Shown piece after piece: positions 1-64,000 of a DNA stretch of 64,000 nt. Source of the DNA: Variovorax gossypii (lineage in GTDB: Bacteria > Pseudomonadota > Gammaproteobacteria > Burkholderiales > Burkholderiaceae_C); contig NZ_RXOE01000005.1 in assembly GCF_003965815.1 (NCBI RefSeq), positions 1 to 64,000 of the forward strand, given 5' to 3'. The notes under the pieces were generated by a model. It worked only from the letters and a program-made list of their open reading frames with translations, had not been told where the DNA came from and did no database searches. The translations under genes and the position numbers were made by a program. Position 1 is the first letter of the stretch, and every line of letters begins with the position of its first letter.

Positions 1-373
1 GGCCGAGCTGGCCAAGAGCGACAACCCCGCTGCCGCGGCCGTGCTCAAGCGCCTGAAGGCCGCGCGCGTTGCCTTCGTCGAGGTGGTCGATTTCGTGGCG
101 GGACAGACCAAGGCCTCGCCCAACGCCGTGTTCGCGGGCAGCGTGCCCTACCTGATGCTCGCGGGCAATCTCGTGGCCGGCTGGCAGCTGGCGCGCTCGC
201 TGATCATTGCGCAGGACCTCGCCTCGCGCAGCTTCGACACCGACTTCATGCTGGCCAAGATCGCCACCGCGCGCTTCTATGCCGAGCACATCCTCAACAA
301 GGTGCCGGGCATCCGCGACAGCATCGTCGACGGCGCGGAGAGCGTGACCGCGCTGGCGCTCGAATCCTTCTGA
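1..373 (+). CDS. Acyl-CoA dehydrogenase, C-terminal part (cut by window start)
   Basis: The reading frame is open from base 2 to the stop at 371-373, so only the last ~123 residues are present. The helical sequence, with LAGNLVAGWQLARS and the ending MLAKIATARFYAEHIL, resembles the extra C-terminal helical domain of the larger (about 600-residue) bacterial acyl-CoA dehydrogenases. These flavoenzymes oxidise acyl-CoA to 2-enoyl-CoA in the cytosol. The FAD and active-site domains lie outside the window, so substrate cannot be judged. Family assignment is fairly secure from this segment; the specific enzyme is not. Confidence 0.75.
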   Translation, partial: AELAKSDNPAAAAVLKRLKAARVAFVEVVDFVAGQTKASPNAVFAGSVPYLMLAGNLVAGWQLARSLIIAQDLASRSFDTDFMLAKIATARFYAEHILNKVPGIRDSIVDGAESVTALALESF

Positions 374-682
374 AGCAAGGACCAGCGCCCTCCCCCTCGC
401 GCGACGACGTCAAGCCGGCGGCTCTCCCGTACTGGCAACGGCCGCTGAGCATTGGCGCCCTCTGGCGAAGCCTGCGCGACATATCGAACGACAACATCGG
501 ACCGAACACCCGGCCATCGGACACGTCCGCTGGCCCGACGCAGGCAACCGACGCAAGACGTGCGCTCGCTTTGCATCACGACTTTCCTCAGGAGGTTCCC
601 GCGCTTGGCTTCACATTGCCGGAGGCGAGCGGACATGGCTTGTCGTAGCAGATCGAATCGGTAGTGCCGGCCCGACGAAATA
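374..682. other. Intergenic, no supported gene
   Basis: About 300 bases between the acyl-CoA dehydrogenase stop and the convergent EamA gene. Open frames here lack a convincing start, ribosome site or recognisable protein sequence. No clear terminator with a T-run was seen. Confidence 0.5.
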
Positions 683-1543
683 TCAGAGACTGATGGCCGC
701 GATTCCCACCAGCACGATCACTCCCCCAGCAATGCGGCGTGCGAGATGGTCCTCACGAAAGAGCCAGCACGCGAGGAAAGCGCCGATGACGATGGATGAC
801 TCGCGCAGGGGCGCGATCAGAGCCACCGGCGCACTCAGCATGGCCGTGAGAACGAGGATGTAGGCCAGCGGGGACAACACGGCCACGATGAGGATCGGCA
901 CGGCGTCAGCGCGAAGGACACCGGGGATCCGATGCCGCCGCAGCAGCGCGATGGGTGTCAGGATCAGGCCTTGCAACAGGAGTGTGCCTGCGTAGTAGCT
1001 CACGGGCGCCAAGTGCCACGAGGTGACCGAGTAGCTGTCCCAGAGGGTGTATGTGGCGATGGTGGCACCTGTCGCGCCCCCCCAGAGGATCCCCGGCACG
1101 GGACGGCCGCTGCCGCTTCTGAACAGATTGCCGACAACGACGAGGATGCCCGCGACGATGAGCAACGCTCCGAGCATCGCGACCGCGGTGAGCCGTTCCC
1201 CCAACAGGAGAACCGCGAACAGCATCGTCAGCACGGGACCCGTGCCGCGGGCGACCGAATAGACCACGCCCAGCTCCGCGCGGTCGTAGCCGGCCTGCAA
1301 CGTCAGGGAGTATGCGATGTGCAATGCGGCCGAAACGGCGGAACCCACCGCGAGCCGCCAATCGATCGCCTGCTGCCCCGTGACCATGAAGGCCATGCCG
1401 ATCGGCACGCACAGCAGCGCCGAGGCGCAGGTATAGGCCCAGACGAAAAGAAGGGTGTCTCCGCGCTTGTATTTCGAGGCGATGTTCCACAGCGCATGGG
1501 CTGCCGCCGCGGCGAGGACGAGCGCCACGGTGCCGGGGTGCAT
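683..1543 (-). CDS. EamA/DMT-family transporter
   Basis: A 286-residue, very hydrophobic protein with about ten membrane segments arranged as two repeats, as usual for the drug/metabolite transporter superfamily (EamA domains). It starts with a short loop and a first helix containing LAAAAAHALWNIASKYKRGD, a typical EamA opening. Such proteins sit in the inner membrane and usually export metabolites or amino acids; the substrate is unknown. The ATG shares base 1543 with the stop of the upstream RpiR gene (TGATG), so the two are translationally coupled, and the RpiR protein probably controls its own operon including this exporter. Confidence 0.85.
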   Translation of the reverse strand: MHPGTVALVLAAAAAHALWNIASKYKRGDTLLFVWAYTCASALLCVPIGMAFMVTGQQAIDWRLAVGSAVSAALHIAYSLTLQAGYDRAELGVVYSVARGTGPVLTMLFAVLLLGERLTAVAMLGALLIVAGILVVVGNLFRSGSGRPVPGILWGGATGATIATYTLWDSYSVTSWHLAPVSYYAGTLLLQGLILTPIALLRRHRIPGVLRADAVPILIVAVLSPLAYILVLTAMLSAPVALIAPLRESSIVIGAFLACWLFREDHLARRIAGGVIVLVGIAAISL

Positions 1544-2427
1544 CAGCAGATGTCGGGCAGGTCGATGCCTGCGCGCTCTGCGCGTCGGCTGCGCTCCGGA
1601 TCGCGCAGGGCGAGCGTCGCGACCAGCGCGTCGATCACGACGAGTTGGGCCAGCCGGCTCCCTGCTGCGGCCATCTGCGCCGGCAGTGGTGCACCGCCGA
1701 CGACCAGCGCGGTATCCGCGAGGGTGGCCAGTGGTGTGCCGTACTGATTGGTGATGGCAATGAGCGAGGCCCCGGCGGCCAACGCTGCATCGGCGATGGC
1801 GAGCGTGGTTGAAGTGCGTCCGGTCGAACTGACGGCGATCACGACATCGCCGGTGTCCAGGAGGCGCGTCGCGATCATCGCCGACAAGTAGTCCGGGATG
1901 CCGATGGTCGTCACGCCGACCGCGCGCAGACGGAAGACCGCGTCGGCGGCGACTGCCGCCGACGGGCCGGCACCGAATGCGATGACCTGTCGCGCCGACT
2001 GGATCGAGCGGACCGCTTCGTCGAGCGCAGGGAGTTCAACGGCCCCGCCGAGCGCGGTCAGTGCGTCGGTGCCTGCGCGGATGGACGTTTCGAGCACCGC
2101 GGCCGATGTCGCATCCGCAGCAAGCACTTCGGGAGGCGCGAAGAACCGGGTCGTGCCTCGGGCACGAGCGATCTCGATCTTGAGTTCGGTGAACCCGGTG
2201 AACCCGATCGCACGCGCGGCGCGGACCACGCTCGGTGGCGAAACGCCGGCACGAGCGGCAACCTGCGCGGTCGTGCTGGCGCCGACGAACAAGGGGTCAG
2301 CGAGCAGCAGAGCCACGACCTTCGCTTCGCTGGCGGCCAGATCGCCGCAACGGGCCTGGATGCTCCCTATCCATTGCCCGAGCCGCCCTTCATCGGAAGA
2401 AACTCCATTACCAATTTCATCTTTCAT
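1543..2427 (-). CDS. MurR/RpiR-family transcriptional regulator
   Basis: A 294-residue protein from the ATG at 2427. A longer frame upstream is possible, but this start gives the normal family length. Residues ~15-90 form the N-terminal helix-turn-helix with VAARAGVSPPSVVRAARAIG. Residues ~130-270 form a SIS sugar-isomerase-like fold, including IAFGAGPSAAVAADAVFRL and VIAVSSTGRTSTTLAIADAA. The SIS domain in this family senses phosphosugars or other small metabolites. It overlaps the EamA exporter by one base and diverges from a ketopantoate-reductase-like gene, so it likely regulates both from the 83-base gap. Confidence 0.85.
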   Translation of the reverse strand: MKDEIGNGVSSDEGRLGQWIGSIQARCGDLAASEAKVVALLLADPLFVGASTTAQVAARAGVSPPSVVRAARAIGFTGFTELKIEIARARGTTRFFAPPEVLAADATSAAVLETSIRAGTDALTALGGAVELPALDEAVRSIQSARQVIAFGAGPSAAVAADAVFRLRAVGVTTIGIPDYLSAMIATRLLDTGDVVIAVSSTGRTSTTLAIADAALAAGASLIAITNQYGTPLATLADTALVVGGAPLPAQMAAAGSRLAQLVVIDALVATLALRDPERSRRAERAGIDLPDIC

Positions 2428-2510
2428 TTGGAATATATTACACACCTCATTCAGAGCAGACAACCTCGCGTGAGCAGGTGCTCTGCAACAAGTCGCAGGA
2501 GTCCCGTTGC
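2428..2510. promoter_or_regulatory. Divergent promoter region between rpiR-type gene and ketopantoate reductase gene
   Basis: An AT-rich stretch (around 2429-2452, containing gaatatattacac) in otherwise GC-rich DNA lies between two outward-facing genes. It probably holds the promoters and a self-regulatory RpiR site. A purine-rich gcaggag at 2495-2501 precedes the ATG at 2511 and fits a ribosome-binding site. No exact operator can be defined from one copy. Confidence 0.45.
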
Positions 2511-3407
2511 ATGAGTCCAGAAAGCAGTCCATCCGTGGCCATCGTGGGTCCGGGTGCCATCGGCACCACGATCGCGGCGCTGCTGCACGAGATCGACCGC
2601 ACGCCGTTGCTGTGCGGCCGCACGTCCCGCGATCATCTGGCGCTGCACGATGGCGATCGCCTCATCACCATTGCCGGTCCGGTCCGGACCGATCCCACCC
2701 AGTTCGATCGCCCGGTCGATATCGTCTTTCTCGCCGTCAAGGCGACACAGATCGAGGCAGCCGCAGCATGGCTTGGTGCGTTGACCGGCCCCGAAACCGT
2801 CGTGTGCGTTCTGCAAAACGGCGTCGAGCAGTTGGACAAGGTCGCTCCACATTGCCGAAGGGGGCGGATCGTGCCCGCCATCGTGTGGTTTCCTGCGCAG
2901 GCGCAGCCCAACGGCTCAGTGCGCCTGCGTGGCGACGCTCGCCTCAGCCTGCCGGACACGCCGGAGTCCCGCGCGATCGCCGAGGCGCTGCAAGGCACCC
3001 GCTGTTTCGTCGAGCTGGCAGGCAATTTCGAATCCCTGGCCTGGCGCAAGCTGCTGCAGAACGCGGCGGCCGGACTCATGGCGCTCACGCATCGTCGCTC
3101 GGGCATGTTCGGCCGCCCCGACATCTCCAGGCTTGCCCTGGGCTATCTGCAGGAGTGCCTGGCGGTGGCCCGTGCCGAGGGCGCCGAACTTGGCGACGAA
3201 GTACCACAGGCGATCCTCGACAAGTTCCAGGCGTCTCCCGCCGACATGGGCACATCCATCCTCACGGATCGCGAAGCCTGCAGGCCGCTCGAATGGGACG
3301 TTCGCAACAGTGTGGTCTCACGTCGCGGCCGGGCTCACGGCATTCCCACACCCATCAGCGACGTTCTGGTGCCGCTCCTCGCGGCTGCGAGCGACGGCCC
3401 TGGTTGA
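2511..3407 (+). CDS. Ketopantoate reductase family (ApbA/PanE) oxidoreductase
   Basis: A 298-residue protein starting at the ATG at 2511, which has a purine-rich ribosome site just upstream. The N-terminus VAIVGPGAIGTTIAALLHE is a Rossmann NADP-binding motif (GxGxxG). Further on are VFLAVKATQ and VVCVLQNGVEQ, typical of 2-dehydropantoate 2-reductases, and a helical C-terminal domain with LAWRKLLQNAAAGLMALTH. The classical enzyme reduces ketopantoate to pantoate for coenzyme A synthesis. Paralogues next to catabolic regulators often act on other 2-keto acids, and a second family member lies at 13149-14078. Function in pantothenate synthesis is therefore not assumed. Confidence 0.85.
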   Translation: MSPESSPSVAIVGPGAIGTTIAALLHEIDRTPLLCGRTSRDHLALHDGDRLITIAGPVRTDPTQFDRPVDIVFLAVKATQIEAAAAWLGALTGPETVVCVLQNGVEQLDKVAPHCRRGRIVPAIVWFPAQAQPNGSVRLRGDARLSLPDTPESRAIAEALQGTRCFVELAGNFESLAWRKLLQNAAAGLMALTHRRSGMFGRPDISRLALGYLQECLAVARAEGAELGDEVPQAILDKFQASPADMGTSILTDREACRPLEWDVRNSVVSRRGRAHGIPTPISDVLVPLLAAASDGPG

Positions 3408-3481
3408 TTCCCGGCCGACGGACATCGCCATGGGCTCAGAAGGCACCTGGAGGCGCTCGGGCGAACTTGAGCGGCGGCCGA

Positions 3482-3598
3482 GCGGACCTCAATCCATGGC
3501 GCGACTTCGACTGGCCGGCGATCCCCGGCCATTTCGGCGAGCCGTGGTTTCTTCCCATCGTGGGCGCCTACTACCGCTTTCAGGACCTGGTACGCTGA
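3482..3598 (+). pseudogene. C-terminal remnant, probably of an FAD-dependent oxidoreductase
   Basis: An open frame ending at 3598 encodes ADLNPWRDFDWPAIPGHFGE followed by PWFLPIVGAYYRF. This looks like the conserved end of a longer protein, and from memory it resembles the C-terminus of some FAD-dependent oxidoreductases. No start codon, ribosome site or N-terminal domain is present upstream, because the ketopantoate reductase gene ends at 3407. I infer a decayed leftover. The family assignment is tentative. Confidence 0.35.
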
Positions 3599-3711
3599 AG
3601 GCCGCCAGCGAATGGCCCTCTCTAAAGGAGAAAAGGCCGGACACCTTTGAAAGTGTCCAGCTTGGTGGCTGGTCCTGCCGCCAGGATCGATCTATCTGCA
3701 TCACCTATTGA

Positions 3712-3960
3712 CCATGAGGCGTACGGCATCGCCGCGATGACACGCACAGAGGCGGCAACGCTCATCGAATTGCCTCTGGAATTGAGCGCCTGAAATTCAA
3801 CTTCGGAATATCCGCCCCCCTTCAACGCATGGTCGTCGGTAACAAGGTGGTGGATCACGAACGGATCACCGGCATCCGCGAGTCGGAGGTTGAAGGCATC
3901 GCACTCTATGAAGTGTGCGATAGGCTTATCCGCAATGTCTGGTTCTATTCGGATGAGTAG
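3712..3960 (+). pseudogene. C-terminal remnant of a SnoaL/NTF2-like protein
   Basis: From about 3781 the frame reads QRMVVGNKVVDHERITGIRE and then EVEGIALYEVCDRLIRNVWF before the stop at 3958-3960. This is the typical last third of small SnoaL/NTF2-like proteins, where a strand pair ends with a tryptophan-phenylalanine segment. The first two thirds are absent; the frame upstream is replaced by unrelated sequence including a 50-bp repeat (3749-3798). It is probably non-functional. Confidence 0.55.
3749..3798. repeat. Imperfect 50-bp dispersed repeat, copy 1
   Basis: Matches 9437-9486 at 40 of 50 positions without gaps; the longest shared blocks are gaattgcctct and tgagcg. It ends exactly where the SnoaL-like remnant begins to look normal, so it may mark the edge of an old insertion. 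No inverted-repeat pair or transposase could be tied to it. Confidence 0.5.
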
Positions 3961-4255
3961 ACCGCTTCCGTGAGCGCGCCCTGCCGCGAGCGACAGTCGT
4001 CAATCGATGACGCCTTTGGGTTCGACCTGCTGCTTGTCTTTCGCGTCTGCCCGCTGGCCTTGACGCGCTTCTTCGCCGCGGCACTGCTGTGCAGAAAAAC
4101 CATGCGCGAGTGGATTCCGCTTCGATCCATGGACTCGGTGTTCCTTCACAGGCATGCAAAGTCGTCCTACGCAGGGCGTGCCATGGATATAGCGATGCTC
4201 ATGCGCAGGATCGCGCAACCAGCAGCAGCAACCAGTGCGAGGAGACTGCACCGCC
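3961..4255. other. Intergenic, no supported gene
   Basis: Short open frames on both strands lack coding character or recognisable motifs. The stretch follows two gene remnants and precedes a hydrolase gene with its own ribosome site (gcgaggag, 4238-4245). It likely contains the promoter of that hydrolase operon and decayed DNA. Confidence 0.4.
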
Positions 4256-5128
4256 ATGCTCGCCACGACCCACCGGATACGGACCATCGCCGGCATCGAC
4301 CTCTTCGTTCGGGAAGCCGGGCCGCGAGATGCGCCCGTACTCCTTCTGCCGCACGGCTATCCCTGTTCGTCGTTCCAGTTTCGCCGACTGATGCCGGCGC
4401 TCGCCTACCGTTGGCGCACCATCGCCGTCGACTGGCCGGGCTTCGGCTTGAGCGATACCCCGGAGCCGTCCGAGTTCGGCTACGACTTCGATGCCTATGC
4501 GTCGATCCTTGCGGGGGTTGTCGACAGCTTCGGATTGAAGCGCTACGCGCTATGGCTCCATGACTACGGTTCGCAGATCGGCCTGCGTCATGCGATCCAG
4601 CGACCCGAGGCGATTTCCGCGCTCATCATCCAGAACGGCGATATCTATGAAGATGCGCTCGGGCCAAAATACAAGAACATCAAGGCCTACTGGGCCGAGA
4701 AAACACCTGACACGCACAAGCCGCTGGTCGAGGCAGTGAGTGAGAAAGGATTCCGGGACGAGTTCGTGGGCGAGGTATCCGAAGAGGTGGCGGCCCGCAT
4801 CCCGCCCGATCTCTGGAAGCTGCACTGGCCGCTGATGAACACGCCGGCGCGGACCCGCATTGCGGTCGGCTTGATGGAGGGGCTGGAGGCCAATCTCGGC
4901 TGGTTCCCCCGGTACCAGGCCTACCTTCGCGAGCACCGGCCCCCGACGCTGATCGTATGGGGCCCGCAGGACGGCTACATGCCGCGAGCGGCGGCACAAG
5001 CCTACCTGCGCGACCTGCCCGGTGCGGAACTCCACATCCTCCCGGATGCCGGCCACTGGCTGCTGGAGACGCACTTCGAAGAAGCGCTTGCCCTGGTGCA
5101 GGACTTCCTTTCCCGAACCCTGCGTTGA
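4256..5128 (+). CDS. Alpha/beta hydrolase with Asp-type nucleophile elbow (epoxide hydrolase/haloalkane dehalogenase-like)
   Basis: A 290-residue protein from the ATG at 4256, with gcgaggag about ten bases upstream. The oxyanion-hole region reads LLPHGYPCSSFQFR, followed by WPGFGLSD. At the nucleophile position it has ALWLHDYGSQIGLR rather than GxSxG. An aspartate in HDYG is the arrangement of epoxide hydrolases and haloalkane/haloacid dehalogenases. The catalytic histidine is in ILPDAGHWLLETH near the C-terminus and an acid may lie in IVWGPQDGYMPR. It is followed after 18 bases by an ABM-like gene, suggesting a two-gene operon for a small xenobiotic or natural ester/epoxide. Substrate unknown. 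Confidence 0.8.
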   Translation: MLATTHRIRTIAGIDLFVREAGPRDAPVLLLPHGYPCSSFQFRRLMPALAYRWRTIAVDWPGFGLSDTPEPSEFGYDFDAYASILAGVVDSFGLKRYALWLHDYGSQIGLRHAIQRPEAISALIIQNGDIYEDALGPKYKNIKAYWAEKTPDTHKPLVEAVSEKGFRDEFVGEVSEEVAARIPPDLWKLHWPLMNTPARTRIAVGLMEGLEANLGWFPRYQAYLREHRPPTLIVWGPQDGYMPRAAAQAYLRDLPGAELHILPDAGHWLLETHFEEALALVQDFLSRTLR

Positions 5129-5146
5129 CGGAGAACCCAAACCATC

Positions 5147-5467
5147 ATGACCACCAAGCCCACCATCGCACGCATATGGCGAGGCCGCACGCGGCCGGAG
5201 GTCGCCGACGAATACGAAGCCTACAACCTGGCCGAAGGCGTGCCGCCCTTGGAAAAGACAGCGCTCGGCGTCCAGCTCCTGCGGGAGGACCGGGAAGACG
5301 AAACCTGGTTCACGACAATCTCCTATTGGGCGGACATGGATTCGATGACCGCGTTCACGAAAGGCGACCCGCAGGCGGTTCACCACCTGCCGCGGGACAA
5401 GGAGCTCTTGATCGAGCTGCCCGAGAAGATCCAGATCCATCGCATCGTGCTGGATCGGAAAAACTGA
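5147..5467 (+). CDS. Small antibiotic-biosynthesis-monooxygenase-like (ABM/dimeric alpha-beta barrel) protein
   Basis: A 106-residue protein with an ATG 18 bases after the hydrolase stop. The pattern (TIARIWRGRT near the start, a central ETWFTTISYWADMDSMTAFT, then QIHRIVLDRK) matches the ferredoxin-like ABM fold, where strands pair and a helix carries the Trp/Tyr-rich segment. Members can be heme-degrading or quinone-forming monooxygenases or simply hypothetical proteins. Co-transcription with the hydrolase is likely. Fold call is fairly good, activity unknown. Confidence 0.65.
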   Translation: MTTKPTIARIWRGRTRPEVADEYEAYNLAEGVPPLEKTALGVQLLREDREDETWFTTISYWADMDSMTAFTKGDPQAVHHLPRDKELLIELPEKIQIHRIVLDRKN

Positions 5468-5504
5468 GCGGGCCACTCGATCCATCGGCAGGCGTACTTG
5501 CGCG

Positions 5505-5579
5505 GCGTCTTCCAGCTATATGACCGGCGCGGTCATCCCCGTCGATGGGGGGCGTCCGCGCGGTAGCGAAGGCACATGA
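5505..5579 (+). pseudogene. C-terminal remnant of a short-chain dehydrogenase/reductase
   Basis: The frame reads ASSSYMTGAVIPVDGGRPRG and stops at 5577-5579. The segment SxYMTGAVIPVDGG is the standard ending of classical SDR enzymes (cofactor-side loop near the C-terminus). No catalytic YxxxK or Rossmann N-terminus is present before it, since the ABM gene ends at 5467. It is therefore a leftover, the third such 3'-end fragment within 2.1 kb. Confidence 0.65.
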
Positions 5580-5582
5580 CCG

Positions 5583-6866
5583 CTACTTCAACGCGGCGCC
5601 GCCTCGCGCGAGGTACTGCGCCGAGAGGCGCGCGAACTGGCCTCCGTCCGTGCTGATCGAGGTCTGGCTGCCCGCTCCCGCGCTGAAAACGATCCCGATG
5701 GTGTGCATGTCGCCGTACTCCTGGGTGTTGGTCAGCATGTAGTCGACGTGGTTGTCGCGGTAGTGCTGGTCGGTGCCGCCGGGCGTGTCGGAGGGCACGC
5801 CCATCGGCGTCTGCCACCACAGGATCGGAAGGCCGTTGCCGAGCGCCGTGCGGTAGTCCGAATACTGCTTCTGGTTGTCGTGGAAGTTCGGACTGGTCTT
5901 GTTGCTTGCGTCCCAGTAGAACGGGGCGCTTCCGTTCTGGCACTCCGGGGGGGGCGATGCAGCTTCGCGGCAGCCCGCATCGCGGTCGCTGGTCTGGGCG
6001 ACGATGAAGTCTGCCTGGTTCGCGCCGGCAGCACGCATCATCGCGGCGACTTCGACGGGCGTGCCGTTCCAGAAGGCGGGCGGAAACCCGATCAGCGCCT
6101 TCGGCGCGACCTTGCGGCCCATCTGCACGAAGCACTGGCCAAGGCCCGCGACGGTGTCGGGCAGCGTGGCGCATTCGGGCTGGCCGCTCACTGCGGCGGC
6201 CATCTTCGTCAGATCGCGGCCAGGCGCCTGCGACGCGGCGAAGCCCCAGAAGTCCGGCTCCACATTAACCAGGGCAGGCTTGTCCAGCTCCGCGATGCGC
6301 TGGTACATCAGCCGGACCTGCCCCCAGTACTTGCTCATGAAGGTCGCATCGCTGATGCCGCTGAGATTGCCCTCGCCGTTCGCGGTCATCTGGTAGAGCG
6401 TGAACATGGGAACTGCACCATAGGCGTCGGCAGCCTGCGCGGTGAAGGTGACATAGGCCCCATCGGGGCTGTTCCACGTAGGCCAGGACCCCGGGCCGAC
6501 ACCCACCAGATAGCGCTCGACGATGTCGGGATGGATGTCCTGGCTCTTCATGTCGTCGATGGAGGTCGCGCCCAGCCCGACCAGCACACGCGAGGGTTTG
6601 CCAAGCTTGTTGGCCATGGCGACGGTGGCCGGCACAGGCGCGCTGCCACCGGTTCCGCCCTGGGTCCCGCTACCGGAGGTGTTGCCGGCCGTTTGGTCGC
6701 CGTTGTTCTGGCCAGCATCGAATTGACCGCCGGTGCCGGCCTGGCCCGTCGGGTTGCCAACCAGCGGAATGCCGGTACCTCCGCCGCCGCCACCTCCTCC
6801 GCCACAACCGAAGAGCAGCAAAGAGGCCATCAGCGCGGAAACGCATCGCCGAGAAAGAATGTCCAT
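5583..6866 (-). CDS. Secreted lipoprotein with glycoside-hydrolase-like (TIM-barrel) features
   Basis: A 427-residue protein from the ATG at 6866; the signal peptide ends in LLLFGC followed by a run of nine glycines, a clear lipobox plus flexible linker (residues ~15-60 are Gly/Thr/Gln rich). The mature region begins near residue 85 with KPSRVLVGLGATSIDDMKSQ and contains ALVNVEPDFWGFA, LIGFPPAFWNG and LPILWWQTPMG, a pattern of strands ending in acidic/aromatic residues as in TIM-barrel glycosidases. I do not recognise a named family. It lies 109 bases downstream of an alginate-lyase-like gene on the same strand, so a role in extracellular polysaccharide breakdown or remodelling is inferred. 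Confidence 0.6.
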   Translation of the reverse strand: MDILSRRCVSALMASLLLFGCGGGGGGGGGTGIPLVGNPTGQAGTGGQFDAGQNNGDQTAGNTSGSGTQGGTGGSAPVPATVAMANKLGKPSRVLVGLGATSIDDMKSQDIHPDIVERYLVGVGPGSWPTWNSPDGAYVTFTAQAADAYGAVPMFTLYQMTANGEGNLSGISDATFMSKYWGQVRLMYQRIAELDKPALVNVEPDFWGFAASQAPGRDLTKMAAAVSGQPECATLPDTVAGLGQCFVQMGRKVAPKALIGFPPAFWNGTPVEVAAMMRAAGANQADFIVAQTSDRDAGCREAASPPPECQNGSAPFYWDASNKTSPNFHDNQKQYSDYRTALGNGLPILWWQTPMGVPSDTPGGTDQHYRDNHVDYMLTNTQEYGDMHTIGIVFSAGAGSQTSISTDGGQFARLSAQYLARGGAALK

Positions 6867-6975
6867 GAGAGAGGTCCGAGAGAGGTCGAAGTCAAACAAA
6901 CACCGGCGCGCCTGTGCATGCGCGCGCCGGTTCGGGTTCAGGGTGGTCCGGACAGCGCTGATGCCCCGATGGCAC

Positions 6976-9189
6976 TCAGCGTGCGAGGTCCGCGATGAAG
7001 GCCGCGTCCTTCGCACCGCTGTAGATGCGGAAGTCCTGCATGCGCCCCTTGAAGTACGGATCGCCGCCGTACTGGGAGCGGCCCAGCCAGGTCCGGGTGG
7101 TGTTGCCCAGCTGGAAAGGATTGATCCAAATGCCGTCCGCGGTGGCCACCTGCGCGCCGTCCATGTAGAGCGTGCCCACGGTGCCCGAGAGCGTGACCGC
7201 CAGGTGCACCCAGCGCCCGGTGGGTGTCTCTCCGCCGGCCACCGACTCTTCCTTCCAGAACTGATTGCGAGAACCTGAGAAACGCAGCTGTTTGTTGCCG
7301 TCGCGAAGGATCAGGATCATGTAGGCCACGTCGTTGGAACCGAAGTCGAAAACGCGCGCGATGACCGACGCGGTATCCCAATAGACCCACACAGCGATAG
7401 TGAAATCGCCCAAGGCCGACACAGCCCCGTCTGGCAACTGGACGTGACCGCTGCGGCCATCAAGCTGCACGGCGCTTCCGCCATTGCGTCCTTCACCCCA
7501 ACTCGTGCCGCCCGTCAATTGCGCATGCAGGCCGCGGCCGCTGGCGTCGTTGGCATCGCCGTTGAGCGGCAGGTGCAGCCACAGCTCGCCCGGGACTGCC
7601 ACGCGCAGGGTATCTGCGCCGGTCATCTCCCCGGCGTCGGTCACCGCATCGATCCGGTAGTACCAGGTGCCCTGGTCGGGGTCGTCGGTGTAGGTGCGCG
7701 GTTCGGTGACCGGCGCGAGGGTCGTGAACGGACCGTTCAGCGAAGCTGCCCGCTGCACGAGGTACTGGGAAGCGCCTGCGGTGCCCCACCACGACAGCTG
7801 CACCTTTCCCTCGTTCAGGAATGCGCTCAGACCGCTGGGCCTGGCGGCGGGAACCGGATCGCGCGCATAGAGCAGCGTGCCGATGCCGGGCTGGTCGCCG
7901 CCATCGACGCGCTCGGGCCGGATCTTGTCGAGCATCGCCTTGGTCCAGGGGGCCGAGAGTCCCTTGCGGCTCACATAGTGGCTGTAGATGAGGTCCCAGT
8001 TGGGTCGCAGGCTGTTCGTGCCCGCGGCAGCGGTCCCCGCTCCATGGACACCCTCGTAAGGAGCGAACGGCATCGTGTACAGCGCGTTGCCGTTGGCATC
8101 CGCGAGGTTCGTCTTGGCCACGTACTCTGCACCGGCCAGCAGCCGGTTGTTCCAGTAGCCGAAGAGGTCCTCGCCCTGGTTCCAGGCCATCTGGCACAGC
8201 ATCCCCGCCAGCGAGATGCCGAGGGTCGAGTGGCCCTGGTCGCGATGGCTCTCCTGCCACTGCCCCAGGTAACCGGGATGCACGTAGTAGACGTTGTTGG
8301 CACTCGCGCCGCAGCCGCGGCCGCTCTTGTAATAGTTGCTCGCTTCGGCGACCAGGTCGGGCCGGTCGCAGAACACGCCGATCGCGTAGACGGCGCAAAT
8401 GTTGGCCAGGTCCCAGTTGGCCCAGTAGTGGGTGACCTTTCTGGTCTCCGTGCCGTTGTGGTTGACCAGGAAGTCGTGGGCCTTCGGATAGAACACGTTC
8501 AACAGCATGGTCTGGAAGCGCGCGACGTCTTCCTTCGCCCAGCCGGAGTAGGTCCGCATCAGTTCCGCGGCGTTGGCCCACTGGTTGCCGTAGAGGCCCG
8601 AGGCGAGGAAGACGTTGGAGTTGCCGCCCAGCTCGGTCAAGGTCGACGACCACGCGTTGAGGAACTCCACCGCCTTCTTCGCATAGCTCTCGTCGTTGGA
8701 GATCTTCCAGCGCAATGCGAGGTGAAGGGCGCGCACCATGTCGCCGACCATCTGCCAGTAGTTCTCGCCATCGACGCCTCGCGTTACCAACGCCAGGGGG
8801 CGCGGCTTCGCATCGAGGTTGGTGTTGTTCGTCTTGAGCATCATGTTCAAGCCGCCCACCCAGGGCTCCGCATTGGCGGCCAACTTGTCCCGGATGCGCT
8901 GCAGGTCGGCCTCGGTGACGAGCAGGCCGGGGTGCGTGATCTTGCGTACTTCAGGCTCGGGAGCGGTCGGCTCGGGCGCCGGGGTGGCGGGCGTATCGAC
9001 ACCGGCGGCAGCATCAGGCGTGGCACCCGGTGTCTGCTGCGCGGTGGATCCCCCTATCGGCGAAAAGCCTCCGCCGCTACCACCACCGCAAGCCGTCGTG
9101 CCAAGGGCCAATGCGCTCGCGGTGCCGATGAAGAAGGTGCGGCGATCCAGCAGAGCTGCATTCTTGTCGTCGTTCGATGAATGTGTCAT
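6976..9189 (-). CDS. Tat-exported alginate-lyase-like lipoprotein with FN3-like and LamG domains
   Basis: A 737-residue protein. The N-terminus has a twin-arginine motif (LLDRRTFFIG) and a lipobox (LGTTACGGG), so it is likely a Tat-exported lipoprotein. Residues ~95-420 carry an alginate-lyase-type helical toroid: HPGLLVTEADLQRIRDKL, YANWDLANICA-like segment (HYWANWDLAN) and QWQESHRDQGHSTLGI, the latter fitting the H/Q-rich catalytic face of polysaccharide lyases. Residues ~440-520 resemble a fibronectin-type repeat, and ~540-737 a LamG/concanavalin-like carbohydrate-binding domain (AVWVYWDTASVIARVFDFGS). It probably degrades a uronate-containing polymer. Paired palindromes upstream (9318-9365) may control it. 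Confidence 0.8.
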   Translation of the reverse strand: MTHSSNDDKNAALLDRRTFFIGTASALALGTTACGGGSGGGFSPIGGSTAQQTPGATPDAAAGVDTPATPAPEPTAPEPEVRKITHPGLLVTEADLQRIRDKLAANAEPWVGGLNMMLKTNNTNLDAKPRPLALVTRGVDGENYWQMVGDMVRALHLALRWKISNDESYAKKAVEFLNAWSSTLTELGGNSNVFLASGLYGNQWANAAELMRTYSGWAKEDVARFQTMLLNVFYPKAHDFLVNHNGTETRKVTHYWANWDLANICAVYAIGVFCDRPDLVAEASNYYKSGRGCGASANNVYYVHPGYLGQWQESHRDQGHSTLGISLAGMLCQMAWNQGEDLFGYWNNRLLAGAEYVAKTNLADANGNALYTMPFAPYEGVHGAGTAAAGTNSLRPNWDLIYSHYVSRKGLSAPWTKAMLDKIRPERVDGGDQPGIGTLLYARDPVPAARPSGLSAFLNEGKVQLSWWGTAGASQYLVQRAASLNGPFTTLAPVTEPRTYTDDPDQGTWYYRIDAVTDAGEMTGADTLRVAVPGELWLHLPLNGDANDASGRGLHAQLTGGTSWGEGRNGGSAVQLDGRSGHVQLPDGAVSALGDFTIAVWVYWDTASVIARVFDFGSNDVAYMILILRDGNKQLRFSGSRNQFWKEESVAGGETPTGRWVHLAVTLSGTVGTLYMDGAQVATADGIWINPFQLGNTTRTWLGRSQYGGDPYFKGRMQDFRIYSGAKDAAFIADLAR

Positions 9190-9317
9190 TTATCGCAAAT
9201 TTGTAAATAAATGATTCCGCAAGCTGCGTGCCATTCGCTTCGATGGTTCGATGAAATGAAATCGGTAAAACCGATGGATGCATTGCGCACGTTGCGAGGG
9301 ACACGCAGTGGCAAGAA

Positions 9318-9365
9318 GTGACATTCGTTGTCACATGAGACGCCGGCGACACGACATTGAATGTC
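9318..9365. promoter_or_regulatory. Paired operator-like palindromes upstream of the alginate-lyase-like gene
   Basis: Site 1 is gtgacattcgttgtcac (9318-9334; arms GTGAC/GTCAC). Site 2 is gacattgaatgtc (9353-9365; perfect six-base arms). Both share GACATT and TGTC, and they sit 35 bases apart, suggesting cooperative binding by a dimeric regulator. They are about 130-180 bases upstream of the start codon at 9189. No regulator gene is adjacent, so the binding protein is unknown. Confidence 0.5.
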
Positions 9366-9436
9366 ACGGCCCTGTGCCATGCCTCCACGGATTCGGGCTG
9401 CACGACAGGGCAGGACTCATGAGTGTGACCTGTACT

Positions 9437-9486
9437 GAGGCGACAACGAGCGTTGAATTGCCTCTAAAAATGAGCGACTGAATTTC
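9437..9486. repeat. Imperfect 50-bp dispersed repeat, copy 2
   Basis: Ungapped match to 3749-3798 at 40 of 50 positions, same orientation. The copies are 5.7 kb apart and bracket the hydrolase and polysaccharide genes. Origin unknown; it may be the end of an extinct insertion element. Confidence 0.5.
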
Positions 9487-9741
9487 ATTTTTCAAATGAC
9501 CGAAAGCACTGCAACTTGCTTTCGTTGATGCCATCTCCACGGCGCGGCGATGCCGATGCTTTCGCTGGCCACGGCATCGTCTTCTTGCGATCGGCGTTGC
9601 AGCGACGACGCTCGCCATGACATCGAAAGATGGGCATGCAGCGATCAGAGACACCGCGTCTTCTTGCCCGCCCGGGTCACTGCCGACCCCGGTTCTTCGC
9701 AACCGCCCGCCTCATGTTTCGCAAGCGGCATGGACGTCTCG

Positions 9742-10185
9742 CTAGCCAGCACCCCGTACTGCCGACACGGCAGCACGCAAGGCGAGCAGGTAGCTGTCCA
9801 GCCCGAAGCCGCAGATCTGGCCCTTCACGAGGTCCGCGAACACCGAGTGATGCCGGAACTCCTCGCGCGCGTGGATGTTGGACATGTGCAGTTCGATCAC
9901 TGGTACCGTGAGGATCGCCAGCGCATCCCGGATGCCGTAGCTGTAGTGCGTCCATGCGCCGGCGTTGATCAGGACCGCGTCGACGCCATCCGCGAAACCC
10001 TGATGGATGCGCTCGCACATGGCGCTTTCGCTATTGGTCTGGAAGCACTCGACCTCCGCGTCGAGTTCCATGCCCAGCGCCTGCAGCTTCGCGTTGATCT
10101 CGGCGAGCGTCGTGGTGCCGTACTGCTTCGGATCGCGCTTGCCGAACATGTTGTGGTTGATGCCGTGGAGCATGAGGATCTTCAT
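9742..10185 (-). CDS. aroQ: Type II 3-dehydroquinate dehydratase
   Basis: A 147-residue protein, the normal size of the type II (dodecameric) enzyme that converts 3-dehydroquinate to 3-dehydroshikimate. The catalytic Arg and Tyr are present in FGKRDPKQYG, the Asn in LINAGAWTHYS, and the His in ELHMSNIHAREEFRHHS. The opening is unusual: HGINHNMFGKR replaces the canonical NGPNLNLLGxR, so the substrate lid may differ. It is the last gene of a six-gene operon with a shikimate dehydrogenase homologue and CoA-ester genes, which points to a catabolic or side-pathway paralogue rather than the housekeeping enzyme. Confidence 0.85.
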   Translation of the reverse strand: MKILMLHGINHNMFGKRDPKQYGTTTLAEINAKLQALGMELDAEVECFQTNSESAMCERIHQGFADGVDAVLINAGAWTHYSYGIRDALAILTVPVIELHMSNIHAREEFRHHSVFADLVKGQICGFGLDSYLLALRAAVSAVRGAG

Positions 10186-10210
10186 GGGATCTTTCCTTCT
10201 TGTCGCGGCC

Positions 10211-11032
10211 TCAAGCCAGCGGGATGGTCATGCGCTCGATGACCGCACGGGTGTCGGGCCTCACGCCGCGCCACCACAGGAAGGCTTCCGCCGCCTGCTC
10301 GACCAGCATGCCCACGCCGTCGGCAAGCTTGGGCACGCCGGCGTTCTGCGCCAGGCGCAAGAAGGGCGTCAGGCCCTTGCCGTAGGCCAGTTCATAGGCG
10401 AGCGTCGCGTTCTGGAGGGCCTCCGCCGGCACCGGCGGCAGTTCGGCCTTCAGGCTGGCCGAGGTGCCGTTGATCACGATGTCGAATCGCTCCCCGGCCA
10501 GGTCTGCGTAGGCGCAGGCGCGCAGGGGGCCATGCACCGCGAACTGCGCAGCCAGATCGTCCGCCTTCGACAAGGTGCGGTTCGCGAGCACCAGTTCTGC
10601 CGGCTGCTGTGCCAGAAAGGGCAACAGGGCTCCGCGCACCGCACCGCCCGAGCCGAGGACCAGCATGCGCGCGCCCTTCAGCGAGAAACCCAGGTTGCTC
10701 TGAATGTCCCTGGTCAACCCCACGCCGTCAAAGTTGTCGGCAATGATGCGGTCGCCCTCGAACTTGAGCGCATTGGTGGCACCGGCCAACTCGGCACGTT
10801 CCAGCCGCTCGGTCGCCAGGGCCAGCGCCTGCAGCTTGAACGGCGCCGTCACGTTCAGGCCCAGCCCGCCCGCCTTGCGAAACGCGTGCACGTCGTCCGA
10901 GAAGCGCTCGAGCGAGCCTTCGATGGCGCCGTATTCGATGTCCTGGCCAGTCGCCTTCGCAAAGCTGCGGTGGATCAGCGGCGACTTGGTGTGGCCGATG
11001 GGATTGCCGATGACGGCGTAGCGATCGCTCAT
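10211..11032 (-). CDS. aroE: Shikimate dehydrogenase family protein
   Basis: A 273-residue protein from the ATG at 11032. It shows the AroE opening YAVIGNPIGHTKSPLIH, the catalytic-lysine motif NVTAPFK, the Asp of ADNFDGVGL, and the NADP-binding loop LVLGSGGAVRGALLPF, ending with DGVGMLVEQAAEAFLWWRG. These enzymes interconvert 3-dehydroshikimate and shikimate. It lies 13 bases after the CoA-transferase and 25 bases before aroQ in one operon. In this context it may act in quinate/shikimate use or on a related hydroxy acid. Family is secure; physiological direction is not. Confidence 0.87.
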   Translation of the reverse strand: MSDRYAVIGNPIGHTKSPLIHRSFAKATGQDIEYGAIEGSLERFSDDVHAFRKAGGLGLNVTAPFKLQALALATERLERAELAGATNALKFEGDRIIADNFDGVGLTRDIQSNLGFSLKGARMLVLGSGGAVRGALLPFLAQQPAELVLANRTLSKADDLAAQFAVHGPLRACAYADLAGERFDIVINGTSASLKAELPPVPAEALQNATLAYELAYGKGLTPFLRLAQNAGVPKLADGVGMLVEQAAEAFLWWRGVRPDTRAVIERMTIPLA

Positions 11033-11045
11033 GCGGCCCTCCTCC

Positions 11046-12275
11046 TCATGCGCTGTAGAGAACGCCGTCGGCCTGCATCTCGGCGATCTGGGCGGCGTCG
11101 TAGCCCAGGCTCGCGGCGATCTCGGCGTTGTGCTCGCCGAGCTCGGGCGCCACCTGCGTGATCGAGGTGTCGCAGCTCGACATGCGGAAAGGCAGGTTGG
11201 GCAGGCGGATCTTGCCCAGCACCGGGTGCTCCTGCTCCACCACCATGCCGCGCGCCTGGATCTGCGGGTCGGCCAGCACTTCGTCGATGCGCTGCACCTT
11301 GGCGCAGGGCACGTCGATGCCGTCGAGCATCCCCAGGATCTCGGCCACGGGGCGCTGCGCCACCCACGGGCGGACCACCTCGAGGATTTCCAGGCGTCTC
11401 GCGTTGCGCCCGGCCGCATCGTGCAGGCGCGTGTCGCCTCCGAAGCCGGCGGGTCCGCCGTTGCGCTCGACCAGGGCGGCGAAGCGTTTCCATGCATCGT
11501 CGACCTGCGCGGCGATGACCAGGTCGCCGTCCTGTGCACGGAACACGCCGTACAGGGTCGAATTGGGCATGTCGTGGCCGGTCTGCACCGGCACTTCCTT
11601 GCCGCCCGACAGCGTGTAGCACTGCACCGCGTATTCGTGCATCGACACCAGCGTGTCGTACAGCGCCATGTCGATGTGCTGCCCGCGGCCCGACCTCACG
11701 CGGCCCAGCAGCGCGGCGTTGATCGCCGCCACGGCGTGGATGCCGGTGTACATGTCGCCGAGCGAGATGCGCAGCAGCGGCGGCGCCTCGCCGGGATTGC
11801 CGACCATCTGCATGATGCCGCTCTTGGCCTCGGCAATGAGACCGAAGCCGGCGCGGTGCGAGTCCGGCCCCGTATGGCCGTACGCGGAGATCGAGCAGTA
11901 GACGAGGCCTGGATTGGTCTCGGCCAGCTCCGCATAGCCCAGGCCCAGCTTGTCCAACGCACCGGGGCGATAGTTCTCGACGAACACATCGGCGCTGTCG
12001 ACCAGCTTCTTCATCAGGGCACGGCCGCGCGGGTCCTTGGTGTTGACCGACAGGCCCTTCTTGCCCATGTTCTGCTGCAGGAAGTAGCCGCTGTGGTCGC
12101 CGACGAACCAGGCGTGCTGACGCCCCGCATCGCCGGAGCCGGGGCGCTCCACCTTGATGACTTCGGCGCCCAGCGCGGCCAGGCACCGGCCCACATAGGG
12201 CCCGGCGAGGAAGTGGCTGTAGTCGATGACGCGGATTCCCGCCAGCGGCAATGCCTGCCGTGCCGCCGCGTTCAT
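11046..12275 (-). CDS. CaiB/BaiF family CoA-transferase
   Basis: A 409-residue protein from the ATG at 12275, which overlaps the stop of the MaoC gene upstream by four bases. It has the family III CoA-transferase signature: GIRVIDYSHFLAGPYVGR, LGAEVIKVERPGSGD, FVENYRPGALDKLGLGYAEL and GQHIDMALYDTLVSM. These cytosolic enzymes move CoA between carboxylic acids through mixed anhydrides. Beside a MaoC hydratase it probably activates an unsaturated or hydroxylated acid (itaconate- or mesaconate-type pathways use such pairs). Confidence 0.9.
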   Translation of the reverse strand: MNAAARQALPLAGIRVIDYSHFLAGPYVGRCLAALGAEVIKVERPGSGDAGRQHAWFVGDHSGYFLQQNMGKKGLSVNTKDPRGRALMKKLVDSADVFVENYRPGALDKLGLGYAELAETNPGLVYCSISAYGHTGPDSHRAGFGLIAEAKSGIMQMVGNPGEAPPLLRISLGDMYTGIHAVAAINAALLGRVRSGRGQHIDMALYDTLVSMHEYAVQCYTLSGGKEVPVQTGHDMPNSTLYGVFRAQDGDLVIAAQVDDAWKRFAALVERNGGPAGFGGDTRLHDAAGRNARRLEILEVVRPWVAQRPVAEILGMLDGIDVPCAKVQRIDEVLADPQIQARGMVVEQEHPVLGKIRLPNLPFRMSSCDTSITQVAPELGEHNAEIAASLGYDAAQIAEMQADGVLYSA

Positions 12276-12733
12276 GCCGGCCTCCTGGGCACCATCACGC
12301 GATGCTCGCCCTTCTGCACGACTTCGTCGCGCTGGTTGATCAGCTCGGACGGCAGCACCAGGATGCCCCAGCCGGGCTTGCTCTTCGATTCGCGCTTGGA
12401 CTCGACGCGGAATCTCACCCGCACCGTGTCGCCGAGCTTGATGGGCACGACGAAGCTCCATTCCCAGCCCAGCGACATGCCGGGCACGAAGCGCATGTCG
12501 CTCCTGGTCTTCAGGCCGTCGGCGATCGAAAGGCCGAAGAGGCCGTGGGCCACGCGGGTGCCGAAAGGCGTGGTGCGGGCGTAGGCCTCGTCGGTATGCA
12601 CGGGCGTGTGGTCGCCCGTGAGATCGGCGTAGGCCATCACGCGGGCTTCCGTCACTTCGTACGACGGGCTGATGCATTCCTCGCCGACGACGGCGTCGTC
12701 CCAGTACTTGTCTTCGATGGTGAGTGTGTTCAT
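12272..12733 (-). CDS. MaoC-family (hot-dog fold) enoyl-CoA hydratase
   Basis: A 153-residue single hot-dog domain from the ATG at 12733. The catalytic segment ADLTGDHTPVHTDEAYARTTPFG has the Asp/His pair and is followed by RVAHGLFGLSIADGL, the hallmark of MaoC-type (R)-specific hydratases. Such enzymes hydrate 2-enoyl-CoA esters. It overlaps the CoA-transferase start by four bases and follows the VOC gene by 26 bases, so the two act on one CoA ester. Confidence 0.88.
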   Translation of the reverse strand: MNTLTIEDKYWDDAVVGEECISPSYEVTEARVMAYADLTGDHTPVHTDEAYARTTPFGTRVAHGLFGLSIADGLKTRSDMRFVPGMSLGWEWSFVVPIKLGDTVRVRFRVESKRESKSKPGWGILVLPSELINQRDEVVQKGEHRVMVPRRPA

Positions 12734-12759
12734 GTGTGGGTCTCCGGTTCGAGCAGGGC

Positions 12760-13152
12760 TCAGGCGCGGGGATCGATCGCCAGCGCCTTGGCAACGGCCC
12801 CGGGGCTGGCCTGGATGAATTCGACGGCCAGGCCATCGGGCAGGCGCAGCCAGTTGCGGCCCTGCGGCATCTCCGTGACGCCGAAGGCCTTTGCGGCGGC
12901 CAGTGCGGCCTCGAGGTCTTCGCACATCACGCCCAGGTGGCCCAGCCGCCCTTCGGGGCCGGCGTAATCGGGCTTGGCCATGAACTGCATGCCCCCGAGC
13001 GTCCAGTACTGGATCGGCTCTTCGACGGTGCCCTGCACTTCCCGCATCGTCATGCCGCACACATCGTGGAAGAACTTGATGTGCCAATGGATGTCGCGCA
13101 CCCAGATGGCGACATGCTCGACATAGGCTTTAGGCGTGACCTGTGAGGTCAT
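12760..13152 (-). CDS. VOC (glyoxalase/dioxygenase superfamily) protein
   Basis: A 130-residue protein with the paired beta-alpha-beta-beta-beta modules of the vicinal-oxygen-chelate fold: EHVAIWVRDIHWHIKFFHDV at the start and GRLGHLGVMCEDLEAALAAA in the second half. Metal ligands are plausibly the His in EHVAIWV and the His in LGHLGV. It may be an epimerase, lyase or dioxygenase-type enzyme. It overlaps the ketopantoate-reductase-like gene by four bases. Substrate unknown. Confidence 0.8.
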   Translation of the reverse strand: MTSQVTPKAYVEHVAIWVRDIHWHIKFFHDVCGMTMREVQGTVEEPIQYWTLGGMQFMAKPDYAGPEGRLGHLGVMCEDLEAALAAAKAFGVTEMPQGRNWLRLPDGLAVEFIQASPGAVAKALAIDPRA

Positions 13153-14078
13153 CTCGCCTCCATGCGGCGCTCGATGCCCTTGATCGCGGCGACCAGCGTC
13201 TGGTTGACCGGTGTCGGTATGTTGTATTTCCGGCCGATGCGCACGACCGCGCCGTTGATGAAGTCAATCTCGGTGATCGAGCCTTTTTCCAGGCTCTGCA
13301 GCATCGAGGTCTTGAATGCGTAGGGCAGCCCCTGCGCAGCCATCAGCCAGGCGTCGCGCGGCGCCTTGATCGACAGCTTCACGCCGCCGGCCTCTGCAAC
13401 GGTCATGGCCTCGGTCACCGCGGCGATGGCCGTGACTTCAATCTCCGGTACCGTATAGAGACTGCCGTAGACTTGGCCGGTGATGCCGCTGAGCGCGCCG
13501 GTTGCGACGTTGATCAGAAGCTTGTCCCACATCGCGCCGAGGATGTTGTCGCTGACCTCACAAGGCAGCTCGGCGCGCTCGAACTCGGCGGCGATCGCCT
13601 TGGCGCGCTCGCTGATACGGCCGTCGATCTCGCCGATCACGGTGCGCTTGCCCTGCGTGCCGGCAATGACATGGCCAGGGCCGAGCATCACGCCGCCGAC
13701 GTAGGTCTTGCCGGCGAGGACATGCCCTGCGCCCACCACCTCCGAGAGGATTTCTTCATGGCCCATGCCGTTCTGCAGCGACATCACGGCTGTGTGGGGG
13801 CCCGCGATGTCTCGCGCGCCTTCGATGGCTGCTCGCGTATGGAAGGACTTGACCAGCACGATGAGGAGGTCCGGAGGCTCCAGCTTCGCGCAGTCGAGCG
13901 CGGCGCGGACCCGGACGACGCGCTCCGAATCACCAACCCTCATGCGCAGGCCGTCGCGGTTGATCGCGTCGACGTGGGCCTGGAAGGGGTCGATCAATGT
14001 GACATCGGACCCCGCTGCGGCAAGGGTCCCGCCGATGGCGCAACCCAATGCCCCGGCACCGAGAAAGTAGATCTTCAT
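13149..14078 (-). CDS. Ketopantoate reductase family oxidoreductase, first gene of the aroQ operon
   Basis: A 309-residue protein with the Rossmann motif IYFLGAGALGCAIGGTLAAAG, the LIVLVKSFHTRAAIE segment, SLQNGMGHEE, and the C-terminal NILGAMWDKLLINVATGALS helix of PanE-type enzymes. It heads the operon opposite a LysR regulator. As for the other family member at 2511-3407, use on a 2-keto acid other than ketopantoate is likely, given CoA-transferase and hydratase partners. Confidence 0.87.
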   Translation of the reverse strand: MKIYFLGAGALGCAIGGTLAAAGSDVTLIDPFQAHVDAINRDGLRMRVGDSERVVRVRAALDCAKLEPPDLLIVLVKSFHTRAAIEGARDIAGPHTAVMSLQNGMGHEEILSEVVGAGHVLAGKTYVGGVMLGPGHVIAGTQGKRTVIGEIDGRISERAKAIAAEFERAELPCEVSDNILGAMWDKLLINVATGALSGITGQVYGSLYTVPEIEVTAIAAVTEAMTVAEAGGVKLSIKAPRDAWLMAAQGLPYAFKTSMLQSLEKGSITEIDFINGAVVRIGRKYNIPTPVNQTLVAAIKGIERRMEAR

Positions 14079-14153
14079 GTGAGCCTTCGTTCGGAATGAC
14101 CCGACGATAGGTTCCGGCGATCATGCTGCCCATGGCATGGCTGCAATGATCTA

Positions 14154-14170
14154 CATTTCATTTTGAAATG
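14154..14170. promoter_or_regulatory. LysR operator-like palindrome in the divergent promoter
   Basis: A perfect inverted repeat, CATTTCA-ttt-TGAAATG, lies in the 102-base gap between the operon (start 14078) and the LysR gene. Position just upstream of the lysR start and arm length fit an autoregulatory LysR-type site. Only one copy is seen. Confidence 0.6.
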
Positions 14171-14180
14171 GAGATGCCGC

Positions 14181-15137
14181 TTGGACAATGACGACGACAT
14201 CGAAGGCGACGCGTCCCTTCTCAGCAGCAAGCTGCTGCGCCTGTTCGACCTGCTCTACAGCACGAACAGCGTAACGCGGGCCGGGGAGGCGATGGGCCAG
14301 AGCCAGCCGACCGTGAGCAACTGGCTTGGAAGGCTGCGCCGGCAGCTGGGCGACGAACTTTTCGTGCGCACCACCACCGGCATGCAGCCCACGCCGCGCG
14401 CACAGGAGCTGATCGTGCCGGTGCGAGAAGCCCTGGCCGCGCTGCGTCGCGTGGCCGCGCCCGCCGAAGCCTTCGCCCCGTCGGTCGCCACGCGGCGCTT
14501 TCGGATCTGCATGACGGATGCCAGCCACATCACCCTGCTGCCGCGCTTGCTGGCGCATGTGCGCGCGGTCGCGCCCGGCGTTCGCCTGGAGGCCGCGCGC
14601 ATCGACGAGCAAACGGCCCAGGCGCTGGAATCCGGCGAGGCGGATCTCGCGATCGGCCTGGTGCCCCAGCTCGAATCGGGCTTCTACCAGCAGGTTCTTT
14701 ATCCACAGGACTGGGTGTGCCTCGTCAATGCACGCCACCCTCGCATCGGCCTCAAGGGATTGGGCCTGCGCGAATACAAGGTCGAGGCCCATGTCGGCAT
14801 CGTCGGGGGCACCGGCGCTCAGTTGCTGGAAGCCGCACTGCAGCGGCAAAAAGTCGAGCGGCGCGTCCTGTTGGAGCTGCCGGGGTTTCTTGGCCTTGCG
14901 GCCGTTGTATCCACAACCGACCTGATCGCGACCGTGCCGCGTCATATCGGCGAAACCCTCGCCAGCTCAGGTGGGAGCACCTTGAAGGTTCACGATTGTC
15001 CGGTGCGAGTGCCGCCGTTCACCGTCAAACAGCACTGGCACGTCCGATACCACCAAGACCCAGCCAGTCGCTGGTTGCGCACGGTGTGCGAGGAGTTGTT
15101 TGCGCCCAAGCCCTTGAAGGCCAAGCCACGGAGCTAG
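14181..15137 (+). CDS. LysR-family transcriptional regulator
   Basis: The TTG at 14181 gives a 318-residue protein with a purine-rich ggag at 14170-14173 in front; an upstream TTG at 14163 in the palindrome is less likely. Residues ~15-75 form the winged helix with SVTRAGEAMGQSQPTVSNWL and LGDELFVRTTTGMQPTPRA. Residues ~95-300 are the periplasmic-binding-like effector domain (RFRICMTDASHITLLPRLLA). It probably activates the divergent ketopantoate-reductase-to-aroQ operon in response to a pathway acid. Confidence 0.88.
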   Translation: MDNDDDIEGDASLLSSKLLRLFDLLYSTNSVTRAGEAMGQSQPTVSNWLGRLRRQLGDELFVRTTTGMQPTPRAQELIVPVREALAALRRVAAPAEAFAPSVATRRFRICMTDASHITLLPRLLAHVRAVAPGVRLEAARIDEQTAQALESGEADLAIGLVPQLESGFYQQVLYPQDWVCLVNARHPRIGLKGLGLREYKVEAHVGIVGGTGAQLLEAALQRQKVERRVLLELPGFLGLAAVVSTTDLIATVPRHIGETLASSGGSTLKVHDCPVRVPPFTVKQHWHVRYHQDPASRWLRTVCEELFAPKPLKAKPRS

Positions 15138-15232
15138 TTGCACGAAGGTTGTGCCAGAGGTGCTCGGTACAGTGAGGCAGCATGGAGCTGGATGGATGGG
15201 CCCAAGGGCAGGAGTAACCGAGGCGCGTGTCC

Positions 15233-15487
15233 TCAGCGCAGCGAGACTTCGGTGCCGTCCGCAGCCACCATGACACCTGGTGAACTCTCGTCGATCTCGA
15301 TGCGCACGCCCATGTGCTTCTCGGGCATCTGGACCGTCCTGCCTCGGTTGCTTGTCATCCAGCTCAAGCATTCGAGGTATTCGTCGCGCAGCACCGGCGG
15401 TAGCACGAACTTCTGCGGATAGACGTTGTCGTGAGCTCTCCAGTGCATGGAGAGCTTCTCGGTCATCGCGAGGTAGAGCGTTGTCAT
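15233..15487 (-). CDS. Small hypothetical protein
   Basis: An 84-residue protein, MTTLYLAMTEKLSMHWRAHD onward, with a central VLRDEYLECLSWMTSNRGRT and an acidic end. No membrane segment or known motif. The codon use matches its neighbours and the frame is uninterrupted, so it appears real. It stands alone between a LysR gene and another small gene facing the other way. Confidence 0.5.
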   Translation of the reverse strand: MTTLYLAMTEKLSMHWRAHDNVYPQKFVLPPVLRDEYLECLSWMTSNRGRTVQMPEKHMGVRIEIDESSPGVMVAADGTEVSLR

Positions 15488-15549
15488 TTCCCTAGGGCTG
15501 TCGAGGGCGGATCTTGATCGTCGTTGTGGAAGAACTACTCTTTTATGCC

Positions 15550-15774
15550 ATGAGCACCGAATTGAAGGCTATCGATTTGCCTGAAGGGTGGACATGCCTG
15601 CTGGAACTGAAGCAGTTGCCCGACGGCGCGTTCTCCGGGAAGGCCGAATTGCGCCAAAGGCGCCGTACACGATGCGTGCTGGTCTTGACGCAATGCGCCA
15701 CGCAGGAAGCCGCACTGGACTGTGGATTTCCGCGCTCGATCGACCCACACCTCCATCGAGCGTGGCCCCATTGA
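15550..15774 (+). CDS. Small hypothetical protein, possibly frameshifted at its end
   Basis: From the ATG at 15550 it encodes 74 residues: MSTELKAIDLPEGWTCLLEL, then a basic RQRRRTRCVLVLTQCATQEA. The last 20 residues (proline/histidine rich) look unlike the rest, so a late frameshift is possible. A longer frame begins at 15514. Nothing indicates its function. Confidence 0.4.
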   Translation: MSTELKAIDLPEGWTCLLELKQLPDGAFSGKAELRQRRRTRCVLVLTQCATQEAALDCGFPRSIDPHLHRAWPH

Positions 15775-15991
15775 AATGCCCTTGCGAAGCATTGTCCATC
15801 AGGCAGGTTGAGCTCTGCATGCGGATCAACGCCTCACGGAAAGATGGGGCACTTCGAGATGGAAATTAACATTCTAGGAGGCGACGTTGGCGCAGCGGTA
15901 AGGGGCGTTTGTCATCGCGTGGGGCGGCGAGCTGAGACTCGTGAACCACTTATTCCTAGTGAAGACACAGATCAAGGCGCATGATGGGTCC

Positions 15992-16798
15992 ATGAACATT
16001 CAGCTCGGCTTCGAAATCGCCTATCAGTTTCCTCGCCCGACGCCGATGATTCTGACCCTCAGCATCCACTATTCGCGAGCATCGGATCTCCTGCACCCGG
16101 ACCACCTGCTCACGAATCCGGCCGTGCCCACCACGGCCTACCGCGATCTGTTCGGGAACTGGTGCACACGCCTGGTCGCCCCAGCGGGTCGCTTCGTGCT
16201 GAGTACGGATACCGTGGTTCATGACAACGGCTCGCCGGACATCGTTGTGCCCTCGGCGCCGCAGACGCCCGTGGAGTACCTGCCCGAATCCACCTTGGTC
16301 TATCTGCTGGGTAGCCGCTACTGCGAGACCGACTTGCTGTCCAACTTTGCCTGGCAGCGTTTCGGGAACGGGCCGACCGGATGGGGGCGCGTGCAGGCGG
16401 TCTGCGATTTCGTGCACCAGCACATCGAGTTCGGCTACCAGCACGCTCGGCGTACCCGTTCTGCCTTGGAGGCCTTCAGGGAAGGGCAAGGCGTGTGCCG
16501 GGACTATGCGCACCTGGCCATCACCTTATGTCGATGCCTGAACATTCCCGCACGTTATTGCACCGGATACCTGGGAGATGTCGGAACTGCGCCGCCATTC
16601 GGCCCGATGGATTTCGCAGGCTGGTTCGAGGCTTTCCTGGGCGACCGTTGGTACACCTTCGATGCGCGCAACAACGTACCTCGCATCGGCCGCGTGCTGA
16701 TTGCGCAGGGACGGGATGCCAGCGACGTGGCGTTGTCCTGCACCTTCGGTCCGGACAAGTTGGACGGCTTCAAGGTCTGGTGCGACGAGATCCAGTGA
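15992..16798 (+). CDS. Transglutaminase-like cysteine peptidase family protein
   Basis: A 268-residue protein from the ATG at 15992 (an earlier in-frame ATG at 15941 would add 17 residues). It has an N-terminal beta domain (IQLGFEIAYQFPRPTPMILT) and a transglutaminase core at ~150-240: GQGVCRDYAHLAITLCRCLN holds the nucleophilic cysteine, PMDFAGWFEAFLGDRWYTFD the catalytic acidic strand. The usual catalytic histidine is absent from the DF-x-GW position, as appears to be the case in one bacterial subgroup. It may act as a peptidase or cross-linker in the cytosol, as no signal peptide is seen. Confidence 0.82.
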   Translation: MNIQLGFEIAYQFPRPTPMILTLSIHYSRASDLLHPDHLLTNPAVPTTAYRDLFGNWCTRLVAPAGRFVLSTDTVVHDNGSPDIVVPSAPQTPVEYLPESTLVYLLGSRYCETDLLSNFAWQRFGNGPTGWGRVQAVCDFVHQHIEFGYQHARRTRSALEAFREGQGVCRDYAHLAITLCRCLNIPARYCTGYLGDVGTAPPFGPMDFAGWFEAFLGDRWYTFDARNNVPRIGRVLIAQGRDASDVALSCTFGPDKLDGFKVWCDEIQ

Positions 16799-16877
16799 AC
16801 AAGAAAAGTGCGCGACGAATTTTCGCTGTCTCACCCAGGCTCTCCGAGCGCGGATGCGGCGGGCTCGTACCCGCCAT

Positions 16878-17072
16878 CTACCTCGGGCCCGCCAGTGACC
16901 AGATCGTCGCGCCCAGGCGCATCAGGTCGGTCGCTTCCTGTTGAACGCCCTCGCGCGACATGTCCAAGCGGGCGACTTTCGCCGCGACCAGCGATACCGC
17001 CTCGTCTGCGGGAAGTGCCCCGCCAACGCGAGCCATTTCCACGATCTTGAGCATCACGTCCGTCTGGTTCAT
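16878..17072 (-). CDS. Small hypothetical protein of a two-gene pair
   Basis: A 64-residue, helix-rich protein, MNQTDVMLKIVEMARVGGAL at the start. A strong ribosome site (aggaagg) lies ahead of the ATG on the minus strand. It starts 15 bases after the stop of the gene at 17088-17300, so the two form a small operon. No family recognised. Confidence 0.5.
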   Translation of the reverse strand: MNQTDVMLKIVEMARVGGALPADEAVSLVAAKVARLDMSREGVQQEATDLMRLGATIWSLAGPR

Positions 17073-17087
17073 GGCGCAGACACCTTC

Positions 17088-17300
17088 CTACTTGGGCTGC
17101 TGCTGGCGACAGATGTTTGCACCCGTGGTTGTCAGCTGGAGCGATCCGCCCAGCCATTCGAGCCAAGACCATGAGACCAGATCGTCGATCACAGCCTCAT
17201 CGATTTCGCCCGCACGCCGGCGATGCAGCAGATCAGCCACGTGGGGCAGATCGGCGCGAAGCGCTTCCTGCCGGGGGAGGGAGAGAAGCGCTTGAGTCAT
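17088..17300 (-). CDS. Small hypothetical protein, first of a two-gene pair
   Basis: A 70-residue protein with a central EAVIDDLVSWSWLEWLGGSL and a good ribosome site (aagga) upstream of its ATG. The C-terminal LTTTGANICRQQQ resembles the end of a winged-helix domain, so a DNA-binding role is conceivable but unproven. Confidence 0.5.
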   Translation of the reverse strand: MTQALLSLPRQEALRADLPHVADLLHRRRAGEIDEAVIDDLVSWSWLEWLGGSLQLTTTGANICRQQQPK

Positions 17301-17673
17301 GCCGGTCCTTCATGCGAATGCATGCGGGCCAGCCTAACACTCGAACGCCGCCTGCGAGACACGAAAACCGTCGCCTCCTGAAATCACCTACACTCGTCGC
17401 ATCGACTGCGGCGTGCTCGTTGCCTCAGTCCTTGATTGACACCTCGCGGCAGTCGCTGGCCGCACAGGCCTCACCTCCCCGACAAGCTGACCAATCCCCG
17501 TCGCCCTCGGCAGAGCGTCATTCTCCTCGGCGAGCTTCATCGTCGGTCCGTTCAATAGGGCATCCTGCGGACCGTTCCCGTTTCCTCCACGGATTCACTC
17601 CGCGTGCCTGACCAGTCCAGTGCTGGCACGCACACTTGCGCGCGCGCCCCAAAGCAACCGCCCGCTCCATCAC
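17301..17673. other. Intergenic, no supported gene
   Basis: About 370 bases between divergent small genes. Only random-looking open frames occur. It must contain the promoters of both flanking genes, but no distinctive -35/-10 pair or palindrome stood out. Confidence 0.4.
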
Positions 17674-17889
17674 ATGCAGACTCCACAGGCCCACGAGGTG
17701 GGCAGATACCTCGTCACCCCAATGACCAAACTCACCGAGACCGGGCAATACGCCGCCTCGGTTTCCATCCGTCGAGGCATGCATGACCGGGTCTTCCGGC
17801 TCATTCCGCGCTTCGACAACGCCACGCATGCGGCGCGCTACGCATTGGCGCAGGGCCGCCACTTCGTGCTGAACAACCAATTGGCCTGA
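17674..17889 (+). CDS. Small conserved-looking hypothetical protein
   Basis: A 71-residue protein from the ATG at 17674. It has YLVTPMTKLTETGQYAASVS, IRRGMHDRVFRLIPRFDN and AARYALAQGRHFVLNNQLA, an arrangement of beta strands then a helix that I associate with short stress- or phage-linked hypotheticals of Burkholderiales. An upstream in-frame ATG at 17620 is less likely. Function unknown. Confidence 0.5.
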   Translation: MQTPQAHEVGRYLVTPMTKLTETGQYAASVSIRRGMHDRVFRLIPRFDNATHAARYALAQGRHFVLNNQLA

Positions 17890-18181
17890 GCGTCTCGCCA
17901 ATCATTGAAGGAGCGTCGTGGGCAACCCGCGCGCTCAACGTCATGGAGGACATCTGTCAGCGGTCTGCCGCGGTGAGAGTTTCGCGGGTACTCTCTGTCA
18001 CCGAACTGGCACGCACGGGTTCGGGTGAAAACGACCTTCAAGCTACGGATCTACACGGCTTCCGACGCAAGGGCAGGGCCCGCCTGGACAGGCAGGATGC
18101 CTCGATGGACGCTCGCGGCTCTAGCGAGAGCTAGCGCCTCTTCATGACCATTGGCAATGTTCGACCTGGTCTCAAGCCTGG

Positions 18182-18919
18182 TTAGATCGAACAACCCGGT
18201 GCGATCGTCGCACCCTCGATGCCATGGCGTTTCAATGCTTGCGACACGAACCCGGCAGCCTTGGCCTCCTCGATGAATTCGCCCAGCAGGTACGCAGCCA
18301 ATTGGCCTCGCGCCTTGGGCAAGCCCATGGCTTGCTGTATCAGCATGAAGCGCCCCGGTAACAGGCGCAGGCCCGGTACACGCCTCGCGTCGGATTCCAA
18401 TTGCTGCCGCACTCCTGCAGCCACGTCGAGATCCATCTCCAGAAACACGTCGACCACCGTCGGCGATGTCGGGGCACGAACAATCTGCGCGTGCTGGAGT
18501 TCACGGGTCAGGAACAGATCGTATGCACTGCCTTTGCCGACAGCGACACGAACGCCAGGTTGGTCAACCGACGCGCCATCCAGGATGGTCGAGGCCTCTC
18601 GCACGAGGTAGCAGCCCTCGATCAAGACGTAGGGCGCCGTGAAATGGATGCCCTGTCCACGCAACGGGTCGACGGCAAAGAATCCGATGTCCGCCTCCTG
18701 ACGCTCCACGATGGACACCGCCTTACCTGCGCCGTCCACCACGATCAGTTCCAGGTCGACCTCCAGCCGATTGGCGAGCAGTTGCGCGAGGTCCACCGAG
18801 ACACCCCGAGCGGGCTGGCCCGCATCCTGGCGAGCCAGGATGGGATTGCCCAGGTTGATGGTTGCGCGCAGCACACCGGTGGGTGCGAGCGCCTCTGCGT
18901 CATGTCTCGAATAGCTCAC
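18182..18919 (-). CDS. Periplasmic-binding-protein-like (SBP family 3) protein without a signal peptide
   Basis: A 245-residue protein with a family-3 solute-binding fold: GVLRATINLGNPILARQDAG, GVSVDLAQLLANRLEVDLEL, IVERQEADIGFFAVDPLRGQ and TAPYVLIEGCYLVREAS. These usually bind amino acids or small acids in the periplasm for ABC importers. Here the start has no hydrophobic leader (MSYSRHDAEALAPTG), and no ABC permease or ATPase is nearby. It may be a cytosolic binding or enzyme-like protein, or the leader was lost. It follows the prpF-like gene by 31 bases in the same operon. Confidence 0.75.
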   Translation of the reverse strand: MSYSRHDAEALAPTGVLRATINLGNPILARQDAGQPARGVSVDLAQLLANRLEVDLELIVVDGAGKAVSIVERQEADIGFFAVDPLRGQGIHFTAPYVLIEGCYLVREASTILDGASVDQPGVRVAVGKGSAYDLFLTRELQHAQIVRAPTSPTVVDVFLEMDLDVAAGVRQQLESDARRVPGLRLLPGRFMLIQQAMGLPKARGQLAAYLLGEFIEEAKAAGFVSQALKRHGIEGATIAPGCSI

Positions 18920-18950
18920 GGCTTCGCCTCACGCCTCGGCGCACGATCGG

Positions 18951-20141
18951 TCATTCCGACTGGTCGCCCGGAACGAACACTTGCCCGTCCATCAACCGGC
19001 GGGCACTGCGGCTCATGAGCGCCTTGGTGACGGTCCATGTTCCATTGGCTTCCACCGCCTCCGCACCCACGGTCAGCGTGCCGGAGGGATGACCGAAGCG
19101 GACCTCCCTGCGTTGCCCCTCGCCGAGAACGCGCGCGACGAGCGTGCCGGGGATCGCAGCGGCCACCGCGATCGCCACAGCGCCGGTACCCGTCATCGCA
19201 TGGTGCAGCTTGCCCATCGAAAAGATCCGCGCGCAAAGGTCAATGTCCGCAGCCGCGACCTCCTTGCCGCTGGATGCAACATAGCCAGCAGGCGGCGCGA
19301 CGAACGCGAGCTTTGGCGTATGCGGTCGCTTCTCGGTCGCCTCCGCCGCGGTCTTCGCCAACCCCATGGCCACGGTCGCATGGACCCGGATCGCCTCGCA
19401 GCGCGCGAGAAGCACCGCGTTGCCGTTCACGGCCGGCTGCAGTTCCGCGCCCGTCAGCCCCAGGCTCGAGGCGTCCACGAAGATCGTCGGATTGCCTGCA
19501 TTGATGAGCGTCGCCTCGATGACCCCGACACCGGGGACGTCGACGGCGTCCAGCATGCGCCCCGTGGGAAACATGGCCCCGCCCTCACCATCGTCATCGG
19601 CGCCGGGCTCCAGGAATTCGAGCTTGATCTCTGCGGCCGGGAAGGTCACGCCATCGAGCTCGAAGTCGCCCGTCTCCTGAACGGCGCCATTGCGCATCGG
19701 GACATGCGCGATGATCTTCTTCTGGATGTTGGCCTGCCAGATGCGAACGACGGCCACGCCGTCGGCAGGCGCGTCAACCAGTCCGCTCGCGATCGCGAAC
19801 GGCCCGACCGCAGAGGTGAGATTGCCGCAGTTGCCGCTCCAGTCCACGACCGGGGACCCGATGGCGACGGCGCCGAAGAGATAGTCGACATCGCAACCGG
19901 CCTGCGTGCTCGGGCCGACGATCACGACCTTGCTGGTGCTGGAGGTGGCACCGCCCATGCCGTCGATCTGTTTCTCGTACGGGTCGGGACTGCCGGCGAC
20001 GCGCAGCATCAACGCATCGCGGGCCGCACCCGGGCGTTGCGCGGTTTCGGGAAGATCGCGCGAGGCGAAGAAGATGCCCTTGCTGGTACCGCCACGCATG
20101 TAGGTGGCACGGATGCCGATCTGGGGAGAAGAAGTGCTCAT
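18951..20141 (-). CDS. PrpF-family isomerase (2-methylaconitate / aconitate / 4-oxalomesaconate type)
   Basis: A 396-residue protein with the family hallmark IRATYMRGGTSKGIFFASRD and QIDGMGGATSSTSKVVIVGP, DWSGNCGNLTSAVGPFAI and GMGKLHHAMTGTGA-like segments (SMGKLHHAMTGTGAV). PrpF proteins have two diaminopimelate-epimerase-like halves and move a double bond in small tricarboxylates. Characterised members act on 2-methylaconitate, and PrpF has been crystallised with trans-aconitate; others are 4-oxalomesaconate tautomerases. In this locus, with an aconitase and a citrate-type transporter, cis/trans-aconitate isomerisation is the best guess. Confidence 0.85.
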   Translation of the reverse strand: MSTSSPQIGIRATYMRGGTSKGIFFASRDLPETAQRPGAARDALMLRVAGSPDPYEKQIDGMGGATSSTSKVVIVGPSTQAGCDVDYLFGAVAIGSPVVDWSGNCGNLTSAVGPFAIASGLVDAPADGVAVVRIWQANIQKKIIAHVPMRNGAVQETGDFELDGVTFPAAEIKLEFLEPGADDDGEGGAMFPTGRMLDAVDVPGVGVIEATLINAGNPTIFVDASSLGLTGAELQPAVNGNAVLLARCEAIRVHATVAMGLAKTAAEATEKRPHTPKLAFVAPPAGYVASSGKEVAAADIDLCARIFSMGKLHHAMTGTGAVAIAVAAAIPGTLVARVLGEGQRREVRFGHPSGTLTVGAEAVEANGTWTVTKALMSRSARRLMDGQVFVPGDQSE

Positions 20142-21232
20142 GGTGTTCCTTGAATGAAAACGATGCAGACCGGACTGCCTGCGCGCGCCAATGTGCGATG
20201 AGGGGTTGAAGTGCCTGGCTCGATGCCGACGATCGTGTCCGCGTCCTCATTGGCGATCAGGGTGCCGGCGAGGATGCCGGCGCCTTGGGGCATGGCCGAG
20301 ATGAAGCGCGGCACGCGTCCTTGCGCGTCGAACCACGCGGGTGCATGCAGCGTGTGGCGCGTCTCGTCGATCGCCAGCCGCACCACGCTGCCATGGCCAC
20401 GGTTCGACACCCAGATCGCGGCGTCGGCAGCGTCCAGGACGATGCCCGACCCCGTGTTCTCGCCCACGAAACTCTCCGGGATGCTGGGAATGCGCTGAAC
20501 CGGCGTCAGGCGTCCGCTCTCCGCGTCGAAGGCAGCCGAGACGATCTGGCTCGTGAGTTCGAAGACGATCCAGGCACGACAGCCCCCGGCATCGAACACC
20601 AGGTGCCGCGGGCCGCTGCCGGGCGGGACCTGCAGCGACGCCGCAAGACGCAGGGCACCTGTGGATTCGTCGAAGGCGAGCGTGTGGATGGCATCGCCCC
20701 CCTTGTCCGGAACCAGGAGCCATCGGCCCGAGGGATCGAAGACCACCTGGTGAGGATGCGCGCCTTTCTGCTGCGTCCTGTGGGGGCCCTGTCGGTCGGG
20801 CAAAGCGAGGCTGTGCACAACGGCGCCCAGCGAGCCGTCCGGCAGGACCGGCAACGACACCACCGTTGCGCTCGCGTAGTTCGATACCAGCAGCCAGCGC
20901 CCTTGTGGACTGAAAGCCAGATGCACGGGGTTGCGCCCCTGCGTGGAGTGCGTGCCCCGAAGCGACAGCGCGCCGTCGAGGCCCACTTGGAAGCTGCTCA
21001 CGGCAGTGCCGTCGCCGTGCACGCAGTAAAGGTTGCGCCCTTGCTTGTCCGCCAGAAGGTACGACGGGTTGTCCCCTGCGACCACCGTCTGCAGATGCTT
21101 CCATGGCCCCTCGGGAGTCACCTCGAAGACCTCGATGCCTTGACCGCGCGCTGCGCGCTCCTGCGTGGTGCGGCAGCCCACGTAGGCACGCAGCGCGCAG
21201 GCTTCACGAGTGGGGTACGGATTCGTCTCCAT
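20138..21232 (-). CDS. Lactonase family protein (6-phosphogluconolactonase-like beta-propeller)
   Basis: A 364-residue protein that looks like a seven-bladed propeller: YVGCRTTQERAARGQGIEVF at the start, then repeats such as HLAFSPQGRWLLVSNYASAT, HQVVFDPSGRWLLVPDKGGD and RHLVFDAGGCRAWIVFELTS. Such cytosolic enzymes (YkgB/Pgl-type) open sugar or organic-acid lactones. It overlaps the PrpF gene by four bases and is the first gene of that operon, so it may hydrolyse a lactone of the same acid (a tricarboxylate or muconolactone type). Confidence 0.85.
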   Translation of the reverse strand: METNPYPTREACALRAYVGCRTTQERAARGQGIEVFEVTPEGPWKHLQTVVAGDNPSYLLADKQGRNLYCVHGDGTAVSSFQVGLDGALSLRGTHSTQGRNPVHLAFSPQGRWLLVSNYASATVVSLPVLPDGSLGAVVHSLALPDRQGPHRTQQKGAHPHQVVFDPSGRWLLVPDKGGDAIHTLAFDESTGALRLAASLQVPPGSGPRHLVFDAGGCRAWIVFELTSQIVSAAFDAESGRLTPVQRIPSIPESFVGENTGSGIVLDAADAAIWVSNRGHGSVVRLAIDETRHTLHAPAWFDAQGRVPRFISAMPQGAGILAGTLIANEDADTIVGIEPGTSTPHRTLARAGSPVCIVFIQGTP

Positions 21233-21254
21233 GTCTTGACCGTTCTTTAGATTG

Positions 21255-21271
21255 AATTATATGATCACTTT
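21255..21271 (-). promoter_or_regulatory. Candidate GntR operator upstream of the lactonase-prpF operon
   Basis: Read on the minus strand this is aaagtgatcatataatt. It matches aaagtgattagaaaata at 23412-23428 in 13 of 17 positions, including the block AAAGTGAT. Both sites sit in promoter-like AT-rich gaps of the same module, one for the lactonase/prpF operon (or the divergent Bug gene) and one before the Bug-aconitase operon. Confidence 0.5.
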
Positions 21272-21327
21272 AGACATTCGGCAATCAGACCGATTGCCGG
21301 GGTCCCACCCCACCAGGAGACAACGAG

Positions 21328-22314
21328 ATGAATCCGATTCGACGCAGGAGCCTCCTGCAGGCGAGCGCTGCGGCGCTGCCGCTTTCCGTGGCCGGGAAAT
21401 GGGCCTTCGCCCAGGACAGGTTCCCCAGCAAGCCCATCACGCTGATCGTTCCGCAGCCGGCGGGCGGTGATGCGGACGTGGTCTGCCGCAGCCTGCAGAA
21501 GAAGATGCAGGACGTTCTGGGGCAACCGGTGGTCATCGACAACCGAGGAGGCGCAGGCGGAAACATCGGCACCGCGCTGGGTGCCAAGGCCGCGCCGGAC
21601 GGGTACACGCTCACATTCGTGAACCAGGGCACCATGGCGCTGAACCCGTCGCTCTATCCGAATGCCGGTTACAAGGTCGAGAGCCTCGCGCCGGTGACCT
21701 GGCTGACGTCCATCGACCTGGTCATCGTGGCCCACCCGTCCGTGCCGGCAGGCAACCTGAAGGAATTCCTCGAGCTCGCGCGCAAGGAGCCGGGCAGGCA
21801 CACCTACGGCACCGCGGGCAACGGAAGCGCCAACCACCTGGCCGGCGAGATGCTCAAGTCCATGGCCAAGGTCGACATCACGCACGTGCCCTACAAGGGC
21901 GGGGGGCCGGCGATCATTGCCTTGCTCGGCGGGGAGATCAGCATTGCCGTCGCCTTCCCATTGGCCGCGCTGCCGCACGTGCGCAGCGGCAAGCTCAAGG
22001 CGCTTGCGGTCACGGGAAAACAGCGCGCCAAGGCATTGCCCGACGTGCCGACTGTCGCGGAAAGCGGCGTCAGCGGCTACGAGTTCGTTTCCTGGATGGG
22101 CCTTGCCGTGCCAAGGGGAACGCCCGATCCGATCGTTCAGACCCTCCATGCGGCAGCGGCCGCCGCCCTGAAGGAGAAGGACGTCGCGGATCGGCTGTCC
22201 GCGGGCATGACCGAACCGGTGGGCGCGGGCCCCAAGGAATTCGGCGACCTCATCAGCCGGGAAGGGGCGCGATGGTCGAAGATGATCAAGCAGTTCGGCA
22301 TGAAGATCGACTGA
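21328..22314 (+). CDS. Bug-family tripartite tricarboxylate transporter substrate-binding protein (Tat-like leader)
   Basis: A 328-residue protein with a leader containing RRRSLLQASAAALPLSVAGK, a twin-arginine-type motif, then AQDRFPSKPITLIVPQPAGG. This is the TctC/Bug opening. Middle signatures are VIDNRGGAGGNIGTALGAKA, YGTAGNGSANHLAGEML and THVPYKGGGPAIIALLGGE. Bug proteins bind carboxylates in the periplasm; TctA/TctB membrane partners are not nearby, so it would work with distant permeases or a sensor. It diverges from the lactonase operon and precedes the GntR gene by 24 bases. Confidence 0.87.
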   Translation: MNPIRRRSLLQASAAALPLSVAGKWAFAQDRFPSKPITLIVPQPAGGDADVVCRSLQKKMQDVLGQPVVIDNRGGAGGNIGTALGAKAAPDGYTLTFVNQGTMALNPSLYPNAGYKVESLAPVTWLTSIDLVIVAHPSVPAGNLKEFLELARKEPGRHTYGTAGNGSANHLAGEMLKSMAKVDITHVPYKGGGPAIIALLGGEISIAVAFPLAALPHVRSGKLKALAVTGKQRAKALPDVPTVAESGVSGYEFVSWMGLAVPRGTPDPIVQTLHAAAAAALKEKDVADRLSAGMTEPVGAGPKEFGDLISREGARWSKMIKQFGMKID

Positions 22315-22338
22315 TCCTTGCTGGCCTAGACTACGCGG

Positions 22339-23268
22339 ATGCCATCGGTGAATGACACTGCGACCGCCCCCGAACTGACCTCGCTGCAGCAGCGCGTCGC
22401 GCGCGAGATCGTCGCGCTCGTGCGGCGCGACAACCGCGTCACCGGCGACCACCTGACCGAGGTGCACATCGCGCAGCACATCGGGACGTCTCGCTCCCCC
22501 GTGCAATCGGCGCTGCGCCATCTGGCACACCTGGGGGTGCTGCAGCAGGACGCCAACCGCGGCTATTTCCTGCGTGTCGACGCCAAGCATTGGGACGGGC
22601 CCGTGGCGAGCCTGCTGTCGAGCGACGACCCGCTCTACCTGCGGATCGCCGAGGACCGGCAGTCCAAGGAGCTGCCGGACGAGGTGACGGAGGCCGAGTT
22701 GATGCGCCGGTACGGCGTGGCCCGCAGCACGCTGCGCAAGGTCTTGTCGCGCATCTCCGAAGAGGGCTGGATCGAGCAGAGCATGGGCCACGGCTGGCGC
22801 TTCCTCGCGATGATCGACTCCCCCGACGCCTACGAGGAGAGCTACCTTTTCCGGCAGTTCATCGAACCGGGCGGGCTGATCGGGCCCTCGTTCATGCCCG
22901 TTGCCCACGAGCTCAAGCAGTTGCGCAATGAGCAGCAGCGGATCGTCGACGGCGGCTACCAGACGATGACGCCCATCGAGCTCTTCGAGGCCAACAGCCA
23001 TTTCCACGAAACCCTGGCCGAGTGGAGCAACAACCGCTTCGTGCTCCAGTCGGTGCGGCGCATCAACCAGCTGCGTCGTCTCGTGGAGTACCGCCAGGCC
23101 TCGCGCCGCGGGGCGCGCCACACGCAGGCCTCCGAGCACCTGGAGATCCTGGATGCCATCGAGAAGCAGGACTTCGTGCTGGCCGCCAGCCTCATGAGGT
23201 CTCACCTCGACGGCGCGCGCCGCGGCAAGCTGCGCGGCACCGGCGTGTTTTCCCCATCCTCCTCCTAG
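22339..23268 (+). CDS. GntR-family regulator with two winged-helix domains and an FCD-type domain
   Basis: A 309-residue protein, longer than a usual FadR/VanR-type GntR regulator (~230-240). A first winged helix (residues ~15-75) contains VHIAQHIGTSRSPVQSALRH. A second (residues ~105-155) contains ELMRRYGVARSTLRKVLSRI and EEGWIEQSMGHGWRFL. The rest is an all-helical FCD-like domain with ELFEANSHFHETLAEWSNNR and NQLRRLVEYRQASRR, which usually binds carboxylates with a metal. It follows a Bug gene by 24 bases and is surrounded by tricarboxylate genes, so it likely regulates this module. Confidence 0.83.
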   Translation: MPSVNDTATAPELTSLQQRVAREIVALVRRDNRVTGDHLTEVHIAQHIGTSRSPVQSALRHLAHLGVLQQDANRGYFLRVDAKHWDGPVASLLSSDDPLYLRIAEDRQSKELPDEVTEAELMRRYGVARSTLRKVLSRISEEGWIEQSMGHGWRFLAMIDSPDAYEESYLFRQFIEPGGLIGPSFMPVAHELKQLRNEQQRIVDGGYQTMTPIELFEANSHFHETLAEWSNNRFVLQSVRRINQLRRLVEYRQASRRGARHTQASEHLEILDAIEKQDFVLAASLMRSHLDGARRGKLRGTGVFSPSSS

Positions 23269-23500
23269 CAGCGCCACCCCAGACTTGATCCTGGAAGCCC
23301 TCCAGCCTGCCCCTCCCCCGTGCGGCTGAGCACCGCTGCGCCCCTGGCGGCGACGGACAAGCAAGAAAAGTTACAGCACCGCGCAGGGTTTACCCGCGCC
23401 TTGTATTGGTGAAAGTGATTAGAAAATACAATATAGCGAAATGTGCAGCATCGGATTGCACGCATCGCGGCCCCACTCACCCCACGAGAAGGAGACATCC
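23269..23500. promoter_or_regulatory. Promoter region of the Bug-aconitase-transporter operon with GntR-like site
   Basis: A 232-base gap. At 23401-23440 the DNA is AT-rich (ttgtattgg then gaaagtgattagaaaataca). The segment 23412-23428 matches the site at 21255-21271. A ribosome site (gaaggagac, 23488-23496) precedes the ATG at 23501. The region ttgtatt...aatacaa (23401-23431) also forms an inverted repeat with a long spacer. Confidence 0.5.
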
Positions 23501-24463
23501 ATGCAGCTTTCGATCCGCAAACTGCTTCGCATCGGCACGCTCGCCGGCGCACTCGTCGCGGCCTTGCCCGCGCTCGCACTGGAGACGGTGCGCTTCATGG
23601 CGCCAGGCTCGCCAGGCGGCGGCTACGACCAGACCGCCCGCACCCTCGGCAAGGCCATGCAGGAGGCCGGCGTGGCCAAGAGCGCGATGTACGACAACAA
23701 GAATGGCGCGGGCGGAACCCTGGGCCTTGCCCAGTTCGTCAACAGCTCCAAGGGGGACGTCAACGCCCTGTGCGTGATGGGCGCGATCATGGTGACCGGG
23801 GTCGTGCAGAACAAGCCGCAGATCTCGCTGGCCAACGCCACGCCGATCGCACGGCTCTTCACGGAATACAACGTGATCGCCGTGCGCAAGGACTCGCCCT
23901 ACCGGAGCTTCAACGACCTGATGGCCGACTTCAAGAAGAACCCTTCCAGCGTGAAGTGGGGTGGCGGCTCGAAGGGTTCGGTCGATCACATCGGCACGGC
24001 CGAGCTCGCCGGCGCGGCCGGCATCCCTGTCTCGAAGGTCAACTACATCCCGTTCGGCGGTGGGGGCGAGGTCGTCTCCGCAACGCTGGGCGGCCACATC
24101 ACAGCCATCACGGGCGGCTACGCGGAGCTGTCGAAGTACATCGAGGCGGGCCAGTTCCGTGTGCTCGCCGTCGGCGCCCCCACCCGCATGCCGGGCGTGG
24201 ACGCCCCCACGCTGAAGGAAACCGGCTACGACATGCAGATCGGCAACTGGCGTGGTGTCTACGGCGCGGCCAACCTCACCCCGGCCCAGCGCAAGGAACT
24301 CACGGACGCCGTCCTTGCAGCGACCCGGACCAAGGGATGGCAGGACGCCGTGAAAGCCAATGCCTGGTCGCCCAGCGTGATCACCGGTGACGAGTTCTCG
24401 AAGTTCGTCGACGACGAGCACACGCGCCTGCGCTCCGTCATGACCCATGTCGGTCTGATTTGA
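23501..24463 (+). CDS. Tripartite tricarboxylate transporter substrate-binding protein (TctC-like)
   Basis: A 320-residue protein from the ATG at 23501, chosen because gaaggagac lies 5-13 bases upstream. A Sec leader (LLRIGTLAGALVAALPALAL) is followed by ETVRFMAPGSPGGGYDQTAR, a TctC-type start, and GGHITAITGGYAELSKYIEA, VRKDSPYRSFNDLMADF. It is more like genuine citrate-type TctC than the Bug proteins. It leads into the aconitase gene 49 bases on. TctA/TctB are missing, and a CitMHS permease is present instead. Confidence 0.87.
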   Translation: MQLSIRKLLRIGTLAGALVAALPALALETVRFMAPGSPGGGYDQTARTLGKAMQEAGVAKSAMYDNKNGAGGTLGLAQFVNSSKGDVNALCVMGAIMVTGVVQNKPQISLANATPIARLFTEYNVIAVRKDSPYRSFNDLMADFKKNPSSVKWGGGSKGSVDHIGTAELAGAAGIPVSKVNYIPFGGGGEVVSATLGGHITAITGGYAELSKYIEAGQFRVLAVGAPTRMPGVDAPTLKETGYDMQIGNWRGVYGAANLTPAQRKELTDAVLAATRTKGWQDAVKANAWSPSVITGDEFSKFVDDEHTRLRSVMTHVGLI

Positions 24464-24512
24464 CGCCCTCTTTGCTCCCCTGCCCCGCCAGGGCACCCAC
24501 GAAGGAATACGA

Positions 24513-27290
24513 ATGAAACTGAAACCCGAAATCAAGCAACTCGCCCTGGCGAACCGTTCCGTGCGCTACGTATCGATCGCCGATGTTCCCGGCGTCGACG
24601 AACTGCCTTTTTCGCTGCGCATCCTGCTGGAAAACCTGCTGCGCCAGGCCAGCCGCGGCACCGACACCCAGGCCGAGATCGATGCCCTGCTTGCGCGGCG
24701 CCTCGGCAGCGGCCTGAGCTTCTACCCGGTGCGGGTCTTCGGGCAGGACATCCTCGGCCAGGTGATGCTGGTGGACATGGCCGGCATCCGAGACGCCGTG
24801 GCCGACGCCGGCGGCGATCCCTCCCGGGTCAGTCCGAAGGTGCCGGTGGACGTGATCATCGACCACTCTCTGCAGGTCGACAGCTGGGCCACGCCGGATG
24901 CGCGGCGCATCAATCTCGAGAAAGAGTACGAGCGCAATGGGGAGCGCTTTGCGTTCCTGCGCTGGTGCGCCAGCAGCTTCGAAGGTGTGCGCATCGTGCC
25001 GCCAGGCAAGGGCATCATGCATCAGATCCACCTCGAGCACATCGGCAAGGTGGTGTGGACCGAGCAGACCGCCGAGGGCGAGCTCGCGATCCCGGACACC
25101 TGCGTGGGAACCGACAGCCACACGCCCATGATCAACGGCCTCGGCGTCCTCGGCTGGGGCGTGGGCGGCATCGAAGCCGAGGCTGTGATGGTCGGCAAGC
25201 CGGTCGCACTGGCGCTGCCGGAGGTGGTCGGCATGGAGGTCAGGGGCCGGCTGCGCGAAGGGGTGCTGCCGACCGACCTGGTCCTGGCCATCACGCAACG
25301 CATGCGCAGCATGGGTGTGGTGGGCAAGTTCGTCGAGTTCTTCGGCAACGGCCTCGATGCACTCTCGCTCGGCGACCGCGGGATGATCGCGAACATGGCA
25401 CCGGAATACGGCGCGACCGCCGTGTACTTCCCGATCGACGAACGCACCATGGACTACCTGCGGATGACGGGCCGTGAGAAGGACCAGCTCGAACTGGTCG
25501 AGGCGTTCGCCAAGGCGCAGAAGCTCTGGCGCAGCGAGGCGACCCCATCTCCGACGTTCGACGCGGTCGTGACACTGGATCTCGACGACATCCGCCCTTG
25601 CCTGGCGGGCCCTCGCAATCCGGAAGACCGGCTCGACCTCGACACCGTGCCCAGCACGTTTCTTCAACACCATCAGGAGATCGCGGGCCGGCCGCTCGAT
25701 GCAAACCGCGCCGTACCGGTCGATGGCGAGAGTTTCTCCCTGCGCGATGGCGCCGTGCTGATCGCAGCCATCACGAGTTGCACCAACACCGCCAACCCCG
25801 TGAACATGATGGCCGCTGGCCTGGTTGCGAGGAAAGCCGTCGCGCTGGGGTTGAAGACGCAACCGTGGGTCAAGACCTCTCTGGTGCCTGGCAGCCACGT
25901 CACTGCGGCGGTGCTCGAGAAAGCCGGGCTGCAGGACGCGCTCGACACGCTCGGCTTCAACGTGGCCGGATTCGGCTGCACCACGTGCAACGGGGGATCG
26001 GGGCCGCTGCCCGACGCCCTGGTCGAAGCCATTGAGCGGGACAAGCTGGTGGGTACCGCCGTTCTCTCCGGCAACCGCAACTTCGAAGGTCGCATTCACC
26101 CCAATGTGCGCGCGGCCTACCTTGGCTCGCCGGCCCTCGTGGTCATCTACGCCTTGACGGGCTCGCTGACTGTCGACGTGACGAAAGAGCCCATCGGCAC
26201 AGGCTCCAACGGACAGCCGGTCTACATGCGCGACGTATGGCCGACGGCCGTCGAGATCGCCCATGCGGTCAAAGGGGCCTACGAACCCGGGCTCTTCCGC
26301 GAGAAGTACGCCGACCTGTTCGATGGCGGCGAAGCCTGGGACGCCCTGAGCGGCGAGCGCAGCGAGCGCTTTGCCTGGCAAGACGCCAGCACCTACGTGC
26401 GCCGCCCACCCTACTTCGAGAACCTGTCGCTCGAGCCTGCTGCCGTTCAGGACATCGAGGGGATGCGACCTCTGGTCATCCTCGGCGACTCCGTCACCAC
26501 CGATCACATCTCGCCCTCGGGGGCCATCAGCCTCGGCACACCGGCCGCGGATTTCCTGCTGGCCAAGGGCGTCGAGAAGCGCAACTTCAACAACTACACC
26601 ACGCGACGCGGCAATCACGACGTGGCGGTCCGGGCTACCTTCGCGAACATCCGGCTGCGCAACCAGATCGTGCCCGGTATCGAGGGCGGCATGACGAAGC
26701 TGATGCCCGAGGGCACGCAGATGCGCATCTTCGAAGCGGCCGAGGCGTATCTGCGCCGCGATGTTCCGTTGGCCGTCATCGCCGGCAAGAACTACGGTTG
26801 CGGCTCCTCGCGCGACTGGGCCGCCAAGGGCGTGGCCTTGCTGGGTGTGAAGGCCGTCATCGCCGAGAGCTTCGAGCGCATCCACCGAACCAATCTCGTG
26901 GGCATGGGTGTCCTGCCGCTGCAGTTCGACCCAGGCACCACGGCGCAATCGCTGGGACTCGACGGCAGCGAGCGGATCGATATCCCTGCACTGGCCAGCC
27001 GCCTCGGCGTGGCCGGGCGCGTGGAGGCGCTCGTGCATCGAGCAGACGGCACGACCACGACAGTTCCGCTGACCATTCGGCTCGACACCGAGGAAGACGT
27101 GGCGTACTGGCGTCACGGCGGCATCCTGCCCCTGGTCTGGCGAGACTACGTCCGCACAAAGCCCGAGGAGCATGTCTCCCATTCGGCCCGGCCGATCCAG
27201 GGCGATGCCGCCGAGCCGCGGCATGAACTGCCGGATGCGATGCCTGCCAGCGACGTTCCCAGCTCGGCACAAGGCGTGTCCCTGAGCTAG
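24513..27290 (+). CDS. acnA: Aconitate hydratase (AcnA type)
   Basis: A 925-residue protein covering the whole AcnA/IRP-type aconitase. The [4Fe-4S] ligands are in the SCTNT motif (LIAAITSCTNTANPVNMMAA) and in FGCTTCNGGSGPLPDAL. The C-terminal swivel domain has YGCGSSRDWAAKGVALLGVK and SFERIHRTNLVGMGVLPLQF. It converts citrate, cis-aconitate and isocitrate; AcnD (2-methylcitrate) is the close alternative, and its PrpF partner occurs at 18951, but AcnA is preferred from the total length. The ~25-residue C-terminal tail beyond the domain looks unusual. Local operon position with a transporter suggests a dedicated copy. Confidence 0.82.
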   Translation: MKLKPEIKQLALANRSVRYVSIADVPGVDELPFSLRILLENLLRQASRGTDTQAEIDALLARRLGSGLSFYPVRVFGQDILGQVMLVDMAGIRDAVADAGGDPSRVSPKVPVDVIIDHSLQVDSWATPDARRINLEKEYERNGERFAFLRWCASSFEGVRIVPPGKGIMHQIHLEHIGKVVWTEQTAEGELAIPDTCVGTDSHTPMINGLGVLGWGVGGIEAEAVMVGKPVALALPEVVGMEVRGRLREGVLPTDLVLAITQRMRSMGVVGKFVEFFGNGLDALSLGDRGMIANMAPEYGATAVYFPIDERTMDYLRMTGREKDQLELVEAFAKAQKLWRSEATPSPTFDAVVTLDLDDIRPCLAGPRNPEDRLDLDTVPSTFLQHHQEIAGRPLDANRAVPVDGESFSLRDGAVLIAAITSCTNTANPVNMMAAGLVARKAVALGLKTQPWVKTSLVPGSHVTAAVLEKAGLQDALDTLGFNVAGFGCTTCNGGSGPLPDALVEAIERDKLVGTAVLSGNRNFEGRIHPNVRAAYLGSPALVVIYALTGSLTVDVTKEPIGTGSNGQPVYMRDVWPTAVEIAHAVKGAYEPGLFREKYADLFDGGEAWDALSGERSERFAWQDASTYVRRPPYFENLSLEPAAVQDIEGMRPLVILGDSVTTDHISPSGAISLGTPAADFLLAKGVEKRNFNNYTTRRGNHDVAVRATFANIRLRNQIVPGIEGGMTKLMPEGTQMRIFEAAEAYLRRDVPLAVIAGKNYGCGSSRDWAAKGVALLGVKAVIAESFERIHRTNLVGMGVLPLQFDPGTTAQSLGLDGSERIDIPALASRLGVAGRVEALVHRADGTTTTVPLTIRLDTEEDVAYWRHGGILPLVWRDYVRTKPEEHVSHSARPIQGDAAEPRHELPDAMPASDVPSSAQGVSLS

Positions 27291-27461
27291 CCGGCGGGAG
27301 CCGGTCTCCCGAGCCATTCATTCCTTCGTTCGCCCTCGTCGCGGCGGCCAGGCAGCCGCCGCGGGGGTGACTGCTGCCCATCGAGCGCCCGTCAAGCAGA
27401 CAAACGCGTCCCGCCTGGCGCGCCACGATCCGTCCGGGCCTTCCTCATATCGAGACCACAC
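27291..27461. other. Intergenic between aconitase and CitMHS transporter
   Basis: A 171-base gap within an apparent operon. It contains the inverted, GC-rich segments ggcggcc and ggcagccgccgcggg, which could form a stem but lack a T-run. No clear ribosome site precedes the ATG at 27462. Confidence 0.3.
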
Positions 27462-28775
27462 ATGCTGACCATCCTCGCGTATTCCATGATCATCGTCTTC
27501 ATGGCGCTGCTCATGACGGGGCGCCTCACCGCGCTCATTGCACTGATCGTCGTACCGATCATCTTCGCCCTGATCGGTGGATTCGGGGCGGATGTCGGCC
27601 CCATGGTGATCAACGGCATCAAGGCCATTGCGCCCACCGGCGTGCTGCTGCTTTTCGCGATCCTCTACTTCGGCCTGATGATCGACGTCGGCCTGTTCGA
27701 TCCGTTGATCCGGCTCATCGTGCGAATGTCCAAGGGTGATCCGGTGCGCGTCATCATCGGCTCGGCGTTGCTCGCGCTGGTCGTTTCCCTGGACGGCGAC
27801 GGTTCCACAACCTACCTGCTGTGCGTCACCGCCATGCTGCCGCTGCACCGGCGACTGGGCATCAACCCGCTGATCCTCCCCTGCGTCACGATGATGGGCA
27901 ACAGCATCATGAACATCGCGCCGTGGGGTGGTCCGACCGCACGCGTCATGAGCGCACTGCACGTCGACGCCTCGCAGGTCTTCGTTCCACTCATCGGGCC
28001 GATGGCCATGGCAAGCGCGGCCACGATCGCCGTGGCGTGGTACCTCGGAGTGAGGGAGCGCCGGCGTCTGAAGACGGTCGAGTGGAAGCCGGTGCACGCT
28101 GAAGTCTCTGCCCTTGGCGGGGAAGTGAACCTTGACGCCGCGCAAGCACCTCACCAAAGCCGAGCGAAGATGGCTTTCAATCTGGCACTGACCCTGGTGT
28201 TGATGGCCTGCCTGACGATGGCCGTGCTCCCGTTGCCCTTGCTCTTCATGGGTGCGTTCGCCATCGCGATCTCGGTCAACTTCCCCGCGATCAAGGACCA
28301 GAAGGAACGCATTGCCGAGCACTCGGCAAGCGCCCTTTCGGTGGTGGCCGTGATCTTCGCGGCGGGCGTGTTCACCGGGATCCTCTCCGGCACCAAGATG
28401 ACCGATGCGATCGCGCACAGCGTCATCAACGCGATTCCCGCTTCGGCCGGCCACTACCTGCCGCTGATCACCGCGTTGCTCAGCGCGCCGATGACGTTCT
28501 TCCTTTCCAATGACGCTTTCTATTTCGGGGTCGTGCCGATCCTTGCGGAAGCGGCAAAGGGCTACGGCATTGCGCCCGAAATCATTGCACGCGCATCACT
28601 GCTCGGACAACCGGTGCATCAGCTCAGCCCCTTGGTGGCCGCCAACTATGTGCTGATGGGTGTGGCAGGCGTCGAATTCGGTGCGCACCAGAAGTTCACC
28701 CTCAGATGGGCATTGCTGCTGGTCGTCGTCATGATCGTCGCTGCCGGGCTCTTCGGCATCGTGCCACTTCTCTAG
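27462..28775 (+). CDS. CitMHS-family citrate/metal-proton symporter
   Basis: A 437-residue protein with about 12 membrane segments. Signature stretches include MALLMTGRLTALIALIVVPI, ILYFGLMIDVGLFDPLIRLI, SLDGDGSTTYLLCVTAMLPL and MMGNSIMNIAPWGGPTARVM, all typical of the CitM/CitMHS family that imports metal-citrate complexes. It ends the aconitase operon (171 bases after). A substrate of citrate, tricarballylate or aconitate type is inferred from neighbours. Confidence 0.88.
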   Translation: MLTILAYSMIIVFMALLMTGRLTALIALIVVPIIFALIGGFGADVGPMVINGIKAIAPTGVLLLFAILYFGLMIDVGLFDPLIRLIVRMSKGDPVRVIIGSALLALVVSLDGDGSTTYLLCVTAMLPLHRRLGINPLILPCVTMMGNSIMNIAPWGGPTARVMSALHVDASQVFVPLIGPMAMASAATIAVAWYLGVRERRRLKTVEWKPVHAEVSALGGEVNLDAAQAPHQSRAKMAFNLALTLVLMACLTMAVLPLPLLFMGAFAIAISVNFPAIKDQKERIAEHSASALSVVAVIFAAGVFTGILSGTKMTDAIAHSVINAIPASAGHYLPLITALLSAPMTFFLSNDAFYFGVVPILAEAAKGYGIAPEIIARASLLGQPVHQLSPLVAANYVLMGVAGVEFGAHQKFTLRWALLLVVVMIVAAGLFGIVPLL

Positions 28776-28805
28776 GCTGCGCTGCGGTTCCATGGAGAGT
28801 TCGAG

Positions 28806-29039
28806 TCCCCAGGGATGACGCATATCTGCGCTTCCTGGGCTTCGGAACAACCAGGCTCTCCTGCTTCATCAACCGCTGCACCACCTTCTCGGAGATCACC
28901 ACGTCCTGCCTGGTGAGCGAAGCTTGCAGCCTGCGGTCGCCGTAACCGCGATGGTTCGATTCAAGGATGTCGGTGATGGATTTGCGCACCGAGAGGTGTT
29001 TACCGCCCACCGCCAGACGCGCCCGATGGTAGAAGAAGG
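28806..29039 (-). pseudogene. IS3-family transposase remnant, downstream half
   Basis: The minus frame reads PFFYHRARLAVGGKHLSVRK, then HRGYGDRRLQASLTRQDVVI and SEKVVQRLMKQESLVVPKPR, the HTH_21 segment of IS3-type OrfB transposases. The catalytic rve domain is absent; the sequence ends near 28806 soon after the CitMHS stop. The end at 29039 is the exact site where an IS66-type element inserted. The missing upstream part continues at 30459. Confidence 0.75.
29032..29039 (+). repeat. 8-bp target-site duplication (left)
   Basis: The octamer gaagaagg directly abuts the left terminus gtaagcg of the IS66-type element and is repeated exactly at 30459-30466 next to the right terminus. An 8-bp duplication is characteristic of IS66-family insertion. 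Confidence 0.85.
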
Positions 29040-29121
29040 GTAAGCGGCCAGCCGCCCCACCTTGAGAACCGAGGCCAAGCCGGAGACCATGCTGTCCATC
29101 TAAGTTAGCTGGACATCATCA

Positions 29122-29514
29122 ATGGACGTCAATTCGAAGCAACGGCGCCGTCACAGCGCAGAGTTCAAGGCGCAAGTTCTCGCCGCTTGCGCAGAGCCAG
29201 GAGCATCGGTTGCGGTGGTTGCGCTGTCATTCCAGTTGAACGACAACCTTGTGCATCAATGGCGTCGCGGACGCGGGGCGAGTCCAGTTCCATCGGCGAT
29301 GTCGACGACGGTTGCCGAGTCAGCACCGCAGTTCATCGCGCTGTCGTTGCCCCCGCTACCACCGCCCTCGGCGCCAGCGATCGTTGCGGTTGCTGCCGTC
29401 GCTGCCGAGGAGATCCGTCTTGAGTTCAAGCGCGGCGCGATCGGCGTGAGCGTGATGTGACCCGTCTCGGCGGCTGCAGATTGCGCAGCATGGCTTCGCG
29501 AGGTGCTGCGTTGA
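29122..29514 (+). pseudogene. tnpA: IS66 tnpA (accessory protein) with in-frame stop
   Basis: From the ATG at 29122 the protein begins MDVNSKQRRRHSAEFKAQVL and has the helix-turn-helix VALSFQLNDNLVHQWRRGRG of IS66 TnpA. A TGA at 29458-29460 stops it at 112 residues, but the same frame continues PVSAAADCAAWLREVLR to 29512. That is the normal TnpA ending, in which the codon before PVSAA is Trp (TGG). A single G-to-A change therefore explains the stop. The intended stop overlaps the tnpB start. Confidence 0.8.
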
Positions 29515-29580
29515 TCCGCATCGACGCGCTGTGGCTATGCACGAAGCCAGTGGACATGCGCTCCGGTGCCGAGCGGCTGC
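29511..29580 (+). pseudogene. tnpB: IS66 tnpB 5' fragment
   Basis: Starting with TTG at 29511 (overlapping the original tnpA stop), the frame encodes LIRIDALWLCTKPVDMRSGA then ERLL, the standard beginning of IS66 TnpB. Similarity stops around 29580, three bases before the stop codon of the opposite-strand hydrolase gene. The remaining ~90 codons were lost when the cargo joined. Confidence 0.8.
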
Positions 29581-29582
29581 TT

Positions 29583-30272
29583 TTAGCCAATCACGAACTT
29601 GCAAATTTCGCGCGAATACTCTCTGAGAAACGCATTTTTGTCGGGCAGTGGCTCCGTTGTATGTGGAGGGGGAGTGTCCATGAATGAAAAGTGGCCTGCC
29701 CCTTCTGTGACGCGGACGTCCACGGAAACCGAGTCGGGCATCGCACTCGCCATCCATTCGGTTTGGATCGGAGGAGTGATGCTATCCACCGAACCTACCC
29801 ACGTCAGGACTGGAACTCGCACCGCATCAAGTGCTGCGGGCGCACGGAAGAATCCAGTTGGGGGAGCCAAGAGAGCTAGACGAGTCAATCGACCGTCCGA
29901 TGCAATCAAAATGCGTCGACCTGGTCCTAACCACATTTGAGCTCCCGCCATGGCGACGAGGGTGGCCGCACCAATCGAATGCCCCACACCTATCACCTTC
30001 GCCGAGGGCTCAATGAATGCGTCGAGTGCGAGGGAGAGACGTCTTGCGCGGAGAGTCAGTTCGTCCTCGCTTGGGGTAGTCGAAGCAAGCCGCTCGAAAT
30101 GCGGCGCCACGATCATGCAGCCAGACTCGGCCAATGCGTTGAGGAGAGTAGCGTGACGTTCTGGCTGGCCGCCCGTGCCCACTGCGAAAAGAACCACAGG
30201 AGCACCAGTGGCTGCTTCCTGCACCGACACCTTGAATGAATCACCGCCGTCTTGCAGCGTCTGCGTCAGCAT
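29583..30272 (-). CDS. Alpha/beta hydrolase carried inside the IS66-type element
   Basis: A 229-residue protein from the ATG at 30272, supported by aaggag at 30282-30287. It shows VVLFAVGTGGQPERHATLLN near the oxyanion site, the nucleophile elbow KVIGVGHSIGAATLVAMAGA (GHSIG), an acidic strand VPVLTWVGSVDSITPP and the histidine in VRVTEGAGHFSFMD. This is a complete Ser-Asp-His set of the dienelactone-hydrolase-like class. It is the only intact gene in the element and lies opposite to tnpA. It is therefore a cargo gene; substrate unknown. Confidence 0.8.
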   Translation of the reverse strand: MLTQTLQDGGDSFKVSVQEAATGAPVVLFAVGTGGQPERHATLLNALAESGCMIVAPHFERLASTTPSEDELTLRARRLSLALDAFIEPSAKVIGVGHSIGAATLVAMAGAQMWLGPGRRILIASDGRLTRLALLAPPTGFFRAPAALDAVRVPVLTWVGSVDSITPPIQTEWMASAMPDSVSVDVRVTEGAGHFSFMDTPPPHTTEPLPDKNAFLREYSREICKFVIG

Positions 30273-30458
30273 CAAAAGTCAGCTCCTTGTCATATGTGGA
30301 ATCGATAGGGTCTTGCACGATGCATCGTCATCAAGTTCTTGCCCCGTCTCGACCCGCATTCTGCCGGGCCAACGAACGCCGGTCTGGACAGGCAGCGAGA
30401 GCTAGCCTGTCGTTGGCATCGCTGTCAATTGATCAAGGTGGAATGACTGTTCGCTTAC

Positions 30459-30466
30459 GAAGAAGG
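30459..30466 (+). repeat. 8-bp target-site duplication (right)
   Basis: Exact copy of gaagaagg at 29032-29039, abutting the right terminus cgcttac of the IS66-type element. Together they restore the interrupted IS3 sequence when one copy is removed. Confidence 0.85.
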
Positions 30467-30740
30467 AGCTACGTGCAAGACCCAATCCCCAACCGCGCGA
30501 GGAGATCTGGCAGGCCGTCGCGCTCTCTCAGGGCGCCAATCAGCAGTGTCTCCCGGTTGGTCAGGAGCTGCAGATCGACGCCCAGGCCTTTTTCAACAGT
30601 TCATTGGCCTTGTTCAAGAGGTCCCGCTCATCGAGCGTGGGCAAAGGTGATACTCGACAGCCGCCACCTTCTGCGCCTGCGAATACTTCGGTTCACGGCC
30701 CGCGTGGGAATACATGAACGACCTCCTGGCAGCCCAAGTT
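30459..30740 (-). pseudogene. IS3-family remnant, upstream half (OrfA and start of OrfB)
   Basis: The minus strand has an ATG at 30715 (MYSHAGREPKYSQAQKVAAV, an OrfA-type start), then DERDLLNKANELLKK, then in another frame LLTNRETLLIGALRERDGLP and DLLARLG, and finally ARSSFF just before 30459. Joined to the left half (28806-29039, beginning FFYHRARLAV) this restores the IS3 sequence LARSSFFYHRARLAV across one copy of the duplication. Several frameshifts and an internal deletion show it was already decayed. An aaaaagg run near the frame change fits an IS3 frameshift site. Confidence 0.7.
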
Positions 30741-30842
30741 TTTGTCCGCCCCCCGTGGCCCAGTTTTCAGCGCGAGTCAACATGCGCGGCACACCTCGCA
30801 AGGGTTCGATCCTCCCTTCGATCTCGGCGAATTTTCTGAGGG
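30741..30842. other. Short gap, possible edge of the IS3 remnant
   Basis: No gene. The segment cccagttttcagcgcgagt (30760-30778) could be the outer terminal repeat of the IS3 element, since such elements often end with gcgctgaaaactg-like sequence. Without the other end it cannot be confirmed. Confidence 0.3.
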
Positions 30843-31790
30843 CTATCGAACCCGCTTCGGAACATCGCCAATGATGGTTGCGCGCATCATGTGGCGCTCC
30901 GAGGGGTAGTAGTCGGACACCGCGTAGTGCTGGACTGCCCGGTTGTCCCAGAAGACGATGGTGTCCGGCTCCCAGTGCACACGCACCTGGTATTCCGGGA
31001 TCTTGGCCTGACGCACGAGCAGGTCGAACAGCTCGCGAATCTGGGTCGGTGTATCCATGCCCCAATCCGAGCCCAGAACTGCCCGGTAGTTGGCGATGTG
31101 CGTGGTGTGGATTTCGTTCACGTACAGGATCAACTCCCCGGTTTCAGGATGGGTGATGACCACCGGATGTTCCACGGAACGATGTCGATCCCGATATGCG
31201 GCTCGTTCGTTCGGATCCATCTTTTTGAACAATGCGACATTGATGTCGTTGACTGCCACCATGCTGTCGATCTTGCGCTTGACCTCCTCCGGCAACCCGG
31301 CGTATGCCTGGACCATGTTGCAGAAGATGGTGTCTCCTCCAACTTCCGGGCACTTGATGCAACGAAGAATAGAACCCATCGAGGGTTTCTCGTAGAACGC
31401 GGTGTCCGAGTGAAAGAGGTTCTCGGCGCCCTTTTTTTCCTTGGAAGCCTTGAGCTGAACAAGCTCGGGGAATTCCGCGTTGGCGGCCAGCAGCGGATTC
31501 TGCGTCTCGAGATCGCCGAACTTTCGAGCGAACGCCACATGCTGCGCGGGGGAGACAGGCTGACGCCGGATGACCAGCACCCGGAAGGCCAGCAGCAGTG
31601 CGCGAATCCTGGCAATGCCGTCGTCATCGAGATCCGGCACAAACAGATCCTGCAACTCCAACCCGAGCGACGGGGCCAATCGACGGGTCTTCCATCCCGA
31701 AGGCAATCCCTCGAGCGCGCGCTTCATGGCCGGGCTCGATTCGACAGGTGTCCAGCGTGAAGCCGTTTCATCGGCAATGTTCAATGACAT
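30843..31790 (-). CDS. TauD/TfdA-family Fe(II)/2-oxoglutarate dioxygenase
   Basis: A 315-residue protein. The iron ligands are His and Asp in ENLFHSDTAFYEKPS and the distal His in FWDNRAVQHYAVSDYYP; the 2-oxoglutarate-binding Arg is in RHMMRATIIGD. The N-terminal half has GLELQDLFVPDLDDDGIARI, RVLVIRRQPVSPAQHVAFAR typical of TauD/TfdA enzymes, which hydroxylate sulfonates, aryloxyacids or related small acids. A Bug-family gene 71 bases upstream is likely in the same operon, providing uptake of the substrate. Exact substrate unknown. Confidence 0.88.
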   Translation of the reverse strand: MSLNIADETASRWTPVESSPAMKRALEGLPSGWKTRRLAPSLGLELQDLFVPDLDDDGIARIRALLLAFRVLVIRRQPVSPAQHVAFARKFGDLETQNPLLAANAEFPELVQLKASKEKKGAENLFHSDTAFYEKPSMGSILRCIKCPEVGGDTIFCNMVQAYAGLPEEVKRKIDSMVAVNDINVALFKKMDPNERAAYRDRHRSVEHPVVITHPETGELILYVNEIHTTHIANYRAVLGSDWGMDTPTQIRELFDLLVRQAKIPEYQVRVHWEPDTIVFWDNRAVQHYAVSDYYPSERHMMRATIIGDVPKRVR

Positions 31791-31861
31791 TCGTGTCTCC
31801 TTTCAATCTATTGATGCAATTCGACGCGCGGAACCTCGGGCCCGGTTCGCGCAGTCTTCTC

Positions 31862-32857
31862 TTATTCCGCAGTTACTCCCGAAACCTTGATGAATTCCTG
31901 CCAACGCGGAACCTCCGCCTCGAGGAACTTGCGGAACTCCGAGGGTGATCGAACCGCTTGCCGTCCCCCAACCTGCTCGATCAAGGCTGTGTACTCGTCG
32001 GTTTGCAGGATGGCCTGCACCGCGCTCCAGAGCTCCGCGATCCTGTCCGGCGCGACACCGCTCGGCGCCAGCAGGCCGACCCATGGCACGACATCGAATC
32101 CCGGAAGACCGGATTCGGCGATCGTGGGAATCGACTCGAACTTGGGCAGCCGCTTCGCGCTGCTGATGGCCAAGGCCTTGATGCGGCCGCCTTGCAAGAG
32201 CGGTGTCGCGGCAGCCACTCCTTCGAAGGTCACCTGAACCTGGCCTGCGGCAAGGGCCGTCAGGGATGGCGCAGCCCCCTGATAGGGGACGTGCACGAAC
32301 TTCAGCTTGGTACGCCGAATGAACTCCGTCATGGCGAGATGCGAAACGCTTCCGACGCCCGGTGACGAAAAACTGATCTCCCCTGGATGACTGTTCGCAT
32401 AGCTGACCAGCGACTCAACCGAATCGATCGGCAGCTTGGAATTGACGAGCAGCAGCAGCGGGGTGTCGTAGAGCGTCGCGACCGGCTCGAAGTTCTTCAG
32501 TGTGTTGTATCTCACGGCCTTGAAGAGGATCGGATTGATCACCAGCGCCGAAGATGCGGAGAAAGTCAGGGTGTTCAGGTCGCCGGTCGACCTGGCAACG
32601 TTGCCCAGCGCAATGCTTCCGCTCTGACCCGGAATATTCTCGACAAAGAAATTGCGGTCCAGTCTTCTGCTCAAGGCGGATGCCAGGTATCGCCCCACCG
32701 TATCGACGGACTGACCCGGTGGATAGCCGATGACGATCCGCACCGAGCGCTGAGAAGCGTCGCTCGCCTGAGTCTGCGCCTCCGCCTGGCCGGACATGCC
32801 GACAGAGAGCAGGCCCATCGACACAGCAGTCCACAAGGACAGGAATCGAGATTTCAT
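31862..32857 (-). CDS. Bug-family tripartite tricarboxylate transporter substrate-binding protein
   Basis: A 331-residue protein with a Sec leader (SLWTAVSMGLLSVGMSGQAE) and the motifs VRIVIGYPPGQSVDTVGRYL, ENIPGQSGSIALGNVARSTG, HVPYQGAAPSLTALAAGQVQ and IPTIAESGLPGFDVVPWVGL. The Bug fold binds carboxylates between two lobes. The downstream TauD gene suggests the ligand is also its substrate. Confidence 0.87.
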   Translation of the reverse strand: MKSRFLSLWTAVSMGLLSVGMSGQAEAQTQASDASQRSVRIVIGYPPGQSVDTVGRYLASALSRRLDRNFFVENIPGQSGSIALGNVARSTGDLNTLTFSASSALVINPILFKAVRYNTLKNFEPVATLYDTPLLLLVNSKLPIDSVESLVSYANSHPGEISFSSPGVGSVSHLAMTEFIRRTKLKFVHVPYQGAAPSLTALAAGQVQVTFEGVAAATPLLQGGRIKALAISSAKRLPKFESIPTIAESGLPGFDVVPWVGLLAPSGVAPDRIAELWSAVQAILQTDEYTALIEQVGGRQAVRSPSEFRKFLEAEVPRWQEFIKVSGVTAE

Positions 32858-32925
32858 CCGTTGTCTCCTTCGTTGCTCAAAGCGATTGCGCCCGAATCAC
32901 GTGCACGGATCGCGTGCGTCTGCGC

Positions 32926-33300
32926 TCATTTCGAGACCGTGAAGCCGGTGGCCTTGACGATGGGGGCCGCATAGCTGCGTTCCTCTCCCATCATGCGGGT
33001 CATCGTTGCGCCAGGCACGGCCGCGGGCTCGAGTCCGATCTGATCCCACCTCACCTGCACGCTCTGGCCCTGCGTGGCGACCAGCAAAGCCGTCCCCGGC
33101 CTCTTGAGCAGCTCGCGGGACATGCCAATGACGCCAAGCATGCGGACCCGTCCACCGCGGCGCAGCTTGAGTTCGCGGCCCGGGAACGTCCGTGCCCAGC
33201 GGGATGTGGTCGGCCATGACATCGACGGCCAGTGGCGCACAGCCCTTGCAGGCCACCGCAACCATAGGCACGCCGGTGGTCTTGAACATGCTCGCGTGCC
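32926..33300 (-). pseudogene. Degenerate Bug-family (TctC-like) gene
   Basis: Fragments in two minus-strand frames: near 33289-33200 MFKTTGVPMVAVACKGCAPL and AVDVMADHIPLGT, corresponding to the VPYKGxAPAVTDLLAGHI region, then GRVRMLGVIGMSRELLKRPG and the ending SYAAPIVKATGFTVSK, the usual Bug C-terminus. The segment between them and the N-terminal half are missing or frameshifted. It follows the intact Bug gene's start by less than 100 bases, so it may be a decayed duplicate. Confidence 0.6.
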
Positions 33301-33527
33301 GCGATCAGCGAGCGAAGTGCAACCACGGAAAGTTCATGGAGGCGAGTCGCACCCGCACCCGAATGGCTTGTCATGGAACAATCATCGAACTGGCGTGAGG
33401 ACCTCGTCCAATACCGTTTGACTGGGGCGGACATACGAGAATCGTATGGGTACGATCGAGGCCGCCGAAGCGGTGCCACGCCGCATTCAGGACTACGGTC
33501 GCGCGCTGGTGGCCTTTGCGAGCGCCC
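33301..33527. other. Decayed DNA, no supported gene
   Basis: Open frames on both strands (for example from the ATG at 33373) have no recognised motif. The stretch lies between a Bug pseudogene and an IS66 tnpB fragment. Confidence 0.35.
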
Positions 33528-33640
33528 GTCTTCGCCAACAAACGGTCGACCCGTCTGAAGGTGCTGGTGCACGACGGCATCGGCATCTGGCTCGCCGCAC
33601 GCCGGCTGCACCAAGGCCGCTTCACCTGGCCCGGCGGCGA
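33528..33640 (+). pseudogene. tnpB: IS66 tnpB internal fragment
   Basis: The frame reads VFANKRSTRLKVLVHDGIGI then WLAARRLHQGRFTW, the conserved middle of IS66 TnpB. Both ends are lost; neither the MIRIDA start nor the tnpC gene follows. It is 140 bases upstream of an alpha/beta-hydrolase gene. Confidence 0.7.
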
Positions 33641-33781
33641 CTGCGCGGAGGTTGCCAACGCAGCGAGCCAGCGACATCGACGACTTGCTGCCCCACGTTT
33701 GGGCTTCGCGCTGCGCCCCTGACTGCCAATGAAGAGGCGTCTGCCGGTTGATGCCTACATGACCGTCGATACTGTCCGACT

Positions 33782-34495
33782 ATGACCACGTTGGTTCTTC
33801 TCCCGGGCATGGATGGCACAGGCACTCTGTTCGATCCGCTAGTCAATGCGTTGTCTGGTGCCGCGTCACTCAAGGTGGTGGCCTACCCGCCCGCGGCGCC
33901 AAACGGATATGCCGCCCTTCAGAGCGTCGCTGAAGCTGCTCTCCCGGCGGATGAGTCGATCATCTTGCTAGGCGAATCATTTTCCGGACCCATCGCCATC
34001 TCGCTCGCAGCGAAGCATCCGAACCGAATCAAAGGTGTTGTGCTTTGCTGCACATTCGTGCGAAACCCGCACCCCTTTCTGGCGCCGTTTAGCTTCGTGG
34101 CAGCGTTGGCGCCGATCAAGCAGTTGCCCTTGGCCTTCGCCTGTGCGGCTCTGCTGGGGCGGCGCGCGACGCCGGACCTCCGACGCGCATTGGGTGCAGC
34201 ACTCGCCATGGTCTCAGGAGCCGCCTTCCGCGCTCGGCTCAAGGCCGTCCTTTCCATAGATGTCTCGGCAGACCTGGCAAAGGTGACAGCCCCGATCCTC
34301 TATCTGCGCGCCAGTGAAGATCGCTTGATACCGAAGCAAGCAGGCAACCTCATCAAGCACCTTCAACCCTCAACGCAGCTCAGAGAGATCGAGGGGCCGC
34401 ATTGCCTACTGCAAGCAGCGCCTGTAGCGGCGGCCCAAGCCATTCGGGAGTTCATGCGCACTGTCGAGCCACAGCCAGCCATGTCAGGCGCGTGA
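33782..34495 (+). CDS. Alpha/beta-fold hydrolase flanked by IS66 debris
   Basis: A 237-residue protein: TTLVLLPGMDGTGTLFDPLV at the oxyanion region, the nucleophile elbow IILLGESFSGPIAISLAAKH (GESFSG), the acid in ILYLRASEDRLIPKQAGNLI and a histidine in REIEGPHCLLQAAP. This is a full catalytic triad. The last few residues (MSGA) are encoded by DNA that, on the other strand, is the end of an IS66 tnpC, so the natural C-terminus was probably replaced at an insertion edge near 34481. Substrate unknown; not closely alike to the hydrolase at 29583-30272. Confidence 0.75.
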   Translation: MTTLVLLPGMDGTGTLFDPLVNALSGAASLKVVAYPPAAPNGYAALQSVAEAALPADESIILLGESFSGPIAISLAAKHPNRIKGVVLCCTFVRNPHPFLAPFSFVAALAPIKQLPLAFACAALLGRRATPDLRRALGAALAMVSGAAFRARLKAVLSIDVSADLAKVTAPILYLRASEDRLIPKQAGNLIKHLQPSTQLREIEGPHCLLQAAPVAAAQAIREFMRTVEPQPAMSGA

Positions 34496-34535
34496 GCACG
34501 TCCTTCAGATAGGCGTAAGGATCGTGACCATCGGG
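34482..34535 (-). pseudogene. tnpC: IS66 tnpC 3' fragment
   Basis: Minus-strand codons give GHDPYAYLKDVLTRL, the usual end of the IS66 TnpC transposase. Similarity breaks near 34481, inside the 3' end of the hydrolase gene. This marks a second place where IS66 sequence directly joins a hydrolase gene. Confidence 0.65.
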
Positions 34536-34698
34536 TCTTGCCGAGCGGATCGATCACGACGGTCTTGTCGCGGACCATGGCGCCAGTCCCCCCCTTTGGC
34601 GATCAGTTGCTCAGCACCGAAGCCTGCGAGCATCGCCTGACGGTCGATCGTGAAGCTCGCACGATGAAGACGTCGTTCTCAAAAAAGTCCGTGGCGAT
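34536..34698. other. Intergenic, no supported gene
   Basis: Between the IS66 fragment and the BKACE gene stop. Nothing recognisable beyond possible further IS debris. A run of six A at 34681-34686 (six U on the minus strand) comes just after the BKACE stop side but without a clear stem. Confidence 0.3.
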
Positions 34699-35637
34699 TC
34701 AGAAAGCGACGTGCTCGGGTCCCTTCAGCCCCAGCAGCGCACGCGCCTCGTCCGGCGTTGCGATCTCGTGCCCGAGGCTCTCCAACAGCTGGCGGACCTT
34801 GCGTACCTGCTGCGCGTTCGATTCGGCGAGCTGCCCGCGCGAAATCAACAGCGAGTCCTCGAGTCCGACGCGCACGTGCCCACCCATCGTCGCGGCGGCC
34901 GTGGCCAGGGGAATCTGGCCGCCCCCCGCACCGAGCACCGACCACTGGTACGCATCCCCGAAGAGCTTGTCGGCCGTGCGCTTCATGAAGACCAGGTTCT
35001 CGAGGTCCGCGCCGATGCCGCCCAGGATGCCGAGCACGAACTGGATGAAGATCGGCGCCTTGAACATCCCCGAGTCCACGCAGAACTTGAGGTTGTACAG
35101 GTGCCCGACGTCGTAGCACTCGTGTTCGAACTTGACGCGATGATCCTGTCCCAGCTCCTCGGCCACCATGCCGATGTCGCGAAAGGTGTTGCTGAAGATG
35201 TAGGTGTCGGATTCGCGCAGGTACGGCTCTTCCCAGTCGAACTTCCAGTCCTTGTAGCGCCGTGCCAGCGGATGCATCGAGAAATTCATGCTGCCCATGT
35301 TCAGCGAGCACATCTCGGGCGAGAAGCGCTTCGCCGGCGCGATGCGCTGCGCCACGGTGTTGCGCAGGCTGCCGCCGGTGGACAGGTTGATCACCGCGTT
35401 GGTCGACGCCTTGATCGTCGGCAGGAACCCGAGGAAGTGCTCCGGGTCGATCGAGACGGCCCCGTTGAGCGGATGGCGTGCATGCAGGTGCAGCACCGCT
35501 GCGCCGGCCTCGGCCGCGTCGATCGCCTGGCGTGCGATGTCCTCGGGGCGGTACGGCAATGCGTCGGACATGGTCGGCGTGTGGATGGCGCCGGTGATGG
35601 CACAGGTGATGATGGTCTTGCGCGACGGTTTGGACAT
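34699..35637 (-). CDS. 3-keto-5-aminohexanoate cleavage family enzyme (BKACE)
   Basis: A 312-residue protein with the BKACE pattern: ITCAITGAIHTPTMSDALPY, AGAAVLHLHARHP (metal-binding His pair), FSPEMCSLNMGSMNFS, FEHECYDVGHLYNLKF and GGHVRVGLEDSLLISRGQLA. BKACE enzymes are Zn-dependent and condense a 3-keto acid with acetyl-CoA to give acetoacetate and a new CoA ester. The real substrate varies widely across the family. Here it is last in a Bug-cyclase-lipocalin-BKACE operon controlled by a TetR regulator. Confidence 0.9.
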   Translation of the reverse strand: MSKPSRKTIITCAITGAIHTPTMSDALPYRPEDIARQAIDAAEAGAAVLHLHARHPLNGAVSIDPEHFLGFLPTIKASTNAVINLSTGGSLRNTVAQRIAPAKRFSPEMCSLNMGSMNFSMHPLARRYKDWKFDWEEPYLRESDTYIFSNTFRDIGMVAEELGQDHRVKFEHECYDVGHLYNLKFCVDSGMFKAPIFIQFVLGILGGIGADLENLVFMKRTADKLFGDAYQWSVLGAGGGQIPLATAAATMGGHVRVGLEDSLLISRGQLAESNAQQVRKVRQLLESLGHEIATPDEARALLGLKGPEHVAF

Positions 35638-35664
35638 GGTGCTGGGCTGTCTTTGCGATGAAGT

Positions 35665-36102
35665 TCAGTGTTCGACCGGCTGGCGCTGCCAGACCAGCTT
35701 GATGACGGTCTCGATGCCGTCCTGCATCTGCGGCGCGGTCGTCAGGACGGCGGCGTCCTGCTCGAAGCTCAGGGCGCGACGCAGCACGGTCCCGACCCAG
35801 TTCGGATAGGTGGACATGTCCACCGCGTGCCGGACCCAGCCGCTCTCCACGTCGAACCGCCCTGCGTACGCGATGGAGGATCTGTAGGCTTCCGCGCGCT
35901 GCGACTCCGGCGCCGCCTGCCTGTCGCCGTCGAGCTGTGTGCGGCCCTCGTGGGTGATGAGCGCCATCATCCGTCCGTCGCCGCCGTAGTGAATGACGCC
36001 AGTTGGCCGCGCGCCGTAGACGTCGTGCAGGCGTTCGCCGCGAGGACCGACGGCATAGGCCTCGCGCAGGAACCAGGTTCCGATCAGAGCATCCGCGTTC
36101 AT
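35665..36102 (-). CDS. Lipocalin-like domain protein
   Basis: A 145-residue protein beginning LIGTWFLREAYAVGPRGERL and containing GVIHYGGDGRMMALITHEGR and RAEAYRSSIAYAGRFDVESG, the pattern of lipocalin-like (Lipocalin_5) proteins that often accompany catabolic enzymes. It sits 27 bases before the BKACE gene and after the cyclase. It lacks a signal peptide, so a cytosolic binding or lactone/ester-related role is possible. Function unknown. Confidence 0.75.
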   Translation of the reverse strand: MNADALIGTWFLREAYAVGPRGERLHDVYGARPTGVIHYGGDGRMMALITHEGRTQLDGDRQAAPESQRAEAYRSSIAYAGRFDVESGWVRHAVDMSTYPNWVGTVLRRALSFEQDAAVLTTAPQMQDGIETVIKLVWQRQPVEH

Positions 36103-36135
36103 GGAAAAGAAAACTCCAGGGTTGAGAGAAAGTGT

Positions 36136-36903
36136 TCAGGGCAGCACGGCCACGGCTCGGACCCACCCCGCGGAAGCGGCGTGGATCTTCACGGGGAAGC
36201 AGATCACCTGGAAACCCGTGGGGGGCAGCAGGTGCAGGTTGGTCACCTTCTCCATCTGGAAGTAGCCGATCTCCCGGCCCGCCTTGTGGCCCTCCCAGAT
36301 GAGGGACGCATCCCCGGTTTCGCGATAGCGCCGCGCGGTATGGCTGAACGGAGCGTCCCAGGACCAGGCGTCGGTCCCGACGACCCGCACGCCGCGCTCG
36401 GTGAGGAACAGCGTGGCCTCGCGGCCCATGCCGCAGCCGGTGTCCAGGTAGTCGTCCTGCCCGTAGCGCGCGCCCGCCGCCGTGTTGACGAGCACGATGT
36501 CCAGTGGCTGCAGCACGTGGTCGATGCGCGCGAGCTCCGCCTCGACCTCGTCGGCACGCACCACGTGACCGTCCGGCAGATGCCGGAAGTCGAGCTTGAC
36601 CCCCGGCCGATAGCACCACTCCAGCGCCACTTCGTCGATGGTCGCAGCCCGCTCGCCACGGTTCATCGTCGAGGCGTAGTGCCACGGCGCATCCATGTGG
36701 GTGCCGTTGTGCGTCGACAGGTCGATGCGTTCGACGGCCCACGCTTCACCGTCGGGCAAGTCTTGCGGGCGCAGGCCGGCGAACGGCTTGGCCAGCGCGG
36801 CAAAGGTTTCCTGGTGGTTCTGGTATCGGATCTGCGGGCCATTGCCCGGGCGGTCCACGGACAGGCCATTCTGGATGGCGACGGACAGGTCGATGAGCTG
36901 CAT
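36136..36903 (-). CDS. Cyclase family protein (kynurenine-formamidase-like)
   Basis: A 255-residue protein from the ATG at 36903; an in-frame upstream extension to 36996 is unlikely. The metal motif STHNGTHMDAPWHY (HxGTHxDxPxH) defines the cyclase/formamidase family. MQLIDLSVAIQNGLSVDRPG opens it, and FPVKIHAASAGWVRAVAVLP ends it. Such Mn/Zn enzymes hydrolyse amides or lactones. In the operon it may open a ring or remove an acyl group before the BKACE step. Confidence 0.87.
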   Translation of the reverse strand: MQLIDLSVAIQNGLSVDRPGNGPQIRYQNHQETFAALAKPFAGLRPQDLPDGEAWAVERIDLSTHNGTHMDAPWHYASTMNRGERAATIDEVALEWCYRPGVKLDFRHLPDGHVVRADEVEAELARIDHVLQPLDIVLVNTAAGARYGQDDYLDTGCGMGREATLFLTERGVRVVGTDAWSWDAPFSHTARRYRETGDASLIWEGHKAGREIGYFQMEKVTNLHLLPPTGFQVICFPVKIHAASAGWVRAVAVLP

Positions 36904-36953
36904 TTCGGTCGTGCTGTGAAGTGTCGGGTGGGGCGCAATCGATTCGCCGGGTG

Positions 36954-37919
36954 CTACTGCTTGCGCAGGCCGATCGCGCGCACCAGTTCGGGCCACGACT
37001 GGTTTTCATGGGCGAGGAACTGGGTTGCCGAGGCAACGGAACCACCGGTCGGCTCGCTGCCGCTCTCGCGCAGCCTCTGAACCATGTCCGGTTGCTTGAG
37101 GACGGCGTTGACCTCGGTGTTCAGACGGCTCACGACGTCGGCGGGCGTTCCTGCGGGGGCCACCAACATGAACCACAGAGAGAAGTCGATGCCGGCGAAG
37201 CCCTGCTCCTCGAAGGTGGGTACGTTGGGCAGGGCCTCGGCCCTCTGGCGTGTCGAAACGGCCAAGGCCTTGACCTTGCCCGACTGGATGAACGGCCGAA
37301 CGGTGCCGACGTTGTCGCACAAGGCCTGGACGCTGCCGCCGAGCAGGTCGGTGATGGCGGGTGCCGCGCCCTTGTAGGGGATGTGGTTCAGCGCGATGCC
37401 TGCGGAGCGCGCGAACAGGCCCGCACAGATGTGCTGCGGGGAGCCCTCCCCGGCATTGGCCATGTTGATCTGGCCTGGCTTGCTTTTCGCGCTCGCCACC
37501 AGGTCCTTGAGCCCTTCGTTCGACAACTCGGGCCCGGTCACGAGCACCAGGGCGGCCGACGACACCTTGGCGATCGGCGCGAATGCCTTGACCGGTTCGT
37601 AGGGCATCTTCTGAAAGAGGCTCTGATTGACCGCCAGCGGCCCCAGCCCCGCCAGGAGAAGGCTGTAGCCATCGGGCTGCGACTTGGCAACGGCATCGGC
37701 GCCGATGGTGCCGTTCGCACCGCCCTTGTTGTCGACGATGACGGGCTGGCCCAGGCGGGTCCCGAGTTTCTCGGCCAGCAGACGGGCGATGTTGTCGGTG
37801 CCCCCGCCCGGCGCATAGGGCACCACTAGGCGAATCGGCCTCTGCGGGTATTGCGCCGCAGCCGGCAGTGCTGCCAGGGCAAGGGTCCACAGGATGCACT
37901 GCAGTGCCGGTTTCAACAT
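36954..37919 (-). CDS. Bug-family substrate-binding protein, first gene of the BKACE operon
   Basis: A 321-residue protein from the ATG at 37919; the ATG at 37925 is too close to the ribosome site aaagga. It has a Sec leader (CILWTLALAALPAAAQ), then YPQRPIRLVVPYAPGGGTDN, VIVDNKGGANGTIGADAVAK, HIPYKGAAPAITDLLGGSVQ and NVPTFEEQGFAGIDFSLWFM, all Bug hallmarks. It sits 50 bases upstream of the cyclase and probably binds the operon's substrate. Confidence 0.87.
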   Translation of the reverse strand: MLKPALQCILWTLALAALPAAAQYPQRPIRLVVPYAPGGGTDNIARLLAEKLGTRLGQPVIVDNKGGANGTIGADAVAKSQPDGYSLLLAGLGPLAVNQSLFQKMPYEPVKAFAPIAKVSSAALVLVTGPELSNEGLKDLVASAKSKPGQINMANAGEGSPQHICAGLFARSAGIALNHIPYKGAAPAITDLLGGSVQALCDNVGTVRPFIQSGKVKALAVSTRQRAEALPNVPTFEEQGFAGIDFSLWFMLVAPAGTPADVVSRLNTEVNAVLKQPDMVQRLRESGSEPTGGSVASATQFLAHENQSWPELVRAIGLRKQ

Positions 37920-37953
37920 CTTCATTTCCTTTGGTGACGACTTGGCTCGAATA

Positions 37954-37973
37954 TTAGTTATTCGACCGACTAA
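37954..37973. promoter_or_regulatory. TetR operator-like palindrome, Bug-operon side
   Basis: ttagttattcgaccgactaa: five-base arms TTAGT/ACTAA around a ten-base centre. Its reverse complement matches 38154-38173 in 18 of 20 positions. It lies 35 bases before the Bug start codon (37919), overlapping the likely promoter. Confidence 0.65.
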
Positions 37974-38153
37974 GTAAAAATAGGGCAAACCCTAGCGACG
38001 GGGACGAGGCCAGGGTGGGCACTGACAGAGCAGCCGTGGAACACGGGGCGCGGGGCCTTTGCGGCGCCGAGTGCTCGGCCGTTCACGAAGGGCGGGATCG
38101 GGTGGGCCATGACCTCCCCTCCGAATCGGTGCGGGAGCTGGGCCGCTTGTTTG

Positions 38154-38173
38154 TTAGTCTTTCGAATAACTAA
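38154..38173. promoter_or_regulatory. TetR operator-like palindrome, tetR side
   Basis: ttagtctttcgaataactaa, arms TTAGT/ACTAA, reverse-complement twin of 37954-37973 (18 of 20). The two sites begin exactly 200 bases apart, in opposite orientation, one near each divergent gene. This strongly suggests a shared binding protein, most simply the adjacent TetR regulator. Confidence 0.65.
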
Positions 38174-38262
38174 TAATGGAACGGCCTGCACGGAGCAGGA
38201 ACATGATCCATCGCCCTCGGGAGGCTGACCGGCCTCGGGCGGACCGCGAAAGTAGCAAAGCC

Positions 38263-38997
38263 ATGGGAAAGAGCATTCATCTCGACAACTCCGCGGCCAC
38301 CACGGAGGCCGCGGAGTCGTCGCCGCATCGGCGGCGCAAGAGCGACGCGCGGGAAAACATCCTGCGCGCGGCCGAAGGCCTGTTCGCGGAACACGGCTTC
38401 ACAGGCAGTTCGCTGCGCAACATTGCCGAAAGCGCCGGGGTCAACCAAGGGATGATTCATTACTTCTTCCGCAGCAAGGAGGCCTTGTTCCAGGAGACCT
38501 ACCTGCACCGTGGCACCCCGATGGTCGAAGAGCGCATGCGACTGCTCGACGCAGAGGAGGCCGCGGCCAAGGGAGCGCCCGTCCCGCTGGAGCGCCTCAT
38601 CGAGAGCTTCCTGGCACCCGCATTCAAGCTGGCGATGAGCGGTGACAGCGGCCGTGCGTTCCTGCGCATGCAGGCGCACCTGCAGCTCGACGGCACGCCG
38701 TTCGCCAACGAACTGCGCCAGCGCCTCTACGACGTGTCGTCGCGCCGGTTCGTGGCCGCTTTCGCACGCAGCCTTGCCGACCTATCACGAGAGGACGTTT
38801 CCTGGCGCTTCATGTTCATGCTCGGCAGCTACCAGTACGCCCTGGCGGACACCGGGCGCGTCGACGTGATCTCCGACGGGCTGTGCAGCGGAAAGAACAT
38901 TGCCGAGTCATTGCGCCAGATCGTGCCCTTTCTCGCCGCCGCCATGCGCGCGCCTGGATTGACCATCGCTTCAGACAAGCCTTCACGCAAGCGCTGA
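38263..38997 (+). CDS. TetR/AcrR-family transcriptional regulator
   Basis: The ATG at 38263 gives 244 residues; an upstream in-frame ATG at 38176 would overlap the operator edge. The helix-turn-helix reads ARENILRAAEGLFAEHGFTG and SLRNIAESAGVNQGMIHYFF. The C-terminal half is all helical with FMFMLGSYQYALADTGRVDV. It diverges from the Bug/cyclase/lipocalin/BKACE operon and is expected to repress it through the twin palindromes. Confidence 0.87.
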   Translation: MGKSIHLDNSAATTEAAESSPHRRRKSDARENILRAAEGLFAEHGFTGSSLRNIAESAGVNQGMIHYFFRSKEALFQETYLHRGTPMVEERMRLLDAEEAAAKGAPVPLERLIESFLAPAFKLAMSGDSGRAFLRMQAHLQLDGTPFANELRQRLYDVSSRRFVAAFARSLADLSREDVSWRFMFMLGSYQYALADTGRVDVISDGLCSGKNIAESLRQIVPFLAAAMRAPGLTIASDKPSRKR

Positions 38998-39080
38998 CGA
39001 CCTGCCTGGACTGCTGCCACGGGCATCCCGCCTGGCGTCCTTCACGGCACCTTCATTCAGAGACCGCCACGGGAAGGATG

Positions 39081-39097
39081 GTGACAAAATCTGTCAC
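39081..39097. promoter_or_regulatory. Perfect palindrome upstream of the SnoaL-MDR-YafY operon
   Basis: gtgacaaaatctgtcac has six-base arms GTGACA/TGTCAC with a five-base spacer, 50 bases before the ATG at 39147. The last gene of the operon encodes a YafY/WYL regulator, whose family commonly binds such TGACA-type palindromes, so autoregulation is inferred. Confidence 0.6.
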
Positions 39098-39146
39098 TAT
39101 GCCTTCTTACATTGAGCTTTCCCCAACTCAACTGAAGGAAAGCACC

Positions 39147-39500
39147 ATGAATACCAGCAAGGCACTCGAGATCGCCCAGGTTTACGCCAAGGCGCTCGCG
39201 AACAAGGACGTCGAGACCATCGTCTCCATCTCAGCCGAGGATGTCGTCTGTACCTCGCCCATCGGTCAGACCGCCGGCATCGAGCGCTTCCGCGCCTTCC
39301 AGGAAGGTTTTGCCAGGATGCTCACGAACCTGACCGTTCTCGCCGTCTACGGCGACGATGAACAGGCCGTCGTGGTTTACCTCGCCGAGACGCACCCGGT
39401 GCCGCGCTCGCTCGTGGCGGAGCTCGTCAAGATCAAGGACGGCAAGCTTGCATCGACCGATGTGATCTACGACGCCACGCCCTTCGCCGCCTTCATGTAA
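39147..39500 (+). CDS. SnoaL/NTF2-like small protein
   Basis: A 117-residue protein from the ATG at 39147 (gaaggaaag upstream). It begins ALEIAQVYAKALANKDVETI and has EDVVCTSPIGQTAGIERFRA, AEDVVC-type strand pairs and LVKIKDGKLASTDVIYDATP, the cone-shaped SnoaL-like fold. Members bind or isomerise small hydrophobic molecules. It is the first gene of a three-gene operon. Confidence 0.75.
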   Translation: MNTSKALEIAQVYAKALANKDVETIVSISAEDVVCTSPIGQTAGIERFRAFQEGFARMLTNLTVLAVYGDDEQAVVVYLAETHPVPRSLVAELVKIKDGKLASTDVIYDATPFAAFM

Positions 39501-39533
39501 ACGGTTCAGCCTCATTGAGCGGACGGTCCTGCA

Positions 39534-40466
39534 ATGAAGCGAGTTCAATACGACAGGTATGGCGGCCCCGAGGTGATGCGCCTGGCGGAGTTCGACCTGG
39601 AATCCCCTGGCCAGAGCGACGTGGCAGTCAGGGTTAGGTTTGCGGCCCTCAATCCCATCGACTGGAAAGTGCGCAATGGCGATCTCAAGATGGTCACGGG
39701 AAAGTCCTTCCCGCGCGCGTTGGGGTCTGACTTCTCCGGCACGGTGATGGCCGTCGGCCCGGGCGTCACTCGCTTCAAGCCTGGAGATGCCGTGTTCGGC
39801 CTTGCGAGACTCAAGGAAAGCGGTGCGTGCGGCCACGCCGTGCTCACGGATGCGAATTTCCTGGCGAAGAAGCCTGACGGCGTTTCCTTCGAGGATGCAG
39901 CTTGTCTCGGCACTCCTGGCGTCACCGCCTGGAATGGTCTCTTCGACAAGGCCAGGTTGAAGCCCGAGGCGCATGTGTTCATCAACGGCTGCACCGGGGC
40001 GGTTGGAGAAACAGCCGTTCAGCTTGCACGGATGACAGGGGCCAGGGTCTCGGGCAGTTGCAGCGCTCAAGCGATGCCACGTGCCCATGCACTGGGTGTC
40101 ACGAGCGTCTACGACTATCGAGCAACCGACTTGGCAACTATCAGCGAGCGCTTCGACGTTGTTTACGATACCGCGGCCACGATGACGAGCGCCGTCGGCC
40201 TCGGGATGCTTCGTGAGGCAGATGTGTTCCTGGACATCAATCCGACGCTGGGCAAGTTCATGCGCTCCATGTTCGATCGCAGGCTGAAGCCGATCATCTG
40301 CAAGGCGAGAGCGGACATCCTCGATGGCCTGGCGCGTGCTGCCGCAGAAGGAAAACTGCGGCTCCCGGTTGCCAAGACCGTGCCGCTGAGCGAAGCCATC
40401 CGCCTCGTCACCGCGCTCCAACAAGGGCACAAGCTGGCCGGCAAAGGCCTCGTTGTGATGGATTGA
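39534..40466 (+). CDS. NADP-dependent oxidoreductase, MDR/quinone-oxidoreductase type
   Basis: A 310-residue protein of the zinc-independent medium-chain reductases. It shows MKRVQYDRYGGPEVMRLAEF, VRFAALNPIDWKVRNGDLKM, RALGSDFSGTVMAVGPGVTR and the NADP site VFINGCTGAVGETAVQLARM. No structural-zinc cysteines appear. Likely reduces quinones or enones. It lies 33 bases after the SnoaL gene and one base before the yafY-type gene. Confidence 0.87.
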   Translation: MKRVQYDRYGGPEVMRLAEFDLESPGQSDVAVRVRFAALNPIDWKVRNGDLKMVTGKSFPRALGSDFSGTVMAVGPGVTRFKPGDAVFGLARLKESGACGHAVLTDANFLAKKPDGVSFEDAACLGTPGVTAWNGLFDKARLKPEAHVFINGCTGAVGETAVQLARMTGARVSGSCSAQAMPRAHALGVTSVYDYRATDLATISERFDVVYDTAATMTSAVGLGMLREADVFLDINPTLGKFMRSMFDRRLKPIICKARADILDGLARAAAEGKLRLPVAKTVPLSEAIRLVTALQQGHKLAGKGLVVMD

Positions 40467-40467
40467 C

Positions 40468-41169
40468 ATGTCCCGCAGCCAGCGGTTGTTCGACCTCATG
40501 CAGGTGCTGCGCCGACACCGTGGAACGGTGTCCGGCGAAGTGCTTGCCAGCGAGTCAGGCGTGTCGCTGCGCACGATACGAAGAGACATCGCCACGCTGC
40601 AGTCGCTCGGAGCGGACATCGACGGTGCCCCGGGCGTCGGCTACATCCTGAGGCCGGGATTCCTTCTGCCCCCGCTGTCATTCACCGAGGAGGAGCTCCA
40701 GGCACTGGTCGCGGGCGCACAGTGGGTCAGCCGCCAGACGGACGATGCGCTCGCCTTTGCCGCTCAGAATGCGCTCGCCAAGATTGGTGGTGTGCTTCCC
40801 TCCGACATGCGAAGGATGCTGGATGACGACGCGCTCTACATCGCCCGGAAGAGAGAAGACACGTCGGGTCTCGACCTGGCAAGGATCCGTCAGGCGATGC
40901 GCGACCAGTGCAAGATGCGCATCGGCTACACCGATCAGGCTGGTGCAGCTTCGCAGCGGGTCATCTGGCCGATCATGCTGGGCTTTGTCGAGTCGCGACG
41001 GTTCATCGCGGGATGGTGCGAACTGCGCCAGGATTTCCGCCTGTTCCGCGGCGACCGAATAACAAAGGTCGAATTCCTGCAGGAGCGCTATGCCGGAAAT
41101 CGCCGCCAGATGGTCAAGGAATGGCGCGCGCAGGTCGAACGTGAACGCAGTCGGCGTGATGGCGTTTAG
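40468..41169 (+). CDS. YafY-family (HTH-WYL) transcriptional regulator
   Basis: A 233-residue protein: an HTH at the start (QRLFDLMQVLRRHRGTVSGE, ASESGVSLRTIRRDIATLQS) and a WYL-type ligand domain around residues 130-215 (KMRIGYTDQAGAASQRVIWP, GWCELRQDFRLFRGDRI). It directly follows the oxidoreductase gene and probably controls the operon through the palindrome at 39081. Confidence 0.87.
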   Translation: MSRSQRLFDLMQVLRRHRGTVSGEVLASESGVSLRTIRRDIATLQSLGADIDGAPGVGYILRPGFLLPPLSFTEEELQALVAGAQWVSRQTDDALAFAAQNALAKIGGVLPSDMRRMLDDDALYIARKREDTSGLDLARIRQAMRDQCKMRIGYTDQAGAASQRVIWPIMLGFVESRRFIAGWCELRQDFRLFRGDRITKVEFLQERYAGNRRQMVKEWRAQVERERSRRDGV

Positions 41170-41525
41170 GCGGCGCTTGCTCATCTGGTGGGCTGGTAGA
41201 ACCCTGCCGCATCGCAGGTACGCCACCAGCCCCAACCAGGAAATAGCAGAGTGGGCGAAAAACATTCTTCACCGACATAGGACTAGCAGTCCGAGGGATG
41301 AGCAAGTGGACTGTAGCGCCGCTCGTCCGCTCGAAATTCGACGGACGACATCTCGAAACAGGGCTGATGTGCGACGCTGAGCAGCTGGCGAAGGTGACCT
41401 GATAAGCAAGACTCTGATCGCGTGCCTTTGGCAAATCGGTTCGACTTCTGTGCACGCTGACTTGGCGCGGAACGTCGCGTGGGTAGCGAACATTGAACGG
41501 CTCATCTGCCCCACAACTACCCCCG
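41170..41525. other. Intergenic, no supported gene
   Basis: About 360 bases between the YafY gene and the zinc-ribbon gene. Small open frames on both strands show no motif. It begins the transition from a catabolic operon to the accessory island. Confidence 0.4.
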
Positions 41526-41732
41526 ATGGTTTGCCCAAGATGTGAACAAGGCGAGATTGCCGCAACGGCAATCAGATGCAATGGCGCTGGGCTGTTCGTT
41601 TGCGAGGAGTGCGAGGCTACTTGGATCGTCGAGTCCGAGATTGGGGCGAGGCCCTTCGTGGACCTCGGTACCCATATGCGAAGCTTGGGACTCGCACCAA
41701 CCTGGGATGAGCTTGACGCCCGAGCTCCATAG
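41526..41732 (+). CDS. Small zinc-ribbon hypothetical protein
   Basis: A 68-residue protein from the ATG at 41526 with two CxxC pairs: MVCPRCEQGEIAATAIRCNG and LFVCEECEATWIV. These can coordinate one zinc. The C-terminal half is acidic and ends APTWDELDARAP. The start could be earlier at 41493. It is near VgrG/Rhs genes but its role is unknown. Confidence 0.55.
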   Translation: MVCPRCEQGEIAATAIRCNGAGLFVCEECEATWIVESEIGARPFVDLGTHMRSLGLAPTWDELDARAP

Positions 41733-41856
41733 GTTCTACCCGGCCACGACCGATCATTCGCCGATCCAGCAAAATTCGGCTGAAAGAAGCCGCTTGAAAA
41801 GCCCTCAACAAGAATGCTCACGGTAACACTACGCCCGCAGAAGGACTTCCCCACCG

Positions 41857-42606
41857 ATGACTTGGTCACTGTTCTACCGCTTCGACGATGAGGTCCCCAC
41901 GAACTTTTACGAACTGCGCCAATTCGGCAACTCGCTGTGGACCGCGAACGGCAAGGTGCACACCATGGGGCACTCCCTGGTCGCCGAGTTCGCAAGTCCC
42001 GAAGCCGCAAAGGAAGCCCTCGTGCAGCGAAGCAACGAGATCGAGGCGCAGGGCTACAAACGAGTGCGCCACGGCATACACGATCCCGCTCGAATCGACT
42101 TCCCCTTACTCACTACAGAGATTCGCGAAGGTGCTCGCCACACCTTTCAAGCCATTCGCGCGGCCCATCCTGACAAGACCATCCGCCTTTTCGCGCTTGG
42201 CAGCGATGACGGTGCGATGACCATCGTCCATGCTGCCAGCGATCTCTCTTTGGGCGCTCCGGGCGACATGGACGATGAAAGCGAGGTCTGGAGCTCCGCC
42301 GAATGGCCCTACACGGAGGGCGGTGAGTTCCTCGACATCGCTTACCGCATGATCCTGTCATGCCACCGCAGCGACTTGCCTTGCGATGTTGAATTCGACG
42401 TCTTGCATGCGGGTCTCTTCGAGGCCTGCATTGCCGCGATGGAGCAACTTGACCGTGAAGGTTTCTTCGGCACGGGCGACGCGCGTGAAGAGGTTGTTCT
42501 GCTATGCCAAAGCGAGGGCAACGAGGATATGGAAGGCTCGATCGGAAGACTCAACACTTCGCGCGTGGTGGGGCGACTCGAACGTTGGATCAAGCTCTGC
42601 CAATGA
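41857..42606 (+). CDS. DUF4303-like protein
   Basis: A 249-residue protein. Residues 80-249 resemble the DUF4303 family: LLTTEIREGARHTFQAIRAA, RLFALGSDDGAMTIVHAASD and SAEWPYTEGGEFLDIAYRMI. An N-terminal ~75-residue segment (WSLFYRFDDEVPTNFYELRQ and WTANGKVHTMGHSLVAEFAS) looks like a WGR-type or similar domain. DUF4303 proteins often occur around polymorphic toxin loci as possible immunity proteins. That would fit the nearby Rhs gene but is unproven. Confidence 0.6.
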   Translation: MTWSLFYRFDDEVPTNFYELRQFGNSLWTANGKVHTMGHSLVAEFASPEAAKEALVQRSNEIEAQGYKRVRHGIHDPARIDFPLLTTEIREGARHTFQAIRAAHPDKTIRLFALGSDDGAMTIVHAASDLSLGAPGDMDDESEVWSSAEWPYTEGGEFLDIAYRMILSCHRSDLPCDVEFDVLHAGLFEACIAAMEQLDREGFFGTGDAREEVVLLCQSEGNEDMEGSIGRLNTSRVVGRLERWIKLCQ

Positions 42607-42766
42607 GCTCAGACTAAGAGCTTGGCGGATTGCCGGATGACCCTGAGGCTTCGCCTGAGTGATCGCTTTGCGAAGTTTCCAAGATAGAGTCGGCCAGAAC
42701 CAGTCGTTCGACCGCGCTTGAGAATGCGGCCGCAAGCGGACATACGATTTGATCTTCTAATAGGGA

Positions 42767-43189
42767 ATGGAAATGCCAACAATCGCCTTCACAGCGCCTG
42801 CAACTGTGTTTGACTTTCGCCGCTCGGATGATGGCGAAGTTGTGGAGGATCTCGGACTACTCCAGACTCTTGATGGCCTTGCCTACACCGACGAAGAGTT
42901 CTCAGATTACCTCGCAGACGATGATCGAACACGAGGGCTCGCAGCACTGGGTGTTACGGGTGGCGATCTGACCTTTCATTTTTCGGGAACTGGGCTGGAA
43001 GCGCGCACCATCTACTCAACTCCGCGCGCGCTGAACGCTGTGGAACTCGGCGCGCTCTGCGAGTACACCATCGGCCAATGGAGCGATGGAATCGGGTCCA
43101 ACTTTTTTCAGGAAAGACTTGCCGAAGGCCTTGCCCCTCAAGTTCTCCTTCCTGACTCGCGCATGGTTCGTGCTGAACAGTTTGCCTAG
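42767..43189 (+). CDS. Hypothetical protein of the accessory island
   Basis: A 140-residue acidic protein beginning MEMPTIAFTAPATVFDFRRS and containing DYLADDDRTRGLAALGVTGG and ALNAVELGALCEYTIGQWSD. No leader or membrane segment. Size and acidity are compatible with an immunity protein, though no toxin gene directly precedes it. Confidence 0.5.
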   Translation: MEMPTIAFTAPATVFDFRRSDDGEVVEDLGLLQTLDGLAYTDEEFSDYLADDDRTRGLAALGVTGGDLTFHFSGTGLEARTIYSTPRALNAVELGALCEYTIGQWSDGIGSNFFQERLAEGLAPQVLLPDSRMVRAEQFA

Positions 43190-43273
43190 ACACCACAGAT
43201 TGCGCCGCTCACGGCCAAGACCAGACGTTCGAGTTGCCGCTGGTTAAGAAGCTATCCGACAGTGCATAGCCTC

Positions 43274-43639
43274 ATGAAAATTGCCTTCCTCGCCGCCGTA
43301 GCCGTCGCAATAGGCGGATGTGCTGTTTCAGCCCGTGCGGACACCGCTCGGCACTTGCAGATGACCTCTGGAGGGCGGCTACTCGCCCAAGTTGACATGT
43401 TGGATGACAACCTATGCGCTGCCTTCCGAAGCCAAATGCAGGAACGCTTTCGGGCCGGTATGGCTGCAACATGTGGAGCGTCGAACGAAGGACTAGAGTT
43501 CCACGCGGTGCTGAAAATGTCTGGAGCGCCACGCGACAGTGATGCCTACTTTCCCTCGCAAGAAGCCTGCGACGGCTTCACCTTGGCAATTTCTCGGGGA
43601 TCGTTCGCAACCGTAGTAGACCGCTGCCGGCAGCATTAA
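43274..43639 (+). CDS. Small lipoprotein
   Basis: From the ATG at 43274 a 121-residue protein has a lipoprotein leader (KIAFLAAVAVAIGGCAVSAR, lipobox IGGC). The mature part has four further cysteines (NLCAAF, ATCGAS, EACDGF, DRCRQH), which may form disulfides in the periplasm. An upstream GTG at 43262 is possible. Function unknown. Confidence 0.6.
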   Translation: MKIAFLAAVAVAIGGCAVSARADTARHLQMTSGGRLLAQVDMLDDNLCAAFRSQMQERFRAGMAATCGASNEGLEFHAVLKMSGAPRDSDAYFPSQEACDGFTLAISRGSFATVVDRCRQH

Positions 43640-43656
43640 CAAACCCTGAATTCCGT

Positions 43657-44172
43657 ATGAAGCTGTACCTCGCGTGCCTGGTCATCCTTTGCGCCCTTTC
43701 CGGCTGCGCGACCAACGGACCGGTTGAGATGTCCACCGAAGGCCTCGGGAGCAACCAGGTGGCGACGCTCACACCCGCCCAGATGCCGGCGTCCGTGCTC
43801 ATCAATATCGATAGAAAAAGGCCGGGCAACTGTTTTACCAACTGCTCGTTCTATCGCCCTGTGCGCATCTTGGCTGGCAAACACAAGATTGAGATGCAGG
43901 TGATGCTGCCCTCGCCGATCTTCAAACAGGATGGGCCGTGGATTCCGCCGGAGCACGTCGCGGCGGCGAAGAAGCTGAGGTCAACGGCCTCGTCTATCTT
44001 CACAACAGCCTTTTGGCTGGACGAACAGGAACTCACTTTCGAAGCCGGCAAGAACTATCAGTTGAGGTATGGCTACCTGAGCAGGAGCGACCACTCCCCT
44101 TACATCTGGTGGGTGGTGAGCGACGCAGGCCAGCCGGATGCCAGCGCAGCAACAGCGGCTGATCGCAAGTGA
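43657..44172 (+). CDS. Lipoprotein, hypothetical
   Basis: A 171-residue protein with leader YLACLVILCALSGCATNGPV (lipobox LSGC). It follows the other lipoprotein by 17 bases. It contains SVLINIDRKRPGNCFTNCSF and ELTFEAGKNYQLRYGYLSRS, pointing to a beta-rich mature domain such as the DUF2846-like pattern. Role unknown. Confidence 0.6.
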   Translation: MKLYLACLVILCALSGCATNGPVEMSTEGLGSNQVATLTPAQMPASVLINIDRKRPGNCFTNCSFYRPVRILAGKHKIEMQVMLPSPIFKQDGPWIPPEHVAAAKKLRSTASSIFTTAFWLDEQELTFEAGKNYQLRYGYLSRSDHSPYIWWVVSDAGQPDASAATAADRK

Positions 44173-44641
44173 AGCAGTTGCCCGGGCCTCGCGATGCCGC
44201 AGTTCCCCCTTGCCTTTCATGACGCATCATGTCGGCAAGCGGCCCATCAAGGTCATCCATTGACTGCCTGCTGCCGCGGGCTGGGCACGATCAGCGCTGA
44301 TTCGAATCATCGTCTGGGCGGAACAGGCATCAACCGCTTCTTCATCTGCAACCTTCCCCCCTGCCTGAGCGGCGGCTGGTGCGCTGCATCGACCCGCCGA
44401 ATCCGCCCTTGCGCCACTGCCATGGAATCCTTCGCTGGACAGCAAATCTCGCAGCAGAACAAAGCCATCTGCGAGATGCAGCAAGGGATCCGCGCGCAGG
44501 GAACATCGATGCGGTAGTACTTGCTTCCGACATTCCCTATTCGAATCGCGGGTTGAAGCTTGCGGCATGGCGGCAGGCAGTTTAGAAGGTCAATCACAAG
44601 CTTGGTTTGTGGCTCGCACGGAGCCGAGGGAGACCCAAGGA
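44173..44641. other. Region upstream of vgrG, no supported gene
   Basis: About 470 bases with open frames but no clear gene. A plus-strand piece near 44440-44515 reads QQISQQNKAICEMQQGIRAQ, which may be a decayed end of an unrelated protein. The vgrG promoter must be here. Confidence 0.35.
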
Positions 44642-46798
44642 ATGACCCGCAGCTTCATCGCCCACAGCGAACTGGGCGAGCGCCTGAAGTTCCGTTCCAT
44701 GACCGGACAGGAACGGATCTCCTCACTCTTCGAGTACAGGGTGCGCCTGATCAGCGACACCTCGGACATCGCTGCCAAGCGCTTGCTGGGCAAGGACATG
44801 AGCATCGAAGTGGATCTGGCCACCGAGCTGGGAGGGGCCGGCAAGCGCTTTCTCAGCGGACAGGTCACGCAGTTCACCTACGTCGGCAAGGACGACGGCG
44901 ACATGCACATCTACGAGGCGGTGCTGCAGCCCTGGCTGTGGTACGCCACGCGCCGCTCCGACTTCAAGATCTTCCAGTTCAAGACGGTCCCCGAGATGCT
45001 GCACGACGTGCTGGGCCACTACGGCTTCACCATCGTGGACAAGTTCAGCGGCAGCTACCGCACCTGGGACTACTGCGTCCAGTATGCGGAGACGGACTTC
45101 AGCTTCGCGAGCCGCCTGATGGAGCTCGAGGGCCTCTACTACTTCTTCGAGCACGCGAAGGGCGGCCACAAGCTCGTGCTATGCGACGCCATGGCGTCGC
45201 ACGTCAGCCTGGCCAACGGGCCCGCGAAGATCCCCTACCACGCCGGCGTGCTTGCAGCCCAGGTCCTCGAGCAGGACTTCATCGACACCTGGAGCCATCG
45301 CGAGGACATCGCCTCGGGCCACTTCGCAGCGGACGACTACGACTTCAAGAAGCCCAACGCCGAGATCGACACGACGCGACAGCAGCCGGCGGGCCACGAA
45401 CGGGATCACTACGAGCTCTACGACTGGCCGGGCGGCTACACCGAGATGGGCGACGGCGAGAACTACGCGCGCGTGCGCATCGAGCAGCAAGGCGCGCGAC
45501 GCGAGTTGATCGCCGGCCACGGCAACCTGCGGCACCTGGCGCCGGGCTACCTGTTCGAGTTGACGCGCCATCCGAGGTCGCAGGAGAACCGGCACTACCT
45601 GATCGAAGCCGTCACCTACGACTTCCAGGAAAACGCGCTGCGCCAGATCGGCGCCGCCTATGCCGCCTATGCCGAGGGCACCAGCGGCACGAGCTACCGC
45701 CAGACCTTCGAGGTCCTGCCCGACAGCGCCAGTTACCGCGCCGCGCGCATCACACCCAAGCCGCGCACCACCGGCCCGCAGACCGCCGTGGTCGTGGGGC
45801 CCGCAGGCGAGGAGATCCACACCGACGAGTACGGCCGCATCAAGGTGCAGTTCCACTGGGACCGCTACGGCAAGATGGACGAGAACTCATCGTGCTGGAT
45901 CCGCGTCTCGCAGACCTGGGCCGGCAGCAACTACGGCACCATGCACGTGCCGCGCATCGGCCAGGAGGTGATCGTCGACTTCCTCAACGGCGACCCGGAC
46001 TACCCCATCGTCACCGGCCGGGTCTACAACGCGGCGCAGATGCCGCCCTGGGAGCTGCCGGCCAACAAGACCCAGTCGGGCATCCTCACGCGCTCTTCCC
46101 AGGGAGGAACGCCGGGCGACGGGATGAAGGACTCGCCCGGCACGGCCAACGCGCTGCGCTTCGAGGACAAGGCCGGCCAAGAGCAGCTGTGGCTGCATGC
46201 GCAGAAGGACCAGCTCACCGAGGTCGAGCACGACGAGGACAAGTGGGTCGGCAACGACCGGCGCAAGACCATCGACCGCGACGAGTTCAACACGATCCAT
46301 CGCGATCGCACCGAGGTCGTGGACCGCAACGAGAAGATCAACGTGCACGGCTGGCGCACCGAGGAGGTGGACCAAGACGAGACCATCACCATCCATCAGA
46401 ACCGCATCGAGCGGGTGGACCTCAACGAGACCATCTCCGTCGGCCGCTTCAAGATGCAGACCGTGGGCATGGGGTACACCCAAAACGTGGGCATCTTCAA
46501 GATCATGTCTATCGGCGTGAGCTATATGGAGAACATCGGCGTGACCATGATGACCAACGTGGGCGTCGACCAGTCCCTGAACGTGGGCCAGACGCAGACT
46601 GTGCGCGTCGGAGATGTGCGCGACACCGTGGTGGGGCGCAACGATTCGCTCGCGGTGGGCGACACGCTGCGCATGCACGGCCGCAAGGTCGCGATCACGG
46701 CCGACGACGAAATCACGCTGAGCTGCGGCGCCAGCACCATCCGCATCACGGCGGGACGGATCGAGATCCTCTCGCCCCTCGACAAGCTCAACTGCTAG
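44642..46798 (+). CDS. vgrG: VgrG / type VI secretion tip protein
   Basis: From the ATG at 44642 a 718-residue VgrG. The N-terminal gp27-like part has FRSMTGQERISSLFEYRVRL, then a gp5-like OB fold with GEEIHTDEYGRIKVQFHWDR and CWIRVSQTWAGSNYGTMHVP. The C-terminus is a repetitive beta-helix spike with repeats such as DRDEFNTIHRDRTEVVDRNE and GVSYMENIGVTMMTNVGVDQ. It ends at ILSPLDKLNC with no extra effector domain. The PAAR-Rhs gene starts 13 bases later, so the spike loads that effector. An in-frame longer start at 44567 lacks support. Confidence 0.9.
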   Translation: MTRSFIAHSELGERLKFRSMTGQERISSLFEYRVRLISDTSDIAAKRLLGKDMSIEVDLATELGGAGKRFLSGQVTQFTYVGKDDGDMHIYEAVLQPWLWYATRRSDFKIFQFKTVPEMLHDVLGHYGFTIVDKFSGSYRTWDYCVQYAETDFSFASRLMELEGLYYFFEHAKGGHKLVLCDAMASHVSLANGPAKIPYHAGVLAAQVLEQDFIDTWSHREDIASGHFAADDYDFKKPNAEIDTTRQQPAGHERDHYELYDWPGGYTEMGDGENYARVRIEQQGARRELIAGHGNLRHLAPGYLFELTRHPRSQENRHYLIEAVTYDFQENALRQIGAAYAAYAEGTSGTSYRQTFEVLPDSASYRAARITPKPRTTGPQTAVVVGPAGEEIHTDEYGRIKVQFHWDRYGKMDENSSCWIRVSQTWAGSNYGTMHVPRIGQEVIVDFLNGDPDYPIVTGRVYNAAQMPPWELPANKTQSGILTRSSQGGTPGDGMKDSPGTANALRFEDKAGQEQLWLHAQKDQLTEVEHDEDKWVGNDRRKTIDRDEFNTIHRDRTEVVDRNEKINVHGWRTEEVDQDETITIHQNRIERVDLNETISVGRFKMQTVGMGYTQNVGIFKIMSIGVSYMENIGVTMMTNVGVDQSLNVGQTQTVRVGDVRDTVVGRNDSLAVGDTLRMHGRKVAITADDEITLSCGASTIRITAGRIEILSPLDKLNC

Positions 46799-46811
46799 GA
46801 GTCACGTCCCC

Positions 46812-49800
46812 ATGAGCGGTAAACCAGCGGCGCGCATTTCGGACAGCGTCTCCGGCGGCAAGGTCGTCAGCGGATCGGGCACGGTGCTGATCGGCAGCCA
46901 AGGCGGCGTTGCCTGCTCGGAGTGCCCGGGCGGCGTCACGGTCGGCAACCCGGTGAGTCCCTCGCTGGGAGCCAAGGTCCTCATGGGAGAGCCCGAACTG
47001 GACTTCGCCCTGCACGGTGCGATGCCGCTGGTGTGGCAGCGCCAGTACAGCAGCTACGTCAACCCAGAGCACGGCGCGCCCTGCGGTCCGCTGGGGCATG
47101 GCTGGACCTTGCCGGGCATCCTTCGCATAGAAGCGGGCGAGGAGGCCTGCCGGCTGATCACCGGCATGGGCCGCGTGATTGCCTTCGATGCCTTGCCTGA
47201 GGGCGGGTCAATCTACAGTCCGAGCGAGGACCTGTGGCTGCTGCGTGGCGCCAATCGTCCGGGCGACGCGGCATGGACGCGCGAGGTGCGCTTCCGGCGC
47301 GTGCTCGCCGAGTTCGGCGCCGATCCGCACAGCATCGTGGTCACCAACGGCCAGGCGCAGACCTTCTGGGTGCTGCAGGCTGCGCAGACGCATTCCGAAG
47401 CCAGCGCGGGCACGCACTACCTGCTGTGCCACCAGCAGGACCGCTTCGGACGGTGCCAGAGCTTCCAGCGCGACGAGTTCGACCGTGTCACCGGCATCGT
47501 CGACGGCGTGGGGCGCCGCTACCGGCTGAGCTGGCGTCAGGTGCACTCGCCAGTGGCGGCACAGGGGCTGTGGCACGCCGACAGCGGCTGGCGGCTGACT
47601 GGCATCGAACTGGCCGAGGATCCGCTGGTGACCGATCCCGCGGAATCCGTCATGCTGGTGCGCTACAGCTATTCGCCTGATGGCGACCTGCTGACCGTGC
47701 ACGACCGCGCGGGTCGGCTGGTGCGCGAATTCGCTTGGCAGCGGCACCTGATGGTGGGTCACCGATACCTGGGCGGTCCGCGCCACACCTACCGCTACGA
47801 AAGTCTCGAGCCTGGCGCGCGCGTGGTCGAACACTTCAATGAGGAAGGCCTGAACTACCGCTTCGACTACGAGCTTACGCCCACTGGCAGGCAAACGCGC
47901 GTCGTCGACAGCCTGAGGCGCGTCGAGGTCTATCGCTTCGAGGGTGAGGGAGGCCTGTCGAGGCTGGTGGAGCATGTGCGCGCCGATGGCAGCCGCCTGG
48001 GCTATGCCTACGATGCGGCGGGCCGTCTCGTCGAGGCCATGGACCCGCTGGGCGCAGTGACCCGACTGCGCTACGACGGTCAAGGGCGCGCGTTGGGCAG
48101 CCAGGCGCCGGATGGCGGGCATTCGTTGCTCGAGTACGACGAGGCGACCGGCCTTCTCGTGCAGACCGTTGACGCGGCCGGACGCGCCACATGGATGGAG
48201 CACGACGAGTGGGGCCGTCTGACGCACGTCACGCGGCCGAACGGGCATGTGGAGCGCCGAGAGTACCCCTCGCCCGAGGCGGCTCCTCTGACCTGCGAAT
48301 ATCCCACTTTGCTCGTCGATGCGAAGGGCGGCGCTACCCGACTCGCCTGGAGCGCCACGGGTCAGCTCATACGCCGTACCGATTGTTCGGGTCGCACCAG
48401 CGAGGCGCAGTTCAATGCACGCGGCCTGGCGATGCAGCAGACCGACGCGCTCGGGCAGACCACCCGCTACGAGTACGACGCGGCAGGGCATCTGGCCGCC
48501 GTACACCATCCCGACGGCAGCACCACGCGCTACCGTCGCGACACTGCGGGGCGTATCGTGCGCATCTTGTTGCGCGAAAAGGGAGCGGAGCAGGACATCG
48601 GCTTCGCCTACGACCTCTGGGGCCGCGTCACACAGCGCTGGCAGCGCGGACTGGAAGTGCGCTTCGCCTACGATGAGGCCGGTCGACTGGTGCGACTGAC
48701 CAATGAGAATGGTGCCGTGAGCCACTTCGCCTGGGACGCGATGGATCGGCTCGTCGAGGAGAGGGGCTTCGATGGTCGCCGTCAAACCTTTCTCTACGAC
48801 GCGGCCGGCCGGCTCGTCGAAGCCTCGGATGGCAGGGATCGTGATGAGTTGCGCACCCGCTACCTGTGGGACGCACTAGGCCGGCTGAGCGAGATTCGTG
48901 TACCCGCCACCGCGCACAGTTCCGCGCGCATCGAGCGCCTGCAGTGGAACGCCGCCGGACAGCTCATGGCAACGCGCAGCCACCTGCGCGATGGCGAAAG
49001 CGACGAGGCTGGGCCGCTGCTGGCCGAGGCGCTGATTGAGCGCGACGCCGCGGGCCATCTCGTGGCCGAGACGCAGCGCGTGTACGACCTCGCACCGTTG
49101 ACTCCCGGCAAGCCGACTGGAAGCACCATCGCCTTTGAACACATCATCTCGCACACGCTCGATCCGCTCGGAAACCGCGAGGCCAGCCTGCTACAGGATG
49201 TCGGTCGGCTCGACTATCTGATGTATGGCGCGGGCTACTTGCACGGCCTGCTGCACAACGGCCGCGGCGTCCTGGACATCGAACGCGACGGCCTGCACCG
49301 AGAGATCCGGCGCCGGCTGTTGTCGCCTTCGGGCAGCAGCGTGCTCGAAGTACAGCGCCAGTGGGATCCGCGGGGGCGTGCGCGAAGCCTCGACATGGCC
49401 GGGCTGCAGCGCCGGGATGCGGCCGGCGAAGGCACGCCCGTGTCCCTGGTCGGTCAACTCACACAGCGGCGCTATGACTACGACGACATAGGCCAACTCA
49501 CGGCAATCCGGTCGCCGGGCGGCGATACGCTGTTTCGCCACGACGCGGCCGGACGGCTGATTGGTGCAGCGGGCATGACCAGCGCCGAGCGGCGCTGGCG
49601 CTTCGATCCGGCTGGCAATCGCCTGCCGTCTTTGGACGACACACGGCTGCAATTCGAGCTCGCGCACGACGACAACGGCTGGGCCGCCGAGGTCCGCAGC
49701 CGCTGGCGCGATCAAGACTTCGACTTGCTCAACCGCGAGGAACCGCGACCGTCCACGGCGCGGTCGCTGGCGGGCATCGTGCGCTGGCACGACAATCGCG

Positions 49801-50948
49801 TGGGCCACGGCGACGATGCGGTGTTCGCCTACGACAGCCGCGGCAACCGGGTACAGTCGCTGCGACGCGATGGCCGGCGGCTTGTGCTGCGCTATGACGG
49901 CGCCAACAGGCTCGTCGAGTCGCACGCGACCGAAGCGGATGGAAGCGTGATCGTCAGCCGCCATCTCTACGACGTCCACGGTCGTCGACTGACCAAGACG
50001 GTGAGCGAACAGACCCCAGGCAAGGCGGCGCGAGAAAGCCGCACCTTCTACGGCTGGGACGGCGACCACTTGGTGCATGTGGAGCACTGGAGCCCGGAGA
50101 GCGAGCGACAGGTGGTCCACACGGTGTATGAGCCGGGCAGCTTCACGCCGCTGGTGCAGTTCAGCGCCGCAGGCGGCGCCACGCCCACGGGACTGGCGGC
50201 CCTCGCGGCGCATGCGCGCGACCCGCGCATGCAGCAGGCACTGCACGAGGCTTTCGATGCCTTGCCGCTGGACATGCGCGAGCGCATGGACACGCAGGTC
50301 CGCCAGATGCTACGCGACGGGCTGCCCGCATCGGCGCAAGCACTCGAGGCCTTGCCTGTCGCAAATGACACGCGGTCAGTCGCGGTGCGCCACTATCACT
50401 GCGACTACCTAGGCACGCCACAGGCGCTGACGGACGAGCGAGGCCGGCTGGTATGGATGGGCCGCTGTGATCCCTGGGGCAACCTTCTGCAGGAATTCAA
50501 CCCGCGCGGCATCAGCCAGCCCATCCGCTTGCCGGGCCAGCACTACGACGCGGAGACCGGGCTTTGCTACAACCGGCACCGCCACTATGACCCGGACATC
50601 GGCAGCTACGTCAACCAGGATCCGATCGGATTGACCGGCGGTATCGCGCTCTTCAGCTACGCCCAACAGAATCCGGTGCAGTTCTCCGATCCAATGGGGC
50701 TCTATGCCTACGCCGGCACGTCGACCTCGGGGCTCGACGGCGCACCAGTGCAGGGCCCCCTGTCCGGCGGCGCGCAGAACTGCCCAGACTGCGTGCAGGT
50801 GGCGGATGCCAAGAGCACCGCTGCAGCCTGCTTGGTAGGCATCTTCCTCATTTTTGGATTGCCGACCGGCGGCCGGACCAACTTCCCGGCGCCACCGCCG
50901 CGCCCGGTACGCGTGGAGCAGGTACAAGAGCCGAAGAAATGCGTATGA
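46812..50948 (+). CDS. PAAR-like/Rhs polymorphic-toxin protein
   Basis: A 1378-residue protein. Residues 1-60 form a PAAR-like cap (SGKPAARISDSVSGGKVVSG and CSECPGGVTVGNPVSPSLGA), followed by a DUF6531-type region (LDFALHGAMPLVWQRQYSSY). Dozens of YD/RHS repeats form the shell. The core closes with YHCDYLGTPQALTDERGRLV, GQHYDAETGLCYNRHRHYDP and the cleavage-type motif NPVQFSDPMGL at ~1297. Only ~81 residues follow, with a hydrophobic TAAACLVGIFLIFGLP and ending EPKKCV, a small tip for a toxin. Its TGA overlaps the next small ORF (ATGA). Confidence 0.9.
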   Translation: MSGKPAARISDSVSGGKVVSGSGTVLIGSQGGVACSECPGGVTVGNPVSPSLGAKVLMGEPELDFALHGAMPLVWQRQYSSYVNPEHGAPCGPLGHGWTLPGILRIEAGEEACRLITGMGRVIAFDALPEGGSIYSPSEDLWLLRGANRPGDAAWTREVRFRRVLAEFGADPHSIVVTNGQAQTFWVLQAAQTHSEASAGTHYLLCHQQDRFGRCQSFQRDEFDRVTGIVDGVGRRYRLSWRQVHSPVAAQGLWHADSGWRLTGIELAEDPLVTDPAESVMLVRYSYSPDGDLLTVHDRAGRLVREFAWQRHLMVGHRYLGGPRHTYRYESLEPGARVVEHFNEEGLNYRFDYELTPTGRQTRVVDSLRRVEVYRFEGEGGLSRLVEHVRADGSRLGYAYDAAGRLVEAMDPLGAVTRLRYDGQGRALGSQAPDGGHSLLEYDEATGLLVQTVDAAGRATWMEHDEWGRLTHVTRPNGHVERREYPSPEAAPLTCEYPTLLVDAKGGATRLAWSATGQLIRRTDCSGRTSEAQFNARGLAMQQTDALGQTTRYEYDAAGHLAAVHHPDGSTTRYRRDTAGRIVRILLREKGAEQDIGFAYDLWGRVTQRWQRGLEVRFAYDEAGRLVRLTNENGAVSHFAWDAMDRLVEERGFDGRRQTFLYDAAGRLVEASDGRDRDELRTRYLWDALGRLSEIRVPATAHSSARIERLQWNAAGQLMATRSHLRDGESDEAGPLLAEALIERDAAGHLVAETQRVYDLAPLTPGKPTGSTIAFEHIISHTLDPLGNREASLLQDVGRLDYLMYGAGYLHGLLHNGRGVLDIERDGLHREIRRRLLSPSGSSVLEVQRQWDPRGRARSLDMAGLQRRDAAGEGTPVSLVGQLTQRRYDYDDIGQLTAIRSPGGDTLFRHDAAGRLIGAAGMTSAERRWRFDPAGNRLPSLDDTRLQFELAHDDNGWAAEVRSRWRDQDFDLLNREEPRPSTARSLAGIVRWHDNRVGHGDDAVFAYDSRGNRVQSLRRDGRRLVLRYDGANRLVESHATEADGSVIVSRHLYDVHGRRLTKTVSEQTPGKAARESRTFYGWDGDHLVHVEHWSPESERQVVHTVYEPGSFTPLVQFSAAGGATPTGLAALAAHARDPRMQQALHEAFDALPLDMRERMDTQVRQMLRDGLPASAQALEALPVANDTRSVAVRHYHCDYLGTPQALTDERGRLVWMGRCDPWGNLLQEFNPRGISQPIRLPGQHYDAETGLCYNRHRHYDPDIGSYVNQDPIGLTGGIALFSYAQQNPVQFSDPMGLYAYAGTSTSGLDGAPVQGPLSGGAQNCPDCVQVADAKSTAAACLVGIFLIFGLPTGGRTNFPAPPPRPVRVEQVQEPKKCV

Positions 50949-51324
50949 AGAACGCGCGGCCCGCTTCGTTCACGCACTTCGTGGGGGCGCAGTACGCCTC
51001 CCTGCAAACGACCGTCGCTGTGGACCAGGCAGGTATGCTGTGAACGTCTCGCCGTTCCGCCTTGACCAGGGTTGGAGCCTGCGATCATCAGGAGGCGGCC
51101 GAGCATCCGACGAAGGCGACGCACTCCGCGAGGTTGAGGCGGCCAGCAGCAGGTACTTCTCGGCATCGGTGCGCCTGCTTCGACGCTTTCGGCGAGAAGA
51201 CAGGCTTTCGGACAATGCGCGCGAGGAAATCATGAACCAGTGCTTTGCGGGCGGCGACTACAACCATAAGCAACAGGCCGGCAACGTCTGGAACGCCTAC
51301 AAGAACTGCGCAGGCACGCCATGA
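50945..51324 (+). pseudogene. Broken or split Rhs tail (two short overlapping frames)
   Basis: An ATG at 50945 overlaps the Rhs stop and encodes MKNARPASFTHFVGAQYASL to a stop at 51041-51043 (32 residues). A GTG at 51040 overlaps that stop and opens a 94-residue frame to 51324, ending REEIMNQCFAGGDYNHKQQA then GNVWNAYKNC. That Cys/Gly/Asp/His pattern is like C-terminal ends seen on other Rhs proteins. I read the two as one toxin tail interrupted by a frameshift, although coupled small genes cannot be excluded. Confidence 0.5.
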
Positions 51325-51824
51325 GCGGCCAAGACCTCGACGAGGAATCCCTGTGCAGCCGGGTACTGGAAGCCTTTCCCGAGGAACGGCTGGCGGCGCA
51401 GTGCCATGCCGAAGACGCCTCCCTGGGCTTCGACGGCCAAGGCATCGCGCGCCTCAACGAGCAGTTGGGCGGCAGGCGCTGGACGCAGTTCGACTGGCCG
51501 GCCATCCTCGCGCTGCACCTCGATGCGTGGCAGAGCATCGCGCAGCTCGAGATCGAAGCCTACCGGCGTGTGTTTCCCTCGCTGCTGTCGTACATCGCGG
51601 GGCCCCGCGAGGACTTGCTCTCAGAGCACTTCATCGAGATGCACCTGAACCTCGGCAATGTGTTCAGAGCAGAAGAGTCCGGCTTCCTCGCATCCCTGGA
51701 CGACGCGCAAGCCGGATGTGTGGCACTGGTGCTCCTGTCCCGCGTCGAGAAGAAAAGGCAATGGCGCCTGTGCCAGGATGCGCTGGACTCCTACTGGGGA
51801 CTGTTCGTGCCCGAGGGCGAATGA
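51321..51824 (+). CDS. Candidate immunity protein
   Basis: A 167-residue acidic cytosolic protein whose ATG overlaps the stop of the Rhs-tail frame (ATGA at 51321-51324). It has LEAFPEERLAAQCHAEDASL, RRWTQFDWPAILALHLDAWQ and CVALVLLSRVEKKRQWRLCQ, an all-helical composition. The position just after an Rhs tail, the coupling and the acidity fit an immunity protein. No family recognised. Confidence 0.55.
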   Translation: MSGQDLDEESLCSRVLEAFPEERLAAQCHAEDASLGFDGQGIARLNEQLGGRRWTQFDWPAILALHLDAWQSIAQLEIEAYRRVFPSLLSYIAGPREDLLSEHFIEMHLNLGNVFRAEESGFLASLDDAQAGCVALVLLSRVEKKRQWRLCQDALDSYWGLFVPEGE

Positions 51825-52578
51825 ACGCCGGCCGGTGACCGTCGGCCACCCTCGCCCTCTCCATTCAGGAACTGCGCCCAACTGCCGATCATGCGCACCT
51901 CGCACCTTGGAGTCGGCATCAACAGCCGTGGACGCTGCTGGCGCTCGGCTCGAATCCCCCTCCACCGCCGAGTTCGAGGACGCCGCGCGGGCGCTGGCGA
52001 TGGATCTGCGCGTCGTGCATGTGGCGCAGCCGGCGGACCCGGCCCGGTGGCGCTGGACATCATGGGCGGCAACGTGGACTGCGGCTTCATTGTCGCGTCG
52101 GTGGTTCTGCCTCATATCCAGAGCGGCCGGCTGCGCGCCATCGCGGTTTCCGGCAAGGAAAGATCGGGCTTGCTGCCGACCGTTCCGACGGTGGCCGAAA
52201 GCGGTCATCCCGGCTTCGATGCGACCTTCTTCGAGACCTTGATGGCCCCCTCCGGTCTTCCCGCACCCACTGTGGACAAGATCCAGCGCGACGTCCGTAC
52301 GGCCCTGCAAGCGCCTGCCGTGCGCGCCCGGCTGGCCGAGATGGATCTGTGCGTCGAGGCCAACTCGCCTCAGGATGCCCAAGGCCGCGGTCGAGAAGAC
52401 TTTGCTAAGTGGGGCGTCATCGCGCAGAAGACCAGGGCTGCAGCTGGATTGAAGCGCGAGTTCCGCCTCGGGCAGGAGGCGAACTCTGATGTACCGCGTG
52501 CGTGACACTGCAGCACGGACATGTCTTGATGCGAAGGCCGGAGAGTCCGGTACATCCAGTGCGCGCTGCCAGGCCTCG
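51825..52578 (+). pseudogene. Bug-family and other gene remnants
   Basis: At about 52055-52460 the frame encodes LDIMGGNVDCGFIVASVVLP, RAIAVSGKERSGLLPTVPTV and AESGHPGFDATFFETLMAPS, the C-terminal half of a Bug protein, without N-terminal half. Before it, near 51930-52020, another frame reads FEDAARALAMDLRVVHVAQP, like a piece of an ABC-type substrate-binding protein. The two fragments were joined by deletion. Nothing here appears functional. Confidence 0.6.
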
Positions 52579-53742
52579 TCACTGGCCGGGCTTGATGTGC
52601 CGGGTCTCCAGTTCGCGCCGAGTCTTGGCCAGTTCCTCGGCCAGCAACTTCTCGTCTGGCAGCATGGTTTGGTATTCAGCGGCCAGCACCTTGTTCGGCA
52701 GTCCTTCCAATGCGTAGCGGGCTTCCGCAGCTCCCTTTTCCGCGCACATGATCAGCCCCACTGGCGGGTTCTCCCCGGGCTTCATCCAGTGCTCTCGGGC
52801 GTAGTTCAGATACAGGTGCATCTGCCCAGCGTCGGCATAGCTGAACTTGCCGACCTTCAGGTCGATGACCAGCAAGCACTTCAGTCGACGATGGAAGAAC
52901 AGGAGGTCGACACGAAACCAGCTGTCGTCGATGCGCAGCCGCCGTTGGCGCCCGACGAAGGCGAAATCGTCACCCAGCTCCAGAAGGAAGTCCGCCAAGT
53001 GCTGGATCAAGGCGCCCTCCAGATCGGATTCCGAATATTCGTCCTTGAGATTGAGAAACTCCAGCACGAAGGGGTCCTTGATGGCCTGTTCAGGCGTGAG
53101 TGCGTCGGCGGACTCGACGACCGCGCCCTTGGTCAGCATGGCCGCCTTGTCGGCAGACAGCGCGGTGCGCTCGTAGAACTGGCTGCCGATCTGGCGGTCC
53201 AGTTGCCGCACGGACCAGCCTCCCCGCAGGGCCTCGGTTTCGTAGAAGGCCCGGGCCTGCGAGTTTTTGACCGACAGCAGACGCACATAGGCCGACCAGG
53301 GGAGAGGGAACGCCTGGGCGATCGACAGCAGGTCGGGCAAGGCCCCAGACACCGTCTGGAGTTTCTCGGGAAAGGCCGATTCTCCAGACGGTGTCTGGGG
53401 AATCCGGCGTGCGCGCGATGAAGTGGACGGCGGCCGCTGGGGCCGAGACGAGGGCCAGGCGGTATAGAAGAGCCGCATCTGCCACAGGTTCTGCCGGCTG
53501 AATCCTCGGCCAAATCGTGCCGAGAGGTCCGCTGACAGGCGCTCGATGAGTGCCTCGCCATAGGCGGCTCGTTCTTGTCCACCCTGCTCGAACTCGACGA
53601 CCCGACGGCCGATCTCCCAGTAGGTGGCCGTCATCAGCGCGTTGACGCTGCGCGCGGTCGCCTGGCGGGCCGCCTCCAGCAGCGAGACGATGTCCGCGTG
53701 CACGCCACCGTAGCCGGCAAGCTCAGGCGTGGTCGCCGTCAT
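52579..53742 (-). CDS. YhcG-type PDDEXK nuclease family protein (DUF1016)
   Basis: A 387-residue protein. N-terminal domain: TATYWEIGRRVVEFEQGGQE and RFGRGFSRQNLWQMRLFYTA. C-terminal nuclease domain: RIDDSWFRVDLLFFHRRLKC and LLVIDLKVGKFSYADAGQMH, with the D...DxK catalytic set. YhcG proteins are often found in defence or restriction contexts. Between the domains is a Ser/Pro/Arg-rich linker containing QTPSGE and QTVSGA, coded by a perfect 19-bp inverted repeat. No restriction genes flank it; it is isolated between remnants. Confidence 0.85.
   Translation of the reverse strand: MTATTPELAGYGGVHADIVSLLEAARQATARSVNALMTATYWEIGRRVVEFEQGGQERAAYGEALIERLSADLSARFGRGFSRQNLWQMRLFYTAWPSSRPQRPPSTSSRARRIPQTPSGESAFPEKLQTVSGALPDLLSIAQAFPLPWSAYVRLLSVKNSQARAFYETEALRGGWSVRQLDRQIGSQFYERTALSADKAAMLTKGAVVESADALTPEQAIKDPFVLEFLNLKDEYSESDLEGALIQHLADFLLELGDDFAFVGRQRRLRIDDSWFRVDLLFFHRRLKCLLVIDLKVGKFSYADAGQMHLYLNYAREHWMKPGENPPVGLIMCAEKGAAEARYALEGLPNKVLAAEYQTMLPDEKLLAEELAKTRRELETRHIKPGQ
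53343..53400. repeat. Perfect 19-bp inverted repeat inside the yhcG-type gene
   Basis: Arms ccccagacaccgtctggag (53343-53361) and its exact reverse complement (53382-53400), separated by 20 bases. They lie in the interdomain linker and encode similar short peptides (QTPSGE, QTVSGA on the minus strand). It would form a strong hairpin in RNA or single-stranded DNA. Confidence 0.85.
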
Positions 53743-54684
53743 GCGGGCACCCCGGACGAGGAGATTCCAGCCTCCCCTTCAAGACCTCCGCAAGTGGCAC
53801 CGTCCGTAGCCACCGGGACGACGCCCCTCCTGAAATGCTTCATCGGAGGTCTCCATCGCCTTGACATAGCCGGTCATCTTATCAATAGGCCCGAGCCGCC
53901 CTTGCACAACCCCGAGCGCTCGCTGCCCCACGTGCCCGCCGACGCAATGACGCTGATGCGCGGAGAGAAGGCCGCGCGCCACGCCGATGCAGGCGTTGTC
54001 TGCCTTGAGGTCGCGCTCGGCCTGCAGGATGTCGAGGCGGCGCTGCAGCAGCTCCGAAGGCAGGCCCTGCGGCACGGGTGGGCCTGCACTCCATCTTGCT
54101 GCCCCGCAACGCCCATCGGCGGCCGGCGACCGCTCTTGCCGTTCGAACAACATCTGCACGGGCCCGCGCGGCGGGCGGTACTGCTTGAGCGACACGGGGG
54201 CGAAGAGCTATATCCGGCGATAGGACACGAAGGCTTGCGAGCGGAACCGGCAGCCGAGAGCTCGAAGCCGCATCCGTGTTGTAGATCGCCACCGCCCCGA
54301 CGTCTAGCACCGATCCAGTCCCTGTGCTGGGGGAGCATCACCTTTTCGACCCATTCATCAAGGCTTGATAGATCGTTGCGCCGGGCCAGGGCAGGCGCTG
54401 CTGACTTCTTGACCACGCGAGGTGCACGTGCGCGACACGGCCCGAGCCATCGCAAATTTCGAAGAGCGCATCGTCACCGTTGCCGCGAGCGAGAAGCCGT
54501 ACGGGAAGCCCATACATGCAATGGCCGATCGGCATCTGGCCTCGAGCTGCTTCTTGAAGTTTTGCTGGAACTGCTCGCCGAGATTCAGCCCACCGCCTTG
54601 GGGCCACCCAAATCCAACCAGCGCTTGGGATTCTCATAACTCCATGATTTATAAAGAAAAAACACCATCTCTAAAATCAACCAG
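53743..54684. pseudogene. Decayed region with NodT-like and other fragments
   Basis: About 940 bases without an intact gene. On the minus strand, 53961-54066 reads [20 protein letters not shown] then [14 protein letters not shown], the conserved segment of RND outer-membrane lipoproteins of the NodT type. At about 54352-54500 (minus) ALFEICDGSGRVAHVHLAWS resembles the end of an unknown conserved protein. An AT-rich stretch at 54638-54684 is the likely promoter of the next operon. Confidence 0.5.
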
Positions 54685-55197
54685 ATGGATGTTCAGGCTC
54701 GCATTCTTCAAGCGCTACGCCCTCGAAGCGATGGCGTGGTCCTGCGCTCCGACCTCAGCTCTCTGGGCAGTGCCAGTCAGGTGTCTGCCGCCTTGGCCGA
54801 GCTCTGTCGCAAAGGCTCCATATCGCGTATCGAACGCGGCGTGTACGCCCTGCCCACGAAGTTGGCTTCACAGGGCAAACAAGCTCTGCTTCAATCCGCC
54901 CGTAAGCGGCAGGCGGACGCGCGCCAAGCTACATCCACGAGGGAAAAGCTCAAGGCTCAGAGAATCACGGCTGTTTCACGACACGTGATGGCGCTGGCCA
55001 AGCGCGTGGGCGTTTCGTACGTTCCGACTTTCAGCGATCGCTGGGTTGCCAGCGTCACCAAGCTTGCTGGGGACGACATCGCAAGCGATTCAACCGACGA
55101 CCTGCTCGTGGCGCTCGCGCGCGCCGGCAAGCTGTCACCGGTAGACATGACAAAGATGGTCATAGCACATCACCGTGCACTCAAGGCACATGTTTGA
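54685..55197 (+). CDS. AbiEi-like antitoxin / winged-helix regulator
   Basis: A 170-residue protein. Its winged-helix start, RILQALRPRSDGVVLRSDLS and LCRKGSISRIERGVYALPTK, is the AbiEi-type antitoxin N-terminal domain; the last part (TKLAGDDIASDSTDDLLVAL) is helical. It overlaps the Fic-like gene by eight bases. Although AbiEi usually pairs with AbiEii, coupling here is with a Fic gene. Confidence 0.7.
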   Translation: MDVQARILQALRPRSDGVVLRSDLSSLGSASQVSAALAELCRKGSISRIERGVYALPTKLASQGKQALLQSARKRQADARQATSTREKLKAQRITAVSRHVMALAKRVGVSYVPTFSDRWVASVTKLAGDDIASDSTDDLLVALARAGKLSPVDMTKMVIAHHRALKAHV

Positions 55198-55498
55198 TCC
55201 ATTCGGGGACTTTGAGACAGCCGGATATTTGCGCAACTCGCATCAGGATAAGGACCTCGACATCGTCAAGGTTGCTGAGCACGCACTGTTTCGCGCGCAG
55301 CTTCCAGAGGCGCTCGCGTACCTCTCCCGACGCGAGCAGATCGGGTATGAAGACTTTCTGGAAGTCCACCAACTGCTTTTCAGCGCCCTGTACCCATGGG
55401 CCGGAACAGACCGCGCCGAACTTCTGCCCGAAAAGGCCGTCCCGAAGGGTTCGAAGACTTTCAACTCTACGGCTCTCAGGCCCCGCTCACGCTGTTGA
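55190..55498 (+). pseudogene. Truncated Fic-family toxin
   Basis: From the ATG at 55190, 102 residues begin MFDPFGDFETAGYLRNSHQD and continue FLEVHQLLFSALYPWAGTDR AELLP, the N-terminal half of a small Fic protein. The catalytic HPFxxGNGR loop is missing; the homology ends around 55455 and a foreign 14-residue tail follows. AMPylation activity is not possible. It is still coupled to the AbiEi-like gene (overlap at 55190-55197). Confidence 0.75.
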
Positions 55499-55661
55499 CC
55501 AACCGTGAGGGTGCCTGGGCAGTCTTTCCGCCCCACTTGAGCGGATGGCGACGGACATCGAGCTCGTGCGCAGCGCTGCCCTTTGACTGCACGAACCTGG
55601 TGGGGCTGCCGCGCGGCAGCACTCGACCAATGCCCCAGGAAGGCATTGAGCATGGAAGCCA
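55499..55661. other. Junction, no supported gene
   Basis: Short stretch after the Fic fragment and before the GGDEF-EAL gene stop. No recognised protein on either strand. It is probably the boundary of the accessory segment. Confidence 0.3.
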
Positions 55662-58600
55662 TCAGGCGAGCACCGATGGAGCAAACTGGTTGCGCAGGTG
55701 ACGCGCCATGAAATCGCGCGCTTCGCCGGCAGACACGGGCTTGCACAGCCAGTAGCCCTGGGCCTCGTCGCATCCGTGGCTGCGCAGGAACTCGAGCTGG
55801 GCGGCGGTCTCGATGCCCTCGGCCACGACCTTCATCCGCAGCCCGTGGGCCAGCGTGACGATGCCGTCGATGAGTGCACGCGCATCTGCATCCTGCGAAA
55901 GGTCGTTGACGAACGAGCGGTCGATCTTGACCGTCGACAGCGGAAAGTGCTTCAGGTGGGACAGCGAGGAGTAGCCCGTTCCGAAATCGTCGATCGCGAG
56001 GCCGACGCCGATGTCCCGGATCGCGCGCAGCAGCTCCACCGCATGCTCCGGGTTCGCCATCATCGCGCTCTCGGTGATCTCCAGCTCCAGCAGTGACGGA
56101 TCGAGCCCCGAGGCATCCAGGACGGCTTTGACGTCGGCCACGAGCGTGCGGCTCTCGAACTGCCGCGGCGACAGGTTGACGCTGATCAGCACCTGCGGCA
56201 GACCGTGCTTCTGCCAGGCGAGCGCGTCGGCGCAGGCCTGCTCCAGTGCCCACCTGCCCATCGACACGATCAAGCCGAGCTCTTCGGCGATCGGGATGAA
56301 CTGCACCGGCGGCACCATGCCCAGAACCGGATGATGCCAGCGCATGAGCGCTTCGACACCGACGATGCGCTGGGTCTGCAGGTTCAGCTTCGGCTGGTAG
56401 TGCATCTCCAGTTCGCCGCGCTCCAGGGCGCGGCGCAGCGCGCTCTCCAGCATCAACTGCTCGGTGCTCCGCGCATTCATCTTGGCCGCGTAGAAGCGGT
56501 AGGTGTTGCGGCCTTTTCCCTTGGCGTGGTACATCGCGGTGTCGGCGTTCTTCAGCAACGCCTCGGCATCGCCCCCGTTTTCCGGATAGATGCTCACGCC
56601 GACGCTGGCGCTGACGTGCAACTCGCGCCCTTCGATGACGAAGGGCTCGGCGCAACAGGCCAGCACCTTTTCGGCGAGCACCGCGGCATCGTTCGCGCTG
56701 TCCAGGTCCTCCAGCAGCAGCACGAACTCGTCACCGCCGAAGCGCGCCACGACATCGGTGCCGTTCAGCATCGCCGTGAGGCGCTCGCCGCAGATCCTGA
56801 TCATCTCGTCGCCCGCGCCGTGGCCCAGGGTGTCGTTGATGTGCTTGAAGCGGTCCAGGTCGACGAACAGCACCGCGAACTGCTTCTGGCTGCGGTTGCT
56901 GCGCCTGATGGCGCGCGCGAGTTCGTCTTGCAGCGCCGCGCGGTTGAACAACCCCGTCAGCCCGTCGTGGCTGGCCATGAAGCGCAGGCTGCGCTCGGCG
57001 AGCTTGCGCTGTTTGTACTGGGCGATCTGCAGGGCGATCACGCGCAGCGACTCCAGCGTCTCGGCCTCCATGACGGCGAGTCTGGAACTGAAGAGCTCCA
57101 GCGCCATGGTCGCATTGGTGGCAACCATGGGCACGATGAGGCCGGTGGTCAGCCCCGCTTCGCGGGCCATCGCGTCGCGGGCGAAATGCCCCGGGGAGGC
57201 CTGCGTGTCGACCCGCACGACGCCGGTCTTCCAGGCACGGCCGAGCGAGCCTTCGCCGGGCCGGTATTCGCGCAGGCGGCTGTCGCGGACGAACCGCGTC
57301 ACCGCCGGGTCCTTGTCTTCGGCATGCCAAGCGGCATCACAACGAACCAGGCCGTCCTCGCCCACGCTCCACAACGCGCCGCAGTCCCAGCACAGGTCGG
57401 TGCATATCGCCTCCAGCGCCAGCCCCATCACCGTCTCGGCCCTGCCGTCGCCGGCCAGCAGGCGGGCGATCTTGTACTCGAGCTTCTGCCGCAGCGCATC
57501 CTTGCGCGGCTGCGTGGCGTCGCGCACGGTGCCGCGCACCAGCGTCCTCCCATCTTCCTCGGTCGACTGTGCAATGACGTGGAGCCAGCGTTCGGTGCCA
57601 TCGGGCAGGCTCAGGCGGTGCTCGAATTCGCTGCGCTCCGTGGAATGGAAGACCCGCGCGATCTGCCGGCGGACTGCGGGGCGCTCCAGGGCCGGCACGC
57701 GCGACAGCAGCGCGTGCAGGTCCGATGGCGGGGAATCGTCCCCGAAGCCCAGGATGCGCTGGGCTTCTTCGGAGCATTGCAGGGCCCCGGTTTCGGGGTC
57801 GAGGGTCCAGCTGCCCAGACTGGCCAGTTGCTGGGCGTCCTTCCACTGACGTTCACTGACGCGCAGGTGGCTGGTCATCTTGTTCGCCAGGACCTGGGCC
57901 CGGCTGCGCGAGGTGGTCAGCGAGAAGACGATGCCGGCCAACAGCATGCTGGTCGCCAGGCCTACGAGAACGATGGACCACGGGATGGCCTTGTCGAGCG
58001 GGCCGAAGACCTGGTTCTCGTCCTGCTCGACCTCGACCAGCCAGGAATGGCCCCCCAGTTCGAAACCGAGCGAGCGCTGGAGTCGGTGCGCCGGCGAAGT
58101 GGCCGCAACGGCGGGCTTCGCCAACGCGGCACTGTCGAACAGCAACTGCGGCTCGCTGAATGCGGTGGGTGGGACGAACCGGGTCTCGATGCGCGTGCCG
58201 ATCGCTGCCTTGCCTGGCCCTGCGTCGACCAGGCGCAGCCGCAGCGTCCGCGCGGCATCGGGGCTGACCACGTCGCGCAGCACTCCCGCGATGCTGAAGC
58301 CCGCGCCCACCGAACCGATGTAAGCGCTGCGCCGCTGCTCGAGCGTATCGAGCGGCATTTGCGGGCGATAGACCGGCAGACGCATCGCCAGTCCGATGTC
58401 GGCCTCGCGCCCCGGGAGGCGGACCTTGCGCCCGGAGGTGACCAGCCCGCCCGTATCACGCCCCTGCTCGAGCGCGTTGCCTCGATCGGGCATCGCACCC
58501 AGGTCATTGCCCAGCAGCATCTCGTTGCCGGCCTGGGGTTCGATATAGACCAGCGGGTAGTAGATGTCCCGCTCGCCGGGTGGCTTGATGACGAAGCTGG

Positions 58601-58991
58601 AGGCCACGCCGGCACCGAGGCTGGCATCGCGGCGGACCTGCTCTTCGAAAGCCTTCTTCTGGTGGGCCGCGATGAAGGGTGCGTAGGTGACAGCCTGGAA
58701 CCCGGGGTACGCACTCGCCAGGTTGAGCCCCGCGACGTAGTCCCTGAAGTCGCTTCGCGTCACGTCCTCGAGGGTGTTGAATCGCGCACGCAGGCCGATC
58801 AGCACGGCGATGTAGTCGTCGAAGCTGGCTTCGACCTTCTGCGCCAGATCGAGCGCGGTGGCGTCGAAGCGTTCCCGGGCGTTGCGTCCGATTTCCTGGT
58901 AGGCAGAGATACCGAGCGCGACCGACAGCGTCGCGCCGACCCCAAGGATCGCCAGCGGCAGGCGAACCTTGACCCAGATGGACATTGACAT
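55662..58991 (-). CDS. CHASE-PAS-GAF-GGDEF-EAL cyclic-di-GMP protein
   Basis: A 1109-residue membrane protein from the ATG at 58991 (ggaggg upstream). A first membrane helix (VRLPLAILGVGATLSVALGI) leads to a periplasmic CHASE domain (~40-270; AGLNLASAYPGFQAVTYAPF), then a second helix (WSIVLVGLATSMLLAGIVFS). Inside the cell are PAS (~390-500), GAF (~510-660), GGDEF (~680-840; ARFGGDEFVLLLEDL) and EAL (~855-1095; VGVEALMRWHHPVLGMVPPV). Both active sites appear intact, so it could make or break c-di-GMP. A second diguanylate cyclase lies upstream on the same strand. Confidence 0.9.
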   Translation of the reverse strand: MSMSIWVKVRLPLAILGVGATLSVALGISAYQEIGRNARERFDATALDLAQKVEASFDDYIAVLIGLRARFNTLEDVTRSDFRDYVAGLNLASAYPGFQAVTYAPFIAAHQKKAFEEQVRRDASLGAGVASSFVIKPPGERDIYYPLVYIEPQAGNEMLLGNDLGAMPDRGNALEQGRDTGGLVTSGRKVRLPGREADIGLAMRLPVYRPQMPLDTLEQRRSAYIGSVGAGFSIAGVLRDVVSPDAARTLRLRLVDAGPGKAAIGTRIETRFVPPTAFSEPQLLFDSAALAKPAVAATSPAHRLQRSLGFELGGHSWLVEVEQDENQVFGPLDKAIPWSIVLVGLATSMLLAGIVFSLTTSRSRAQVLANKMTSHLRVSERQWKDAQQLASLGSWTLDPETGALQCSEEAQRILGFGDDSPPSDLHALLSRVPALERPAVRRQIARVFHSTERSEFEHRLSLPDGTERWLHVIAQSTEEDGRTLVRGTVRDATQPRKDALRQKLEYKIARLLAGDGRAETVMGLALEAICTDLCWDCGALWSVGEDGLVRCDAAWHAEDKDPAVTRFVRDSRLREYRPGEGSLGRAWKTGVVRVDTQASPGHFARDAMAREAGLTTGLIVPMVATNATMALELFSSRLAVMEAETLESLRVIALQIAQYKQRKLAERSLRFMASHDGLTGLFNRAALQDELARAIRRSNRSQKQFAVLFVDLDRFKHINDTLGHGAGDEMIRICGERLTAMLNGTDVVARFGGDEFVLLLEDLDSANDAAVLAEKVLACCAEPFVIEGRELHVSASVGVSIYPENGGDAEALLKNADTAMYHAKGKGRNTYRFYAAKMNARSTEQLMLESALRRALERGELEMHYQPKLNLQTQRIVGVEALMRWHHPVLGMVPPVQFIPIAEELGLIVSMGRWALEQACADALAWQKHGLPQVLISVNLSPRQFESRTLVADVKAVLDASGLDPSLLELEITESAMMANPEHAVELLRAIRDIGVGLAIDDFGTGYSSLSHLKHFPLSTVKIDRSFVNDLSQDADARALIDGIVTLAHGLRMKVVAEGIETAAQLEFLRSHGCDEAQGYWLCKPVSAGEARDFMARHLRNQFAPSVLA

Positions 58992-59292
58992 TGGACTCGC
59001 CCTCCATCGCTGGCTCAGGCCATTGCAGCGTTGCCGCAATATATCGGGCCAATACCGCAGCGTCACGCAATTAGTTACGAGGATGTCAAAGCCTTGTCCG
59101 GAGGGCTTGCTGCAAGCCAGAAGCCTTAATGCTTAATTCAAACGCACCGAGCCTTGCATCTGGACAACGAAAGCATGCGGCCCTCTTGAACACGAGAGAC
59201 AACCATGCACCACAACGGCACCGCATGTGGAACTGGATCCACCGCAGCCGCCACCTGCCGACGCATGCAGGCGATCTCCCCAGCAGCGCCAT

Positions 59293-60825
59293 TCAAGAAG
59301 CGGATGGATGCGCTGCGGCACAGACGCGATCACGACCTAGCGTCTTGGCCTGGTAGAGGGCCTTGTCGGCGGCTTCGATCAGTTCCTTCGACTGCCCGCT
59401 CGACACGGAAGGCCTCAGCGCCTCCACACCGGCACTGAGCGTCACAAAGCCGTTGGCAGCACCCGCATGTGCAATTTTCAGGTCGCGCACTGCGCTGCGG
59501 ATTCGCTCTGCCAAGCCAACCGCCCCCTGCACGTCGGTGTGGGGCAGCAACACCGCCAACTCCTCCCCGCCATAGCGCGCCGCCAGGTCCCCCGGTCGCC
59601 TGGACGCCAGCGCGGCGACCGTGCGTCCGATCTTCTGCAGGCATTCGTCGCCCGCCGCATGACCATAGATGTCGTTGTACTGCTTGAAGCAATCCACATC
59701 GATCATGATCAGGGCCAGCGTGCTTGCCTCCCGGACCGCACGGCTGAATTCGGTATCCAGGGTGACGTCGAACTTTCGGCGGTTTGCAAGCCCGGTGAGC
59801 CCGTCTTCCATCGCGAGCGTATTGAGGGTCTGGTTCAGCGTCTCGAGTGCATCTCGCGCCCGCCGCAGTTCCGCCTCCGTTTGAATCTGCAACTCGAACT
59901 GCTTGACCAGCCGCCACCCAACGGCCGCCACAACCAACACGAGCAGAACGACGCCTCCCGAATGCCACAGCGTATCGCGCCACCAGCCGGCGAGGATCTC
60001 CTCCTTGGAAAGGGACGCGGCAACGAACAGCGGATAGTTGGGAAGGCGCCGAAAGCTGTTGAGCCGCAGGACGCCGTCCTGCGCAGACCGGATGTAGGCA
60101 GTCCCCACAGGCCCTTGCGAACGATAGGCTTGAAAGAGCTCGCTACCTCGCATGTCGCGCCCGACCACGCTGGGGCTGTAGGGCCGACGGGTGATCATGG
60201 TTCCGTCTTCGCGTATCAGTCCCAGGGCGCCCGCCTGCCCGATGTCGAGGCTGTCGAAGAACTTGCCGAAGAAGTCGATCCTGATCGTTGCAAGCGCGAC
60301 CCCGGCAAAGCTGCCATCGGCATGGTTGATGCGCCGCGAAATGGGAACGAGCAACCTGCCATTGGTCCGACTCTTCACCGGCACGCCGATATGGGACCCG
60401 CGGCTCGTGCTCGCACGATGGAATTGGAAGTACTCCCTGTCGGCGTTGTTCAGGTTCTGCGGCCAGACCTGACGGGAGTTCGCGACCCAGTTGCCAGCCT
60501 CGTCATAGATGTGAAGCCCATCCAGCTGCGGGAGTTGGGCAACGCGTACCGCGAGAAAGTCGCGAAGCCGCGCCACCTCGGCGGGCCCCGTCCCATCGGA
60601 TTCGATCCGCTCGACGAGTCCGACCAGCACCGTATCGGCCAGCCTGATCTGATCGTCTGCCTGCTGTGCCATCGCATGTGCGAGGTTCGACGTCGCCACG
60701 CTCATCTGGCGCAGGTGGAGCTGGCGAGACTGCCAACTGTTCCAGCCATCGATGGCGACCAAGCCCAGGCACACGATGGTCACGAAGATCACCGTCCTGG
60801 TCGTGATGGAGGGTCGTCGCAGCAC
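59293..60825 (-). CDS. dCACHE-type sensor diguanylate cyclase
   Basis: A 510-residue protein: helix 1 (TVIFVTIVCLGLVAIDGWNS), a periplasmic dCACHE sensor (residues ~40-290; NADREYFQFHRASTSRGSHI), helix 2 (SGGVVLLVLVVAAVGWRLVK), and a GGDEF domain (~345-505) with the active-site motif LAARYGGEELAVLLPHTDVQ. No EAL domain. It should produce c-di-GMP in response to an external ligand. It precedes the CHASE-GGDEF-EAL gene by 302 bases; a common operon is uncertain. Confidence 0.9.
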   Translation of the reverse strand: MLRRPSITTRTVIFVTIVCLGLVAIDGWNSWQSRQLHLRQMSVATSNLAHAMAQQADDQIRLADTVLVGLVERIESDGTGPAEVARLRDFLAVRVAQLPQLDGLHIYDEAGNWVANSRQVWPQNLNNADREYFQFHRASTSRGSHIGVPVKSRTNGRLLVPISRRINHADGSFAGVALATIRIDFFGKFFDSLDIGQAGALGLIREDGTMITRRPYSPSVVGRDMRGSELFQAYRSQGPVGTAYIRSAQDGVLRLNSFRRLPNYPLFVAASLSKEEILAGWWRDTLWHSGGVVLLVLVVAAVGWRLVKQFELQIQTEAELRRARDALETLNQTLNTLAMEDGLTGLANRRKFDVTLDTEFSRAVREASTLALIMIDVDCFKQYNDIYGHAAGDECLQKIGRTVAALASRRPGDLAARYGGEELAVLLPHTDVQGAVGLAERIRSAVRDLKIAHAGAANGFVTLSAGVEALRPSVSSGQSKELIEAADKALYQAKTLGRDRVCAAAHPSAS

Positions 60826-61059
60826 TGCTTACCCTAGCGGTGAGAAGGCCATGCACGGACTTTGACACATTCACGGCCATTTGGAGCCCCGTGGAAAACA
60901 GGTCCTGCGCTCGCGGGTTCCATGTCCGCGGCGCACGATGGTCAGCGCATAAGTGGATAGCGTTATTTTTACGAGCCACAACCCACGCATCAGCCGTCCG
61001 CGCCGTCTCCACTGATCCATCCTTGAAGCGAACGCATCGCATGTGTTACGCAACTGGGT
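60826..61059. other. Intergenic between diguanylate cyclase and sRNA-like locus
   Basis: AT-rich for this genome around 60953-60985 (gtggatagcgttatttttacg). It likely holds the minus-strand promoter of the diguanylate cyclase. No gene seen. Confidence 0.4.
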
Positions 61060-61088
61060 TTGGCAAGGCATGCATGGCGAGATAGACT
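61060..61088 (+). promoter_or_regulatory. Sigma70-type promoter of a putative small RNA
   Basis: ttggca at 61060-61065 (-35) and tagact at 61083-61088 (-10) with a 17-base spacer, optimal for sigma70. No protein start follows within a normal distance; a transcript starting near 61095 would run straight into the terminator at 61167-61192. Confidence 0.6.
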
Positions 61089-61094
61089 GAAACC

Positions 61095-61192
61095 GCGAGC
61101 AGTCCCGATGATTCCTCCTCCCTCCCTTGATCTCCATTGCGAACTCAAGGCTGCAGGACTGTTCTTGGCCCGCCGCGCGCGGGCCTTTTCTT
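61095..61192 (+). ncRNA. Candidate small regulatory RNA (about 98 nt)
   Basis: Between a sigma70-type promoter and a Rho-independent terminator lies a ~100-base segment with no plausible start codon and ribosome site. It contains cctcctccctccc (61116-61128), complementary to Shine-Dalgarno sequences, in a likely single-stranded stretch, plus the terminator hairpin with U-tail that Hfq needs. These are typical of base-pairing sRNAs. Start and end are estimates from the promoter and the T-run. An alternative is a terminated leader of the downstream gene at 61278. Confidence 0.55.
61167..61192 (+). terminator. Rho-independent terminator
   Basis: Seven-base GC stem GGCCCGC/GCGGGCC (61167-61173 and 61179-61185) with loop cgcgc, followed by ttttctt. 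It points to the plus strand and stands before, not after, any protein gene, supporting an sRNA or attenuator. Confidence 0.75.
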
Positions 61193-61277
61193 GCTGCGGC
61201 CCTTGTGCAGCCTTTCGGCTGACTGCCGCATACCGGCAAGTTCGAGGTTTCCCCAGCAAAGCAGATCACGAGCCCGC

Positions 61278-61679
61278 ATGCGCAAGCGCACCCATCGCAA
61301 ACCCGTCACCGGCCTGGCCCCTTATCAAAAAGCGCTCTTCCGTCGTGCCTGGGAGGCAGACAACGTCAGGGCAGGCATTCACGCGTTCATCGGAGAGGAC
61401 GCCAAAGCGCTGACCCAACGCGCTGGCAGAGTCATCTATGCGGTCGTCGCCGGCTGCGAGCAGGCTGGTATCCCGGACGATGATCCCGATGTCCGGATCC
61501 TTCACGATGCGGGCCGGGCGATTCTGGAATTGAGAGGACAAGCCGAGATCGGCGATCAGCACAGAAAGCGGATCATTTCAGGACTTGCAGCAGGTGAAAG
61601 GCTGCTCCCTCGACTTGATCCGGCGGCCGTTCGTGGCGCCGCGCTTGAACTGGCCAAGGCAAGCAGCGACAAGGAGTGA
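61278..61679 (+). CDS. Hypothetical protein
   Basis: From the ATG at 61278 a 133-residue protein starts MRKRTHRKPVTGLAPYQKAL. It is helical and basic at the N-terminus, with WEADNVRAGIHAFIGEDAKA and ILHDAGRAILELRGQAEIGD. Such short proteins, opening with MRKRTHR, occur widely in Burkholderiales without a known role. It lies 86 bases downstream of the putative sRNA terminator. Confidence 0.55.
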   Translation: MRKRTHRKPVTGLAPYQKALFRRAWEADNVRAGIHAFIGEDAKALTQRAGRVIYAVVAGCEQAGIPDDDPDVRILHDAGRAILELRGQAEIGDQHRKRIISGLAAGERLLPRLDPAAVRGAALELAKASSDKE

Positions 61680-62017
61680 AGTCCAGGCGATGTGCGCGGC
61701 GCAGTTCAGCGCACGTTGCGCTCTCGTACCAATCGCAAACGCCGACGAAGGCATCGTGGGAACCATCCCCATCCGGAATGCCGCAGAGCGCAGAAACCGG
61801 GGAAGACCGCATGCGTGGTACTCCCAAGTTTTCTGAAAGCGGAGCTGCTGAGCAGTACCAAAGGATACGGGCAGTTCACCTACTTGGTCCTCGTGCGAGA
61901 ACCCTGTACGGTCCTCAACAACCTGCTCGCGCCCGACACGAAGGACGCTGCAGGAGTGAGCGGCACCGGCCGGCAACACCCCACCCTGGACGCAGGCACA
62001 AGACACCTACGACGACA
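61680..62017. other. Intergenic, no supported gene
   Basis: About 340 bases before the OmpR-type regulator. Open frames on both strands lack homology; the frame continuous with the regulator lacks a good start. It probably contains that gene's promoter. Confidence 0.4.
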
Positions 62018-62770
62018 ATGCCCCTACGCAGCTTCTCCATCGCGATTCTGGGCATGGACGAAGAATCCCAAGCGATTCTGCAGAGACACCTGGGCTTGCT
62101 GGGGCATCGGTCCGCGGCCTATGCCGCTGCGGCCGACCTGCTGGCAGCCATGGGCACGGCGGATTCGCTTGACCTGCTGTTGCTGCGCCCTCAGGACAGG
62201 GAAACATACCAGAGCCTCTGTGCGGCTTGCAATTCGCTGAACACGCCTGCGCTGCTTGTCTTGCACGACGGCGAGTGGCCGCATCTGTTGCCCGAGACCG
62301 AGGACTTCATTGAAGTCGATGCCATCGAATGGAATCCCACCCATTCGATCGAACAGGAACTGAACTGGAGAATGCAGCAGCTGTGGTCCCGTTCGCGCTC
62401 GCCGAAGCCCGCGAACAAGACAAGGAAAGAGAGAAACAGCTGGGGGCCCTACAAGTTCCTCCTGGACTCCCGGACTGTCCTGAACCGCGACCACGCCATT
62501 GCGCTCTCGTCCTTCGAATTCACCCTCGCACTCGAACTTTTCCGCGGCCTCGACCACATCCTGACGCGCGATTGGCTGATGCACCGGCTGTGGGCCGACA
62601 AGCCCCGCATGCCGGATCCGAGGACACTCGACGTCTACGCGACAAAGGTGCGCAGGAAACTTGAGCTGACCCCCGAGAATGGGTTCGTGCTGCATGGCGT
62701 GTACAAGCAAGGCTACCAACTCATTGCCCTCCCCCAGGCGCCGGCAGGCGCAAGCGAGACCTCGGCCTGA
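62018..62770 (+). CDS. OmpR-type winged-helix regulator with degenerate receiver
   Basis: From the ATG at 62018 a 250-residue protein. The C-terminal winged helix (~145-240) has VLNRDHAIALSSFEFTLALE, HILTRDWLMHRLWADKPRMP and LDVYATKVRRKLELTPENGF, typical of OmpR/PhoB DNA-binding domains. The N-terminal ~110 residues have receiver-like strands (FSIAILGMDEESQAILQRHL and DSLDLLLLRPQDRETY), but the phosphorylated Asp at the strand-3 end is replaced (LLLLRPQD). Phosphorylation-independent control is inferred. No histidine kinase is adjacent. Confidence 0.8.
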   Translation: MPLRSFSIAILGMDEESQAILQRHLGLLGHRSAAYAAAADLLAAMGTADSLDLLLLRPQDRETYQSLCAACNSLNTPALLVLHDGEWPHLLPETEDFIEVDAIEWNPTHSIEQELNWRMQQLWSRSRSPKPANKTRKERNSWGPYKFLLDSRTVLNRDHAIALSSFEFTLALELFRGLDHILTRDWLMHRLWADKPRMPDPRTLDVYATKVRRKLELTPENGFVLHGVYKQGYQLIALPQAPAGASETSA

Positions 62771-63078
62771 TCACGCGCCGAACCTTCTCGTGCTGTCGCG
62801 GCACGTCCCCTGATGCAGGGTTTCGGCGGCGCACCAGCCAGTCGAAGATGCCGATGACGTCCTCCTTCCTCGCCATCGACACGAACATCTGTCGGCCCGA
62901 ACCATCGAACCGTTCCGGCGACGGGCAGGCAAGGTCCCAACTGCTGCTTCGCTCCTTGCAGAAGGACCGCACGTCCTGTGCATTGACGCCCGAGCACCAC
63001 GTGCACGGCAACTGGGAGTCTCTCGATCGCCCAAGAGAGATGGCGTCGATTGAACTCCCCCGGCGATCTCTACGTCGT
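62771..63078 (-). other. Gap with a possible short remnant
   Basis: The minus strand has an open frame from about 63011 to 62721, reading VNAQDVRSFCKERSSSWDLA and GRQMFVSMARKEDVIGIFDW. The codons favour G/C in the third position, so a decayed gene is possible. Nothing is recognised. Confidence 0.3.
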
Positions 63079-64000
63079 CTACTTCCGCGCTTTCTCGATT
63101 TCCGCCATCAACTCCTTGACGGTGGCTTCGCCCACGGACGCCGAGTACTTGTCAATCACCGGCCTGACCTTGGCGCGCAGCTTGGCCATTTCTTCCGGAG
63201 GCAGTTCCGAGACGGTCATGCCTGCTTTTTTCAGCGCGTCAAGCGCGCTGTCGGCGGCGCCACGCGAGGCCTGGCGCTGGAACGCCGTCGCTTCGGCCGA
63301 GGCTTCGGTGAGGATCTTCTTCTCCTCGGCGCTCATGCCATCCCATGTCTTCTTGCTGACCAGCAGCGCCTGCGGGTTGTAGATGTGCCGGGTCTGGGTG
63401 ATGTGCTTTTGCACCTCGGCGAACTTGGACGACAGGATGGTGGTGTTCGGGTTCTCCTGCCCGTCGACTGCCTTCTGCTCGAGGGCTGGATACAGCTCCG
63501 GGAACGGCAGCGGCGTGGCGTTGGCGCCCAGCGCGCCGAACATGTCGATGTAGATCGGCGACTGGATCACGCGGATCTTCAGGCCCGCGATGTCGTCCGC
63601 CTTGGTGATCGGCCGCTTGCTGTTGGTGAGGTTGCGAAAACCCAGGTCCCAGTAGCCCAGCCCGTGCAGGCCCTTGTCCTCCAGCTTGGCCATCAGCTTC
63701 TGACCGAAGGGGCCGTCGGTGACCGCATCGGCCTCCTTGCCGCTGTTGAACAGGAACGGAAAGTCGTAGGCCGCGAACTCCTTCACCTGCGCCGAGAGGA
63801 TGCCCGCGTTCAGCACCGTGAGCTCGACCGTGCCGCCCTGCAGCGCCGACACGGTCTGCAGGTCACCGCCGAGCACGCCACCCGCGAACAGCTTGACGGC
63901 GATCTTGCCGCCCGACTTGGCGGCGACCAGATCGGCGAACTTCTGCGCGCCCTGTGCCTGGGGGTGACCGGTCTGGTTCTGGAACGCGAACTTGAGCGTG
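63079..64000 (-). CDS. dctP: TRAP transporter substrate-binding protein DctP (cut by window end)
   Basis: The frame runs off the window; the visible 307 residues are the mature protein without its leader. DctP signatures: GGDLQTVSALQGGTVELTVL, FPFLFNSGKEADAVTDGPFG, GYWDLGFRNLTNSKRPITKA and GLKIRVIQSPIYIDMFGALG (with the ligand-binding Arg), then NPNTTILSSKFAEVQKHIT. It binds carboxylates in the periplasm for a TRAP permease, which would lie beyond the window if at all. Confidence 0.87.
   Translation of the reverse strand, partial: TLKFAFQNQTGHPQAQGAQKFADLVAAKSGGKIAVKLFAGGVLGGDLQTVSALQGGTVELTVLNAGILSAQVKEFAAYDFPFLFNSGKEADAVTDGPFGQKLMAKLEDKGLHGLGYWDLGFRNLTNSKRPITKADDIAGLKIRVIQSPIYIDMFGALGANATPLPFPELYPALEQKAVDGQENPNTTILSSKFAEVQKHITQTRHIYNPQALLVSKKTWDGMSAEEKKILTEASAEATAFQRQASRGAADSALDALKKAGMTVSELPPEEMAKLRAKVRPVIDKYSASVGEATVKELMAEIEKARK

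What the first reader, a model, noticed from the sequence alone, without database searches (positions are those of the whole stretch)
9742..14078. Aromatic-pathway enzymes (AroE, AroQ) in an operon with CoA-transferase, MaoC hydratase, VOC and ketopantoate-reductase-like genes
Six genes with overlaps or gaps of at most 26 bases, one LysR regulator. The AroQ has a changed lid (HGINHNMFGKR) but keeps all catalytic residues. The mix of shikimate-type and CoA-ester enzymes does not match any pathway I know; it could convert a cyclic hydroxy acid into a CoA ester.
Basis: inference. Interest (0 to 1): 0.65.

Follow-up and report, generated by a model that had tools for sequence, protein, structure and literature searches.

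The report
Operon for CoA-linked shikimate-type acid catabolism
A conserved soil-bacterial gene set joins enzymes that handle quinate and shikimate (plant ring acids) to enzymes that work on coenzyme-A esters, which points to a possibly undescribed route for breaking down plant ring acids and suggests a role for a shikimate dehydrogenase class with a solved structure.

Summary
Six head-to-tail genes (window 9742-14078, minus strand) encode a PanE-type reductase, a VOC metalloprotein, a MaoC hydratase, a class III CoA-transferase, a shikimate dehydrogenase (AroE) and a type II dehydroquinase (AroQ), facing a LysR gene. It is not a local oddity: PanE-VOC-MaoC-CaiB is contiguous in 95 of 96 orthologous loci examined, with AroE next in 92 and AroQ after that in 44. 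Catalytic residues are intact. The AroE differs from a housekeeping-type copy elsewhere in the genome; its closest solved relative is 3pwz (recalled as the Ael1 class). Quinate/shikimate genes lie around many orthologous loci: 3-dehydroshikimate dehydratase QuiC, further shikimate-dehydrogenase-family genes, TRAP or ABC importers. In a sample of one bacterial family, 36 of 39 CoA-transferase orthologues lie within 9 kb of such a dehydrogenase; at three places an acyl-CoA dehydrogenase is found instead of PanE-VOC-MaoC. Best reading: catabolism of a hydroaromatic (shikimate-type) acid through CoA thioesters with shikimoyl-CoA as hub, running into 3-dehydroshikimate and protocatechuate. Substrate, direction and the roles of PanE and VOC are inferred. 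Ten literature searches in an open-access library found no description.

The parts
13149..14078 (-). PanE/ApbA-family reductase, first gene of the operon
   Evidence: TIGR00745 230.7 bits; K186, E270, N103, N190, S258 identical in 96 of 96 orthologues; AlphaFold model pLDDT 94.8, best fold hits ketopantoate reductases, then D-mandelate dehydrogenase
12760..13152 (-). VOC (glyoxalase-fold) protein, likely metal enzyme
   Evidence: Glyoxalase_4 35.5 bits, no NCBIfam match at E 0.001; H13, Q56, H72, E111 identical in 96 of 96; model pLDDT 90.9, fold hits GloA2, glyoxalase I, FosA/FosB
12272..12733 (-). MaoC-type hydratase/dehydratase (ATG at 12733)
   Evidence: PF01575 76.7 bits; Asp and His of TGDHTPVH identical in 96 of 96; start codon checked
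11046..12275 (-). Class III (CaiB-type) CoA-transferase; ATG at 12275 overlaps the MaoC stop by 4 bases
   Evidence: PF02515 376.6 bits; catalytic-type Asp of SLGDMYTG in 95 of 96, one not covered; start codon checked
10211..11032 (-). Shikimate dehydrogenase, 3pwz-like (recalled as Ael1 type)
   Evidence: NF001310 329.1 bits; best PDB match 3pwz 374 bits, next 262.9; K66 and D102 in 92 of 92, F101 in 91 of 92
9742..10185 (-). Type II 3-dehydroquinate dehydratase (AroQ)
   Evidence: TIGR01088 179.1 bits; N10, R17, Y22 in 56 of 56; N74, H80, H100, R111 in 55 of 56, one not covered; best PDB match 6cv6
14154..14170 (.). Perfect palindrome CATTTC-N5-GAAATG between LysR and PanE, candidate operator
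   Evidence: exact match once in the own genome as held; a perfect 6-bp inverted repeat of this type in 12 of 87 intergenic regions, 0.4% of shuffles
14163..15137 (+). Divergent LysR regulator; start uncertain (TTG at 14163 or 14181)
   Evidence: PF00126 and PF03466; TTG codons; a divergent LysR orthologue adjacent in 86 of 96 loci

Best explanation
This is a LysR-controlled catabolic operon for a hydroaromatic acid of the quinate/shikimate family. The class III CoA-transferase puts CoA on the ring acid, probably by exchange with the CoA ester of the product (shikimoyl-CoA), as CaiB does for carnitine and crotonobetaine (recalled). MaoC adds or removes water at the ring carbons next to the thioester. 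PanE changes the oxidation state of a hydroxyl, and the VOC metal enzyme isomerises or epimerises an intermediate. Shikimate leaving the cycle is oxidised by the AroE to 3-dehydroshikimate; AroQ feeds 3-dehydroquinate (from quinate) into the same pool; 3-dehydroshikimate goes on to protocatechuate. Shown here: gene content, order, intact active sites, neighbourhoods, and places where an acyl-CoA dehydrogenase is found instead of PanE-VOC-MaoC. Inferred: the substrate, shikimoyl-CoA as hub, the direction, control by LysR, and the roles of PanE and VOC.
For: PanE-VOC-MaoC-CaiB contiguous in 95 of 96 loci, AroE next in 92, AroQ next in 44, divergent LysR in 86 (one pair of the 96 is the same contig). 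In a 399-genome draw of the family 39 genomes hold the CaiB orthologue, at 40 places; of the 39 places outside the window 36 lie within 9 kb of a shikimate-dehydrogenase-family gene and 35 have PanE, VOC and MaoC nearby (the second CaiB of L182 counts in both only through the operon beside it). Three (L185, L186, L192) have an acyl-CoA dehydrogenase and no PanE/VOC/MaoC in the stretch; L192 also has a QuiC-type gene, AroE, AroQ and part of a second SDH-family gene. QuiC 3-dehydroshikimate dehydratase lies next to AroQ in L046, L049 and L180, and split QuiC pieces lie by the acyl-CoA dehydrogenase of L041. L142, a distant relative, has a second shikimate dehydrogenase (NF009201 436.5 bits, cut-off 235), an AroQ (42%) and Gfo/Idh in the same run. 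Bidomain QuiC: 6 of 13 genomes with the MaoC orthologue against 6 of 136 without, one-sided Fisher p 9e-5. All 18 genomes checked (17 with the core genes, plus G017) have a protocatechuate-dioxygenase marker: pcaH over cut-off in 5, LigA in 16. In L187, L188 and L189 another SDH-family gene (AroE2) sits between VOC and MaoC and no AroE of this type is seen. E. coli K-12 has ydiB-aroD-ydiF-ydiO, a similar mix of functions.
Against: No CoA ester of shikimate or quinate is shown. All PanE-family enzymes I know act on 2-oxo/2-hydroxy acids, which a ring carbon bearing the carboxyl cannot become. No thioesterase, CoA ligase or dehydroshikimate dehydratase is in the operon, and the own genome (86% complete) has no clear QuiC. 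The LigA/pcaH base rate in the family was not measured. AroE homologues at 56-64% identity occur without the operon: 17 of the 30 genomes with a match lack the MaoC orthologue. AroQ is adjacent in fewer than half of the loci and tracks the other genes less well. L042 has no AroE or AroQ, and L179 has CaiB and LysR only. Two of the three acyl-CoA-dehydrogenase places (L185, L186) are near contig ends or cut stretches, and L192 has a scaffold gap after the second SDH gene.
Confidence: 0.42

Rival explanations
1. Ring opening away from shikimate, like the bad-ali cyclohexane carboxylate pathway: AroQ and AroE make shikimate from 3-dehydroquinate, CaiB makes shikimoyl-CoA (already a cyclohexene-carboxyl-CoA), MaoC hydrates it, PanE oxidises the 2-hydroxyl, and the 2-oxo ring is opened and finished by beta-oxidation.
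For: The reversed gene order roughly matches the step order; the operon alone would suffice up to the 2-oxo ester; shikimate is a hydroxylated cyclohexene carboxylate; the bad-ali steps are ligase, dehydrogenase, hydratase, dehydrogenase, ring hydrolase (PMC9795900, passages).
Against: No ring hydrolase of the BadI kind in the operon; the places with only an acyl-CoA dehydrogenase could not run it; dehydroshikimate-dehydratase genes cluster with some of the loci.
Confidence: 0.23
2. Two halves of a plant ester such as chlorogenate: AroQ and AroE serve the quinate half, while CaiB, MaoC, VOC and PanE degrade the acyl half (a hydroxycinnamate or an aliphatic acid).
For: Quinate occurs in plants largely as such esters (general knowledge); MaoC plus a dehydrogenase would fit side-chain beta-oxidation.
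Against: No esterase in the core; AroE is embedded with the CoA genes in 92 of 96 loci while AroQ follows in only 44; the one TRAP binding protein compared with solved structures is closest to small-acid types (ligand types partly recalled).
Confidence: 0.13
3. A pathway for a small branched acid (itaconate, mesaconate, citramalate type) with AroE and AroQ recruited for unrelated substrates.
For: CaiB's best equivalogs are succinate-glutarate (267.4 bits) and mesaconate CoA-transferase (255.8); the closest solved relative is a hydroxymethylglutarate CoA-transferase.
Against: Those scores are far below the cut-offs of 750 and 700; MaoC scores 45.7 against 340 for RipB/Ich; many neighbours are quinate/shikimate genes.
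Confidence: 0.07
4. Extra housekeeping aromatic-biosynthesis genes that happen to share an operon with CoA genes.
For: AroE and AroQ keep the canonical catalytic residues.
Against: A separate AroE lies on C7 beside genes I read as mtgA, tonB and rnb, and three further AroQ genes exist; AroE stays with the CoA genes across genera.
Confidence: 0.04

Closest known systems
Ael1-class shikimate dehydrogenase (PDB 3pwz; class name recalled)
   Same: Closest solved relative by a wide margin (374 against 263 bits); same Lys/Asp pair and NFDG motif
   Different: Only the enzyme is described, as far as I recall; the operon with CoA genes is what is added here
Quinate/shikimate (qui) catabolism with QuiC
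   Same: AroQ, shikimate-dehydrogenase-family genes and, in some relatives, QuiC and importers
   Different: The known route, as I recall it, needs no CoA-transferase, MaoC, PanE or VOC
E. coli ydiB-aroD-ydiF-ydiO cluster
   Same: Quinate/shikimate dehydrogenase, dehydroquinase, CoA-transferase and acyl-CoA dehydrogenase together
   Different: Dehydroquinase of the other type and another CoA-transferase family (recalled), no MaoC/VOC/PanE in the stretch; function not established to my knowledge
Carnitine caiABCD cycle (recalled)
   Same: A CaiB-type transferase with a hydratase and an acyl-CoA dehydrogenase around one enoyl-CoA
   Different: Different substrates; MaoC fold instead of the crotonase fold
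bad-ali cyclohexane carboxylate pathway (PMC9795900, passages)
   Same: Hydration and oxidation of a cyclohexene-carboxyl-CoA
   Different: Uses a CoA ligase and a ring hydrolase; no such gene is in this operon

Membership tests
Type II 3-dehydroquinate dehydratase | Profile score over the curated cut-off | tested here: met
   TIGR01088 179.1 against 169.85
Type II 3-dehydroquinate dehydratase | Catalytic Asn, Arg, Tyr, Asn, His, His, Arg (roles recalled) | tested here: met
   56 of 56, or 55 of 56 with one not covered
Type II 3-dehydroquinate dehydratase | Activity on 3-dehydroquinate | not testable with these tools
   A P. putida enzyme (NP_745147.1) was active, kcat 78.87 per s and Km 617.28 uM (PMC4314829, sections 13 and 14); that it is this operon's AroQ is only my inference from recalled locus numbering
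Ael1-class shikimate dehydrogenase | Closest to 3pwz, with the NFDG motif | tested here: met
   374 bits; F101 in 91 of 92
Ael1-class shikimate dehydrogenase | Lys/Asp catalytic pair | tested here: met
   92 of 92
Ael1-class shikimate dehydrogenase | Oxidises shikimate in vitro | not testable with these tools
   recalled for 3pwz; a DOI that I recalled for the paper is not held
Class III CoA-transferase | PF02515 match and catalytic Asp | tested here: met
   376.6 bits; Asp in 95 of 96, one not covered
Succinyl-CoA:mesaconate CoA-transferase | NF041294 equivalog cut-off | tested here: not met
   255.8 against 700
Itaconate degradation RipB/Ich | NF038241 equivalog cut-off | tested here: not met
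   45.7 against 340
MaoC hydratase | Asp/His dyad in the hot-dog motif | tested here: met
   96 of 96
Ketopantoate reductase family | TIGR00745 over cut-off and Lys/Glu pair | tested here: met
   230.7 against 141.35; 96 of 96
Ketopantoate reductase family | Acts on 2-dehydropantoate | not testable with these tools
   only the subfamily-level model is over its cut-off
Metal-dependent VOC enzyme | Four-ligand His/Gln/His/Glu set | tested here: met
   96 of 96; metal binding itself not tested
Methylmalonyl-CoA epimerase | Match to a named family or solved epimerase | tested here: inconclusive
   no NCBIfam match at E 0.001; weak profile hit to 3rmu, E 0.0049, below several lactoylglutathione lyases
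bad-ali pathway | CoA ligase AliA and ring hydrolase BadI | tested here: not met
   neither among the six operon genes; the rest of the genome was not searched for them
qui catabolism | 3-dehydroshikimate dehydratase in the same genome | tested here: inconclusive
   no bidomain QuiC among listed matches of the 86% complete own genome; one weak match, E 1.5e-5, to a TIM-barrel-like gene beside a second AroQ

The most novel reading that the evidence does not exclude
An undescribed, widespread CoA-thioester cycle for hydroaromatic acids with shikimoyl-CoA as hub. Interchangeable modules (MaoC-VOC-PanE or an acyl-CoA dehydrogenase) would let bacteria use hydrated or dihydro forms of shikimate, and the E. 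coli ydi cluster could be a distant parallel.
Probability: 0.4. Interest if true: 0.76.

Novelty: new variant of a known kind. Interest (0 to 1): 0.58.

Why it matters
If true, it adds a CoA-dependent branch to quinate/shikimate catabolism, a plant-carbon route of soil bacteria. It gives a physiological setting to a shikimate dehydrogenase class that has a structure but, as far as I recall, no known role, and it makes the puzzling E. coli ydiB-aroD-ydiF-ydiO linkage testable by analogy. The genes occur in Pseudomonas putida-group and Paraburkholderia strains, so simple knock-outs can test it.

Tried and rejected
Regulon by operator search: the exact palindrome occurs once in the own genome, at this operon; the seven other places with one mismatch were not examined, so no further targets were named.

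VOC function from fold: the top hits, glyoxalases and fosfomycin-resistance proteins, lie within about one Z unit of each other, so no function follows. Contexts of more distant MaoC paralogues (five loci) gave no pointer; one of them, L149, pairs an acyl-CoA dehydrogenase, a YdiF-type transferase and MaoC with no shikimate-dehydrogenase gene seen, so such CoA sets are not tied to shikimate genes in general. A phylum draw found the VOC orthologue in 4 of 398 genomes, own included, and none of four other genomes of the window's own genus has the CaiB orthologue: the set is patchy, and nothing was concluded from absence. Neighbour clustering over 96 loci added transporter, regulator and second dehydrogenase genes but no enzyme that completes the path; several of its clusters are spurious reading frames.

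Against my reading: of the AroE homologues outside the operon (19 places: 17 genomes without the MaoC orthologue, plus extra copies in G052 and G064) I fetched 12. Five (L159, L160, L162, L163, L166) have AroQ, TRAP, AroE2 or QuiC-type genes near; L165 has only a weak TIM-barrel match and a LysR; in L156, L157, L158, L161, L164 and L167 my markers found none (L156 and L157 have a dioxygenase-like ORF by eye). These may be housekeeping copies in their genomes, which I did not test. The 96-locus counts hold one contig twice (L038 and L065) and L073 is the same contig as L170 of the later set. The loci were not in the 96-locus counts. The 80 loci are the best of 282 relatives at tblastn E 1e-3; the other 202 were not seen.

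Papers: searches (listings seen) found none on this operon; searches used locus numbers recalled from memory. PMC9795900 (passages) and PMC4314829 (passages and sections 13-14) were read in part. The Ael1 and RifI2 papers are recalled, not seen.

Full report
The six genes are there as described. On the minus strand from 14078 to 9742 lie PanE, VOC, MaoC, CaiB-type CoA-transferase, AroE and AroQ, with a divergent LysR gene at 14163-15137. Junctions are -4, 26, -4, 13 and 25 bases, with CaiB starting at the ATG at 12275. The next called gene downstream begins 552 bases away.

The set is conserved. A MaoC search found clear orthologues (68% identity or more) in 13 of 149 other genomes of the family, all 13 with PanE, VOC and CaiB adjacent. 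A scan of public genomes with a VOC alignment gave 282 relatives at tblastn E 1e-3, of which the best 80 were returned, in Variovorax, Pseudomonas, Burkholderia, Caballeronia, Paraburkholderia, Ralstonia, Cupriavidus and others. Among those 80, at more than 50% identity, PanE is in 80, MaoC 80, CaiB 79, LysR 79, AroE 78 and AroQ 44. Over 96 loci (13 family, 80 public, 3 from the phylum draw; L038 and L065 are the same contig) the four-gene core is contiguous in 95, with AroE next in 92 and AroQ after that in 44, and a divergent LysR adjacent in 86. Pairwise distances over 54 loci holding all seven genes correlate strongly for LysR, PanE and AroE (0.87-0.91) and less for AroQ (0.32-0.66). It is also patchy: the VOC orthologue is in 4 of 398 genomes of a phylum draw, and four other genomes of the window's own genus lack the CaiB orthologue.

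All six proteins look active. Active-site positions (roles recalled) are identical in essentially all orthologues: AroE Lys66 and Asp102 in 92 of 92; AroQ Asn10, Arg17, Tyr22 in 56 of 56; the CaiB Asp in 95 of 96 with one not covered; the MaoC Asp/His pair in 96 of 96; VOC His13, Gln56, His72, Glu111 in 96 of 96; PanE Lys186 and Glu270 in 96 of 96. Clade marks are AroE Phe101 (91 of 92), where recalled canonical AroE has Thr, and AroQ Trp78 and Tyr81 (55 of 56, one not covered). The AroE's best solved relative is 3pwz at 374 bits, the next being 262.9. The P. putida NBRC 14671 locus (L095) begins with nearly the same residues as 3pwz, so I place it in the class recalled as Ael1.

There are other copies for housekeeping. 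The own genome holds three AroE-family genes and four AroQ genes. One AroE, on C7, is 42% identical to this one and lies beside genes that I read as mtgA, tonB and rnb. One AroQ on C7 is 87% identical to the operon's and lies with a Gfo/Idh gene, ABC genes (partly named by eye) and a TIM-barrel-like gene.

Neighbours of many orthologous operons speak for quinate/shikimate catabolism. In L041, L044, L046, L047 and L049 the cluster includes TetR, a TRAP importer, Gfo/Idh (upstream of the operon in L047), AroQ and either a second shikimate-dehydrogenase-family gene, AroE2 (L047's copy is nearest to 4k28), or QuiC. QuiC is the 3-dehydroshikimate dehydratase: L049 carries its first half at 480 bits, cut by the end of the fetched stretch, and L041 has split pieces beside its acyl-CoA dehydrogenase; L180 has it next to AroQ. 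The distant L142 has a second shikimate dehydrogenase (NF009201 436.5 bits, cut-off 235; the quinate/shikimate model NF010631 gives 291, below its 515), ABC-type genes, an AroQ (42%) and Gfo/Idh (46%) in one run. Bidomain QuiC, counted from the listed matches, occurs in 6 of 13 operon-bearing and 6 of 136 other family genomes, one-sided p 9e-5. Every one of 18 genomes checked has pcaH over cut-off (5) or LigA (16); the base rate was not measured.

The CoA-transferase is tied to these dehydrogenases more widely than the full operon. In 399 family genomes 39 have it, at 40 places. Of the 39 places outside the window, 36 lie within 9 kb of a shikimate-dehydrogenase-family gene, 35 near PanE, VOC and MaoC, and 6 near an acyl-CoA dehydrogenase (the second CaiB of L182 counts through the operon beside it). 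In three (L185, L186, L192) the acyl-CoA dehydrogenase is there without PanE, VOC or MaoC in the stretch held; L186 is a 6.6-kb contig and L185 was taken to 11.0 of 13.3 kb. L192 also has a QuiC-type gene (34% to the L049 piece), an HPPD-like gene, AroE, AroQ and part of a second SDH-family gene that runs into a scaffold gap. The L041 acyl-CoA dehydrogenase scores 242 bits to cyclohexane-1-carbonyl-CoA dehydrogenase and 293 to acryloyl-CoA reductase, both below cut-off. In L187, L188 and L189 AroE2 sits between VOC and MaoC and no AroE of the operon type is seen. E. coli K-12 shows ydiB-aroD-ydiF-ydiO, a comparable mix. A transferase served by either an acyl-CoA dehydrogenase or a hydratase, next to enzymes for shikimate, is what a CoA cycle around shikimoyl-CoA would need.

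Against this: AroE genes of this type (56-64% identity) also occur away from the operon. Of 30 genomes with a match, 17 lack the MaoC orthologue; of 12 such places fetched, 5 had quinate/shikimate-type neighbours and 6 had none that my markers recognised. L042 has the four-gene core without AroE or AroQ, and L179 has CaiB beside LysR only.

How it may work (inference): CaiB moves CoA from shikimoyl-CoA to an incoming dihydro or hydroxy analogue; the acyl-CoA dehydrogenase, or MaoC helped by PanE and VOC, turns that ester into shikimoyl-CoA; released shikimate is oxidised by AroE to 3-dehydroshikimate, which AroQ also supplies from 3-dehydroquinate; QuiC or another dehydratase makes protocatechuate. 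PanE is the weak point, because all characterised relatives known to me use 2-oxo or 2-hydroxy acids. The main rival runs the other way, through hydration and oxidation to ring opening as in the bad-ali pathway (PMC9795900, passages).

Regulation: a perfect palindrome CATTTC-N5-GAAATG lies at 14154-14170 and occurs without mismatch only once in the genome as held, so LysR probably acts locally; binding is not shown.

Prior work: ten paper searches (listed under tried and rejected) returned nothing on this operon in the open library. One kinetic survey reports an active P. putida type II dehydroquinase, NP_745147.1 (PMC4314829), which may be this operon's AroQ by my recollection of locus numbering; this was not checked.

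Noticed in passing
window 63079-64000 and onward to own-genome C15 68379 (L052): A second hydroaromatic-looking locus about 49 kb away: DctP, a regulator (by eye), DctP, an AroQ 49% identical to the operon's, DctQ and DctM, followed further on by genes read by eye as pqqB/pqqC and a PQQ dehydrogenase.
   Followed up: partly
own genome C7:271825-277300 (L051): Gfo/Idh, ABC importer genes, a TIM-barrel-like gene and an AroQ 87% identical to the window AroQ: a possible uptake and dehydratase locus for the same compounds.
   Followed up: partly
window 18951-28775: PrpF, a 7-bladed lactonase, an aconitase and a CitMHS transporter, with binding-protein-like genes between them (by eye): looks like a tricarboxylate (aconitate/citrate-type) catabolic cluster.
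   Followed up: no
window 44567-51824: VgrG-like protein, a 1378-aa RHS-repeat protein and a small ORF without Pfam match, as in type VI secretion effector loci.
   Followed up: no
L040:12343-18435: ABC importer genes (partly by eye), a second MaoC (53%), a YdiF-type CoA-transferase and an AroE-family gene in a row beside the operon: another pairing of a CoA-transferase with a shikimate-dehydrogenase-family gene.
   Followed up: partly
L050:4310-11206 and L168:11366: An intradiol-dioxygenase-like gene next to the operon in two genomes, with an HpaH-like gene (348.6 bits, cut-off 351.5) and a dienelactone-hydrolase-like gene (by eye) in L050.
   Followed up: no
L171:9606 and Paraburkholderia/Caballeronia loci L116, L123, L086: A TIM-barrel gene related to 5-keto-L-gluconate epimerase (107 bits, below its cut-off of 300) lies inside the operon (L171) or beside AroE2 next to it; it could epimerise a keto intermediate.
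   Followed up: partly
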